Origin: Hydractinia symbiolongicarpus | Taxonomy: Eukaryota > Cnidaria > Hydrozoa > Anthoathecata > Hydractiniidae | Direction of reading: 5' to 3' | NCBI RefSeq assembly: GCF_029227915.1 | Contig: NC_079875.1 | Span: 32,183,501-32,247,500, forward strand | DNA length: 64,000 nt | Shown: one piece after another, positions 1-64,000 of the stretch | How the letters are laid out: each line of letters starts with the position of its first letter | Position numbering within the stretch: the first letter of the stretch is position 1 | Notes under the pieces: generated by a model | The model's database searches: none | The model's input: the letters and a program-made list of their open reading frames with translations, nothing else | What the model was told of the DNA's origin: nothing | Program-made: the position numbers and the translations under genes

Positions 1-1069
1 TTGGTGCAAGATAATTGTCATTTAGGGTCAACAACGTCGTCTCAGGTTCTACATATTTTAGACGTAAAATTGTAAAACGAGGCATTTAAAAGAGACGAGC
101 GTTATATATTTGCAATTTTTCGTATTGGGACAAGAAAATTATCATTTAGGGACGACAACCTTGGCTCAGGTTCTATATATTTACGAGTGTTACATATTAG
201 CGATTTTTCGTATTGATGCAAGATAATTGTCACTCAGAGTCAACAACCTCGTCTCAGGTTCTATATATTTTAGACGTAAAATTGATAAACGAGGCATGTA
301 AAAGAGACGAGCGTTATATATTTGCGATTTTTTGTATTGATACAAGATAATTGTCATTTAGGGTCGACAACCTTGGCTCAGGTTCTATATATTTTATCTG
401 GAAAATTGATAAACCAGGTATTTAAAGGAGATGAGTGTTACATATTTGCGATTTTTCGTATTGATGCAAGAAAATTGTAATTTAGGGACGACAACCTTGT
501 CTCAGGTTCTATATATTATAGCCGTAAAGTTGACAAGCGAGGTATTTAAAAGAGACGAATGTTATATATTTGCGATTTTTCGTATTCGGACAAGAAAATT
601 GTCATTTAGGGACGACAACCTTGGCTCAGGTTCTATATATTTCATCTTTAAAATTGATAAACCAGGCATTTAAAGGAGACGAGTGTTGTATATTTACGAT
701 TTTTCGTTTTGATACAAGATAATTGTCATTTAGGGTCAACAACCTCGTCTCAGGTTCTAGATATTTTGGACGTAAAGTTGATAAGCGAGGCATTTCAAAG
801 TGACGAATGGCTCATAAATTTGCAATTTTTCGTATTGATACAAGAAAATTGTTATTTAGGGACGACAACCTTGTCTCAGGTTCTATATATTTTAGCCGTA
901 AAATTGATAAACGAGGCCTTCAAAAGAGACGAGTGTGATATATTTGCGATTTTTCGTATTGATACAAGATAATTATCAGACGTAAAATTGTTAATCGAGG
1001 CATTTAAAAGAGACGAGTGTTATATATTTGCAATTTTTCGTATTGATACAAGAATATTGTTTTTTAGGC
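1..1069. repeat. 124-bp tandem satellite array (truncated by window edge)
   Basis: A recurring block containing CAGGTTCTATATATTTTA starts at 43, 167, 255, 379, 503, 627, 751 and 877. The spacing is 124 bp except for one 88-bp unit (167 to 255, a 36-bp deletion) and one of 126 bp. A partial unit follows to about 1069. Monomers fall into variants by the bases around the core: GTCAACAACCTCGTCTCAG with TTTTAGACG, GACGACAACCTTGGCTCAG with ATCTTTAAAATTG, and GACGACAACCTTGTCTCAG with AGCCGTAAA. Since 124 is not a multiple of three, the short ORFs through it are not genes. The array begins outside the window. Confidence 0.95.
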
Positions 1070-3116
1070 GCGACAAATCCGTATTCTTACTAATACGACA
1101 ATATTAAATCCCGTATTACTTATTATATGCCAACCTGGACTCCAGTTTTTTCGTCTTTATGATAATTTAGGACAGCAAGAACAAGCCTTAAAAATCCGTA
1201 TTTCAGGTATACTGGCAAACCTACCATTTTGTTAGGACTCTGTTGTATGTGCATGGGTTAAGGATGTAATAACAATCATAAATAATAACTTTTTTATTTA
1301 CATCCATTATATGCAATCGTTTTTCTCAAAGCAAGTAAGAACTGTACTACACATGAATATTCTCAAACTATGGAGAAAAAAACTGAAAAAATTCATTCTC
1401 ACCAATAAATCAAGCGGTTGGCTGTATGTTATCATCATTGTTCAGAATGTTCTGATTGACAAATTCCAAACAATGCATATTAGGTTCCCTTTCTGAGGGC
1501 TCTCCATAACGCCTAACAACACCAAGTGCTGTAACGCATCTTCGGATTAAATCTGTGGACAATTCATTACGCCACGAAAGACTTCTAAAAATCTTCTGCC
1601 CATTCTTGTGGTTCAGCTCACCAGCAAAAACAGAACAATTTTTTTTTCTGCAAACACCTTCTTCCCTTAAAGTATGCAATAACGGCTTCATAATAGAGAT
1701 GGAGAACTGTTAACATTGTATTAAAATACTCACTCTATGCCTGGATGTTATCATGCGTCTATTTCTTTTTACCATCCCTTGTTCTTCTTCACTTTTTAGA
1801 AGTAATTTGTGCTTTCTTTTTTAACTTTCAAAATATTGATTCACTGCTCCTGAAAGAAAATGCACAATTCAATTATTTCAAATGTAATTGCTACTGGATT
1901 ATTAGTAACATATCGGGAGTTGGTTCAAGTATAAATATTTATTAACTGTCTGACAAATCCATAAAATTTTGACACTGTTATTAATCAACCTGTAAATTAT
2001 TATATACATACTTCTCTGCACTCTTTTAGATTCTGAGCATTCACCATCTTTTAAACCCTGTAGTATGTTATTTGTTACCATCACATTTTCTTTGACTTTA
2101 TACCTGAAAGTGATCATTAAAGTATAATATGTATTTTAAGAGTTCCAGGTTTGTAATAAAATAAAAATAATATTTACGCTTTTGTGTAATCCCAACCACC
2201 TTCCTCCTCATATTGCAGATACAAATCCCGGATCATTTCCTGTGTAAATAAAAACATTTTACATATGAATGTGTTTTTATATTAAATCAGTTTCATCAAC
2301 GGAAAGATCTTGTGTTGGTGATCTAAAGTATTTACATCAGCAAGATGAGCAAAATATGTAAAAATATGGGTTAATCTAAGGAATAACAAATTAGCAAACT
2401 CACTTATACAAATTTCTGTTGCTCGTGGAGCTTGATTTTGGTAGTAATACCCTCACACCTTTAGGAGTTGTAAACCTTTTATTAAAAAAAACTTCCACTT
2501 GATGCCATTATTTGATTTTTGAATATTATATATTATTTTTGAGATATAAGGTAGCTAATGAGAAAATGTTTGCCAGAAAATATATTTGCTGCAGATGGAG
2601 AAGAGAATGGAGAAGAAACATCAACAAGAAGGACAATGTGAGAAAAACTCTAAAATTGGCGCCACAAACATTGCAGGGGGAGAAATGGTTACAACATTTA
2701 AAATATCTATATTTTTCAAATTTTGTAATGAACGCACGGAATATATTTTATTTTGACAAATTGATTAATAAATATTTTATATCTCCGAATATTTGTAATT
2801 TTCTAACATTGGAGGCAATGGTTAACATTTAAGTACCCCCATCCCATTGTCTGCTTATGCTATATTTATCAAAAAACAGGACCCAATGATGGAATGAGTT
2901 TTGATGACTTAATATAATTATTCATCAATTACTTAAATAAGACTTGCATGTTTGAATAAACTAAAGTTTAAAAATATAATAGAAATTTTTCTATCCGCCT
3001 TAAAAAGCATTTAATGTGCCATTTAATTAATACATGCCAGTCCTGAAAATATATAAAATATTCTTTAAAAAAATAAATAAATTTTCGCGGGACGATAGCT
3101 TCTTTGTCTGAAAACC
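1070..3116. other. Mostly non-coding; two weak candidate exons on the minus strand
   Basis: No recognisable family. A minus-strand reading frame at 1410-1691 (93 codons, cysteine-containing, ends IQPTA) could be an exon, but I do not recognise it and see no firm splice frame. The candidate terminal exon at 2174-2239 is listed separately. A short CCGTATTCTTAC...TAATACG stretch at about 1075-1105 resembles sequence at about 5848-5895 and may be a small dispersed repeat. Confidence 0.4.
2174..2239 (-). CDS. Candidate terminal exon, unknown protein
   Basis: On the minus strand a good acceptor (TTTATTTACACAG) is followed by 21 codons and a TAA stop. The peptide is acidic and aromatic, with core DLYLQYEEEGGWDYTKA. 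The acceptor and composition look like a real last exon, but I could not find the preceding exon with certainty. The frame at 1410-1691 lies downstream of it, so it cannot precede it. No function can be assigned. Confidence 0.25.
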   Translation of the reverse strand, partial: EMIRDLYLQYEEEGGWDYTKA

Positions 3117-3396
3117 ATGGCTGCGGAAGCTGTGGAAGCACGAGCTTCAAGAAAGTTGTGCATCTTTTGTGGTCAAAGCGTTTCAAAAACGAATTATTAC
3201 TTAAAACATAGGACAGGAAATTGCATCAAAACTAAAATAAAACCAAGATATTGTCTCAAGAAGACCAAAGTTTTACTGCATGAAAAGCATCATGACGTGA
3301 AGGAAGTGAGTTTGGATAATGAAGAAATTAATGCAAGCTGTAGCACTGGTGAGAGGTCAGAAGGAGAAAGTGATTTGGAAAACACTCATTCGAGAG
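3117..3396 (+). CDS. First exon of a zinc-finger protein (unknown)
   Basis: The ATG-initiated frame encodes MAAEAVEARASRKLCIFCGQ and then a CxxC...H...C arrangement (CIFCGQSV, KHRTGNC) that looks like a zinc-binding finger, followed by a basic stretch and an acidic, serine-rich tail. It ends at a strong donor (CGAGAG|GTGAGT) in phase 1, supporting an exon rather than a chance ORF. The partner exon is not certain. The kinase-like frame starting at 4387 lies in the same orientation about 1 kb downstream and could belong to the same gene, but the acceptor before it is followed by stops in the needed frame. Confidence 0.5.
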
Positions 3397-4386
3397 GTGA
3401 GTACTTGTTATATGTTAATTCACTGTCAGCAAGGTTGACCTTTCCGTGACATGATTCACAGCTAGCTAGTCACGTATTGCAAACTTTTTCTGCAAATGTC
3501 AGACCCTAACAACCTTCTCCTCTTTGCAGAAAAATCATAGACTTATAGCGTACTGCAATTGACAAGGCAAATACCGTTTTAACAAAGATTCTTGGTTTCA
3601 AATATGCAAATTTTTAATGATGTGATTTTTCTTTAAGTTGAACTTACAAAGTTTGCCCTAATTTAACTGTTGTTCGTGTATGGGTGTCAGTGTGATGACA
3701 AGAAAAATATATAAATTGCCAACATTAACAGAAGTTCGCTGATGTGAATCAGGCAAATGACATTTCATTTTGACTTCCAAGGAATAGTGAGGATCATAAG
3801 AAGATTTGTGATACTGTTAACGTAATCATTCCCTTGCCATCAAAATCATTACTTGACTAAAACCTGAAATATGTTATGTACTTTGGAATTATTGTTCTTT
3901 TTGAAATTGTGTATTTTTTTTGATACACCGACTTTTTTATTTAGAAACTTTATGTGTTTATGCCTGGATGTTTTTTTTAACTTTAACATTTTTATAATTT
4001 GAACCTAATAATACTTCTTATATTTATTTTATAAAGATTTGGACTTGGTTTTGATATATATTTGCCAAAGTTTCTTAACATTTGACATTTCTGAGCCTAA
4101 GGTTTCTTATAAACTGATTTATTTTAAAAAACGTATATAGTCTAATTTATAACCATATAAAGAGCCTTGTTAATTTTTTAATTTACTAATCTTATCCCAA
4201 TAATAGTTTTTCTTATAAAAGTTTCAATTTAGTTTATTTTGTAAAAAGTGTAGAAATATGATGCTTACTCTACGAAACTTGTGTTTTTAAAATATGATGT
4301 TCATAAAAAATAAGTGAATAATATTTTTTACAGACTAAATTTTATTAACGACTAAGCAAACCTAAAAATATGTTTGTCGATGGGCG
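3397..4386. other. AT-rich intron or intergenic stretch
   Basis: About 1 kb of AT-rich sequence follows the donor at 3396. It has no long reading frame and no repeat I could recognise. A polypyrimidine-CAG acceptor-like site at about 4325-4333 precedes the kinase-like frame. Confidence 0.4.
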
Positions 4387-5237
4387 ATGCAGCATAAAAT
4401 AAATAATAGGCTGCACGAACAAAGTTTGTGTAAATCTTTACTGAGACTCCATCAGAATAAAAGTTTTAACATTAATCGTGCAATTAACTATAAAGTGATA
4501 GAATTTGAAGAAGACGACTTAAAATGTCATAATGTCCTTGCGTCTGGTGTTTTTGGGACTGTAAGAGGTGGCATTATAAAAAGCATCAAACAAAAAGTTG
4601 CTGTGAAAAAGTTTAATGAACACTCATCAAATGCTGATATTTTAGCAGAAGCCAAGCTGATGTTGGTAATGGCAGGTCATCCAAATTTCCCTTTTATTTT
4701 TGGTATCGTTGGAAATCGTAGAATTGTCATAGAACTGATTGTAAAAGCTGATGGCAGTAGATTACCGACTTTTTATGATGTAATGTCAGCTGATTCATTA
4801 TCGCACAATCAATGGATTTCAGTTCTAATCGTACTATGTAAAGCAGTTCAAGAAATGCACAACCGTGGCATTGTACACAATGATCTACATAGTAGGAATG
4901 TGTCACTTCGTGATGGATCATATGTTAAAGTAATAGATTTTGGTAAAGCTACGCTCATTCATGTCCCTGTAGTGTACGTTGTCAAACCTGGGTCTAAAAA
5001 ACAAAAAACATAAAACAGAATTCCTCGTCATATTGCTTATGAACTAAGAAATGTGCCTGCTTTTTACAATTCTGAAGCAACAGATATTTATTCTGTTGGA
5101 TACCTAATGGACAGACTGTCAGTTCGAATGAAATTTAAAAAATTGTCATTTATTGCATTACATCTAATGGAAAAAAACCAAAAGCTAGGCCACTTTTACC
5201 ATCAGTTGTGAATCATCTTAGAAAAATTATTTTTTAG
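4387..5237 (+). pseudogene. Protein-kinase-domain pseudogene
   Basis: The frame from the ATG at 4387 encodes a kinase-like fold. A degenerate glycine loop (ASGVFGTVRGG, residues 52-62) is followed by the VAVK lysine (K74), an alpha-C glutamate (E88), HNDLHSRNV with D166 and N171, and D184-FG. The HRD arginine is replaced by asparagine and the first glycine of the loop by alanine. A TAA at 5011-5013 stops the frame after 208 residues, yet kinase-like sequence resumes in the same frame (RHIAYELRNVPAF, then DIYSVGYLMDRL). A shift in the A-run near 5171-5177 then restores the subdomain XI motif (KARPLLPSVVNHL) up to a TAG at 5235-5237. One stop and one frameshift argue for a pseudogene. There are no introns inside. 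Confidence 0.75.
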
Positions 5238-6865
5238 TCATGCATTTATAATGACAATAAACATGCAAATTCTTGCTCCAAAACCTAATTTCAAAGCAAT
5301 GTTTTTTGTTTTTCATGGAAAGTGCACTGTTTGGCTTGACGCGTTTAGTGGATGGAGCCATCAGACAAGCTGCGAGCATACGTTTGTGAGCTTGGCACGG
5401 AACATGATCACGTTTCAGCGACTTTGTTAAGGCCTATTTTCAACATTCGATTTCATTACTGGCGCGGGTGATATCTGCTACGGCGGAACTTAAGTTCGAT
5501 TTGTAACATATTTATGTATATGTAATTTCGAAATTTAATTGAAGTTTTTACTTTGTTTCAATAATAAAAAAACATTCACAGTAGTTTTTAATTTTTACAG
5601 AGCAAAAATGTAAACCCCGCGCCCGCTTTTAAAATAAAATTGGGGGTACTTCCAGAATACCCAGAAATTTCAGTCCACAATCTCGTGCATACGGAACGAT
5701 GCGCTGTACCACATACGAATTCAGTAGAATACGGCTTCCGTATTTCACTGAACAATTTTAATTCTGGCGAATACGGAAATATACACGTATCCTGTGTAAT
5801 ACATTTTCCGTATAGCAAATATTCTGTATATTTTTGTTATTCACCCGTATTCTTATAATAATACCAAATTCCGTTTTCCCGTATTCAGGCATGTTTCACG
5901 CAGTGTTGTATTTATACAATTAGTATTTAATCTGTAACTATGGTTGCTGTTAAACTTGTATATATTTAGGAGAACATTGTACGTTTTTGATTGCTTGAAA
6001 ATGGGTGTGTGAACATCCGAAACGTCGCGAATAATGTAGTTTTTTTTTTGTTGTTGTCAATTTACTAGCGCGATGATTCTTCATCATTGAGCTTGAAGAT
6101 TGCTCACATTTTTTGTTTTATCCACTTGACGGACTCCATGCTTTGGGAACGTTTTCATCTATCTAATAGACCCCTGTGTGAGAAATATTTAGGTCCTATA
6201 TCTCTCAAAGCTGTAGATATTGGCTATTACTCAAAACTGCCCTCTATGAAACCCTTATAATGGGTAAAATACAATAACTCTTGTTAGGATTATCCTTAGG
6301 AGAATCCTTAGGGAATCTTTCTGAAAATTTTGGTTAAGTGATAAAACAGATTACCCGATTTTTTCATATTTTAAAAAAAAATCTGAAAAAAAACGGATTT
6401 TAGGGCAATTTTGGCTTTTATTCATACGGACTATGCAAAAAACGGAAAATGTGTTAAATAACTTTTATTTGGTTATCAGAAACCTTAAACAAAATCTGAA
6501 AATTCGGTCTACACTCTAGAATATAAGAATTGAACTTTAAGGCAGATAGTGTAGAGGTATATTAGACAATTTATTAGACGAAGATCCTCCCAGTCATAAT
6601 AATATGTTTGAAATACTCCGGACCGAATAGGCTTAATTACTTTGCTCAGTCACAGTAAAGAAATTCAAGACCAAACATCTCAACAAGCAACGACATTATT
6701 TTTCGTCAATAGTACCAGAGAGTAAGTTAGCTAGACAAAGAAAAAAAAAAGGAAGTACGTCAGACTGTAATAAACCAAAAAGCCTTCAGAATTCACTTAT
6801 TCTGATGGTTCTTGCACATATTACTTACTGATATTGACTCAACGCAGCATTATACTATATGCTTA
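5238..6865. other. Non-coding, no recognised gene
   Basis: AT-rich sequence. A patch at 5630-5900 contains many CCGTATT/AATACGG motifs and gives short overlapping frames on both strands, typical of a small palindromic repeat rather than a gene. Nothing else was identified. Confidence 0.4.
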
Positions 6866-8069
6866 CCGTAAATGACGCTACCCGTCCCTAAGAGACATTT
6901 TTTCACTAAGCGCCGCTGCTTGAATAACCGCCCCCTTCCTATAGCCAGTGGGCCGCTTATTTCATTACACGGATATCAGAAGGGGGCGCTTATTTGGAAT
7001 AAGGCATAAAAAACAAAAAGTTCCAGATCAACTTTTTGATAATTTGGTAGCATTTGTTTTACATGTCCGCCGCTTGTCTGTGAAACATCCACACAAGGTT
7101 GCTAATGTCATAGGATATGGCTTCTACTACAACAGTGGACGGCTTAGGGAAAAGACAGTGACCGTAAAAACAAAGGGTCATGAGAAATTTCGCGTTTCTG
7201 TTTGCCTCGCAGCAAAGGCTGATGGCACAAAATTGCAACCTTTTATTGTTTTTAAAGGTGTAAAGCGTGAGACAGCCGCAATGGACAAAGAGTTAAAAAG
7301 TTGCTATATATCCTCAAACGGCTGAATGAACCCTGAACTAACCAATATATGCTTAATAAAGTTCTCGGAGCTTTCTAATTTACCCGCTATCTTGTTTGGG
7401 ATTCTTATGATAACACATCGAGAACAGTGTAAAATGTTCTCTACACTCCAAAAAGATTGACGTATTTAATGTACCAGGCAGCTGTACAAAATATATTCGA
7501 GCTCCGGACTTAAGCTGGAACGAACCCTTCAAAGCTCATGCAACAGAAAAATACGATGATTGGCTAAAGGAAAAAGGAATTAGCAAGCTCGCAACCGGGG
7601 GAAACTTTACTCCGCCCCGACGTACAATCGTAAAATTGATCCTGGAGGCTTTGGAAAAAATATTCCAGAAAATATAAAAACCTCTTTTAAATAATGTGCA
7701 CTAAACCGTGCCACAGAAGGATCAGAAAACGATCGTATTCACTGGACATTTTAGAAAGCCAGCTTCCATCTTAACTGAGAAAAATACTGATGCAAATAGA
7801 TGAAAATGTTGTCACAGCAACACGCGAGTTTCTCACAGTCGATTCAGACCACTAAGACGAAGACGAAAATATTGAGATAGATTAATTTTTGTTTAGATGT
7901 TGTTCGTTAAAAGTGAAAAGAAAGAAATGAAATGACACATTTTATTTGTTTTTATTTTAGTAGAGTTAATATGCGCCCCTGCTTAAATACGCGTCCCTGC
8001 CGAAAAAGCTCCCCCCCAAACATAAGAATTTTAAATAAGCGCCCCGAGCTCTTACTCCATCATTGACGG
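6866..8069 (+). mobile_element. Pogo/Tigger-like DNA transposon relic with TIRs and TA target duplication
   Basis: The left end CCGTAAATGACG at 6866 and the inverted right end (CCGTCAATGATG read on the minus strand, ending at 8069) match at 10 of 12 bases. Both are immediately flanked by TA (6864-6865 and 8070-8071), the target site used by Tc1/mariner-pogo transposases. Subterminal DNA at both ends is unusually GC-rich with GCGCTTATTT motifs (for example 6981-6991, and reversed near 8035-8045). The 1.2-kb interior carries a decayed transposase on the plus strand. The boundaries come from the sequence alone. Confidence 0.75.
6948..7900 (+). pseudogene. Decayed pogo-family DDE transposase
   Basis: The frame at 6948-7325 ends in a DDE-core segment (EKTVTVKTKGHEKF, then LAAKADGTKLQPFIVFKGVK) typical of pogo/Tigger/jerky transposases. 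The block expected to carry the first catalytic aspartate is replaced by GYGFYYNSGRLR, so that residue is lost. Further pieces appear in other frames downstream: DLSWNEPFKAHATEKYDDWL near 7510-7560 and TPPRRTIVKLILEALEKI near 7610-7665. A final acidic tail (DEDENIEID) ends near 7883. The multiple frame changes and the missing catalytic block show it is inactive. Confidence 0.75.
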
Positions 8070-8071
8070 TA

Positions 8072-8863
8072 TAAGTCGTCTGCATACGACGGTGGCTTTA
8101 TTGACGCATTATGTGCGAAGAAAAACATTTTGAGTCGTGTCCGAATATTGCGAAAAACAAAAGCAACTCATGCTGTTCTTTATTAAACTGCTGGAATTTC
8201 TTGAAACCTGAAATACTCTAATTCAGAGGAAATCGGTCAGCACAAAAGCAGCGTTGCTCCACAGATGAGGATAATTATGTTCGTTAAGACAGTGAAAACA
8301 TTGATGCTTACATTAAAGAAAAAAAGAATAATGGAATATGTGAAGTAATCTATCAGAGCAAATTTTGATTGGATTGGAAAAAAAAAATGAAAAAACAATA
8401 AAACTTTATTAATATAACTTAACGAAAATGCTAAATCATGCCGGACTCACAGACGATGTGCCCGTTGTCCATGTTATATAGCTGCACACGAGCTACAACA
8501 CCTCCATAAATTACTTCACATATGACAAAGATATTACTTATGCTAGACTCAAATAAATACCTTAATGTCATATTGTTAGGATTAATCAAGACTGACATTT
8601 ATTGTGCAACAACACTTGATTTTGGTAACTCGTATCTTAACGCTATTTGGTCCGGGGTTTTTCAAACATAGTACTTTATTTCTAGAGCAAATTTTCGCAT
8701 TCTGTTCGATGTTATCCGATTTTCGGGTAAAATGTAAGGTATGAAATCACATTACTCACGAGTCCACGAGGAGTCCACAACGATGTTTTTGATATTCTTA
8801 TCCTAAATGTTAAACACCCCTCACTGAAATGGAGTCGACTTTAATATTCACAAAAAATAATTT
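8072..8863. other. Non-coding, no recognised gene
   Basis: AT-rich sequence between the pogo-like element and a minisatellite. No reading frame, splice pattern or repeat of note was seen. Confidence 0.4.
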
Positions 8864-9410
8864 GCCCTGGGTACAAAGTGGGAAAGGAGTCCGATACGAC
8901 GTTTCCTTATATTTTTGTGCAAAATAAAAAAGGCCTGGGTACAAAGTTGACAAGGAGTATGACACGCTTATTTTTATGCAAGATAATGAAGGATCCTAGG
9001 TACAGAGTTGGAAAGGAGTCCGATACGACCTCTCTTCATACCGTCATACAAAACAATAAATGGCCTGGGTACAGAGTTGAAAGGAATCGGGCCCTGGGTA
9101 CAAATATAAAAAGGAGTCCGATACGACGTTTAATAATTTTATGCAAAATATCAAAATACCCTGGGAATAAAGTTGGAAAGGAGTCCGACCTGACGTCTCT
9201 TCATGTGTTCATGCAAAATAATAAAGGCCCTGGGTACAAAGTTGGAAAGGAGTCCGTTATGAAATTCTTAATATTTTTGGGTACAAGGTTGGAAAAGAGT
9301 CCGATAACGTTTCTTAATATTTTACACAAAATACCAAACTTGGGAACGAAGTTGGAAAGGAGTCCGATACGACGTTTTAAAAAAAGATCTGGGTACAAAG
9401 CGAATAGTAG
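8864..9410 (+). repeat. Minisatellite with GTTGGAAAGGAGTCCGATAC core
   Basis: About nine diverged units of roughly 55-70 bp. Each combines CCCTGGGTACAAAGTTGG, AAAGGAGTCCGATACGACGT and a TTTATGCAAAATAATAAAGG tail. Frames through it (both strands) look protein-like only because of the repetition. The core GGAAAGGAGTCCG recurs in an independent array at 21521-21611. Confidence 0.9.
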
Positions 9411-9931
9411 TCTGAGAAGTCATTAGGAAAGTTAACAACTGGGAAAAAAAACTGAAAAAATGTTAGGTAATAAAACAAGTCACAGGGTGAATTTCAACTA
9501 CCTACTCCCACTATGCTACTTATAAACCATATTTTAAGTTGAATTCGTATCTAGTTATAATAAAAACAAACAAAAGAAATGTCTATTTTTTGTTACAAAC
9601 TTAAAAATGCTTTTTGTAACGAAAAGTTTTTGTGAAGTTACAATTAACTCTGGCACTTTTTTACTACTTGTGCATTTTCCTAAATTTTTCTTGTAGAAAA
9701 GGTAGTAAAAACGTCGTAAAAAGGAATATAAAATAAGCTTAAAATCAAAACTGTGACAAAAACCAAAAAATAATACGTATTGTCCGAAATTGCAACATAA
9801 GAAAGACTAAATATAATCCATGAAACAATACTAAAACAAACTTTTTTAAAAAAAAATACTTCTCAAATTATTTTGCCAAAAATTATTTGTTTACTACTGA
9901 AACTAACAAATATCACATGACTATGTACGAT
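9411..9931. other. 3' flank of the SET-recombinase gene
   Basis: AT-rich sequence downstream (on the minus strand) of the last exon. AATAAA-like signals occur in the minus-strand sense, but I could not single out a polyadenylation site. No gene is visible. Confidence 0.35.
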
Positions 9932-10132
9932 TTACTTTCTTAGTTTTTTTTCATAGTCAAGTCTAGTTCTTAATTGCATATAATTATAGTGAGACAACTT
10001 TCCGTCTAATGCTTCCCGTATGCAATCTTCAGTAATGGGACCTCCTGCAATAATACCTTTACATTTCTTATGGATTATCTTCAAATCTGCATCGCTAAAT
10101 AATCTTTTTCTTTTTCTAACATTAAACGCCAT
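9932..10132 (-). CDS. Conserved C-terminal module, last exon of the fusion gene
   Basis: After the acceptor TTTTTTACAG, 66 codons and a stop form a small basic domain. Its pattern R-K-x-FS-(x)4-I-x3-C-x2-II-x2-GP-x-T-x-D is followed by ALDG and QLRTR..YE. The same module ends the paralogous gene at 42243-42476, also in its own phase-0 exon. The two mini-exons before it (10670-10605 and 10530-10483) are polar and serine-rich. I do not recognise the module; it could be a DNA-binding or assembly domain. Confidence 0.75.
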   Translation of the reverse strand: MAFNVRKRKRLFSDADLKIIHKKCKGIIAGGPITEDCIREALDGKLSHYNYMQLRTRLDYEKKLRK

Positions 10133-13100
10133 CTGTAAAAAATAGTATTGGAAAGGTTACCATGAATAGTAATTCTACCAAAAAACATCGGAACTAACAT
10201 CGGAACTAACCCGATGCTCAACTTTAAAATTTACATAAAGGTACGTTTTATATCATTGTGATTGTGTTTTTCTTCAATAGCAATTAATAAATTCAAATAT
10301 CTGAATTTATACAATTTGTGCTCGAGCTTAATTTTTGTTGCACACTCCTTTCATGTAAAACCTTAACTGATTTATTATTTACTTCGATCAGCACTACTTA
10401 TGCTACGACTACATTTGAGTGGAAAGCTTTTTTAAGCAGCTTAACCACTTTCTAACCTCCCCTCACATTAGCTCGCACTTACCGAAGAAGTGACTTCAGC
10501 GGCGTTGTCCTCCTGATTTGAAGTCCCAATCTGAAAATAGTATGCACATCGTTTATATGTAATAACCCTATTTGCAATTTTTAAACATAGGTAAATTTAT
10601 TTACATTTGTAGAAATAGACTGCGTGGATGCACTTGCAGAATTCAATCGATTAGGAACAGCTAACTGTCTCTAAAAGAAAATTAAGTGATGATAATTGCC
10701 ATATAACATGGCAACAGTTGCGTCACCACTAAGTACTCTTAGTTATAAAAAATTAAATATCTGAACACTTGAATTGGCACGTTGGGAGTAAATTACTTTT
10801 AACGAGCGACAGGTGGCTTCAAAATCCTTTTTATGAAAAAAAGAAACCCATATTTGATAACATTTTATATACATCAGACGAATTGATAACATTTCTTACG
10901 TTACATTTTATAGGTGAATAACGAATCAAGCTTCTTAGTTTGTCACAAATCTGTCTGTCACTGACTTGGAAATAAGGCTGTAATTGCGCAGACTTTTTTC
11001 GTACATTTTCGATGTTGATTTCCTTTTTCCCGATTTCGTCAGCAAAAGCTTCCTGCAATTTGTTGATGTCTTCAATTTTCCACTTGTGTCTTGGTGATGC
11101 AGGTGGAGAAGATGAAATATTCTCGTTCTCTCTAAAATAACTCCTAATTACTTTGCCACCTTTTGCTGCTGCTTCCTGCTTTTTTCGTACAAAGTAGTGC
11201 TTGTTTGCAGTGTCCAGGCTGTGACACATCAAATCAGCTACCTCCTGGTTCATGCCCATACCCTTTCCCCGAATACCAGTTGTTGTGGACTTTCGAATTA
11301 TATTACAGCTTAAATTTTTAATTGGAACATTTCCGAACAGATCTGCTTTAGCCCACAACTGGTGAATTCGTAAACTTATCTGTCCAGAGGTCATAGCACT
11401 TCCCGTCCAGGACAAAAAAACATTGCGGCACTTTGGCTTTACCTGTGGACGAATTTTGTCAGTAAACAGCTTTAACCAACCAAATTCGATCTCCGACATA
11501 GTGATTGTAGCTGGTCCGTATGCATATGCTGTTTTGTGCTGTTTAACGGAAATCTGACACAAACCATCAACCCTCTGGCAAGCATCAACTTCAGAAACCA
11601 AAAGATTAGCTGACACTCCCGAACGGTGACCATTGGCAAAATGTATGACCGAAAAAAGATGGTCCCGCATACAACAATACTCAGCTTGAGTCACGGAAAA
11701 ATCTGAACTTTGCAACTTGAGAAAAAAAGATTTCGCGTTGACCGCATTTTCGCTTTTTTCATAGTTTTGCAGCTGTTGTGGTGTAACTAGCATTGAATGA
11801 TCATCGATCTCCCGCTCAAATCTACGTTCCTTATCCAATTTTTTATAACTTTTTTTCCAGACATTTAATTTTCTTTTTAAGTCAACAACCTTTTCAGGCC
11901 CAACTGAGGTCAACTGTACCCTCTCTGTGATAAGAAACTCACAAAAAACACCAACCGAAGATAAATATTTTTTGATAATTCCTGGTAAATTCTCACGGCT
12001 TTTGCAATGCTTTGCCAAATATTCGTCACGGAAATGTTGACCATCAAAAAACATCGCAAGGTCTTTATTTGCGCAAACTATAAGGTAAATTCGTTTAACG
12101 TCTTCCACAATTTGTTCGAAAGATGTACGGTTACCTCCGTCCGGTCCTTGCAAGTAGGCCGCAAATTTTTCAAACAGCTCTTTGACTTCGTTAGGTAAAG
12201 TATTCTCTATATCATCGCAGTCAAGAGCAAACTCAGATCCATCACTGTCGCTAAACAGTAATGGAGATTGAGAGCGGCTTTTGGAAGTGATCAAGTCAAC
12301 AGAATGCACCGGCAGTTCTCTCCTCGGTATAGACGTGAAGGCATGCGTGACTTGATCAGATTCCGCATTATCCGCTATTGGTACAATCATTTGCTCAGCG
12401 GCTGGTAAAGATGTTTTTGAAAAGCTTTTTTGTTTACTATCCGCCAGTGACTTTGATTTTATATTTTGAAATACTTTACGAGGTGAACTGTCCACAACGC
12501 CAATTATTTGAATGCTATTGCACATTACGGCACTGTCAAGCAAGGCACGGTACTTCTCCTTGTTTTCAATCTTGTGAAATTTTCGCAGATGTTTCGGCAG
12601 ACGCTTCAATACTTTATAACACCCTTCCACTGGACAAATTCTTGATGTGTGATAATCCTTTTTCTGCAATGTTTTTTGTGTCTGCCTTCTCAACCCAAAT
12701 TGACCAATAGCAGCATCTGCACTTGCCTTTGACCACTTGTGGCACAATAACAAATGCCGTGCTAAATTTTTAACCATTAGAGAACAGGAAGTAACTGGAC
12801 ATTTGAAATTTGATCGATACCTAAAAGGCGAAAATTGATTTGTATTTGACGTGCAAAAATTCCAATCCTTTACAGTCACACAGCCGCAACGTGTAAACGA
12901 TTTTCACAGAAAACTCCTTCTAAAATAGGAAATTAATTGCTTAGTGCTGTTTTAAGTTTTAATACATTTCCTAAAAAGTTATAGAAAAGGTAATTGGTGG
13001 ATACCTCTTGTTTTCACTTTTCAGCAAATTTTTGTCATCATTTATCTTAGCCCCATTTTCCTTGCCTACTACCACCTCCTTACCATCATTAGTCTCCTTA

Positions 13101-16100
13101 TCAGCCCTCACCTCAACTAGACCTTCCTCATCCTTTTCATGTACACCACTTTTCTTCCCCACCTCTTTATCAACCCTCACCTTTACTGCACACTCCTCCT
13201 TCTTTTCACCTACACCACTTTTCTCCCCTACCTCTTTACCAACCCTCACGTCTACTGCACCCTCCTCCTCTTTTTCAGCTACACCACTTTTCTTCCCCAC
13301 CTCTTTATCAACCCTCACCTTTACTGCACACTCCTGCTTTTTTTCACCCACACCACTTTCCCCCCCTACCTCTTTATCAACCCTCACCTCTACCGCACCT
13401 TCCTCCTCTTTTTCATGTACACCACTTTTCTCGCCAACCTCTTTACCGCCCCTCACCTCTACAGCACCCTCCTCCTCTTTTTCACCTACACCACTTTTCT
13501 CCCCTACCTCTTTATCAACCCTCACCTCTGCTGCACCCTCCTCCTTTTTTACATGTACACCATTTTCATCATCTGCAACCAATTCCCCACTATCATTACT
13601 TTCCTTTTTAACCCTCACCTCAACTGCACCCTCCTCCTTTTCACTTACAACACATCCTACAGCAATTACTATTTCCCTTTTCTCCTTGTCACAGACAAAA
13701 TTGGGGTTCAGTACTTGAAAGTCCACTTGACGATCTTCATTTGCTTTTTTGTTCAAATTGCTGGTAAAACTTTTAATCCCACTAAGTTCCTACGAAAAAA
13801 GTTCATCAAGCATTACAATAAATCCTTATTTCTATTTAGATAAGTTTACTCAGACAGATTTACCTCGGACGAAGTTTCATGGAAAGCTTCTGTCTCATGA
13901 TAAAGAAGGAAATCATCAGCCTAAAAAGATAGCATGAAACTGTAGATTAAACAAGTTTTCAAAAATGGTTAGGGAGTCGATACTCTGAATACACTAACAG
14001 AGACGAAGTACCTTTTGCCTGGAGACATTACAACATGACTCATACACCAAAACCATGGTCTCTGGAAAAAGTACTTTGAAAACATAATCGAAATACTAAA
14101 ATAAAAAAAATTGTACACACAATGTTATACCGAAAAGTTACCATTTAGTTGAGTGTTGAAGAAAGTTGGATGCACACTAACCGTCATAGTATCTTTGCAG
14201 AACCAGAGCATTAACGTGTCCAAAATACACTTCTGTTGAATGTCAGAAAAATCACCGATTCCGACTTGCATATTCAGCATAGCTTAAGAATATAATATCA
14301 AAATAATTAACATTTCGTAAGTAACTATCTTAATGAGGACATAAACAGTTAGCTACCTCGGCTACACCCCCTTCTTTAAATGTATCATGTCTCGCATTTG
14401 AAACCTATGTAAAATAAGATGATGTATGATGCCTGAAAAATCAATCCATTAATAATAATACCTAAGAAAATTTCTTCCAAAGAATAAGGATCAAACCTTT
14501 CATTATAAAAAAATGTAAAGCATGCAATTCAAGAACATGCACATATGAGTCAAACTGACCTTACACAATGTCTGTACTCTCAAATGTAAATAAAAATATA
14601 AAGTAAACAGAAACAACAAAAAAAGAAATGAAGATACAAATATTTCAAACCTTCCCCTCGAATATTTTAAAAATATCATCTTTAAGTCTTGCCAGAACAC
14701 CTGACAGTTTTTTTATAGATATTTCACTCATATTTCTGAAAAGGATAAAATAAGTTAAATTCATCTTCACCACTTGCATCACCAAGACACAAGTGCACGA
14801 TTGAAGACATCAATGAATTGCAGGAAAGTTTGTGCTGATAAATTCAGAAAATTGAAATCAACATAAAAGATGTGTGAAAAAAGTCTCCGCAATTACAGCC
14901 TTACTTCCAAGACAGACAGATTTGTGAGAAACTAAGAAGCTTAATTCATTATTTTAAAATGTAAAGAAAGTGTGGTATCTGTATTATTCCTGTAAATTTA
15001 CATTTTTTCTTAACGCATACCTTCTTAAGGATGGGAAAACATCATTCAACGGTTTGCATTCCCCAATGAGTTCATCGATTTTTGTGAAGTTTGTGGTGGT
15101 CTTTTTAAATATTGTATATTCTTCACTGTTTAAATGCTAGAATACACAATAATAAAACATAACGACCTTAAAAGTATTGCTTTTATGAACTAAAGTCAGT
15201 AGTGGCAAGAATTATTACTTAAAAATTACTACCCAGGCCGATGCTGACTATATTATTCTGCATAAATTATGTTGCTAACCTCATTTAGATCAGAGAACGA
15301 TACGTCGCAACATTCACAATACTTTCTGCATTTTTCCATTACATGGCAATCTTTTGCCATGCTTGACTTTCTAAATTAAAAGGCTTATAAAATAAGGTAT
15401 ATAAAATAATATGTCTTACAATATTTAATAATGACGTCTCCTGCATTTTTATTAGAGAAACACATTGGCGACTTTCAGTCAAAAATTTAATCCTAAATTT
15501 AAATTTGTTAACACACCTGCATATGTTTTGCAAAAAGAAATTTGACGACATGCAGTTCAAGTCTTCCGCATAAAATGGTTTGAAAATCCTAAACAGATAA
15601 GTCCAAGCTTTAATTTTTTAAAAAACTACAAACAAACAGAATAAGTAGAAAAATGTCTCACTTTTCCTTATCTCCAACTTTTATAAATGGCTCCTTTAAT
15701 TTTCGCACCAAAATATTATCTAAAAATTTAAAGAGGTTATTAACCTGTACCCTAAAACTGGTTTGCACAAAAAATATTAACAACACAATGAGCCATAAAA
15801 ACCTCAAAATCTTGAAACAACTTTAAGAAAATCCCTAGCCTCAACGTGTTAAAATCCAATTAAAAATTAAAGAAATCTTCAAAAAAAAAAACAATAATTT
15901 TAACTTCAAATAAAAAAAGTATGCAACTAGTTCAATTTTAAAAAGTCAAAAAAGAGGAATAAAAACTAAGAAAATATTCAAGAAATTTCAGCCTATATTC
16001 AAATATTTAGCTAAAAAACGCTCAGGTCAAAAAACTGTTTTCTTATAAGAAAAAAAACGTGTATTAAACACTCATTTAAATAAGTTGGAACATTGAGATT

Positions 16101-17694
16101 TATACCTTTAATGAGAAGAAAAGTTCTGTACGAAATTGTACCTTTTAAAAGACATATAAATGTTGTCATGAAATACAGTTTAACATACCTTTTTTATCAC
16201 TGAAATTACTGATAACCTTAAAAAATAAATACAATTATTGGTAAAAAAAAAGTATGGTTATGCAGCAGTCTCAGATACAATTATTTTATGAGCCAAGAAC
16301 TTGTGGTAGTGGTAGAACAGCTGATGAGTTGTACTTGAATGTATGGAAAATCCAAAAAACCTTTTAACTAAATGTTACTAATTTCATTTTAAATTCAAAA
16401 TTTTCTTCTTTTATGACATAAAACAAAAACTGGGTTAAAGGTAAAGAGATGGAAATGGGCATTACAAATTATAAAAGAATATTACCTGCTCTCCATTTTC
16501 AACAAAAGTTACCTCTACAGCCTGAAAAACAAGAACATACATCTCATTTACACTCTAATTTAAATATTTATGAATGTACAGCAAGCATTTAATTATCATG
16601 AATTGATAGACAAATTTTAAATTTTATTGAAACATGACATAGGACTATTTTAAAAATACAGCAACATCATACTTTTCCAGTTGGCGTTATATTTGCCAAT
16701 AATATTGGTTCACAACAGTTTTCCTAGAACAAGAAAATATTATTTACCAACATTGTTTACAAACATTGACGAGCCTGCTATTTTTATTCTAAACGATTAA
16801 CTTACTTTCTTACGCCATGGTAAGTTTGTGTCATTGTAATTGTATCGTAGCTCTGTACCAGTAGGAATATCTTTTGTTGCTACCAAAAAAATTCCTGGCA
16901 TTCCACCCTTTTCGAATTTTTTCATAGTGCAGTTCGCATATGCAGGTGGTGAATCATTTACAAAACGGCAAAGGCAGGATGACAATGTAGCATCAATACT
17001 ATAGGAAAGAAACGTTAACATAGTCCAACTTATATTCCCATAAATATAAGTTAAGTGTGATAAATGCACATACAATATAACTACCTACCTCAATTTTTTT
17101 CCATTATGCTTTATATCAAAAATAAAGCATCCTAACTTTCTACGACAGTATTCTTCTCGCTTTACCTCTGCCTCTTTTTTTGATAAAAGCTTCCCCTTGT
17201 ACTACAGGAGGATACTGCCTTTGGATACATTTTGCGTAGTAAAAACACCATAGCCTGAGATTAAAAAGATAAAAGTTACTACATTAATTTTTAATAACAG
17301 ATATTCAAAGTATTTCAATATTATACATTTGTTTAGTTTTGTTTTGCACTAAAGCTTTTACCTATAAATTCATCAATAAATATTTTCTTTAAATATGCAG
17401 GATCGTGATCTGCTAAAACGTTTAATATTTCTTCTTGAGTTGAACCTTTTCTCTAAAAAGATAAAAACATAAAAGAAGAAAGATGTATTACAAAAGGAAT
17501 AACTTCACACATAATTAAAAGGACATAGAATTTTTTTAAATTGACACGATAGGACATAGAATTACAAAATGAATCTACATCACCACTTTAAATTTTTACT
17601 AGCAATTAACTGAAATTATTAAAAAGGGGAACTGATAATAACTATGAGCATAAAAATAAATCTGATTTTTACTTACCAATTTTCTTGTGTTCAT
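9932..17694 (-). CDS. SET domain-zinc finger-tyrosine recombinase-SANT fusion gene (20 exons)
   Basis: Exons on the minus strand: 17694-17677, 17452-17362, 17254-17089, 16998-16806, 16723-16673, 16521-16486, 16216-16189, 15719-15662, 15588-15517, 15370-15280, 15136-15021, 14735-14651, 14404-14368, 14282-14182, 13920-13864, 13789-13005, 12820-10900, 10670-10605, 10530-10483, 10132-9932. All introns are GT-AG and every phase matches, giving 4,221 nt (1,407 codons including the stop). The one in-frame interruption is TAG codon 54 (17202-17204). Domains: SET about 37-156, cysteine cluster about 246-259, acidic 23-residue repeats within 401-661, zinc fingers 667-690 and 723-745, tyrosine recombinase about 870-1210, SANT-like 1239-1295, conserved C-terminal module 1341-1406. 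The start is the ATG at 17694; earlier exons cannot be excluded. A paralogue at 35.8-42.5 kb has the same order. It could be a domesticated transposase fusion or a Crypton-like element; which one is not known. Confidence 0.8.
10900..12820 (-). CDS. Zinc finger-tyrosine recombinase-SANT exon (17) of the fusion gene
   Basis: A 1,921-nt exon. Two C2H2/C2HC-type fingers come first (CPVTSC...RHLLLCH and CPVEGC...KHLRKFH). A core-binding-like helical region and a tyrosine recombinase catalytic domain follow. Visible catalytic residues in fusion numbering are R1061 (HRSGVSANL), K1091 (QHKT), R1171 (NIIRKSTTTGI), H1195 (MCHSLD) and nucleophile Y1204 (HYFVR). The R-to-Y spacing of 143 residues fits the family. 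The usual histidine of the HxxR box is asparagine here. A SANT/Myb-like helical domain (WKIEDINKLQEAFADEIG) closes the exon. The frame does not start with an ATG; the open frame upstream of 12820 is intron. Such enzymes cut and rejoin DNA through a 3'-phosphotyrosine intermediate. Confidence 0.9.
13005..16723 (-). CDS. Linker exons (5-16), including a cysteine cluster and acidic repeat
   Basis: Twelve exons between the SET and recombinase regions stay in frame. Exon 10 (15370-15280) carries a cysteine/histidine cluster, CHVMEKCRKYCECC, which may bind zinc. Exons 12 to 14 have counterparts of matching phase in the paralogous locus; exon 12 is exactly 85 nt in both. Exon 16 (13789-13005) encodes an acidic-basic region with eight degenerate units of the type EEGAVEVRVDKEVGEKSGV. 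The period is 23 residues (69 bp), so it is a coding minisatellite. The donor at 13005 (AAGAG|GTATCC, phase 2) joins exactly to the acceptor at 12820. This is the key link uniting the SET and recombinase parts. Confidence 0.75.
16806..17694 (-). CDS. SET-domain exons (1-4) of the fusion gene
   Basis: Exons 17694-17677, 17452-17362, 17254-17089 and 16998-16806 join into MNTRKL plus a SET domain resembling the KMT5A-like group of lysine methyltransferases. The GxG-type motif is GYGVF (residues 37-41). The RxxNHS box is RFVNDS (103-108, histidine replaced by aspartate, as in the paralogue). The ELxYDY box is ELRYNY (141-146), followed by NLPWRKK. The TAG at codon 54 replaces the expected acidic residue in the LLEYKG-type strand. 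No alternative GT-AG pair of plausible size removes it, so the SET part is a nonsense allele, a pseudo-exon, or contains a base error. If translated, the expected activity is methylation of histone or other lysines, but this is inference. Confidence 0.8.
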
Positions 17695-19990
17695 TTTGCT
17701 AAAACTGTGCTTTATAATTTATGTACTATGTAAGTTTTCTTTAATCTAATACTGATTTAAAATTTGAATAATATTAATTAATACTGGTTAGCGTTTATAC
17801 GAACATTGTGTCTACTGCAAAATTGTTTTTCGGATTTATGTAGTATAATGTAGTATAAATGTATAACCTGTTGCATTACCACCTTATTAAAAAGAAGTTA
17901 GGTAACAACTGATTTTCTGTAAATATCTGTAATATGTTTTACCAAATCTGTCACAACTATAATACTGAACTTCCATAATTTTTAAAAAAGTCTATTGAAT
18001 TTTACACTTGAGCATTGACTTCCATAGATTATTTTAAAATACAAGTGGCCATAACAACAATAAAAGAATAATAAACTACACAATCCTTCACTTCAATTTT
18101 TGACTTTAACTGTATAACTTACCCAATGTTTATAAATTATTTTCAACTTTCTGAATATATAATCAAAACTGTAAGCCAAATATTTTCACCTATCAAATCA
18201 AAATAGCAGTAGAGACGACAACATCTAAAATGCAATTTTTGTAAGCATAAGCTTTACCTATTTTTTTATAATTGTCACAGACAACTTTTGGTCTTCACAT
18301 GCTGGCCAGTACTTGATTTCCAACACACAACAACTCTTAAAACAAAATTAGAAAAAAAAGAAAACCAAAAGAAGGTTCTAAAGTAAATTTCTTAATGTGT
18401 TTCAATCTGTTGAGTAAGTTGAGTAAAAATTTTTAAGATAAAATACGGATTGTTTCATTGTCATCATCAGTCAAAATATACCATACATAAAAGCTAGTCG
18501 TAAAATTTACTAAAATGACAAAATAGAAATTTATCTTTATCAAATTTCTTTCATGCTTTCCTAAAACATCTTATAGTAAAAGTTATATAGTAAAAATAAT
18601 TATTACACTAGATACATTATTAAATAACTTTTTCACAAAAACACCTGTGGCTCTGTTAGGTATATATGATAATGGTAACAATGGGATTTGCAGTTTGGAA
18701 TAAAAGAAACCTTTATATTGCCCATTTTCAAGATCGTTCATGATAATACACAAAATGCAATGGGTCATACAATAAATTAATTTAGTTCTTTTGTGATATT
18801 TTATTATATACAATTACATTCAATACTCATAATACTCATTTCTTGCTTAACTTAAAATCTTTCAAATGTCCAGCAGTTGAAAAACAAAAAACACAAGCAA
18901 AATGTGCAGATGTTTCTCTTTTAAATATATTTATATACATCACATCTTACTGGTAAGATATTTGCCACTCAACATTTTTCAAAAGTTTATGAGCATTTAC
19001 TCATGAAGTTACACTATTCTGACAACATGTGTCAAGTGTTTTACAGAGTATCATCTATACTGAATTTATAAAAGCAGCCGGAAACACAACACAAAGTATA
19101 TTAAATGATGATGGAGTACACTAATCATACACCTAGCAATTAGATTCATACAAGTTTGGATGGGACATGAGCAATAAAACTTTCCTGAATAATTTTATAC
19201 TTGGAAATGATTCAAAAAACGATTTGCTTTACTCTTTGCCATGTTTATTTTACTACTAACGGTAACAGTACAAACATTTGAATAATAGAAGCAAAATTTA
19301 AAATATGGTCTTGGAAAATCCTCAATATAAAAATATACATATATATATAATTTATTTGATAAATATAAGACTGCTTAGTTTGAAAAAATATTATTGCCCA
19401 TCTGACTGTCTTTTGCAGGAGGTGGAGAAACAGAGCATTATAGATTATATATACATTACAGTATATCAATACGACAAACTTTCTTTTCCAAACTCAGCTA
19501 GCTGACTATAGCTCTTGTTATTTTTTTATTTTTTAAATATTTACTTGAGCTCGATTACTCAAAATTTTTTAGAAAATGTAGGAAATTTGACTTAAAGAAA
19601 AATAAATAACGATCTTTAAAAAGTGAGAAAAAACAACAAAACATCACCCGCCACTTGAGCAGAGTGTAGATTTTGCAATGTATCTATACTGACTTTCATT
19701 CTGTGAGAAATGTGTTGTACTTTGTTTATTTGATGATCATCACATGTCTGTAGTACAAGCAGTCTGTGTCTAGGTAATGAAGTCTAAAATAATGAGTAAG
19801 TGTTTGAGATTGATGGTAGTTTGTATAGTCACCAAAGACACTAAGTTTTAAAAATCACTGCTAAGAAAGTATGTATACCGAAAACCTTAACAGTGTATAG
19901 ATGATAAGCATAACAACCTAAAAACTATAGTTATCGTGACAAAAATATACTGGTTCAAACCAATGTGTTATATTTTCTGCATTGAAGTGC
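17695..19990. other. 5' flank of the SET-recombinase gene; no other gene seen
   Basis: AT-rich sequence (many A and T runs) containing only short chance frames on both strands. The promoter of the minus-strand gene should lie just above 17694, but I could not assign motifs. No repeats of note. Confidence 0.4.
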
Positions 19991-20620
19991 ACAGCTACCA
20001 ATGAGGATGCTGACTCGCCGAAAACGCTGTATGTTATGTAACCATCCGGGAAAGCCTGGGCCCGTCCAAAATCGCCCGAATTGCGCCTGAAATGCTATGC
20101 GTGCGAGGCTCATTGGTCTCATTTACATTTTGTCGCGAAGAAGGAAGGTGCTATTTTGTCGTTTACTCTCAGTTTATGTGTGGGATTATATTACAGCTAT
20201 ATTTATCGAATAAATGATATAAAAAACTTCCACTGTTAAGGAGTGACTATTAGTCTACCATTATGTTGGTATTGGGTACCTTAACCATGCCGTTATGTGC
20301 CGATATGCAAATGCGCTATAATGGCGCGGTAGCTGTACTTTAAAGTATCTACGGACTTCATTAATACACAGAAGACAAACATTTATGTCAATATAGATAT
20401 ACGCGTTCTTATTGCGTTTACTAAGCCTCTGTCATAACCAGAGATTTACGTCTAACATCCACTACCACTGCTCGACATTGAAAGAATAAATTATACATCA
20501 TGGCAATAAATGTTTAAAAAAAATTTTGTTTCGGGTTGATTCAGGTTTCTCCGGGCCGACAGCCCGTGGTTTTTGCGGCGTTTCCGGCGAGTCGGCACCC
20601 TCATAGCTATCATTGGTCAC
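19991..20620. repeat. GC-rich inverted repeat, MITE-like
   Basis: The left arm at about 19995-20085 (contains GCTGACTCGCCGAAAACGCT) pairs with the right arm at about 20530-20620. The right arm, read on the minus strand, contains GCCGACTCGCCGGAAACGCC. Both arms are far richer in GC than their surroundings. Arm identity is only moderate (roughly two thirds to three quarters by eye). No coding potential lies between. A non-autonomous element with long inverted ends is the simplest reading. Confidence 0.5.
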
Positions 20621-20745
20621 AGCGGTATGGCCTTTTGGCTTTAACAATTGAGTGGCAGGCAAAAAGATGCGGGCGCTAGATAAAGTGAGGTCCTTTTTAG
20701 TCTGTTTTTTCGCATGACGGTATCATTACGACTTTATATGAATAT

Positions 20746-21012
20746 ATGTCAATCAGAAATTATCCATCTACACTCGATAATAGTTTAAAGCCTGAAAAAT
20801 GTTTCCATAGAAAGAAATGGGCTGAAAAAGACCTTTCTTCAGCAAGCTTCCGCATCTTTCTGCCTGCCACACAGTTGTTAGAGCCAGAAGGGCTTACTGC
20901 GGAAAATGTAAACATTCAAAAAGGTCTATACATGTTGACTGAGGTGGTTGCAGTTTTAGCCAATCTGCTGACCATAAAACATGCAATTTGGTATGTCTAT
21001 ATATATATATAA
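20746..21012 (+). CDS. Short hypothetical frame, possibly an exon
   Basis: An 88-codon ATG frame with mixed composition (MSIRNYPSTLDNSLKPEKCF at the start, then a hydrophobic segment LTEVVAVLANLLTI). It includes a possible donor (CAATTTG|GTATGT) near 20988, shortly before the stop. I do not recognise it and have no second exon. It may be a chance frame. Confidence 0.2.
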   Translation: MSIRNYPSTLDNSLKPEKCFHRKKWAEKDLSSASFRIFLPATQLLEPEGLTAENVNIQKGLYMLTEVVAVLANLLTIKHAIWYVYIYI

Positions 21013-21520
21013 GAGAAAGATACTTTTATCCAAACTAAAGAAAAGATTTTTTAGATTGGAAAGTTGGTGTGCCGATAAAACCAAAAATTAAAATATTCAC
21101 AGTTCGGTGAAGAAGCAGATGCCCAGATCAGAGGATCTAATGCCTGAATTAAGAGATATCCCTAACTTGCTATAGCTATAGCTAGCTAATGCCATTGCCC
21201 TTTTTTGTGTTAAATAGCCATTAGCTAGGTAGTCTTTAGCATAAAAACAAAGATAGATCATTTTTGTTAAATATCACCTTCTTTTACTTCTCACATCACC
21301 CCAAGAAATCTTTAAAGCTAGCTAGCTATAACCTTATACACAAATAGCAACGTACTCACAGCGTTTATCCCCAAGCAACAAGTCTTTGCTTTGAAATAAA
21401 GTAACCATATTCTCCCCTTAACCACGTGTATTATATTATTTCTTCCGTCTCCTTCCTCGCCTCTGAATTTGTAAACTTTAACTGGCAAATTTTACGGGCA
21501 GCCGATTTTTAGATTGGGTA

Positions 21521-21611
21521 GGAAAGGAGTCCGTTTGGAAAGGAGTCCGAGCGTTGGAAAGGAGTCCGGCCGAGTTGGAAAGGAGTCCGCTTCGTGTAGG
21601 AAAGGAGTCCG
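21521..21611 (+). repeat. Five-copy GGAAAGGAGTCCG cluster
   Basis: Five copies of the 13-mer GGAAAGGAGTCCG start at about 21521, 21537, 21556, 21577 and 21599, with variable 3-9 bp spacers. This is the same core as in the larger minisatellite at 8864-9410, but here it lacks the long flanking unit. A (TTA)n microsatellite follows at about 21627-21676. Confidence 0.9.
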
Positions 21612-21676
21612 TCAACTTTCTTCTTCTTATTATTATTATTATTATTACTATTATTACTATTGTTATTATTATTAAT

Positions 21677-22687
21677 TGACTGGGCATTTCAATGTCGGGT
21701 CCCTCAACAGACTGTTTTCTGTGTTTCTATTTACACCAAAGCTGTTATATTTCTTTTTTAAAAAAAGTGTATTACGCCTGTAAGAATGTGCACCACGGTT
21801 TACCTGGACCGACTGTTTAGCCATGTGTTAACAATGGATTGTTTCTTGTGTTTTTATTTAAACAGAGTCTGCAAGAAAGTTTTTTTCAAAAGGGCATTAT
21901 CCCTAAACACCTGTGCAACATTGTTTAACTGTACTAAGCGGTCAGCCCATTGCCACGATTAAATTTTTAACTGTCAGAAAAACTTATTCCCCAAAATAAA
22001 ATAATATTGACCAAATGTTTTTGCCATGACCGGGTAACAACGGTATGTAAACTCTATTTTTATTTCAGCTATTGTTGCGGGATAGTTATTTTTTGAAAAA
22101 TATGTTACAGTCGCAACGCTATAATGGTGTATGCGCTTTACTTGATTTATAACATACTGTATACATGTACTAAAACACTCCACCTCATTGTGTGGAGCAG
22201 TTTACGGCTGTTATTAAGCGCTCCACAGAGTGTTCATCGCTGGCTCACACCTTGACTTGTGGCTTACCCTGGCGTTTCGACGCCGGGTTTACCCGGCTAG
22301 TCTTTAATAATATCGAAATTTGCCCTTAAAATGCCTTGTTTCATCTTTCTGATTTTTGGTCACATCTGATGTGGCCAGATAGACTTGACTGGAACTCGCT
22401 ACAGAATCTTTTTCCATCATAACTTTGTTTGAAGAAGTGTGTAGAATTCTATATTACCATTGTCAAATTTCTTACATTCAAATGTATGCATTAATATATG
22501 CTGTGTGTATGTGTATGATTGTTCCGTCAATGTAATTAATACGATATGTTGCCAATCGGATTACTTCTTGTTGGTTCTTTTCTCTTCTTCTTCCACTCTT
22601 TCTTTGGCTGTTCAACTGATGCAACACTGTCCTCCTCGTCCACGTCAGCAAGCATAGCCATTAAAGACCTCTTTGTAGCAGAGGAAG
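21677..22687. other. Non-coding, no recognised gene
   Basis: About 1 kb without a convincing frame. Short overlapping frames on both strands at 22530-22690 precede the piggyBac relic and may include decayed N-terminal sequence of it, which I cannot prove. Confidence 0.35.
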
Positions 22688-24125
22688 ATGAACCAGACGT
22701 GGCAACAAGGCCCACAACCAAAAGCTTGGAAAAATGCATCACCGCATTCTGCTTTTCAGCTCTACTTCACTCCTGAAATTGTGTATAACATTTTGTTGTG
22801 CACCAACAGAAAGATTAGACGCACTCTGTCCAAACTACCCGATAATTTCTTGACGCAAAATAGTAGGATTCGTACATGAAAGAAACCTCTGTTGAAGAAC
22901 TCTATGCATTTATTAGATTGTACCAATATCGAGGACTATACAAACTAAACTGTATATCTTCTTGTAAATAATTCTCAAAGCGATATGATCCGCCAATATT
23001 CAGCGCCACTATTTCGAAAAATAGGTTTTTTTTTATACGTATAAAACTTTGTTTTGACGACGACACAACAAGAGATGAAAGATTATATACATCAATCCCA
23101 CTTGCGCTTTGGTTGTATGAAAGGGATATCACTTGTGTTGGTACAATGCAGATCAACAGGAAAGGAATTCCCCCACATGTGGAAAGCTACAGCCAGAGTC
23201 ACAAGTTCTGGCGCACAGGAGGGTTTTTATTTAATTCTTTTTTATATTATATATCCATTTTTTCTATTTGTGTTTGTTCTGTAACCAGTCCGTTTATGTT
23301 GTTAGCTCTGTCTTATGTCGTATGGTTTGTGATTGAAGAATTGTTTTTTCTCTTTAAGATTTTCTCACAGAATAGTTATATGTTCAAGTTGGACAGTACT
23401 CATGAAGTCTATTCAGCACCTTCTTCTGGAAGTCTAATCCCAATTTTATTTACATCCACCGTCCCTGTAGACAAGATACTTCAGTGTAGCTTGCTGTATT
23501 GTAAACCTTTTTCATCATTCATCATTGAGTGTATTTGAAAAAAGGTGGCGTTTTATTAGTAAAAACTTCAAACGGGAAGAAAAATTACTCATGTTGTCAA
23601 CACTAGAACCAATCCTAGGTACAACCAATAATTGATAATTTTGCGGTTATATAAACCATGATTTTACATAGGGTGGTACGGATATTGTAGAACAGAGGAT
23701 GGGGTTCCACCCGAGAAAGACAAAGTTAAGAAAGTGAACGTTTGTTATGTTTTCTTTCATGTTGGACTGCTCAAGTTAATTCTTCGACAATATATTCACT
23801 AAATAAAGGTATTGATCAACTACAACAAAAGTCTTTTAAATACCCTTTCAATTAGTCATGGAATTGCTGAAACCAACCATACAAAAAAGAAGTCAAAATG
23901 GTATGTTGTCTATCACAAAACAAAAAAATAAATCTTGTCTTGGGTAATGCGCAATGTAATCCGAAACCGCATGCAGCTATTGGTCCTGTATTTGCAGAAA
24001 CTAGGAAAATGTGTACTGTTTGTCAGGAATCTATTTCGTGTGTCAAATCACTTTGCCAATCATGTGGCAATACAACGTGTCAGGCCCATATGATACAAAA
24101 ATGTATTTCGTGTTCAAAGAAATAA
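22688..24125 (+). pseudogene. PiggyBac-family transposase relic
   Basis: Fragments in several frames follow the order of a piggyBac (DDE_Tnp_1_7) transposase. FQLYFTPEIVYNILLCTNRK lies near 22750-22810, and ETSVEELYAFIRLYQYRGLY near 22880-22940. ATISKNRFFFIRIKLCFDD follows near 23005-23065 and the strand motif ITCVGTMQINRKGIPPHVES near 23120-23180. After an interruption come MELLKPTIQKRSQNG near 23860 and a C-terminal cysteine-rich finger (CTVCQESISC...CQSCGNTTC...CISC, ending at 24125). Numerous frameshifts and a missing central region show it is dead. Sequence from about 23168 resembles a repeat also found near 63405-63460, so an insertion is likely. Confidence 0.75.
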
Positions 24126-26144
24126 ACGTTCTGGTTTCAGCTGATGACATGAACGTTACTGACATTATTTTACTTCCTTACTAATAGCAGGGTTTTGATG
24201 TAAAAAAAACTAATCCATGTAAAAAGACCTTTAAGGACATTTTTTTGAAAAATCCTCATTTTTTCCCCTTTTTTTCAGCCGCTCATGTTGATTGGGGCAG
24301 CGAGAATGTAATTTAGCTTGAAAACATCAACACAAAGTAGGTGTTTTTTTGTACAATATAGATACATAATGTTACTGTAAAAAAAATCAGGTTCACCGCT
24401 TTTCTTCACATAAAATTCTATATTTGAAAATGTTGTACCGTCCTATAAATATACAATACACATGGCTGACATACAAACCTTTCAATGTAACTACCACACA
24501 TGTCATAGTAATTTGTGTTCATTTTTGTTGTTTTTTCCATCACAATGCTCACATGAAAAACACTTGAGATTCACTGATTTTACAGTAGTATATAAAAAGG
24601 CACGATTATCAACGAAGAGGGTCCTATGAAGTAGTGTATTTAAAGCTCCCCTTTGAGTTATAAAAGCCGTGCAATCTGTCCTACAAAAATTTAATAAAAC
24701 TAAATCATTTTGCTAAATGCTATTGTATACATATGCCAGTTGGTTCTATATCCATCTGATCATTTATTGCTTCCAAGGAAAATACGTTGTTGTATTTCAT
24801 CTAAAAAGACACATTGATTATGTAAGGAATGAGAAGTGTGAACGATATCATAACACACAAAGCGGGGAACGCGGTAACAGCAATCATTACATTAAATGAC
24901 TGCATCTCTGTCGTTGCATACAAAACATGATTTTCCGAAGTAAAGATCTATTTCTTCGCCACTTATGTTGGTTAGACTTCGTCCGTTCAAATCATGATTT
25001 AGTTTCATATTTTTTCCTAGCAACTGGCCGAATCAGTCTGTAACAACTCAGTGCGCCTTGTGAACACATCTTCCCTTCTATTAGGAACTTCATTGCTTAT
25101 TTCAGTAGGTAATTAATGTTATTATTATCATTATAGTGTTAACCTTGCAAGATGGATATAATATATGATAAAGTTTATATGCCATATAAATTTTTCATAA
25201 CATTGATAATTTGATTTATCGCAATATCACTTTCAGGTGTGACACTATCTAAAAAGAAAACAAAGATATAATATAAATTTAATCATTTTTTATTTGATAG
25301 TTTTTCTCTTTATCCAAAATATAGCACTGTCAATATAGCTAGCGCGTGGAGCAAATACCTCCCTGTTTTAAAAAAGTACGTTTCTGCGATTCTATTTTTC
25401 AGTTTTACATAGTTTTATCTGCATTTCGATGTAGTTACTCCTATTCTCTTCTTTTTGTACCTGCGTTTTGGTAATTCTGCGCTCCTTGAGAATTCTTTTT
25501 CCAGCCTTGGAACTTCGGCAATATTATTAAATCTTGCTTTTTTCCTGGTTGGTAAATCAGGTGTGAACAGTGTTTGCAGGAGTTTGTGAGCTATAATAAT
25601 GAAACAGAAATATCCCACTGTAGTAGAAAGTGAGAACAAATCTAAGGATTCTGGCTGCAAGTGCAGAGTACAAAAGCAAAAAAATGCTTTATTAATGGGC
25701 TCTTAGCCTGCTGAGCTAAACTCGTAAGGTCTTGCATGCAGAGGGTAATAGCTATAAAGGATGTAAAGAAAAAAACGCACATTGGCCCACAGGTTCAAAT
25801 TCAAATGTAATAAAAAAAAAGGAAAGAGGTTTTTTAAGCCCTTTTGGGGTTATCATTCTATTAGAGAGCCTACTAGCTTAGCCACAGGGATGAGAGAGAG
25901 CTCGTAACATTCTTGTATCTAATTAACCTTTCTACAATTTTTCGCAAGACTATTTGGCTTGCCCACTTGTATTGCCATCCATGTGTATAAAATTCTGTAT
26001 GTATAACCAACTAGTTTCCACTTTTTATGTCATCTACAGCCAAACCATTGTTTCACACTGTAGTCTCAGCTATATGACTTAGACATTTTATGAAACCGGT
26101 TAAGTACATATAAGTGCATTTGTATGTATAGCAGAGATATAACC
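24126..26144. other. Mostly non-coding; one weak candidate exon
   Basis: No recognised family. On the minus strand a frame at 25415-25660 ends in a basic tail (LPKRRYKKKRIGVTTSKCR then stop). It follows acceptor-like CTTGCAG and TACTACAG sites, so it might be the last exon of an unknown gene. The rest looks non-coding. Confidence 0.35.
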
Positions 26145-26345
26145 CAGTGGGCACGAAGGCTTTTTTTAACGTCCAAAAAACGTCATTTTGATCGTTCAAT
26201 TAAAGGTAGCATGTAACGTTCAAATGACTTTCTAAGTGAACGTTCAAATAACGTTTCGGTTGCACATTCAATAACCACTTTTTTCAAGATGTTCAAATAA
26301 CGTTTCAGTGATTCTAGAAACGTTTAAACAACGTCAATAAGTGAA
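26145..26345. repeat. ACGTTCAAATAACGTTT-type short repeat cluster
   Basis: After CCCAGTGGGCAC (about 26141-26152) the sequence contains many half-palindromic blocks of the type AACGTTCAAATAACGTTTC, for example near 26216, 26240 and 26291. A motif of GTGGGCAC followed by AACGTT-rich DNA is characteristic of terminal regions of widespread DNA-transposon-derived repeats in invertebrates. The other end was not found. Confidence 0.6.
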
Positions 26346-27597
26346 TTTCGCAGGAAAGGAAGTTAAAAAAACACAATAAAATAAAAATTTATTAAAATTA
26401 AAATCGGTGAAATACGAACGATTTTAATTATTATAGAACACATTATAAAAAATATATAGTTAACCTACATATATTTGTTATGTTGTTATAAATAAAATCT
26501 GTTAAAAAATCTTGATTATGCTGTCATCCACGTCGGAATCTTTGATTACATAAAGGGTTTTTTGAAGCCTCAAGTAAATTCATAGGGTAATTAATAAAAG
26601 CCTTTTTTAAGCATTTACCCATATAATCAACGAAAGAGAGGACTTTGATTGAGGCTTGGTGTTTTGTTACTAAGTGAAATTTAGAAGCAAACCCTTTTTT
26701 TGTAAGATCTAATTTTTTCATTTAGTTGCTAAGCGTAATATTCAAGGTTTTAAACAAAATAATGGCTGTAAAAAAACGTGTATATAAAACAATAACGAAA
26801 AGAAATCAGAACTGCAAAAAATATAAAAAGTTCTCCTTTGAGGTTTTTATCACGTGTTGCTCTTTCGCCCAACTCCGTCTGTTTGAGTGTAAAAGTTCTT
26901 GTTAAACAGATACCATGTTTTGCTTAGAGCAAGTTCGACCAAACGCAGAAAATCCGGTACCGGAATCTTCGTCTTTTCACCGAATGCAGCATCGTTTTCG
27001 AATCAGATATATTTTAGTTGAGAGAAAGATTGAATTTAACAAGCATTAAGGTTTCGCGAATAGCATGTTTACTTTGAGCTTAACCTTCAACAACTAGAAA
27101 GAAAGAGAGATTTTTGGTAGTTTCCAGGTTAAAAAACTTCCCCTTAATTTCATCTGCGCCATTAAATCGAAGCTCATCAATCTACAATAAAACAATTCCG
27201 TACTTTAAAAAATTTAATAACGTTTAACTACGTTACACTTGACAATATGAAATGTGCTGACCTTTTGCAAGTATTTTTAGCGCAAGCTTTTGTATTTTTG
27301 CCACCAATTTGACTTAGCTGTTTAAAACAAAAAAAAGTTTTTTGAAGTATTTTTAAGTCAGATTTTCTCACTAATTGCCTTCTTTTTTCCTCTCCTCATC
27401 AATCTCTGAAATTCTGCTAGTCGTTCTGTAGGCTCTACGATTACGTTCTTGATTTCAACTAGTATTTGCGCCGTCCGTTAACATATGGATCACACAGTAT
27501 TGAAATTCTTAAATCTAATTAATATAAGATAAAAGAAACATATAAGATAAAAAAAATTTGAAAAGGAAAAATGTACTTACTGTTGTGAGTTGGTACA
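26346..27597. other. Non-coding, no recognised gene
   Basis: AT-rich. A 65-codon minus-strand frame at 26524-26721 has lysine- and phenylalanine-rich composition typical of chance frames. Nothing else was seen upstream of the RecQ-like fragment. Confidence 0.35.
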
Positions 27598-28720
27598 TTG
27601 ACATGCGAAAAGAAAGAGAAACAAGGAAAATTATTTCAGCATTTGGACAGTGGTAGTAATGTTAACCACGAGGATGATGCTGTTAAACAAATTTGTGCAG
27701 AAATTCGACGTGGTGACATTGATTTTTTGTATGGTCATCCAAAAGCGCGGTTATCCAGTGCAGGAAGAGCTTTATCAAAATCTCAAATTTATCAAGAGAA
27801 TGTGATAGCCTGTGTAATTGACGAAGCACATTGCATTGAATTGTGGTAAGTGACACAGCAGCTTTATTTACTTAGCTGATATATATTTATAGTAAATTCC
27901 TAACAAATATAACTGAAAATCAAATTACATAGCTATAATATATATATCAACATATAGTTACAACCACTTTATAAATTTAGGTCCAGGATAACAAAAATGT
28001 AAATAACTGAATACCTACTGCTCTGGCAATGGACGTTGATGTCCCTGATATAAGAAAAATTGTACATATTGGACCACCATCAAGTTTAGAAAGTTACATT
28101 CAAGAAATCAGTAAAGCAGGTCGCAATGGTACACCGGCTTAAGCGGTATTGTATTACAACAAGTTTGATATCAATAGAAATAATACGTTTATTAATCAAG
28201 CAGTCAAAGACTACTGTGAAGAGTTGGGCTGTCTCAGAAAGTTTTTGTTAACATACTTTTGTTTTAAATGTGAAAAGCAAAGGGCTTACTACAAAAATTG
28301 TGATCCTGTGCAACAAATGCCTATTCACACACCTTCTTTGGGTTTACATGTCAGATGCTGATATTGAATCTGTAGGGAAAGAACTATCCTTAATTCAGGT
28401 TGGAAAAGTTGAAGATTCTGACTTGCTACCATTTGTGTTTGTATTTAAGCAGGATGTTATTAATAACCTTGCAAAAAAGTTTTACCTTATAACTAGGGAA
28501 AGGAATTGTTACACAATTTTGATGTGTGGGATGATGTTTACTCATCCAAAATCTTTGAAATAGTTAGAAAGTATTTAAATCAAGGTGTCTTCCAGAATTT
28601 AAAAAACTATGAAACCAGACTAAAAACCTTAAGTACCATTATCCTTTTGTGAAAAAGTCAGACATCCTGTGTATAAATTAGTCCGACATCTTGTATGTAA
28701 ATATTTAAATACAAGTTTAT
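27598..28720 (+). pseudogene. RecQ-like DNA helicase fragment
   Basis: The first piece (27598-27846) carries helicase motif II as VIDEAHCIELW and ends at a donor (GAATTGTG|GTAAGTG). After a gap, 28009-28360 carries the motif VI region (TALAMDVDVPDIRKIVHIG, then QEISKAGRNG). The RecQ zinc-binding-like helix-cysteine segment (CLRKFLLTYF...C..C) follows. A TAA at about 28139-28141 interrupts just after motif VI, and later sequence changes frame more than once near 28270-28520. Motifs I, Ia and III-V are absent, so this is a partial, inactive copy. It runs head-on into the DUF6589-like gene on the other strand. Confidence 0.75.
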
Positions 28721-28811
28721 TTTACTTTTAATAGCTGTGTTGATTTATTTCTGTTAGAACTCTTTGTAGTATATATATTAACACAATAAAAAACAAATGA
28801 AAATGTAACTT

Positions 28812-31200
28812 TCACTGATACAAACTTACTTCGTGTTTGTGTCCATCAAGCCACTTGTGAAATTCATTGATATTCAAATATCGTAAAGGATTACTTTTTA
28901 TATCTGAAAAACTTGCATTTGATCTACCCATTCTTCGAACAATATTTTTGCTGACTTTATTTGTAATTTCTTGTGCCAAGTTTTTTTCCATGTTGTTACC
29001 TTCTCCACCTTTCCAGTTGACAAAGTAACTCCGTTTGAACTGTCTTGGTGTAAGCAGACTTTCTGATTGAGCAATTGCTACAAACATTTCAAGAGCATAT
29101 TTGCTATATCGATTTAAAGATTTAAATATTGAGAAGAGTTAATAAGATTGCAATCACCATCCCCTTCTTTTGCAGTATCTTTCATCTGTAAAATTAAAAC
29201 TGTTAGGAATATAAAGCACAATCCATAATTCCTGACATTATCGTCAACACACTCTGGACCACCTCTTTGGGTCACATATCGGTTCACAAAGGAATCAAGA
29301 ACATTATCTAAATACATCTTCTTTTCTTCTAGTCATTTATGGACTAAATTAACAGGAAATGGCTGTGTTTTTGGCTTTTCATCCAACTTTTCCATGCCCA
29401 GCATATGCATTGCTGCTGTAATAACATATCCTTTTCCTATACTCAAAAAAATTCCTCGCATCCTTGATATGAATCTATTACCTTTTCTGGAGTGACGTTT
29501 TTACGATCAAGTTTCTCTCTGAAGTACTTTAGGGTACCGTTTTGAGCAGCTGAATCTGCCTTGTATAAAAGTTGTTAACTATACTGCAACAAAGACGCTT
29601 TCGTGTGCCACATTACCTCCTTGAAAGGAGAGCAGTGTTCCAAACGATCAACAGGTGTATGTGACCTAGCAAGCAGATGTTTTGCTCCGGCAAAGCGTAC
29701 CCTGGTCAACTGATCACCGGAAAAGGGAATCTTCATTTCTTTCATTAAGTCATCATGCGTAAAGTTGTTGTGAGAATATGGTTGACCGGGAGGTACAGGT
29801 TCATTTGGAATACATGGATCATCTTTATTTGGTTTGTTGGTCAGTATCCATGACTATAATTGTTTCATTGGCATCTATATGATCGGCATACATATGATGT
29901 TAGATTTTTGTGACATTTCATTTGAAAACTTGTGTTGAATGTGATCTGGCAAGCACTTTTTCAAAAAAGAAAGTTTTGGAAAATATTCTGTTAATATTCT
30001 TCCAATTATGATCTTCGATGTTGTGATGTATTGTTTCCATGATTGAATAGTTATAGAGAAGGCAGTATTAGAAAGCAAGCTGATGTCACATTTAGGATTC
30101 TCATTTTCAAGGTGGTTGAAACATAACCGGTTTTCTATTAAATTTGAAACGTATGTCCCAATTGTCACAAGTACCTCGAAATGATTTTCCATCCGTTATT
30201 CGTGATACAGCTGTGTCAAAAAAGTGACCTGACATTAGCATTAAAATTCTGTTGCGATTATCAGGATGAAGACATATACCCAATTTGTTGATGCGGATTT
30301 GTAGCTGCAAGAGAAAATTCAATGAAATTAGATTTTTATGCTTCAGTGTCTAAAACAAAAATTACAAATGTAAGCAAATGTTTACAGCAAAAAGAAAAAG
30401 GAAAAATACATCATCTCTTTACTGCCTCCTCCTTCGATGAACATGACACTGTTAAGCTTCTGCATAAGAGTAAGTTCATGCCATATAGTATTCATAAGGA
30501 TGGCATAAATAAAGTTGTACTTTAACTGTAAATGTTTTGGTGTTGTTTTTGGATCACAAGTCTGACCACAGGCTGTATTAAAAATGTCAAATAGAAATGT
30601 ATGCTTCTCAACTAATTCAAGCCAGAGTTTTTCATGAGAAAATTCAGCCAGTCCAGGATATGTGTTGTCTAGTAATACTGATTGATTTGGTTTTTTTTAC
30701 AGATGTTTTCAAATGAATTTTGTAATTCTTTTTTATCATTTTTTTTGAATTCACTGTTAACTAAGGTTTTTAAAGCCACTTCTGCAATTATGGATGGTTC
30801 TCTTGTGTTAGCAGCATTTATAATTTTAGAATGTTCATCTTTTGACAGAAATTTGTGTGTAAAAATTATCCTTTTCATTATTCGACTGAATGTGAACTAT
30901 AGGTTTGGGCATTTGGATATCGGACTGATTACAGCATAAACTGTCAAAGGTAATCTTTTTCTTGAATCAGCTGTGAAATTTTGTGGACTAGCATTCTTTT
31001 GTGAAGATGGTGATAAATGCATTCTTTTTATAATTTTGACGTAACTTGATTTGGGATTCCTGACAAGCTCTCCTGTAAATCCACATTTTTTCAACAAAGT
31101 TTACACATGTGCGACTTTAGGCCAAGGATCTGAGTCGTTCACCTCAATTTCACATGTTGTGTTAACTTTTCTTGCTAAATTTTTCCCCTCTCCAGATTTA
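28812..31200 (-). pseudogene. DUF6589-like transposon-associated protein, broken
   Basis: Read on the minus strand, fragments in several frames form one long protein: GFTGELVRNPKSSYVKIIK near 31080, a central block with GKSFRGTCDNWD near 30180, and [19 protein letters not shown] near 29690-29740. [20 protein letters not shown] follows near 29590-29650, then AAMHMLGMEKLDEKP near 29380. MYLDNVLDSFVNRYV comes at 29317 and SYFVNWKGGEGNN near 29020 near the end. This order matches proteins I associate with DUF6589, common in cnidarian genomes and thought to be TE-encoded; the assignment is from memory of the family. Frameshifts (for example near 30110-30190) and a nonsense codon near 29336 break it. 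Confidence 0.65.
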
Positions 31201-32485
31201 TGAGAAATATGAGTTAGTCGACTCTTTGAAACTGAATTTGAGCACAGCCGACAAGAAGAATACAAGTCTGTTTTGTGGTAAATCTTTTTTGGTGTTGACA
31301 GCCTATGTCAGAAAAATTATTAGTATAAACATACACATATTTTATAAGAAAAAAATTTATAAGAAAATGAGCCTCAAAAAAAAAAGTAAGAAAATTTGTT
31401 GGTTATTTCTTAAGAATGTGCATGATAGAGCTACTACTTTGAGTGAACGTAAATAATATTACCTTGATACACATTCTTCTGTGCTTCTTTTAAATTGTTG
31501 TTTACTTTCATGTTCCATTGGAAAAATATAATACACATAGCTAGCCTTTTTAGACTTTAAAATATTAACCAGCTTTTTAACCAATCATATTTGCTAATCA
31601 TATTTGAAAATCAATCAGTTGCCGCCAGGGCTTCTTTCTTGAGCGCCGTCAGCCATAAAAAAAGTGAAAAAAGAGCCCTGGGAACGAGGTTGGGTTGCAA
31701 TACAATTTCTAGTTCTCTAGTATATTTTTAAATCAGTTGTTCTGTTACGAGCGAACATCAGTAGGGTTCATTGATTATTTAAAACTAACCAAATAATTAG
31801 ATCGTCAGTTGATTTGTACCGTCATCAGAGTTTTTGGCCCCGTCCGAGCACGGACTAATCAATAACTCCGTGTCATAGTGGGCCATACCTTGGTTTATGT
31901 ATTATAATCAGTTAGTAAAAACAATTTTTTTTTTTTATCTCACCTTTGTTACATTCGCTTAGCTTAAGCAAACCCTAAGGATCGTTTTGATTCGTGATGA
32001 GATATGTGACTAGCTACAGTTTAGAAATTTCTACGACAGCTATTCGAGTGAAAAGAGGTCGGTTAGAAGTCATGTACTGTTGTATATATTGACTATTATT
32101 CGTAGTTTTCAAAAAAGCACAATGCGAGTATATACAACGATATATGTTACAATCAATTTAGAAGGTTACTTGCAAATTTGTACTTAGGGTTCTTTTCATA
32201 AATAAATTGCAGTTACGCCCAATTTGAGAGTTGCACAAGGTCAAAGGTACACATGCGTTACATTTTGTTAAAGAGCAGTGCCAACAGAGCGTTTGCAGTG
32301 TCTTATAGTCTGACATTTTTAGGTACAATGCAAGTGCATATTGTTGCTATGGTAATGTGAATTTTAATCGGTTTGAAAAGTAGGTTAAGGTGTCAATTGT
32401 CGAAGTTGACTTAGGCATACAATCTATGCTGTTGCGTTGCCGCGGGAGAAATCAAAATTGAAGGTAGCGAGCGAAAAAACAGGAA
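31201..32485. other. Non-coding; scattered repeat motifs
   Basis: No gene. GAGCCCTGGGAACGAGGTTG at about 31673-31692 resembles the unit of the 8.9-kb minisatellite (CTTGGGAACGAAGTTGG). A short hairpin GTCCGAGCACGGAC lies at about 31842-31855. Confidence 0.45.
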
Positions 32486-33230
32486 CTAAAAAATGCCTAA
32501 GTTAAAAACCGTTAGAGAATCGTTGCTTTAAGCTTATGACGATAATATGATCACTGATGATGAATTTGTGCTCATCAAAAAATCCAGAAATACCCTATTG
32601 GATGTATGATAGATATAATCTTGAACTACTATGTGATGATGAGTGTAGAATTGAATTTCGTTTTTTGAAGAATGGTATTTACAGGCTTAATGATGCTTTA
32701 CAAATACCAGATAATATTTGCTGTTCTAATGGCACCGTATGCACATCGATAGAAGTACTATGCATCCTACTAAAACGGTTTGCTTATCCCTGCAGATACC
32801 TTGACATGGTCCCTCGTTTTGGTAGATCTATACCTGAACTGTGCATCATTTTGCAACATATGAAAAATTTTACTTTATACTACTTTATACTATACTTTAT
32901 ACTAAATTCTTTCAACCAAGTTTGGCAAGGGTGCACCACTTGAAAGCTGTTGGGGCTTTAACACGCCCCTAAGTTTCAATCAGTAGTAACACGAAATGGG
33001 CATACAGCTAATATGTTTGGTCCTATAGCGGGAAAACGTCATGGCAGTGGCATGCTGGCAGATTCAGGGCTTAACCTCCTTCAACGACATAGCTATGACA
33101 GTAATGGAAATCCACTGTGCATCTATGGAGACCCTGCATATCCCCTCCGGGTTCACCTGCAATCTTGTTTTAAAGTGTTTTTGCACAGGTGTGATGTAAA
33201 ACAAATTTTTACCACTTATACCTAAATATC
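32486..33230 (+). pseudogene. PIF/Harbinger transposase relic
   Basis: The frame at 32557-32943 encodes the N-terminal part, with CDDECRIEFRFLKNGIYRLN, LQIPDNICCSNGT and LLKRFAYPCRYLDMVPRFGR. After a break, KFQSVVTRNGHTANMFGPIA and GKRHGSGMLADSGL lead into GDPAYPLRVHLQSCF at 33127-33174. These match Harbinger (DDE_Tnp_4) nuclease blocks, including the catalytic DS...GDPAYPL regions. The middle, with the FGFIDGT-type block and first catalytic aspartate, is missing, so it is an internally deleted copy. Upstream start and TIRs were not found. Confidence 0.75.
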
Positions 33231-33247
33231 TTATGGAAATAAAGTTT

Positions 33248-33790
33248 TAAAATTCTCGAATTACGTAAGGGCGCCAAGCGCCCGCAAAGTAAAATCGGAG
33301 AAAGATCTAATACTGCGTTTCCCAACCTTGCCTCGCTTAACAGAGTAGAGCCCAGTCCGACCGATGTGCTTTATTTTGGGTTATTTCGTTTTAAACAATG
33401 CCCAATAATATATTTTACCAAGGAAAATGTTGGATAAAACTACAATTTTTAAAGGAGAATGCTATATTATAAGCTTTAAAGTTCTTACAAATGAAATTAA
33501 TAAAAGTCTATCAAAATAAATGAAATTCTATCTTCTTCCGCTGGCGTAGTACGAGCCTAAGCGGAAGGAACATACAATATACTATATACATTGGACTAAA
33601 CGAAAAAATACAAGGTAGTGGGAGGGTGGGCAGTATTAGATCTTTCTCCGATTTTATTTATAAAATCGGAATTACTTTGCGGGCGCTTCGCGCCCTTACG
33701 TAATTCCAGAATTTTATTTCATAAAATCTCCAGCGATCTAATACTGCGTTTCCCAACCTTGCCTCGCTGAACAGAGTAGAGCCCATTCCT
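33248..33790. repeat. Compound inverted and direct repeat with GGGCGC hairpins
   Basis: The left arm 33259-33316 (TTACGTAAGGGCGCC...TCGGAGAAAGATCTAATACTG) is repeated inverted at 33631-33706, with an extra short duplication of TAAAATCGGA in the right arm. Downstream of each arm, GATCTAATACTGCGTTTCCC with CAACCTTGCCTCGCT and AACAGAGTAGAGCCCA also occurs as a direct repeat (33304-33354 and 33735-33785). Each arm contains a perfect 6-bp hairpin (GGGCGC-CAA-GCGCCC and GGGCGC-TTC-GCGCCC). Mixed inverted and direct ends next to a gag-like ORF recall termini of DIRS-type retroelements, but that is inference. Confidence 0.75.
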
Positions 33791-33904
33791 CTCCTCTTCT
33801 TCTCACTTTGTTCGCTACACGAACGGTCAGAGCTCTTCGTGAATTAAAATAAAAACATTTTAATCCACGAATATCCTACCAAAAATCCAATAAATCTTTG
33901 TAAT

Positions 33905-34281
33905 ATGGAACAACAAGATAATATTGTCAATGAAGAGTCTAATGTCACCGAGAGTTTTGAATTAGAAGAACAAAATAATGAAACTGCTGGAGACTCTAAT
34001 AAGCCAGCATGTGAGCCAGCTGGAGAAAACTCGTTTTACGAGCCAGCTATGAGAGAGGAGGAGGATGTAACTCCAAGGCGAAAGGTAAGGTCTTCCAAAA
34101 AAGAAAAAGATCTCCATCCTCCTCCTCGTCTTCTTCTTCAGATAGCTCTTCAGATGAATCAGGAGAGGAAAACAAAATGGTAAAACGATTTAAGATAGTT
34201 CCCAAAACAGAGGAACACAAGTGGAAACTCCCAACTGGGATGGCAGATTATGCCAACCAGCATTTTCAGAATTATATATAG
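33905..34281 (+). pseudogene. Gag-like N-terminal fragment of a retroelement
   Basis: The ATG at 33905 (MEQQDNIVNEESNVTESF) opens an acidic frame. After a 1-nt shift in the lysine-coding A-run near 34100, it continues as a serine run, then ENKMVKRFKIVPKTEEHKW and KLPTGMADYANQHFQNYI, and stops at 34281. Acidic-serine leaders followed by WKLP..MA.YAN.HF are typical of capsid-like first ORFs of cnidarian retroelements as I remember them. The rest of that ORF and any reverse transcriptase are absent. It begins about 115 bp after the compound repeat. Confidence 0.5.
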
Positions 34282-35813
34282 TTGTCTATGCTAATTTGAT
34301 AAACATTCACAGATGTACCTAGTATCACTTATCTGCATTATATTCTGCATAAATAATTAAGCAATACTATTCAGAATCCTGAAAGGAGCAGATTTAACTA
34401 ATATTATTTTTCATTACTTTGCAGGTTACGCATACAAATTGGACAATGTGTCCAATGGCTCCCGAACTGTGCTATTTTGTCGTTACGAATAAATGTATGT
34501 ATATACATTTATTTTATTCATTTTGCGTGACAGACAGACAGACGTTTACAGGTATAATATAGGTGGGTTATTGGCTTGAAACTTTTATGGGGTGTTTTTG
34601 GACTAGTCTTAAGAACAAAGAATATATTGCAAACTATTTTTTACAGGTCTGGTACCAAGCAAAAACAACTTTCGACATGGAAATAAATGTATGTACCAAT
34701 AATTTTATGTATATTTTTCTTAACTTATTTCTTAATTTATTTATTATTTGGTCTAACCTGGTAAGCATTCAAGCAGTATTATAAGATGCTAGTTTTTAAA
34801 ACAGTGAAACTGTTTACTATTTACTCTTCTGGCATCCTTGTTCTGACAAATGCTACAATTGAGCTGATAGAAAATAATTTTTAGGGCAAACTTATATTTC
34901 TTTATATATGATGGAGTTTTTCCACAACCAAAGTTGACAAAAGTGATTCATAACTTTTGCTGCTCAAACCAAGACTACATAAACTTCTAACATGTGCTTT
35001 AACATCGTTGTAAAATCGACTTAGAACAGATTCAATTAGTTATTGTTTTTATGGCTTTTCTTTTGCAATATTTAGGAATGAGTGTTAAGCCGTTGTTACT
35101 CCTAATTTCAAAAACTTTCTCTTTATCATAAGTCTTTGCGACCTCATTTTCATCCTCTATTAAATCTATAGTTTCATCTTCTGTTTCTTCATTATTAGTA
35201 TTAAATAATTTTTTTGAATTTTTATGTTTTTTCAACTATGTTTAGTGAAATCTGAACCTAGTTAGTAAAATCAATCAAATCCCTCAATCCATTTAAATCC
35301 TTTAAATCATTTAAATTTGGCTTGGTATGGACCATTCCTGAATCATAGAAAACATGCATCTGTACAGTATGATGTTTGGCTCAACTAATTAAAAATATAT
35401 ACAAAACCATAACTTAGTACACTGTTCCTAAATAATATCAAACATATAAGAAGGAATTTTTGTTTGCGTAAAGAGTGCTAATAAACCTATTTAATTTGTC
35501 AGCCATAATGAGCAATAAAGATTGTCTATTCTGGTACAGGCCATGGATTTGTTTTGCTTTTTCTACAGTAAAATTAGATGAAGGCCTATTTCATGGGGGC
35601 AAGAAGGTGCAACTGGAGAGCACCTTTTTTATATCGCCAGTTGATCCTCATTCTTCCTGACTGTGTGTGCACTTACTTCCAGGCCCCGCAGGCACAGTTT
35701 TAAATGGCCTAACCAATGTTGTATTTGGCGTTGCCTATTAATGACCATATATTTATAAGTGGAGATTAATTTTTGAGAGACTTTTGCCAGTGTTCATCTT
35801 GTATTCCACCCAT
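34282..35813. other. Non-coding or undetected exons
   Basis: No clear family. A 67-codon acidic minus-strand frame (35032-35235) and a plus-strand frame at 35475-35660 (ends FISPVDPHSS) are unassigned. If the paralogous SET gene has N-terminal exons they should lie here, but none was recognised. Confidence 0.35.
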
Positions 35814-36185
35814 TTGGCATAACTCAGTCCGAGGGAGAAAAACGTATGACAACATACAGTGAAGCAGCAGGATCGTATCTCCTCTTTTTCAAAGATATTT
35901 GGTAAATATAGATCAATGTTTGTCATGGCACATTCGTGTGACCACTTGCCTTAATCAAAATGATAATATTTAAAATGGATTTTTATTTTTAATGAATTTA
36001 GCATTGATGCCACTTTTGACAATCGCCTTAGCAAATATGTCAATGATTCTCCATATGGAAACTGTGTTATGCGTTCAGTTCAAATTGAAGGGCAATTACA
36101 CCTATGCTTGTTTGCATTGACCAACCTCTCATCAGGGATTGAGCTAAGATATTCATATGGTGTACCTGGTTTACCTTGGAGAAAG
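35814..36185 (+). pseudogene. SET-domain exons of the second fusion locus
   Basis: The first exon encodes GITQSEGEKRMTTYSEAAGS and YLLFFKDI and ends in phase 2 at 35901. The next (36002-36185) restores the canonical CIDAT strand across the junction, then SKYVNDSPYGNCVM, an insertion-free core and ELRYSYGVPGLPWRK. The NDS variant of the NHS box is shared with the first locus. The upstream strand with GxG is degraded and out of frame near 35780-35812. The identical location of the intron relative to the protein supports common descent. Confidence 0.75.
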
Positions 36186-38299
36186 GTTATTAGTTTACCT
36201 TACATCAAAATTAAAATACATGCTTATCTATTGACAAGAGTTTATTTTATTTATTTCAGGATCGTAAAAGAAAATTTGCCATGAATTTGAGCATGATTCA
36301 GTCAATAAGTTACAGCAAATGTGAATGGACAGTTGACCTTCTTTTATTTGACTTTGTTGGTTATTTAAAATACTTTTATTTTTTTAAGAATAAAGACGAG
36401 TCCATTTCTAATAAAGATACTATCCAAAAAGGTGAAGAGTGTTATTATTAAGTGTAGTGTAATTTGAAAGTGGAAAAGAGAATAAAATATTCATATTAAC
36501 ATTCTTTTTGTTTCTTCATTTTGTAAAACACTGCACATTCCGTATATGAAGTATTGTAGTGATAAAATCCATACTTTAAATCGAATTAATTTTCAATTAA
36601 AAGAAAGAATGACGTGTCGTGATGGTGTAGTGCACGTCGATATTGAGCCTGGTGTTGATACTTCTGAAGTAAGAATAGACTGTGAGAATCTTTAAATTCT
36701 GAAAGTCTAAACTTTACATTTAAGGTAACTCTCCATATTCTTTGTATCTTTCTAGGAAAAAGACTGGTTGCAGAAAAATCCCAAGACATTCAGAATTATT
36801 TAGTTGAGATTTTGATACTCAGTGACCTGCAGCTAGGTTGAGTATAAACAAAGCAAGACTTTAAATAATTCAATGTCCCACACCAGGTCAAATATGTTTT
36901 GCATCGTCTTAGAGTATTCAAATTTTTAATTAAAATTAGTTCTTATTTTTTGACAGAAACTTTACTTTCTTCTATAAAATTATTTGTAAAAAGAAAAGCA
37001 TTCAAAGTATTATTATTTGCCTTTGTCTTCATATTGTTTTTTCAAACGTAAAAAACAGCTTCTAAATTCAATAGTTAAGTATAATATATTCAAGGGGGGT
37101 TGTTGCATTTTGTTTCGTATGCTGTCTGGCTTATATTATTAATAATAACAACAAAACAATAAAATTTGCATGCAGCGTACAAGACCTACTACCAAATAAC
37201 TATGGGAATTTAATATTTAAATACCGCAGATTATTTGATAAGTATTTTACGTTACAGATGTATCATAATCATAGTAATATCTCTCTACACCATTATTAGA
37301 ATTACACTGAGTTGGAGATGAAAGATGAAAAGTTGTCTTGGGTGTCTTTCCAGTGAGTTTTTTTTTTGGTTATTAAGCTTGTACTGTCATCTAATTGTTC
37401 TCTTAATTTTAATTTCATTATTTTTGTTTTGTTTCAGAAATTTAAAAGATGTTCCTGAAGATGTAGTAGTGAAAATGATACGCCATGTAGGAAAAAAAAT
37501 TTTGGATATTTTTTCTGGAAAGGTAAATAAAAATAAATGATTTTCATTACAGAATTAACAATCTAGAAATTCGTTTTTCAAAATTAGTTAAGATAAATTG
37601 TTATGTGTATAATATTGTTTCTGTAAATTATATAATCTCATAATTTATTGTGTTTGTAGTTTTTTAGGAAAACCCTAATTGTCATTAAAATGTAAGCTTT
37701 TACAACAAATAAAATTTGTAAACAGTCTTTGTTTTACTTATGTACCTAGGTTTACTGTGAGAGACATGAAGCATATAATTTAAAGGGAAGAAAAAGAGGT
37801 GCACATTACTCCATGTTTATATTTTATTGAATAAGTATAGATGGATATTCATAATTTTGATTTTTTTTCAGCTTGCCTTGCAATGGAGGTATCCTTTGGT
37901 AATTTCACAGATTACTTATTACACAAATTTACACAGATTACACAAATTACTTTTGCACAGTGCATTCCAAAGTAAGTACCTTTTTCAGCAAATTACACTC
38001 CTCATTGGATTTTTATTCCAATAATTACTTCACAGGACACGTGACTTTTTATTTAGTATTTTGATTATGTGGCTTCAGAGTCTCTTTAGCACCAATGCTG
38101 ATAAGGTAAAATTTGTGTGTTGCAAGTAAATGCTTTTTAAAATTTTTAAAGTTATTTCTTATATCCCTCTTTTTAATAGACGATGTTAACCAAACCCTCT
38201 ATAGAAGAGGACGACGTAGATGAGAATAAAGATCTTACTGTAGTAACGGATGTGTTAGTTGCAAACCAAGTGGTGACAATTGATGACAATCCGAAGGAT

Positions 38300-38657
38300 A
38301 ACATGTCTGTGATAATTGATACAGATGAACAAATAGATGATGGATTGAATAATTCTGGAGAAGTTAACCATGAAACTGAAGTAGATATTTCCTAATATGT
38401 TAACTGGGATAAAGAAAAAGTTTAATTCATTATCACTTTATTTTTATTAATTTCAGATATGTTGCTATTGTCAAAAGAGACATGTCTGTGATAATTGATA
38501 CAGATGAACAAATAGATGATGGATTGAATAATTCTGGAGAAGTTAACCATGAAACTGAAGTAGATATTTCCTAATATGTTAACTGGGATAAAGAAAAGGT
38601 TTAATTCATTATCACTTTATTTTTATTAACTTCAGATATGTTGCTATTGTCAAAAGA
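38300..38657 (+). repeat. 179-bp tandem duplication in the second fusion locus
   Basis: The unit from ACATGTCTGTGATAATTGAT to TTGCTATTGTCAAAAGAG occurs twice, offset by exactly 179 bp (for example C at 38302 and 38481). Only about two mismatches were seen (one in an A-run, one T/C before TTCAG). It includes the end of the acidic exon, an entire short intron and the start of the cysteine-rich exon, so splice sites are doubled. Near identity implies it is recent. Confidence 0.9.
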
Positions 38658-38985
38658 GAAAACCTCCAGGTGAAATGGGCGAATGCAATGCGCTTTTGTG
38701 TGTTACATACCAAAAATCTTTTTGCGAAAACTGTCTGGAATCTCATTTATGCCGCAAGAAGACTGTCCTAAGGAATGTGAAGGTACGAATATTTGTTTTC
38801 ATATTTATCACTGCGATAACAAAATATTTAAAGATAACAATCTGATCTGCCAGTATGTTTACCTCTGATTTTATTTGTATTTTTAGGTCTGTATTGGATG
38901 TAACAAGGAGGTGTTTGCAGATAGATTTGATAAGTGTCGGCAAGATCACTGTAAATTAAAGAATCAATTATTTTGCGCAGAATAA
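38636..38985 (+). CDS. Cysteine-rich exon pair
   Basis: After TTAACTTCAG, 38636-38782 encodes 49 codons in phase 0 with CCYCQKRK, CNALLC, CENCLESHLC, then a donor (GTGAAG|GTACGA). The acceptor TATTTTTAG leads into 38887, encoding VCIGCNKEVF...KCRQDHC, with a stop at about 38983. The CxxC pairs suggest a multi-zinc module. I do not recognise the family. It sits between the acidic linker and the small exons preceding the recombinase fingers. The stop suggests either an alternative 3' end or a separate inserted gene. Confidence 0.45.
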
Positions 38986-39840
38986 GTGGTAGAGCACGAA
39001 TGTGAAATTAACCAGGTACACCTGCAATTTATATTTTGATTCAAAGCAAAAGCGATTTGCGTAGCCATTTAAAGATGATTAAATAATGTCGATGCGAAAT
39101 TTATACAGTGTTCGTGATAATCATAAAAAAGGAGGCATATTTTAATTAAGTTAAATAAAAAAGTCTTTCAGTATGTAATATTTTCACTTTGTTTAGATGG
39201 AGGAGTCACCAGTCAAACTAAAACGTGACCATAAAAGTGCACTTGAAAATAATGGGGTAATGACGCTAGCAAGCATTGGTTGTTATTAATACCAGTCTTC
39301 AATTAGGGAGCAAGTAAATTAAGTGTCTGTAATGTTTATTTTGTAGTATTCGAGGTAGAAATTAAACAAATCAAGGAACAGGTTTCCCGTTTACTGGAAC
39401 AAAACGATTTCAGGGCTATACAAGAGGTAAACATTTCATACATTATAAGACCTGGCGAGAGTAGGCTTATAAAAGCACAAAATAATTCACCAATTTAAAC
39501 ACTGTATTTTTATTCACGTGTTGTTACTGAATCCTTGTAAATTATATTTTTTAGAGTCTTGAACGATTAGAGAAAGTGACTAACAATGAGAAACCCGATC
39601 TAAATTTGTAAGTATAATTCATGCGTTATTATAATTAATATCGAACATTTGATGAAGGGATAGACTGAGATATGCGATGGATAAGTTTCGAGAGACACTT
39701 CTATTTTTGTTAAATTAAAATAAACGTATACTTATTTAGTGAAAAATCTAATAAGTAAATGGTGCAGACATTTACTGTGTGTTAAATTTTGTGCTTGTCC
39801 AACTTTGTTAGCATACTGAAACTACTTTTATTCCTTTTAG

Positions 39841-41437
39841 AAAGCAAAAAATAACGAAGCGACGACAAATAAAGTGTCCCATTAAGTGTTGTTCGAAACC
39901 TGTCACAGACGTTTCCCGTCATTTGCGTGAAGTACACAAGTGGTGCCGAGAAAAGGCTGTTGGTGCCATGGAAAAGTTTGACTTAAGAAAGAAACACAAT
40001 AACAACAAAGGGAAAAGAAAAATAAATAACGCAGAAAACAACAAAAAACTGCGTGATTACCATAAAAAAACGGTGGTGCCCCATTGGTTCCTGTGAAGCT
40101 GCAGTACTGAGATTGAACGAACACTTGCTCAAAGTGCATCACATACCGCGGGGCTCTGCAGAACAAAGGAGACTTTTAAAATGTGTTCAAGTAAAGGTAA
40201 ATTTGAAGGCTCAATTGCGAGTCAGTTTGAAGCCGAGGGTGGAAGAAGTCCAAGTAAAAAACACGAATGAAGTTATGCACGATCGACAAAGCGCCAAAAG
40301 TTCGGAATCAGGTTCTTCTTCCAAATTTAAATCTGACACCGATTCCAAATACCAGCCTCAACAAGAAAACGTCCAGTCCCAGCAAGCAGTTGACAAAATT
40401 CCTTGTTGATCAGTTTTTTAAGTACATCATTTCAGCTGACGGAGGACAGAAGAACGAACAAGCATCAAAGCAAACAGCATCGCAGATCAAGAGAATGTAT
40501 ACTGTGATAAAAGCTTCATCTGTCAGTGACATGTTCCAACCGAGGCTTTTGAGAGACCATTTTTTGACAGAATATTGTAAGGAAATGAAATATGAAGCTG
40601 ACACGGTTAAGAGATACTTAAGATCACTTGGCGATTTCTGCGACTTCGTTATTGCAGAAGAGGTGGAAATTCCAAATTGTTCCTTAGAAAAGGTGTCAGT
40701 GATGAAAATGAAACTTTTGGCATGGTCGAAAACCTACAAAAAGCAGTCAAAGGAGAGATTCTGGGAACGACAAGAAGAGGATGAGATCATGATGGTTACT
40801 CCTCAGCAAATTTCCACCTATAAAGGAAGTGAACATAGCACGGCTGCCATTAAGCTGTTTGGTCAATACGCCAGCCCATACTGTCAAAATATGATAAACA
40901 TGACAGATTTTTGCATAATAAGAGATTTCTTGTTTGTGGAGCTACATACGAGCACAGCCCAACGCTCTGGTGTTAGTGCAAACATGAAATTAAAAGAATT
41001 TGAAGCTGCACTTCAACAGGATGATGGCGGTTATGTGATCAAAGTTAGAGATCACAAAACCTTTCACGTGTATGGGCATGCCATTGTGATACTAGAAAGA
41101 CATGTGTTTGATTGGCTATCATTGTTCGTTAATAAAATACGCTCTGAAATTAGCGTTTGTTGTCCATATGTTTTTACATCATGGTCTGGTAAACATATGG
41201 GATCTGGTGCTATCAGTCGTCAGCTGCACAGTCTTTGGCTAAAAGCAGGCATTTATGCATTGACCGATAAGTTACCTAAAAATCTGAGTTGCACAATATT
41301 AAGAAAAAGTGCTAGCACTGGAATTCGAGAAGCGGAAACTGGTTTTTATGCTGAATCAGCTGCGGCAATGTCACATAGCATCCAAACTGCAGAAACGCAC
41401 TATGTGAATCGTAAAAAATTAAATCAATCTAAGCAAG
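39841..41437 (+). pseudogene. Zinc finger-tyrosine recombinase exon of the second locus
   Basis: After CCTTTTAG the frame encodes fingers CPIKCCSKPVTDVSRHLREV with HKW and, after a 1-nt shift in an A-run near 40065, CPIGSCEAAVLRLNEHLLKV with HH. A second shift near 40385-40405 leads into the 395-codon recombinase frame. Catalytic residues are kept: R in QRSGVSANM, K in DHKTFHV, R in TILRKSASTGI, H in MSHSIQTAE and Y in THYVNR. The HxxR histidine is threonine here (asparagine in the first locus). It ends at the donor AAGCAAG|GTAAGT in phase 1, continuing to the SANT exon at 41878 (GYFHG, then SWTTEEERILKSAFADKI). Confidence 0.85.
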
Positions 41438-42242
41438 GTAAGTCCTTCATTTAAAGTTGTCCGTGAAGTTTGTACATTTGTGGTTACTAAACGCCATAAC
41501 TTTATGGCGTTACAGGAGTATAAGCGTAGTTGGTTTTCGTTTGTTATTTTTTAAATTAACGAATAACAGAAGCATGAGAATGAAATTAGGTTTGCTTTTA
41601 AAGAGTAAAAATTTTGCGATAAGAAATTTCCGAGGTTTCAAAACCAGCATATTGCCCCAATATATTTTTATTTTTTTCGCGTTGTATTTCGTTGATTTAT
41701 TTTCATCATTGACGTTTTTCCTTGTTTTGTTGTTGTTGTTGTTGTTGTTGTTGTTTTTTGCGAATTCAAGGTTGTGGTTAGTTCTTCTGACTTAATTTCG
41801 TGACTTAGGGAGAAATTCTGGACAATGTCTGATAGTAGAAAATTTTACACAATATCTATAATTTGATTATTACATAGGTTGTAAAGTGGTTCGAGGGTAT
41901 TTTCATGGAGAAGTGGACTCAAAGTATGGCGCAACTGCATCTCCAGTTTTGAAATACGATGCTAAGAGATCATGGACAACAGAAGAGGAGAGAATTTTAA
42001 AGTCTGCTTTCGCAGACAAAATTGTGGAACGAAATGTTAAAATTGAAGACGTGCGTCAGAGGTATTTCTCCTTGAACATTAAAGAAATTAATCGTTAAAG
42101 AACAGACTGATATTGTGGAATCTGAGCACCTTGACGATGACTCTAAATCAAAAGAGGTATGAAATATTTATAGTGTTTTACGAATGTCATCACAATATGC
42201 ATAAAAAATGACTTGATGATTTACTTTCTTTATTATGTGTAG

Positions 42243-42476
42243 ACCAATGTAGCAGCGTCTCAGTCATCTGTCGTTGCATCCAGCAATATTGCCCGACGAA
42301 AAATGTTTTCAGAAGAAGAAATCGAGGAAATTCGTCAGCGATGTGGCCACATAATCAAAAGTGGGCCAAAGACGGATGATCTCATTAAAATGGCCTTAGA
42401 TGGCTCTATGCTTGTACAGTTAAGAACGAGGATTAATTACGAAGCGTCCAAAAGAAAAAGCATTTGCCGGATGTAA
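42243..42476 (+). CDS. Terminal module exon of the second locus
   Basis: Acceptor TTATTATGTGTAG, 77 codons and TAA. The module RRKMFSEEEIEEIRQRCGHI followed by IKSGPKTDDLIKMALDG and QLRTRINYEASKRK aligns with residues 1341-1406 of the first gene. The 5' part (NVAASQSSVVASS) resembles its serine-rich mini-exons. The exon itself is intact. Confidence 0.75.
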   Translation, partial: TNVAASQSSVVASSNIARRKMFSEEEIEEIRQRCGHIIKSGPKTDDLIKMALDGSMLVQLRTRINYEASKRKSICRM

Positions 42477-42519
42477 CATTTCGAACGTTTATCGTATTTA
42501 TTTTCGTTACGAAATATTC

Positions 42520-42540
42520 GTGTGCCGTTACGCGGCACAC
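42520..42540. other. Perfect 8-bp hairpin downstream of the second locus
   Basis: GTGTGCCG, a TTACG loop and CGGCACAC form a perfect inverted repeat 44 bp after the stop codon. It could be an element end, a recombinase-related site or chance; no equivalent was seen near 9.9 kb. Confidence 0.5.
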
Positions 42541-43992
42541 TAGTTCCAGTTTTAGCGTTATAACACGTGCAACAACTGTCACCCTTCTCACAAGTCGATT
42601 AACCATTATAGCTGTAACAAGTTAAAGAGAAAGTCCACCCGAACACCCCCTAAAAAGTTGTAAAAGATGATAAGGTGATTGCCTTACTTTAAGCGTAGAA
42701 ATATGCCGTTTCTATATGGTTTCTTTTTGGAAAATAGGTAAATGAAACCAATCTCATTTCGCTACGAGGTATCGGAGAGTTTTTATCCTGGAAAAATCTC
42801 TAAGTAAAGCTTGCACTTAAATCACTAGAAAAAAGGCGAATGCCTTCTGATTGCTTGTTGTTTATTTTATATTGTGTACATATGTTTTTTGATGACGTAA
42901 AAAACTTTAACGATTCTAAAAAAGTCTAGGAAAGACTGATATTACGGTGTAAGATTGATATTACTATCTTTAATTTCAAAAGCAGGATAAATTTAAACCA
43001 ATTTTGTTTTTAATACCTCTCGATCGAAATATTTGAGAACAGAGAGCTTTTGTATATATTTCGTTTTTAATATCCCCAAAACTTCTTATAACGAAGACAT
43101 AAAAGATGAGCGTTTAAAAAGTTGTGAAACAAAATCAAAAAAAATCTGTGGCATGACAAATTGCTACTTATTATCATAGATTTCTAATTTCTAGGGTTAA
43201 TTAAATAAGTAATGATTAGCAGGATCCTGAGGACTAGTAACTTAAATCAATTGAATGCAAAGTGGAAGCTGTTGGTTAAGATTGATCGATTTGACCAAAT
43301 TCGTTTAATTGGAACTCCCCCAAAGTTTTGCGCTCTTATATTATTTTTTCTTCCAGATATAAATACTCTCAAGAAACAAAAGTTTAACTTTATGGTTGAA
43401 GTTTCCTGGTGGTTAAATTTCCATCCAAGTCGAGTCTACATAGGGATAACTCACAAATCAAGAAGTGTACTGTAAACGTCATTCCGACGTTAGGAAGGGA
43501 GGGGTCAATCCTTTGACGTTTAAATATTACATGCGGCGACATGACATTTTAAGAATAGAAAGTTTTAAATTCATTGGTTGTCTTCACGCCTCACAGGAGT
43601 GCATGTCAAATCGATTTTAATTTCAAAGATTACCGTTACTCAAATATGACATTTTTTAATTTTGAGGTTTGGGGCAGGAATAAGGGGTTAAAATCTAAAT
43701 GTCAAAATAACGTTAAGCGTACCCTTTTCGATTTGTTATTCATTCCTTATAAAGATGCTTATGAAATAATCGGTTCTTGACAATATAGTTTCGAGAATTT
43801 CTTTCTGGAAATTAGGCCTATAAAACTTCTTGGAAAAATCCTTTATATGATAAAATATCCACGGATTTTTAGTAACATTTTATATCTGTTGTATGACAAA
43901 AAACTTTAAATACAAACTATGTGAGATCAAGTGTGTTTTCAACTACTTTTGGTCGCCAATTCTTTCAATTAACTATCCCCTGACCGAAAGAA
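42541..43992. other. Non-coding, no recognised gene
   Basis: Short AT-rich frames at 43212-43475 and 43574-43780 have no recognisable motifs. No repeats of note until the dispersed repeat starting near 43993. Confidence 0.4.
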
Positions 43993-44426
43993 AATGCCTC
44001 CAAAAGCACAATTCTCCCTTTTTACAAGGAATTAATTCAAAAAATATCAAAAAATAAAAAGGACACAACACATTTGAAAAGATGAACAGCACTTTAACCA
44101 AGGGCAGATAGGTTTCGACCCATATTTCTGAACCTAAGTACCCTGGATGTCTAGCTGGGTCACTTCTAAGAGGTCCGCGGACGGTCATCAGCAGAAACTA
44201 GACATCCCTATCTTCCTAAAGTACACTTTGACCACTTTCTGTTTAACTGTGCTATTCTTTGTTTTTAACTCAGGTAATAAGCGGAGTCGTTACTCTCCAA
44301 AGACAAGATCTTGTGTGATCAAACCCCCCTGCTAATATATATATATATATTTTTTAACCGGGGTAATAAGTGGAGCCGTCACTCTCCAAAGACAAGACCA
44401 AGTATGATCAAACCCCTTGGTAGCTT
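43993..44426 (+). repeat. Dispersed repeat, copy 1 (inverted partner at 62256-62723)
   Basis: From ATGCCT..AAAAGCACAATTCTCCC through GGGTCACTTCTAAGAGGTCC to two tandem copies of GTAATAAGTGGAGYCGTYAC with TCTCCAAAGACAAGA (about 44273-44313 and 44366-44399). The same order occurs inverted at 62256-62723 with only scattered differences and different poly-T/AT fillers. Short conserved frames on this repeat (MTVRGPLR.DPARHPGYLGS in both copies) are a by-product of the nucleotide similarity. Confidence 0.9.
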
Positions 44427-44599
44427 AATTTTTAATTGATTTTGTTTTATTTTTGACTGGGGTAATAATGAAGACTGGTACAGTCATCTGTTAAAAAATT
44501 TTGTTAACATAACTATCAAAATTATGGAATATGTGAACAAGACATAAATAACTTATCCTAAGATTACTAAAATGAGCATTGTATTATAAACCACAAAGC

Positions 44600-44910
44600 A
44601 TATCAAACCTTAACATTACACAAACCCTACCACACTTTGTGCACTTGTGTAGAGCACCACCTACTACACCAACAAATATTTGCGGAGCGCAACCAACCAC
44701 CACAGCAAAAATATCTGATAATGCAAAGTTAATCCCAAAATACAATGTTCGAAATGACATAACCATGTAGAAATATCCAGCAATGTATTGAGAGACATGA
44801 ACCTAGCACAACTCTGCCACAGTTTATGCTCTAGTGTAGAGTGCCAAACTACACTTCCAACGAACTAACGGAGCGCTACCAACCGTCACAATCTTAACTA
44901 TCAATACAAC
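44600..44910. repeat. Diverged tandem pair of about 190-bp spacing
   Basis: A block at about 44628-44705 (CTACCACACTTTGTGCAC, GTGTAGAGCACCACC, GGAGCGCAACCAACC) recurs in altered form at about 44814-44890 (CTGCCACAGTTTATGC, AGTGTAGAGTGCCAAAC, GGAGCGCTACCAACC). No coding function is evident; frames here differ in sense between copies. Confidence 0.7.
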
Positions 44911-46060
44911 AACATACATTTCAAGCAACACAATTCAGAAAAAGAGAACATATATTAATTTTTTATTTTTACTATTTTTATTTTTTATTTTTTTAAAAAC
45001 ACTTTAATTATATCAACACCCCCAATCCTATCCAACCTAGTATATCAGGAGTTTCGAACCCTTTCACAGAACTAGCTGATATACTTAGAAGCTGAGCGGG
45101 TTCACCTAACTAAGGTCCCTGTAAGGGTCATCTGCAGTGACTAAGCTCTCTTTCTTTCACTTACACCAGGGTGTAATATTACGTTTTTATATATTCAGTG
45201 GACTTTCACTACCTGATTAAAGAAATCTCTAGAGTTAAGTGCAAATCTTTAAGTATGTCATGACGACCATACATTTTGTTAGGCACTTTGTGAACCTTAT
45301 CCAACTTGGCACCTTGCTGAAATAACAATAGGGAGTGATCTATATAATAATACACCAGTTCCGTGTGTCTGTGACAGGCAAAGCTGATGTTGTTTTTTCT
45401 AAAGAAACAGTCGCGGTAACATCTCACTTTTGCTAAACTTTTATTTTAGTCTGTGTTTTGTGTGCTTTTTCAAATTGATTTAAAATTTTTGCTTTAAAAA
45501 AGTCACGGTTAATTTATTTTATTGTTCTCATAAAAACCTTTGTGTAATTATGTAAACTTTATTACACAAAAGTCACAGGTAATTAATTTTTATTATTCCC
45601 TTAAGCACGTCTAATGTTATATGAAAAACATATTGGTTTTATTTATTCCCGCTTGAATGGAATTAACAACAAAATGTTTTGACAAAAAAAAAATGAATTT
45701 TATGAATAATTTCGCTCACTATTTCGCTGTTTTTTTATGAGGTATCTATAGTGGATTTTTCCACGGGACTAAATACTAGTGTTTAAATGAACACAAGAAG
45801 AACGCAAGACAAAACAGCACATCAGTACCAGTTGTTGTACTCTCTGTACTCGTTGTACATATAAACGATCAGTCCGAAATATTACACTGTCAAATTTAAT
45901 AAAAGTTGTATCCACCTACAAATTCTGTCCTGGAGTTATTGATTTGTCATTTGTACATTCACACCACTTAAAGAAACATAACATCTCGAAAAATTTTTGT
46001 CTTCATTCTGATGAAATACCCTTACAACAAAAATATCATCGATAAGAATATCATCATTCT
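44911..46060. other. Non-coding flank of the P-type transposase
   Basis: AT-rich. At about 45060-45150 a block (CCTAACTAAGGTCCCTGTAAGG, then GTCATCTGCAG) weakly resembles the dispersed repeat's GAGGTCCGCGGACGGTCATC. The stretch just before 46061 can be read in the transposase sense with a stop near 46041 and may hold a decayed N-terminal exon. Confidence 0.4.
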
Positions 46061-47970
46061 ATGCATTGTTCACTGTTACAATTTAACGATGAAAAAATGT
46101 GCATGCAATGTCACAGTGCTGCTAAAAAATCGCAAAAATCTGTAAAATGTTCATCAACAAATTTGACTGTTCCAGCAAAGTTAAATGCACCAATTTCGTT
46201 AACATCACCAGAACGTGTTGTGCTAAGGCTTCGCAATGAACGTGAAGAAAACACGTCCTTGAAAATTGAGAACATGTCATTAAAACATGAAATAAAATTG
46301 CTACAAGAGGAAATATCTTCTTCTTCAGTCTCTGTTAGTTCAGAGCTAGGTTCAGATTTAAAAACCATTATGTCAAACACCAATACATCGACAATTTCTC
46401 CATTCATGAAATTCTTTTAGAGGAGCAACAAAAGTATTTGTCGTCTACAAAAACTGGTGTCCGTTACCACCCAATGGTAATTAGATATTGTTTGTCATTG
46501 GCAGCAAAGTCACCAGCTACTTATGATGATATCCGTTATGATAAAAAATCTGGTACTGGTTTTGTGATTCTACCTAGTCGACGTAGATTGAGAGATTATA
46601 AGAACTACATGCATCCACAACGAGGATTCAATAAAAGTATAGTTGAAGAATTAAAACTTAAAGTTGAGCATTTCAGTGACATTGAAAAGTTTGTTGTCCT
46701 TTTATTCGACGAAATGAAAATCCAAGAAAATTTAGTCTGGGATAAACATACAGGCGAACTAATTGGATTTGTCGATCTCGGAGACATAAATATAAACTAT
46801 GCAATATTACAAAAAGTAGATAACTTAGCATCCCATGTTTTGGTTTTTCTTGTTCGGAGTATCGTAAACCCTTTTAAGTTCAGTCTGGCTAATTTTGCAA
46901 CAACTGGAGCTACAGCAAGTCAAATGTTTCCTTTGTTTTGGAAAGCAGTTGGCATATGTGAACTACAATGCAATCTAAAAGTAGTTGCCGCAACATGTGA
47001 TGGAGCATCACCAAACAGGAAGCTTTTCCGTATGCATTTCAACTTAACAAAAGCGGACGATATAAATCCAGATGTTGATGTTACATATCGCACAGTAAAT
47101 TATTTTAGTGCTGAAAAACGATACATCTACTTTCTCTCTGATCCACCTCATCTGATAAAAACTGCTCGTAATTGCTTGTCAAACTCTGGTGCTGGTAGAT
47201 GCACAAGGTTTATGTGGAATGATGGAATGTTCCTCGTTTGGAATCACATAGCTTATATATTTTATGAGGATCGTGAATGTGGATTACACCTTCTACCTAA
47301 ATTATCACATGATCACATTAAATTATCATCTTTTTCTGTAATGAATGTTAAGCTAGCAGCACAAGTTTTGAGTTCAACAGTCAGCACAATTTTGAATAAT
47401 TATAGCCCTCCAGAAGCAGCTGGTACTGCTAAGTTTTGCGAGATGATGGATGGGTTCTTCGATATTTTGAACATCCGAAACACGGAAGAATACAAGCAAA
47501 AGAGGAAACCATTTCTAGTTCCATTTTCATCAGTCGATGACACACGCTTTGTATGGCTACGTAAAGTTTTCCTTCAATATTTTGAAGATTGGTTACAGTC
47601 CATTGAGGAACGACCAGGTGATTTTTCTAAAAACGCAAAGTCAAATATGTTTATTTTTTGGCAGACATATGAAGGCCTCAAAATAACTGTCAATTCTATT
47701 ATAGAGTTGGTTCAGTTTTTAGTAAATAATAATGTGCCCTATATTCTTACTGAACGTTTATGTCAAGATCCCTTAGAGAATTATTTTGGTCGTCAGAGAT
47801 CCATGGGAGCACGAAAAGACAACCCTTCAATGCGTGATTTTGGCTACAATGATAACACTATCAGGAACCAAAAAATCTTCAGGCCTATTTCTGGAGGAAA
47901 TGTAGCTGGTAATGCTGTAGTAGATTTTAGTGATGAACCTGTTCCTTGCAGAAAAAAGAAAAAACTATGA
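46061..47970 (+). pseudogene. P-element/THAP9-type transposase, one frameshift
   Basis: 46061-46420 encodes a basic leader with CMQCHSAAKK and a leucine coiled coil (LRNEREENTSLKIENMSLKH), ending TISPFMKFF. The frame must shift by one base at about 46417-46420 to continue as LEEQQKYLSSTKTGVRYHP and then 510 codons without a stop to 47970. The long part has the P-transposase order: LLFDEMKIQ with an acidic candidate, a GTP-binding-insert-like region, TCDGASPNR, SDPPHLIKTARN, and the C-terminal TERLCQDPLENYFGRQR box. I saw no clear THAP zinc finger. Start of the second frame is not an ATG, consistent with a frameshift rather than a separate gene. It converges on the C2H2 gene at 48220-49376. 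Confidence 0.8.
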
Positions 47971-48219
47971 AGAAAAACACTTAAAAAACGGCTATTTTTA
48001 TAGCCACACATTCTTAAAAACATTATACTTGGCTTTAAAACAGTTACACTTATGCCTCTCACTAGCCTAGCTAGCTATATGATAGTAACTTGCTATCCAG
48101 CTATGTGCTAATAATGCCATAGGTAATGATTTTTATAGGTGTGTAGCTATAAAAATAGCTGTTTTGTTAGTGGTTGCAGTACTTTCAATGACCTTGATCC
48201 AGGGTGGATGATTTCTTCT

Positions 48220-49376
48220 TTAATTCTGTGCGTAGAGATTTTGATCTTTTGTATTGGCCGATATTTTGTGAAGCTGCATTTTATCTTTGACAAAAGAAAA
48301 TGTTCTCACTCTGACATATAGCATGAGTAGGTCTTCTAGAAGATTTAAAGAAACTTCTTTTTTCAGTGATACATCGCAGAGGTTAACTATTTTCGTGAAA
48401 TTTGACTTCACATTAAAATTTTTCATAAGAAAGGAAACTATTTCCTTGCTATCCATTTTACTGCACCCTTTATTGGTATATGATCGAAAATATTCCTCGG
48501 CAGCTGTAAAAATTAAAAATATCTCTTTTCTGACTTTCCATAGACCACCACGATCCCTAGCATTAACCAATTTGTACTCTGGTATATCTTATGTGTCATC
48601 AGATTTTTCCAGCCAGAAGAACTGCCAAATACTGTTGATGATATATTTATTGACATGTGTTTTTTGAGGAGAAACGTATTCGCCGAACCATAGTACTAAA
48701 GATGTATCCACTAAGATAGGATATAATGGACGTTTCCTTATCTGAAAAGGTGTGTGGTTTATTTGGAACTTGCAAAACATCCTTGAAATCCGAGTTAGAC
48801 AAGTGACACAATACTTGATTTGCTAACTCAAATCCTAGAAGAACAGTACAGTTGTGGCTTAGACTTGCTCCAAAGGGGTGTTCCATGTTCAAAATATTTT
48901 TTATAAAATAATGGATAAAACTTTTCAGAATCTCCATCAAAAGATTTGATAACATTTTTCACCAGACTGTATGATGGCAAGACATTGTCAAGGCTACCAA
49001 TTTTAAAAAACTTGAATTCGTTTGTGATTTCAGAGAGATAACATTCATCACCTGTCAATTTTATTATTGAATCCTCGATATATCGCTTAAAATAAAGCGG
49101 ATGCAGAACCTGTTCAGCTTCCAAACTTGCATCACTTTCCTTTTCTTTACTGTGCTTAGTGTTGTTGTGGCGAGATAACCCCCTTTGTGATACACAAACT
49201 TTAGAGCACAAACTACAGGTAAATGTAACCTTGGCCTTTTCTTTGGGTATTTCGTCAATTACTGAAGTTAGTTCCACTTCAAACTCAGTATTACTTTGTA
49301 AAAAATCTTCATCTATTGCCTCCAAAATAGCATTCAGATCTTCACCATAAAGGAAATCCTCTGCAGCCGCAGCCAT
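48220..49376 (-). pseudogene. C2H2 zinc-finger protein paired with the P-type transposase, broken
   Basis: Read on the minus strand: MAAAAEDFLYGEDLNAILEA, an acidic leader, one C2H2 finger (CSLCSKVCVSQRGLSRHNNT and KH), and a helical body to about 48840. A frameshift near 48842-48880 joins it to LLGFELANQVLCHLS and SYLSGYIFSTMVRRIRFSSK. Another shift at about 48650 and a TAA near 48590 precede NARDRGGLWKVRKEIF and a C-terminal part ending at 48220. The three pieces are collinear, so this was a single intronless ORF. Such a finger protein with a LSGYIF...RRIR motif accompanies P-like transposases in other invertebrate genomes as I remember; function unknown. Confidence 0.65.
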
Positions 49377-50820
49377 TTTTTAAACTTTGGTGCCCTTATA
49401 TTCCGGCCACCCCAGTTTTTTGAAGTCTCTTTACGATACGGCCCGGAATGGCCGATAACCCAGACTATTCTTTTTCTTGTGACTATGGTATATGATATGT
49501 ATATTCGCAACCTTTTTTTTTTAATTTCTAGTTCGTCGTTTGTTTTTAAATGTTTAAAGGAGTTTCTGTCTGCAAAAGGGTTTATTGAGCAGCATAGTTT
49601 TTTTCTAATTTTTACTTTTACTATGCTGTTTTTTATTTCCTTTTGCAGACGGCTGTAAGACTTATTAGTACTGCTGGCGCATTTATTAGCTTCGTAAAAT
49701 TGTTGACAATAGACATAATCGTGTAGCAAAACGTTTGCTAAAGTATTGCGCCAATGTCTGATTATTCCAAATTGCATTTTGCAAGTTGTAAGCAAAATTG
49801 CAACCAGCCAGTATTTTGTCTGTAGCCCTTGTTATTTCTTTCGATATATTACGGCGCAGTGCTAACACATTGCAGCTGATGCCGGAATACATCCTATAAT
49901 TAACTGTCATTGATAGAATTAAGGAGCGCCAATAATCCCTCGCCGTATTAGGACTACCCTTCGTATATTTTGTTATTACTAACTCGTCTGTCTACCTGTG
50001 ATTCTTCGTTACCCTCTTTCACTAGGCATTGGATCTTACACCACAAAATTACACCACCAAAAGGTACTTATGCTTACGGAAAGCTTCTTCTTTGTGCCTT
50101 TTTATGTAAATAGTTTTTGCTTTTTCTTATCTACGAATTCGTAATGAATTCTTTTGAAATTTATCCGTTAAAAGATATTCACTCTAATAAGTTATATTCA
50201 TTTTATGCAATGAATCGCTTGTTTTTATTGCCTCTATACTGTAGCTGTTTTTATCATTGTTTTGTTTAATGTTTTTTGTTGTATTCAAAGGTTGTTCTTC
50301 TTTGTTCCTCTGTACTGTGTTACTTTAGTGTTAGTGAAAATGGTCATTGTATGATTTGCCAAACCCTTGCAACAAGGAAGATTTTGGATTATTTCGGAAT
50401 CTTTAGAGGGTATAACCTTTACATAGCCATAACCATCTGTCTTAGACAAGTATTATCATTACAGCTTGCTCGCAGCAGTCAACCAATTTAACAAATTTGT
50501 CATGAATTATGAAACTTTCTTGGGTATTTCAACGAAAATCAACATTCTCTTCCTAAGAATTGCTCATTTATCCGGGCACAAATTGGTTTCTAAAACCATC
50601 GTTAAGTGTTTTGGAAATAGCCAATTCGCTCTCGGGCTCTTCGAATTTTCGGTTTAGAGCAACGAGTTCAGCATTTACCAACTTGCAAGTTAGTATAAAA
50701 AGAATCATCAATCGGCATAACAGATGTAAATATTTTTAACTGCCGGCCATTTAGTATATGCAAAATCATAGGCCGGCTGCCTGCCACGCAGCATGGCGAT
50801 TGGTAGAGGTGACAAAACAG
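49377..50820. other. Non-coding, no recognised gene
   Basis: The 153- and 74-codon minus-strand frames at 49334-49910 are basic and motif-free and overlap the start of the zinc-finger gene, so I regard them as chance. I searched for terminal inverted repeats matching the DNA before 46 kb and found none. Confidence 0.35.
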
Positions 50821-51047
50821 TTATATCCGTAGAGACAACGAAGACAGTCCCTATCTTTCCAAATCCATTCTTAATAGGTCTTTCAACATTGTGACATGTT
50901 ACCCGCGACATAGAGGCTCAATGGTCTAGTGGCATGATTCTCGCTTCGGGTGCGAGAGGTCCCGGGTTCAACTCCTGGTTGAGCCCATTGTTGAAGTGTA
51001 ACTAATGTTAAAGAAAAGGACTGTCTTCGTCGTCTCTAAGTATATAA
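50821..51047. repeat. 30-bp inverted repeat enclosing a tRNA gene
   Basis: The arm 50821-50850 (ends AGAGACAACGAAGACAGTCC) and the inverse complement of 51018-51047 match at 27 of 30 positions, with weaker similarity continuing inward for about ten bases. The tRNA-Pro gene lies between the arms. Confidence 0.85.
50915..50986 (+). tRNA. tRNA-Pro (anticodon CGG)
   Basis: 72 nt fold as a standard cloverleaf. The acceptor stem GGCTCAA/TTGAGCC pairs fully with discriminator C. The anticodon stem CTCGC... pairs with GCGAG, loop TTCGGGT, anticodon CGG at 50947-50949. The T arm CCGGG-TTCAACT-CCTGG has one G-T wobble. The A box (TGGTCTAGTGG) and B box (GGTTCAACTCC) for RNA polymerase III are intact and there is no intron. 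Sequence agrees closely with animal tRNA-Pro. No clear run of four or more T follows directly, so the terminator is uncertain. Confidence 0.95.
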
Positions 51048-51067
51048 TAAAATGCACGTGACATACA

Positions 51068-51123
51068 GGCTCAATGATCTAATGGCATGATTCTTGCTTT
51101 AGGTTCTAATCCCGGTTGAGCCC
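51068..51123 (+). pseudogene. Truncated tRNA-Pro copy
   Basis: GGCTCAATGATCTAATGGCA and the following bases match the tRNA-Pro at 50915 up to the anticodon loop. About 16 nt (3' half of the anticodon arm, variable loop and start of the T stem) are then missing, after which TTGAGCCC closes the acceptor stem. Downstream GCCCATTGTTG(G/A)AGTGTAACT is shared with the first copy, so the flank was duplicated as well. It cannot fold into a cloverleaf. Confidence 0.9.
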
Positions 51124-51449
51124 ATTGTTGGAGTGTAACTGATGTTGTCAATGCAATTTTCGCTTGTTTCATTTTTTACAAAGACACTCGAAATAGCACA
51201 TCCTTAATGCTATTTACTGCAGAGAACAAACCAAACCCGACTGAAACCCAAGTTTTGCCCTGAAGTTAAGAGTGCTACCTTATTGAAGGTATTACCAGAT
51301 GCGCCTAACATCCCTAACGTGCCTTTTGGATTTGGGTCGCAAAGTTTTGGCACGGAATTTTTTAATTACAATATGTACCCAATAAAAAAATGTCTTTTGG
51401 CGAGATTATTCATCCTGTGCGAATACAATATAACCAAGGTGGAACATAC

Positions 51450-54400
51450 TTGTAACTCATTCGAAGAATATTCTTCCGTGATTTCATCTTCAGAAGGCTG
51501 CTCTTCCTCAGCGGATTGTATTTCAACAGTACTAACTTTTGCTCCTAATAAAAAATATATCTAGATATATTTTATTGCATAATTAACACTACCTAAGGAC
51601 AATTATACCAAAAATGTAGGTCTTACTTGTATAGTCCAATTTAGCAGTTAACATTGTTATTTTGTCATGGTAAAACTTCAAACAATTCTTCATTTCATTT
51701 TATAATATAACACGTTCTTCTAGTAAGTGGTTTTGGCGAAGCCACTTTTTAACACATACACGTCTGTCAACAGCTACATAAAAAGTCAAACTCTGGCATA
51801 CACTAAAGAATTTTAAAATATAAGCTGGGAATAAAAGTTACCAAGATGAACAATATAGTCTAGAGACGTGTATTTGACGTTGCTACAACGTATTCAAATA
51901 CAAGAGCTCACACTGTGTAGCCACAAACAACTGCGGCATATATTTCTGAGACTAAATAGTTCCTAATACTATAAAAAAATGATTGTATCCTTAAAAATGT
52001 ATGTGTTAAAGGGGACGTATAAAATGCGACCATTAACGTATACTCACCACTACCAGTATTTGAAACGTCATGCACGTTTTGCCAGGCGAACACCCCTTTC
52101 TCACAGCTTTCGAAGACAGTTTTAACATTTAAACTGAACAGTAAACAGTATTCATCTAAAATATCCTTAATTTTCTTATTTACAGTTGCCTGCTTGCCTC
52201 TCATGACATGACGGCTCTTGCTTGTGTCTATGTTAAAAATCATGATGATAAGACAAAGCAGTGAATTTGAATGAATTGATGTATAAATTATACAGCATGC
52301 ACAAATAAGCAAATTGGGATTGAGAATTCCATAATCATGGCCTACGCAATTTTCCTCCGTCATAGATATTTCAATTTAAATATTCGCTTTAGATTAACCT
52401 TATTTTTACACAAGTAAAAGGCACAATATACCTGCAACTTTTTTAATTTGTGAACCAATCACTACTTTCTCTAAGAACAGCTTTTCAATTTGTTGCTCCA
52501 GAAGTGGCTTCCAAATATCGTGCAGCAGAGATCGGTATGCTTCCTTCAAAGACGTTTCTGTAATTTGAGGAAGTAGTCTTGCGAGCTCGTCATCTTTGCT
52601 TGTTCTGTCAAATTCTAACAATCGGTAATATAAATTGCTTTTTATTTGCCTCGGAAAAACCATTGATGAGTTAATTAACGATGCATAAGACGGATCCTGA
52701 AGGTTGTCAATAAGAAGACATCTGAGAGTAGTTTTCGATGTCTCGTGTTTTTAATTCCTAATTCAAAAAAAATAATATTCAGAAATGTTGATTTTTTATT
52801 GCTCAGTAACGGATATATTTGTATTTATTTAAACATAAGTACCTCGGGCGCACTTTTGAATCTCCTCCAACCACTGCACAATTGTTCCATCACAATCTAC
52901 ATTCATGTCATTTTTATAATCTTCAATGCATCTGTGGTTTTTGCAAGTTCGCTTTCATTCTAAATGCACAAAACGCTAAAATAAAATATGTTAACTACAT
53001 GATAAATGAATATCAAGTGTATGAATAAACCTTGATATATCGTCGTCTAAGTTCTGAGGAAGTTTTCAATATTTTTCTTTTGTTCCATGCAAATACCATC
53101 TCAGTTATGGTTTCTTCTCTATCTATAAAAAAATTCTAGAGTATAACAATTCGCTTATAAACATTGAGAACTCACCTGCCCCCCTCCCCCCCCACTCTAG
53201 ATTTGAAAGACTTACTTTCGGGTGTTGATGTCTAGTTGTATTACCAAAACGCAATAAAAAACTGAACAGTTGCTCAGTTTCTTCTCCAGTCGATTTTCCT
53301 GTGCCATTCACCCATTCACCACTCCATATCACCTTGGTAAACAAATGAAAATAATAACGGTCAATATTTTAAAGGGGATGTAAAATATTCACAGTAATAG
53401 TGAACGGGATTTTACGAAGTAAAAATCTAACATGAATAATAGTCCATTACGTTCTAATCAATATTTTTTTAACCTAAACCACGCTTACAACATATGTCAC
53501 AAATAAATATGAAAAAATGGATTATTGTAAAACACTTACTTCCCAAGTCGATAACGGTATAACTTGCTATTGGCATCAACATGACAACTATGCTGCTGAA
53601 TTTCACATGGCGGGCACTCCAGCCAGTTTTTTTCTTGAATTCTATCTTTTTCGTGCAACCAAAAATTCCATTGCTTGAATGATATAGAAAAATTTGTAGG
53701 ATCAATGATACTAGTCTAGAAAATGTTGTATGTCATAAAAGCACTGCAACTGTATACATTACTTATATCAACGTATGAAAAATGTGTGTAGAATATAAAT
53801 TAGATAAAATCACATTTATTGGAACAATATATATTTCGCCTGAGAAGCCTTTATCAGTATAGAATATATATATATATATATATATAATATTACCACAATC
53901 AACTAACCCGACCGTTGTCATTGGAAATATCATTCAGTGACATAAGGAAGGCTCTTTCTGAAGTTCCAGGCATACGCTTTCTGAAGGTGTCCCAGAGAAT
54001 AAATACTTCTTCTTTAATTAAATAATTTATTGATAAAACACTACCAGGTCAATAGCCAGACTTCAGTAAAACACCAATAGTGAATGGATCAATGACTGTA
54101 GAACAGTCTTCACAACGCAAATGATGTTTGTGCAGATGAAATCGTCGTATAGTAAAATGCATTGCAAGAATAATTAGTAATGTTACAAATAGAGCTGTAT
54201 ATATATATTGTCATACATGATAATCACAATAAGTTAATAAAACTTATAAGTGAAACCAAAATTAACAACCCACAAAAAGAGTTACTATAATGCAAACTTC
54301 TTCAGTTATTCTCTTTGTCAAATTTTTCCCACCACAACATGTAGATGACATGCACTTTAATTTAAGAGTTTTTTCTGAAATTAAGAAAGGAATAAATAAG

Positions 54401-54727
54401 TGAAATAAAATAATTTCCCATAGCAAATACAACAATTAGAACATACTTGACAGCTCTATTTCATGATGTTCATTAGCTGATTCCCATGGCAACAATTTTT
54501 TGGCATAATCTTCAAAAAATAAACATCTATCATGTAATGGAAATGTAGAATGAACAATATCATCACATAGGTAGCACAAAGAGTTTTCATCACAGTCATT
54601 GCATTTGATGACAGGTTCTCTTTCTCTGCATACTTGACAGCAGTCATCTAACACTTCCCTGAATAACATCACTTCCCAAATCATAGTCTGCAACTTTTCC
54701 CATTCTGCAATTGTAGATTGTGACCTT
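51450..54727 (-). pseudogene. KDZ-type (Kyakuja-Dileera-Zisupton) transposase gene with introns, broken
   Basis: Minus-strand exons in order follow. About 54727-54447: CxC-type cysteine cluster CCQVCREREPVIKCNDC, then LCYLC and H/H. About 54160-53915: RRFHLHKHHLRCEDCSTVID, PFTIGVLLKSGY, TGA at 54049-54051, then SVLSINYLIKEEVF and SERAFLMSLNDISNDNGR. 53715-53540: WLECPPCEIQQHSCHVDANS then KLYRY, with the first acidic catalytic candidate. 53332-53216: VIWSGEWVNGTGKSTGEETE then QLFSFL, with the GE motif. Further helical pieces lie at about 53124-53030, 52660-52440, 52220-52030 and 51546-51450. The CxC cluster and D...GE pattern are the KDZ hallmarks. The TGA sits where W is expected (GYWPGS), and the piece near 52950-52850 is out of frame, so the gene is inactive. 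Confidence 0.65.
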
Positions 54728-55479
54728 TAAAACCATGTTTTTCGCTTGTACTTTTTTTTGGACCATTATTTACCATTTGTTGTAACAAATTGACACAAAT
54801 TTTAATTTTCAACTGAGGTTTTGTGTGTAAATATTTGAATCACTTTCATCACAACTGAAGTAATCTTCACTATTGGCAGGTAAAAAACAATACCCTATTT
54901 GATAAGGAAGAGCTTTCTCTGCAACTAATTTTTTTTCCGTGGTCTGTATTTCTTCTTTGGTGTGAATGGGACTATAAAAACTCTCTGTCCTAAGGAAATA
55001 AAGTAAACGATAATAATTTTATTTCTAAAGTTCCAAGTAAAGTTTATTTTAGATAAAAACAACAAATTAACCTGTCCGAGAGTCTCGTTTGAATTCTATA
55101 AACCGTGTTTTTCTTTGTTTTGGTTTCACAGGGCGTGAAAGCAATTTTTTGAGTGCACAATCTAAAGATAAAAAATATATCAATTTTTAACATAATACTT
55201 AAATTTGTTTTAGAATTTGTGTTCCTTTTATACCTTGCATAGGGAACAAACTAGTCTTCAGGGATCATTATTGTTCCAAGAAAAATTTGGGCAGGTTTTG
55301 TTCAAGCAGCTCTTATTTATAATGAGAAAATATATACAGTATAATATAATATTATTTTGTTTAGGGTAAAATATCTTACCAATATCACTCATACCATAAG
55401 CAACTCATACATTATACTGTAAGCTTAAAAAATCAAGTACCATAGACTTTCACTGAAAGGAGAATAAAATTACATATAT
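54728..55479. other. Upstream region of the KDZ-type gene
   Basis: Possible additional minus-strand N-terminal exons are hinted at by short frames separated by donor-like sites (about 54850-55000 and 55070-55165), but none could be joined with confidence. Confidence 0.35.
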
Positions 55480-55640
55480 TATATATATATACACATCCCA
55501 GGACAAGCTTGCTTAGCCATATCACGGCTCATCAGCTGGGCTAGTGTGGGATTTGAATCATGAACCTTTCGATTTGTAATTGATGGTATTGAAACCCATT
55601 ACACCGACTAGGCCACAGGCGATCGTACTACATGTCACCA
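55480..55640 (-). mobile_element. tRNA-derived SINE-like element
   Basis: Read on the minus strand, the head contains TGGCCTAGTCGG, an exact match to the RNA polymerase III A-box consensus TRGCNNAGYNGG. A B-box-like GATTCAAATCC follows, then a unique tail (AGCTGATGAGCCGTGATATG) ending in a TATATA simple repeat. This is the layout of a tRNA-derived SINE. Target site duplications were not found. Confidence 0.5.
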
Positions 55641-56974
55641 GAGTGCTCAATGCCCCTAGGGACAGAGCTATGCGCAGTGCTAGGTAGTGAACGTGTTCTT
55701 AGCGAACACTCATGCTGACGATGCAGAGTAATCAATCCCTTTTTCAATATAATATATATATTTGTATATTCATCAATAGGAATCAAAAACTTTATTGTAG
55801 CATATACATCGTGCAGTGACAATTTTGCAACAGAAATTACATGGTGACAATAAACAAGCAAGCATCAAAATTCTCATTACTAACACCAAAGTTCCTTATT
55901 TCAAGGCAATCAATCACAAAATATGGTAATTGAAGCTGTTCGAATTGCTCTTCACCGAGCTGTTTCTGTTTACATATACCCGCTTGACTAAAATAATAAC
56001 AACAAGACCCACAGCCCTAAAACTAATGCCTTACTCTTATAAAGCATATAAATTTTCTTGTTTCTATTATGTATAAGTCCTTGTTATTATATATAATTGT
56101 GTCATTTTGCCTAAGTCAACGTATTAGGCCTTCACCCCTTCCCCCTAAACATCTAAACAACATTTGTGTGTAGCAACATCAGATGAGTAGTAGTTAGATT
56201 AGATAGATGTGCATATTTTACATGGCTAGCCTCACAAATATCAAGGGATATATCCTGTCAATTATTTCAGTTAAAACCACTAAGCAACAGCAACAGCACC
56301 AGTTGCCAGTATGAAAGACTAAAACTGGACTATAGCTAGCTAGCTAAACTGATATCACAGGACTCAGAGGTTAAAAAACTGTAGCTGGCTAAATACATCT
56401 AGCTATTATATATAATGAATGATGATAATGAATGAGGTTGCTGAGGTTGCAGCAGCATCATTTTAGCAAGAAGCACAAAAAGCTGCCTAGCTAGCTGGGT
56501 GGAGGGTGCCTTTCACTTTACCAGACAACAAAGCCGCCTGACAAAATCTATTTAGTTGGTTTCAATGCTTTAAACAACCAGCCGTCTGTTATTTAGCTAC
56601 GTTACTACTGTAATATCCCATTAGGTAGATTATACAAAGAAGCACTACAATTAAAGAAAAGTGCAGAAAAGCACAAGAAAAAGTACAGCCCGCCATCTTT
56701 TATTTATCAGCTACGCAAATATTAGGAGCAGAGCTTTACACGGTTCTTGCAAGGCCGTAAAATAGTATGCCAATCATATTATTATCAACTTTCAGAATAC
56801 TATCTATATCATATTTTTTTTGGTGCGACTATGTTGTTCCCATAGATCATAAATTTTCTAAAAAGTGGCAGCACCCTTAACATTTATAGTGTTCGTATCA
56901 TTTTTTTATTATTGTAGTCGCGTAATGTAAATATGTATCTCTTTCTTTCTTTTGGTTTCAGATGGAAATCTTTA
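55641..56974. other. Non-coding, no recognised gene
   Basis: Contains several AGCTAGCTAGC-type short palindromic runs (for example 56336-56347 and 56486-56495) and AT-rich filler. No gene or splice pattern. Confidence 0.4.
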
Positions 56975-57209
56975 TCTAAATTTTGATGTCAATTAAACAA
57001 TGCAGCTTTAAACTACAAAAACATCGAAACATTCATCATGATTTTTAACATTGAACCATTAAGATCGTTGACGTCTAAAAGGGCATTTTTCGCAAATCTA
57101 GAGACATAAAATTTAAAAATTGCGCCTTGGGTAGCCTCTATATAAAGCAAAGTTCATTATGTTATTTTTCTTTATAGGCCCCCTAATATTAATTGTGGTT
57201 ACGGCACTG
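56975..57209 (+). repeat. About 240-bp direct repeat, copy 1
   Basis: Begins CTAAATTTTGATGTCAATTA, contains GCGCCTTGGGTAGCC and ends GGTTACGGCACTG. A second copy lies at 57946-58208 in the same orientation, 971 bp downstream, roughly 80% identical by eye. No coding capacity; MITE-like or a segmental duplicate. Confidence 0.85.
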
Positions 57210-57945
57210 ATCATCATAATTTAAGTAACAAGATGTCTCACCACGCAGTTTCTGTGGTTCAGGATCGGGTTCAGGATCCTGCAGTGTCTTTTGTTCAAGA
57301 TCTATGCCTGCATATTTTGACACATGCTTTATCGTAGGCTCAACAAAAAAAATTACAGGTTATAGATTTACATTTAGAAAGGTTCTGCGCAAACTGTTAA
57401 TTTCTTGTTTCAAAAATTATTTTATGTAGTAAGTTCTGTCCAAGCCTTTTAAGTTTCTATGTGTCCCAAACAATTTCCGACCTCTAAACATCTTTTTTTT
57501 TCTTACCCAAATTATCAAATGTGTAACTAATTATAATAATAAAAAAGAGTTTAGAAAGTGAAAAGCAGAATGCATTTATGATACGATATAAAACAGATGA
57601 TTAGGCAAAAAACATATATTAAATAGACATTGGCGATACGCTGTCATATCAAAAAAGGAAAAAGATCTATCGCAAAACGAATGCGTAGTTAAAGCATTTA
57701 TATTTGCATTAAAGTTTGCAAAACTTAGAGATCACAGTGCTTGTAAAATTTCAAATAGTTTTTTGCACTCCAAACGTTTTTGTGAAGACTAAAAAGAAAA
57801 AGAAAATAAGGTGTGCCTAATACTTTGTTAAAAAAACTATAGACTTAACTCTATAGGAGAACTATAACTTATACATAGGAGAACTATAACTTAAATGATC
57901 ATCTTTTAAAACAATCAAACAACAACGATGTCATTTTAGTCTTAC
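57210..57945. other. Non-coding spacer between the direct repeats
   Basis: AT-rich spacer with no frame or motif of note. Confidence 0.4.
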
Positions 57946-58208
57946 CTAAATTTTGATGCCAATTAAACAATACAGGTTTTGTAAATTACCAACATATCGA
58001 AACATTCATCATTGTTTTTAACATTCAACCATGAAATCGTTGACGTCTGGAAGGGTATTTTCCGCCAATCTGGAGATGCTAAATTCAAAAAATTCTGACT
58101 CGGCGCACACAGGGGGCGCCTTGGGTAGCCACTATATAAAGCGAAGTTTATATATGTAATTTTTCTATAAAGGCCCTCCCAATATTTAAATTATGGTTAC
58201 GGCACTGT
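57946..58208 (+). repeat. About 260-bp direct repeat, copy 2
   Basis: Second copy of the unit at 56975-57209. It carries an extra segment near 58090-58120 (GACTCGGCGCACACAGGGGG). Its right end abuts the 3' end of the recombinase pseudogene on the other strand. Confidence 0.85.
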
Positions 58209-60470
58209 CAGTAAATATATATTTTCAACTATAGTTACAAAATTACCTTTGTCTATACTCATCAGTTGCATTCCAATTCTCGTTATTTCTTGGATGGCTA
58301 AAGGTGCCTGGTAAACATTTTTGTTAATGTCTTCAGAGTGGCCCATATGTGAGTAAAAGAGTTCTCGATCATTTTTGGGGACATCAAAGGAGGCCAACAA
58401 CGTGCTAATTCGATGTCTGTTTTTCGTTGCAATTATGTCTCGGCCAGATTTTAAATCAAGAGATTGACAAAAAGAATTCACTGCGTGCCAACCAGACACA
58501 TGGCTTTCGGAGGACTGGGAACTGGAAAATAAGAATTCATTTGTATGCAACACAGAACCAACTTTCCTAAAATCTTTGTTCGCTATTTTTTTCAATGCCT
58601 CAACTGTGTCTGGGGGAATCAAAATAGGAACCAGGTGATTATTACCCTTGCCACACATGTACATTATCTTAAGCTCCCTCACCAATGACTGGTCAATATC
58701 ATCCAGCTATTTTACACGTTTCTTATCGATCCATGCGTTGTTCATGGCGTCATGGAAATCTTTTAATTGGATCCTAGCAGGTTCTCCACCTAAAACAAAA
58801 TTTAAAATTAGTATGAATGCATACATATCAATGCTGTTATTTACCCAGGATAGCCTATTCAGGTTCTAATGATACTGTTATCAATGAAGGTTCTCTTAAG
58901 GCTGTCCTAGTGCATTTAAAGCTCATTAGAGCTACGTAAGGCGTGCAAGCACAACAGCCGCTGAAGATATCAATGGTATTCTCCTGCAGAACGATGAGCA
59001 AAAAGGATCAATTCACACTTTTATAGTTTCTGCCATGGCTCGGACGGGGTTTGAACTTAAGACCTTCCAAATCGCTCTGTCACAAAGCCAATAGTTGGTT
59101 ACATACTGGTGTCCGCTCTATCAAATAAAGGCCAGTGGAACATAAGATAAAATAAGTATTGGAGAATAACATAAGCTATTATGGACTATATATTATCAAC
59201 TCAAATTAGCAAGGATCTAATTGTTTTTTTGGAAATCGAATTTGTGAATGCGACAGCAAAATAATAGCAGATATTGGTTAAAAATTAATGGTCATCTATT
59301 TGCGATAAGTAATATTGTCTTACCGAGAGTAAAACCTGATATTTAACAGGCACAGTCACGTAATGTTTGCTTCACTTATAAACTGTTGTTAAGAAAGAAT
59401 AATTTATGTAGAGTAAGTTTTTTAAAGCAATTCATTTATAAACAAAACATGTGTTAGTAGTTGTTTACAAAATTCCTGCCTTATTCATATAATATAACAA
59501 GGGTATCTATCATAAATTATTTAACACTCACAACACAATAAAAGAAACAAGGGTGTTAATTTTAGCAATTTTAGCAAATAAAGGCTGCAAATGGTAATTA
59601 CAGTAGAGAACCTGTAAGGCAACACACATACCTCTTCTCCCATTCAACAAAGTTAGTCTTGTCATGGCTACATTTCTCAGTTCGGTGTAAGTCTGTAGAT
59701 CATCGTAATAAAACGCAGAACGCAGCTCTTCCATTTTCTTTCTCACATGTTCTCGTATTTTAGTTAAATCTTCCTTAAGTGGGAGTGTTTGAGGTTTTCT
59801 CAGATTGATTTGTCTGTTGGTGTTTAGCTTGTAAGTGGCATCTGCAAATAAATATTGCTTCCACCCCTTCCAAGATACCAAAAACCTACCGACTTCTTCT
59901 GGTTCCTCATCCTTACCTTGATTGAACAAGTAGAACTGTAATACTTGTGCTGCTCGTTTGATTAGGTAATATAGAATTTCCTTCAAGCCAGCTGTTATTT
60001 AATCCGTGCTGCTTTTCGTATACTCCTCGATGGAGCTTGCGAGACAGTCAAAATTCCGCCGATTGGATATGTCATGACTATCATTGTGTTCATGTAACCC
60101 ATCTTTCTTTACTTTAAAGTTGTTATAACAATGAGCTTTTCGCCTCATGTTCTGTCTTACTGATCTTGACACTTCGAACACTTTGTTCCTCTTTCCTTTT
60201 AAGTGCCAGAAAAAACGAGATCCTATGATCAAGATAGTCTTCTCAGTTCGACATATCTTCCCAATGCTATCATTTCTAAATTTTGCAACAATTCTTTCTA
60301 AAAAAAACTTCATGCTCCTCTGCTTCAAGCAATGACAGTGGCACAGACGTAACATGGTCATTTGTCGTTTCAGCGCATTTCTTTCTGTGCCTTGAGTAAT
60401 TTTCTTTAATGACCACAACATCACAGTAGCTGCAAACAATACAATGCCTGCTCACTGAATCTTTGCAAAT
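58197..60470 (-). pseudogene. Third tyrosine recombinase gene (different family), broken
   Basis: Minus strand. It begins near 60450 with a CxxC...H...C finger (CSYCDVVVIKENYSRHRKKC). A frameshift in a T-run near 60300 leads to LERIVAKFRNDSIGKICRTE, and a TAA at about 59999-60001 interrupts before ILYYLIKRAAQVL. The exon then ends at donor 59632 with TRLTLLNGRRG. The acceptor at 58789 continues exactly as GEPARIQLKDFHDAMNNAW, giving the RRGGEPAR strand that carries the first catalytic arginine. A TAG at 58707-58709 follows RVK. The C-terminal half keeps ATKNRHRIS (second arginine), YSHMGHSE (histidine) and NVYQAP (tyrosine nucleophile). Two stops and one frameshift make it inactive. Its sequence is clearly distinct from the SET-fused recombinases. 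Confidence 0.8.
58880..59110 (-). mobile_element. tRNA-derived SINE-like insertion in the recombinase intron
   Basis: Read on the minus strand it has a B-box-like GTTCAAACCCC after a weak A-box-like region. A unique body and a conserved-looking tail (CATTTAAAGCTC... reversed) follow. It lies wholly within the intron (58790-59631) of the recombinase pseudogene. The A box is poorer than in the 55.5-kb element, so the call is tentative. Confidence 0.4.
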
Positions 60471-60769
60471 ATTTTATCCCGCCATGATTCCTCTTAAATA
60501 AGGGAAAACTTTCACAGCGTTGTTTTACTGCCTACACAACTTCCGAATACAGTCCTACTTTGTTAGCAAACTACAGTTGTTAGTTGTAAAAACAGTTTTG
60601 TTCCTATTCATCGAAAAAATATTTGGGTCCTGTTGTACAGTTGTTCTTACAAAAAAGCGCATAGTCCTGTCATATCCTAAAATTTCCTAAAATATATACC
60701 AGAGCAGGTGATTTGAATTGCTCAATTAGTTCTTGCAATTTTCCCGAATGTGCATGGGTCCTCGAAATT

Positions 60770-61210
60770 CACCTTGCTTCCGATTGGAAAATATTGTCAG
60801 ATTTAGATTCCGTTTTAGTTGTTCCACTATACATTGCAATAACATAACTACGCCCAGACGTGTTATTAATATCCAGTTCTTCCAAAACTGTAATTATGGT
60901 AGAACTGACTTGTCCATGTGAAGAGAACACGGAATATTGGCACAAACGAAAAGTTAACAAATATTCTTCACTTTGTTATGCTATAAAAAAACAATGGATG
61001 GATCGTGCATTTCTTTGCCATTGAGGTGGGTGCAAGGGGTTTCTGTTCAGTATCAGTAAGGACCTGTTTTCGTCGCCTTGGTTTCCGTAACAAGCCTTTA
61101 CGTTCCCTATTAAAATTCCTAACTTTTACCTCCAAGAGTGCCTCTTTTTACATCTGGATGTCTCGAAATTCTACCACTTGGGTTGAGCCTGAAAAGGCCT
61201 CAATCATTCC
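60770..61210 (+). pseudogene. PD-(D/E)XK-like nuclease fragment (TE-derived)
   Basis: In one frame SDWKILSDLDSVLVVPLYIA is followed by a TAA, then LRPDVLLISSSSKTVIMVEL and TCPCEENTEYWHKRKVNKYS. After a frameshift near 61012 it continues FFAIEVGARGFCSVSVRTCF with RRLGF. The pattern RPD...(E)LT-P-E..-K.-KY...VEVG.RG is a multicopy module in animal genomes that I associate with restriction-like nucleases of mobile elements; the assignment is from memory. At least one stop and one frameshift are present. Confidence 0.5.
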
Positions 61211-61231
61211 TAAGTTTCTTCTGTTACAAAT

Positions 61232-62234
61232 ATGGAGTGTAAGAAATCAAAAACCCCTGAGAAATCATCCGCAAATCACACAAAATCTTGTAAAATCAAA
61301 AAACCCGAAAAACTTGCTACAAGATCTTCCAAAACAACAGTCGCATTGCCATCTAACCCTGATTTTAGGAATAGCGGTCTAAAAAACTTGGGAAACACAT
61401 GTTATGCAAACTCCATCTTGCAATGTTTTTATAACCTTCCAAAAGTTAAAGAAGCCATTTTTGTCAGCAAAACAACCTCAAAGTTAGGCGAAGCATTTGT
61501 AGGTGTTTTTCAAAGTTTGGCTGTTTCTAGAAGTCCAGTTGATCCCTCCCATTTTTTCGTGCTATGAAACATCATATCTCAGCCGCGAAGGGAAGTGCAT
61601 TTAATCTTTTTGCTCAGCACGACGTCCCTGAGGTTTTTGAATATCTCCTACCTGGTCTGTCATTAGACTTTCCATTTCTTGGAAGTCTTTTTAGTATTGG
61701 CATCAAGACATCAACCACTTGCAATTCATGTCATATTACCAGCTCCTCAGAAGTTATATCACCATGCATCCAACTTTCTCTGCACCCTACGTTACAATCT
61801 TCCTTAGATAATTTCTTCGAAAGCGAAGAGTTGTCAGACACCAATGCCTACTTCTGCCATGTTTGCAAGTCTCATCAAACGGCTCTGGTTGAAAAAGAAG
61901 TAGTGTCGTGCGGTTCCCATCTCATTTTACAGCTAAAACGTTTTGCCAGTGCCAACGGCGTTGTGTCAAAAATTGCCTCTCGTATTACTGCTTACCCTGG
62001 TACCCTTTCCATACCTTTAACTGTAGATGAAGAAGTGAAATTTCGTAAAAATTTTCAATTAAGGGCTATTATCAACCATTCGGCAACTTAAATAATGGTC
62101 ACTACACAACTATAGCCTTCGACCAAATGGTACACAGGTGGATACATTGCAACGATAGAGCAGTAATTTTCTGTGATGACCGCCTTATTAACAGTCACGA
62201 GTCATATGTTTTCTTTTTAGAAGAGCTGAGATAG
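61232..62234 (+). pseudogene. Ubiquitin-specific-protease-like (USP, C19) pseudogene
   Basis: Starts at an ATG (MECKKSKTPEKSS) with a lysine-rich leader, then the USP Cys box GLKNLGNTCYANSILQCF. After a shift near 61555 the frame runs HDVPEVFEYLLPGLSLDF, the zinc ribbon CNSCHITSSSE...CHVCKSHQ, and LILQLKRF. A 1-nt deletion near 62080 then moves the His box (LNNGHYTTIAF) and the catalytic Asp/Asn region (HCNDRAVIF) into a third frame, ending at 62234. All catalytic blocks exist but are split over three frames. At about 330 residues it is a minimal USP without introns, consistent with a processed or element-borne copy. It diverges from the recombinase at 58.2-60.4 kb. Confidence 0.8.
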
Positions 62235-62255
62235 AATATTTTAACCGAAATGAGT

Positions 62256-62723
62256 CAGCAAGGGGGCTTGACTACACTCAGTCTTGTCTTTGGAGAGTGA
62301 CGACTCCACTTATTACCCCAGTTAAAAAAAAAGGAAAAAAAAAGGGAAATAAATAAATAAAAAATAAAAAAAATATTATCAGGGGGGTTTGATCACACAT
62401 GATCTTGTCTTTGGAGAGTAACGACTCCACTTATTACCTGAGTTAAAAACAAAGAATAGCACAGTTGAACAGAAAGTGGTCAAAGTTAATTTTAGGAAGA
62501 TAGGGATTTCTAGTTTCTGCTGATGACCGTCCGCGGACCTCTTCGAGGTGACCCAGCTAGACATCCGGGGTACTTAGGTTCAGAAATATGGGTCGAAACC
62601 TACCTGCCCTTGGTTAAAGTTCTGTTCATCTTTTCAAATGTGTTGTGTCCTTTTTTTTATTTTTTTATTATTTTTTTTTTATTAATTCCTTGTAAAAAGG
62701 GAGAATTGTGCTTTTATAGGCAT
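62256..62723 (-). repeat. Dispersed repeat, copy 2 (inverted partner at 43993-44426)
   Basis: Same unit as at 43993-44426 in opposite orientation. It includes two copies of CTTTGGAGAGTRACGACTCC with ACTTATTACC (62284-62322 and 62405-62441), separated by A-rich filler. The outer end near 62718-62723 reads AGGCAT. The left end abuts the USP-like pseudogene. Confidence 0.9.
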
Positions 62724-62822
62724 GTTCTCTAGAGGAGTACAACCTCTAGCTTGTTTCCAAAGACCTAACAGGTTGAGTTCATCATTGCGGTGCCTTGCCA
62801 CCTCTTTGTAAATTATTTTCTC

Positions 62823-63180
62823 TTCTGTTAAAAGGATTTATACACTCCAAAACTGGGCTATTCGTCTAATGTCTTTCGTCAATAGATACACATCTGCTAC
62901 CATTCTGTATGCAAATCTTTGTATACTTAAATTTTCTGATACTATACATATGAATAATGTTCTCCTCCTACATCAAATGTATCATAAAACACTTCCTGAT
63001 CCTATTTGCTCAACATATGCTATTGACTTCACCCACCCCCGCACCACACGAGCACAATACAATGGTCTTTTGAAAGTTACCTACTCACTATCAAGCTGTT
63101 ATTTCATGGAACACCCTCCAAACTCATATGATTGTGAGATAACAAAACAGCAAGCTGCAATGATGGAACTAGTCTACTGA
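62823..63180 (+). pseudogene. Non-LTR retrotransposon reverse-transcriptase C-terminal fragment
   Basis: The frame reads KRIYTLQNWAIRLMSFVNRY, then LCILKFSDTIHMNNVLLLHQ, MYHKTLPDPICSTYAIDFTH and TTRAQYN. This is the region after the polymerase domain of LINE-type ORF2 proteins (the LQNKAIR...LKILKL.DL...LP..F...H.YNTR pattern). No polymerase or endonuclease domain remains. The frame continues to 63180 with less recognisable sequence. Confidence 0.6.
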
Positions 63181-64000
63181 CTCTTTTGTTTTTGAATTGT
63201 AGAGGTTACACCCTATAGAGATCTATATTCAGTGCAAGATCTCCCTTTTTACAAGGATAGTCTGCAGAATCAAGGTAATTGAACTAAAGACCCTCTATAA
63301 ACATTACATCAAAAACACCTACTGACAGTTACAAATTGATATACGACATAGAAAGAAACAAATAACTATAAAACTACAAATACAAAACTTTAAATTAGAG
63401 CAGACAACCAACCATGCTCCAGGACTTGTGAACCTGGCCGTAGCTTTCCACATGTGTTACGGGATCCCAACACTCAGCCTTACACAGGTGATTGACGCTT
63501 GGGATCAGCCCTATGTCAGGACCAGCCTGAAGTAACTGGGGTAAAATGCGTGGGCGTAAATCCACGAAGACCCGAGAAAGAAATTTCAAACCCCCTTGCA
63601 AAGCTTCTTATAACAATAACTGTGGGTTCATCAGGATCCCTCATATTAAATTCTTTGATGCCTCATTTATTATGCTCAAAGAGAGCCTCCAAAAACATAT
63701 TCCTGCAACCTACTATATATAGTCACATGGTTTGTACCACACTCTACATGGTTCTAGATTTTTTTTGTCTTTGTTTGTCTGTGTAACCTAGCGTTTCCTA
63801 GGCCTGGCCTTGTTTGTTCTTGTCCACGGTGACTATCATAACCCTAGCTTTTAGCTATTTTGGTAGCCTTCCTCCAGCATACTCAGATATAGTTAACATA
63901 TAGTATATATAAAAATGAATTAATATTTCCAGGCTTTATATATTTACTGGATACTCGTAACTGTAGATTGTTGGTAAAAATATATTATTATCTATCATTG
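63181..64000. other. Non-coding with repeat fragments
   Basis: About 63405-63460, read on the minus strand, contains CACATGTGGAAAGCTACGGC followed by CAGGTTCACAAGTCCTGG. This matches sequence at about 23172-23210 within the piggyBac relic, so it is a dispersed repeat. The rest has no gene. Confidence 0.5.

Follow-up and report, generated by a model that had tools for sequence, protein, structure and literature searches.

A probable Crypton-like mobile element of Hydractinia symbiolongicarpus with a SET domain alongside its tyrosine recombinase

Introduction

Do a SET domain and a tyrosine recombinase lying close together on one strand of the Hydractinia symbiolongicarpus genome belong to one gene, and is that gene a lone fusion or part of something that moves? 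The question is raised by a locus termed gene A here (9932..17694, minus strand; RefSeq LOC130649709 region). It was found in the window, the 64,000-nucleotide stretch of DNA that was analysed (C1:32183501-32247500 of the genome), to which the gene A and copy B coordinates below refer. The original prediction knew of no such protein in the literature, and this was right within the open-access literature searched: no SET-tyrosine recombinase protein was named there in titles or abstract openings.

Results

Exon chain and domains of gene A

From 17694 to 9932 on the minus strand, 21 exons can be chained with GT donors and AG acceptors throughout and with compatible phases, and the gene is backed by Pfam matches and by identity to the database protein P0001. 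Its parts follow in the order SET, zf-DBF, middle domain, repeats, two zinc fingers, tyrosine recombinase and C-terminal region. The original prediction of twenty GT-AG exons in one frame holds for the splice sites and the matching phases, but the exons number 21 and a single frame fails for gene A as assembled, because codon 54 of the chain, within the SET domain, is an in-frame TAG stop (17202..17204, minus strand). An alternative splice around this stop, inspected by eye, would bypass the GxG part of SET. With its SET domain cut by the stop, the most that the assembled copy could yield is a recombinase protein lacking an intact SET. Codon-usage scores of 15 of the 16 tested exons exceed the 95th percentile of introns, the model frame often scoring no better than other frames. 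Weak splice sites are present at exon 13 (donor GTGTAG) and exon 14 (acceptor CTTAAG); exons 12 to 14 are backed by a second copy in the window (copy B), with an alignment score of 74 against 22.7 ± 4.3 for shuffles, none of 2000 being as high.

The SET domain (16806..17254, minus strand) is composed of exons 3 (17254-17089) and 4 (16998-16806). Spliced, with X at the stop, it gives a full-length Pfam match (1e-13, profile 1-105), and exon 4 by itself reaches 7.2e-07. The full profile is also found in two relatives elsewhere in the genome, L029 on C4 (6.1e-14) and L026 on C1 (3.4e-15), between which the SET differences are distributed 49/35/83 over the three codon positions of 131 codons, with third positions in excess. 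In a comparison of SET groups, for which the exon 4 fragment was the only query, values of 3.7e-06 (ASH1L) and 2.3e-05 (KMT5A) were obtained. NHS is a motif of other SET enzymes. The SET domains of gene A, copy B, L026 and L029 (four of four compared) carry VNDSP and no NHS; with NDS in place of NHS, SET catalysis is putative.

The DBF-type zinc finger is encoded in exons 10-11 (15021..15370, minus strand), and its Pfam zf-DBF match (1.3e-10), obtained from the spliced chain with X in place of the stop, crosses from exon 10 into exon 11. A decayed antisense piece of the SANT-like region (14719..14970, plus strand; 81.6% DNA identity, several stops) overlaps exon 12 and introns of gene A. Exon 17 (13005..13789, minus strand), placed by the splice chain, carries an in-frame coding 69-bp minisatellite (6.9 copies, 13094-13567) and has a phase-2 donor at its end. 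The joint from there to the next exon (13005/12820), which had been singled out as decisive, is indeed of phase 2 in gene A, and phase 2 is also found at the start of the zinc-finger/recombinase exon (39841) of copy B.

The recombinase and the C-terminal region

Exon 18 (10900..12820, minus strand) encodes, according to structure model and alignment, two C2H2-like zinc fingers, a tyrosine recombinase (11110-12186) and a SANT-like region. The recombinase frame (12903-10834) is intact over 690 codons, and its origin by chance was ruled out, since no frame exceeded 146 codons when the bases of the window were shuffled 20 times. P0001, which is isoform X2 of H. symbiolongicarpus LOC130649709, is 100% identical across the recombinase part of gene A. 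This isoform starts with MVKNLARHL in exon 18 and contains no SET; its exon 18 to exon 19 junction uses an earlier donor than the 21-exon model, and isoforms are hence annotated.

With the gene A recombinase as query, nothing was obtained in Pfam, NCBIfam and PDB sequence searches, so that its identification depended on relatives and a structure model. A BFVD search returned integrases and viral proteins without names, which was of no help in identification, and no relative was found in searches of viral and prokaryote contigs; all relatives with a named source are hydrozoan. The structure model (pLDDT 91.6) has a fold of the XerH/Cre/XerA type, core-binding domain included; an earlier model from two sequences (pLDDT 49.1) was set aside. 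Among 17 alignment rows, two of which represent one locus, R188, K218, R298 and H322 are invariant and Y331 is nearly so. The first His of the R-H-R-Y tetrad is replaced by Asn in nearly all 17 rows, by Thr in copy B and L009, and by Lys in L014. The modelled fold and the aligned active site place the predicted product of gene A in the tyrosine recombinase superfamily, and the recombinase proposed originally was confirmed through relatives and structure model, without Pfam recognition. Recombinase differences are distributed 153/125/230 over the codon positions of 333 codons, with third positions in excess. The phylogeny of 16 recombinases is star-like (2 of 13 inner branches well supported) and therefore does not tell a gene family from a transposon.

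The predicted SANT-like C terminus is at best suggested by profile comparison (Myb_DNA-bind_4, E 0.12, in one relative only). The last exon (9932..10132, minus strand) contains a conserved C-terminal motif, and similar stretches are found in copy B (42294-42458), P0003 and P0012.

Copy B and other features of the window

Copy B (36002..42458, plus strand) is a damaged paralogue recognised by sequence comparison with gene A. It lies on the opposite strand, its recombinase is 39.5% identical and its parts follow in the same order, namely the second half of SET (36002-36185), middle exons from 37438, 37750 and 37872, the zinc-finger/recombinase exon from 39841 with the recombinase at 40393-41437, a SANT-like region (41877-42089) and the C-terminal stretch, all on the plus strand. 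The first half of SET was not found in copy B, no donor could be placed for the third of its middle exons, and the frame shifts twice between 39841 and 40393. Where compared, phases are common to both copies at the second half of SET, the three middle exons and the phase-2 entry into the recombinase exon. Copy B also contains a 179-bp tandem duplication (98% identical, 38301-38659). Copies 92-99% identical to the surrounding region (window 33-44 kb) are located at C1:26.22 Mb and C1:27.66 Mb (L018 and L019), and their recombinase frame is of equal size; judged by these sequences, the three look less like fresh transposition than like a damaged copy that was duplicated.

Several other features were recorded in the window. 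One fragment (58197-58706, minus strand, with possible parts to 60451) has no Pfam match, and from the motif KNRHRIST...MGHSEDINKNVYQAP we take it to be a third tyrosine-recombinase-like piece, of another type. A 543-codon frame (46339-47967, plus strand) encodes TNP-like transposase domains (PF21787, 7.8e-31; PF21788, 8.5e-17), and transposase remnants are located at 22972-23535 (plus strand; DDE_Tnp_1_7, 4.1e-07) and presumably at 6945-7322 (plus strand), a pogo-like stretch without Pfam match. Exons of a ubiquitin-specific protease-like gene (PF00443, 3.6e-10 and 1.8e-07) are found at 61214-62088 (plus strand).

SET and recombinase in one protein

That SET and recombinase belong to one gene is best shown elsewhere in the genome. 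SET and recombinase queries both match C4:6127852-6131628 in the same frame, and the stretch fetched there, L029, has a single unbroken frame of 1272 codons (1008-4823). It encodes SET, zf-DBF (9.9e-12), a pair of zinc fingers and, of the recombinase, everything as far as box II. The frame stops before the last active-site residues, the tyrosine-bearing end of the recombinase being in another frame. The C1 and C7 copies (L026, L027) have two open frames each, one for SET-DBF (518 and 517 codons) and one for zinc fingers and recombinase (785 and 826 codons). In the Clytia protein P0012, SET residues at the start are joined to the same recombinase (score 91 versus 20.8 ± 3.8, reached by 0 of 2000 shuffles); by Pfam alone, its SET scores only 0.12. 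P0012 is the exception among the five named database proteins of the family, the other four being without SET. Predicted fish proteins that resemble KMT5A may be further members.

Genome matches were obtained at no fewer than 151 places for the gene A SET, a figure that may include ordinary SET genes, and at 78 or more for the recombinase of a paralogue. Around 51 recombinase loci, which are not independent because some are near-identical copies, a SET match lies upstream on the same strand in 16, 17 and 18 cases within 5, 10 and 15 kb, respectively. Downstream on the same strand the counts are 0, 0 and 3, on the opposite strand 0 at all three distances, and the chance expectation is 0.03, 0.06 and 0.09. 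No SET match within 15 kb was present at 33 of the 51 loci, which counts against the reading preferred here, and SET was not found in the fetched regions of two sets of copies with recombinase frames of 701 and 707 codons.

Two adjacent genes, wrongly joined in the exon chain, would also place a SET domain upstream of a recombinase. This is the explanation to which the SET-less isoform X2 would point, together with an AATAAA at 16628 in the intron after the SET exons (such hexamers occur at 1.8 per kb on that strand) and the failure to find any database protein of ~625-1988 aa with the SET side of the locus. The latter negative is weak, because a similar protein search with the long gene A model found none although P0003 and P0012 are in the database and in the length range; an exon-length query recovered P0001 and also P0003 and P0012, the two that the long-model query had missed. 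Wrongly joined genes are, however, hard to reconcile with the unbroken frame of the C4 copy, with the linkage of both parts in Clytia and with the phases shared by copies A and B, and we regard them as very improbable. The predicted union of SET and recombinase in one gene is partly supported: the family speaks for it, with the 1272-codon frame and the 16 of 51 loci, whereas at this locus, with its TAG stop and its isoform without SET, it is not supported.

Dispersed copies of the family

The family includes several sets of near-identical copies. Five copies of the 701-codon set, on different chromosomes, are 97.4-99.9% identical over 7.8-8.5 kb, and four copies of the 707-codon set, also on different chromosomes, are 97.3-99.9% identical over 9.7-9.9 kb. 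The SET-bearing set on C1, C7 and C8 is 97.8-98.6% identical over 6-9.8 kb; in the C8 copy, ~1.85 kb of the recombinase is missing. C4, C11 and C7 carry shortened relatives (98-99% identical among themselves), from which ~1.1 kb separating SET from the zinc fingers is absent and whose recombinase is interrupted by stops. In L026 (9.9 kb, with its left end beyond the stretch), the only two frames of at least 100 codons are SET-DBF and recombinase, and no reverse transcriptase was found. An 89-bp tandem array (14-21 copies) is located upstream of SET in the sister elements L033 and L026. P0005 represents 53 member sequences at 90% identity, which hints at a high copy number in its source.

The dN/dS values are 0-0.33 for the 701-codon frames (10 pairs), 0.35-0.59 for the 707-codon frames (3 pairs, the fourth copy being without the frame) and 0.52 for the recombinase of the SET-bearing set (one pair). 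The third-position excess in SET, which reflects longer times, and in the recombinase speaks for selection, as do the low values of the 701-codon set; the SET-DBF frame of the C1/C7/C8 set (0.50-1.77, 8-11 differences) and the P0003 pair (1.98, few differences) speak against it.

The right end reads ...GGAACATCC(TAA)n at all five SET-bearing loci whose right end falls in the fetched stretch, and the flanks past the (TAA)n end are unlike each other at the three loci read. The motif GATGTCAGGCTATCC forms an array on the left and occurs once at the right end, with none between, in the C1 and C8 copies; the positions are the same in the C7 copy. Neither a target-site duplication nor a left end was established for the SET-bearing elements. 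A search for shared end motifs around copy B, L009 and L024 found none, and at L014 it gave just one A/T-rich word; the ends of these copies may lie outside the stretches.

The gene A locus as an element

Gene A is flanked by two arrays of the 13-bp motif GGAAAGGAGTCCG, five copies on its 3' side (8881..9366, plus strand) and five in the same orientation on its 5' side (21521..21611, plus strand); all ten are on one strand and none was found elsewhere in the window. The zones flanking gene A share 10 13-mers (one of them A/T-rich), whereas random zone pairs share at most 9 (0 of 249 reach 10). A 16-bp form of the motif occurs 32 times in the whole genome, compared to once for a control, and 29 of these are located in four paired arrays, those of gene A and three others on C1, C4 and C6. 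The spacing of 69/110 bp in the 3'-side array of gene A is shared with the C1, C4 and C6 copies, and the distance between paired arrays is 12.2 kb at gene A and 4.7-5.4 kb in the C1, C4 and C6 copies. These copies match the window piecewise (80-100%), first up to 9918, starting at 7700 or further left, and again, past a gap of 67 bp, over 17600-21674. Similarity to all three ceases at the end of a (TTA)n stretch (21627..21674, plus strand), and 21674 is, by this sequence criterion, probably the end of the element; the left end, left of 7700, was not found. Missing from the three copies is a segment of ~7.6 kb with exons 2-21 of gene A (9919..17532), the left edge of which was observed at 9918 and the right edge inferred from the 67-bp gap in each copy.

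In place of the coding segment, the three shorter copies share one junction. The simplest reading of these alignments would be a full-length but damaged element at the gene A locus and three internally deleted relatives. The common junction, and the fact that gene A is the sole copy found with the segment, could also be explained if 9919-17532 had been inserted into an older repeat, the three copies then being empty sites instead of deletion derivatives. An insertion is, however, difficult to align with a segment that starts within intron 1 and runs as far as the stop codon, so that exon 1 is not part of it, and a sister family has a similar end-motif layout around its own gene; we consider it quite unlikely and retain the full-length element with deleted relatives.

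Gene A might further have arisen from such an element by domestication and now be a host gene of which only the recombinase part is still used. The SET exon DNA is single copy (its sole genome match is itself), and gene A is intron-rich, the 20 introns being an unusual number for a transposon and counting against a transposon reading; in addition, the 690-codon recombinase frame is intact and RefSeq holds a gene model with annotated isoforms. The three shorter copies, on the other hand, keep the flanks of gene A without the coding segment, as a transposon and its deleted relatives would, and the active site is kept, unlike in the DUF3504 genes described in the parts of PMC3212892 drawn on here. 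Domestication is in our view unlikely, and a mobile element is preferred.

Discussion

The answer to the opening question is that gene A makes up, with good probability, the coding portion of a Crypton-like mobile DNA element in H. symbiolongicarpus. The lone fused gene of the original prediction was not borne out; gene A looks like a member of a dispersed, many-copy mobile-element family. Most likely it is an old, damaged copy, and the shorter relatives were moved by enzymes made elsewhere. Somewhat less firmly, we favour a hydrozoan lineage of tyrosine-recombinase transposons that encodes its own SET domain in the recombinase polypeptide, so that one enzyme would mark chromatin and cut and rejoin DNA; SET and recombinase would have stayed together while the elements transposed and diversified many times.

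In such an element, the zinc fingers and the C-terminal region would bind short motifs that are repeated close to the ends of the element, in this case the GGAAAGGAGTCCG arrays. The recombinase would excise the element, probably as a circle, and rejoin it elsewhere beside TAA-rich microsatellite DNA. The SET domain may act on histones, or on other proteins of chromatin, by methylating their lysines at the donor or target site, which could help expression or target access. Chromatin usually acts upon transposons; an element whose recombinase contains SET could itself deposit marks, on its own copy or at the target. A laboratory animal would then offer a direct test of how chromatin marking is linked to DNA insertion.

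Cryptons (CryptonA and CryptonI), as presented in the parts of PMC3212892 drawn on here, resemble the gene A family in the tyrosine recombinase, in the dispersed copies and in the internally deleted relatives, and they are reported there from a cnidarian, Nematostella; in the stretches read of the gene A family, no reverse transcriptase was found. In the same parts of that source, animal Cryptons are described without a C-terminal domain and no terminal repeats were found. Unlike these, the gene A family has SET, DBF and C2H2-like fingers, a C-terminal region, introns and end motif arrays, and it has Asn for the His of the Crypton R-H-R-Y tetrad. Because the tetrad His is absent, domains are added and end repeats are present, gene A is not filed as a Crypton, though its element would work like one. 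WOC/ZMYM, KCTD1 and QRICH1 (DUF3504 genes) are alike in that a Crypton-type recombinase is combined with zinc-finger or other regulatory domains; as far as those parts of PMC3212892 describe them, they are host genes that have lost most catalytic residues, whereas the gene A family keeps five catalytic positions and its copies are dispersed.

SETMAR (Metnase) likewise joins SET to a DNA-breaking enzyme from a transposon. That enzyme is a mariner transposase of the DDE type, which in primates became joined to a SET gene of the host, whereas in the gene A family the partner has a tyrosine recombinase fold and SET travels inside the mobile element, which would be a natural source of SET-recombinase fusions. 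DIRS1-type retroelements, according to the part of PMC3537659 drawn on, combine a methylase and a tyrosine recombinase in one mobile element. Theirs is an N6-adenine methylase and a reverse transcriptase is present, while the gene A family has SET, and no reverse transcriptase was found in the stretch read. SETMAR and the DIRS1 elements are parallels of the gene A family rather than demonstrated relatives.
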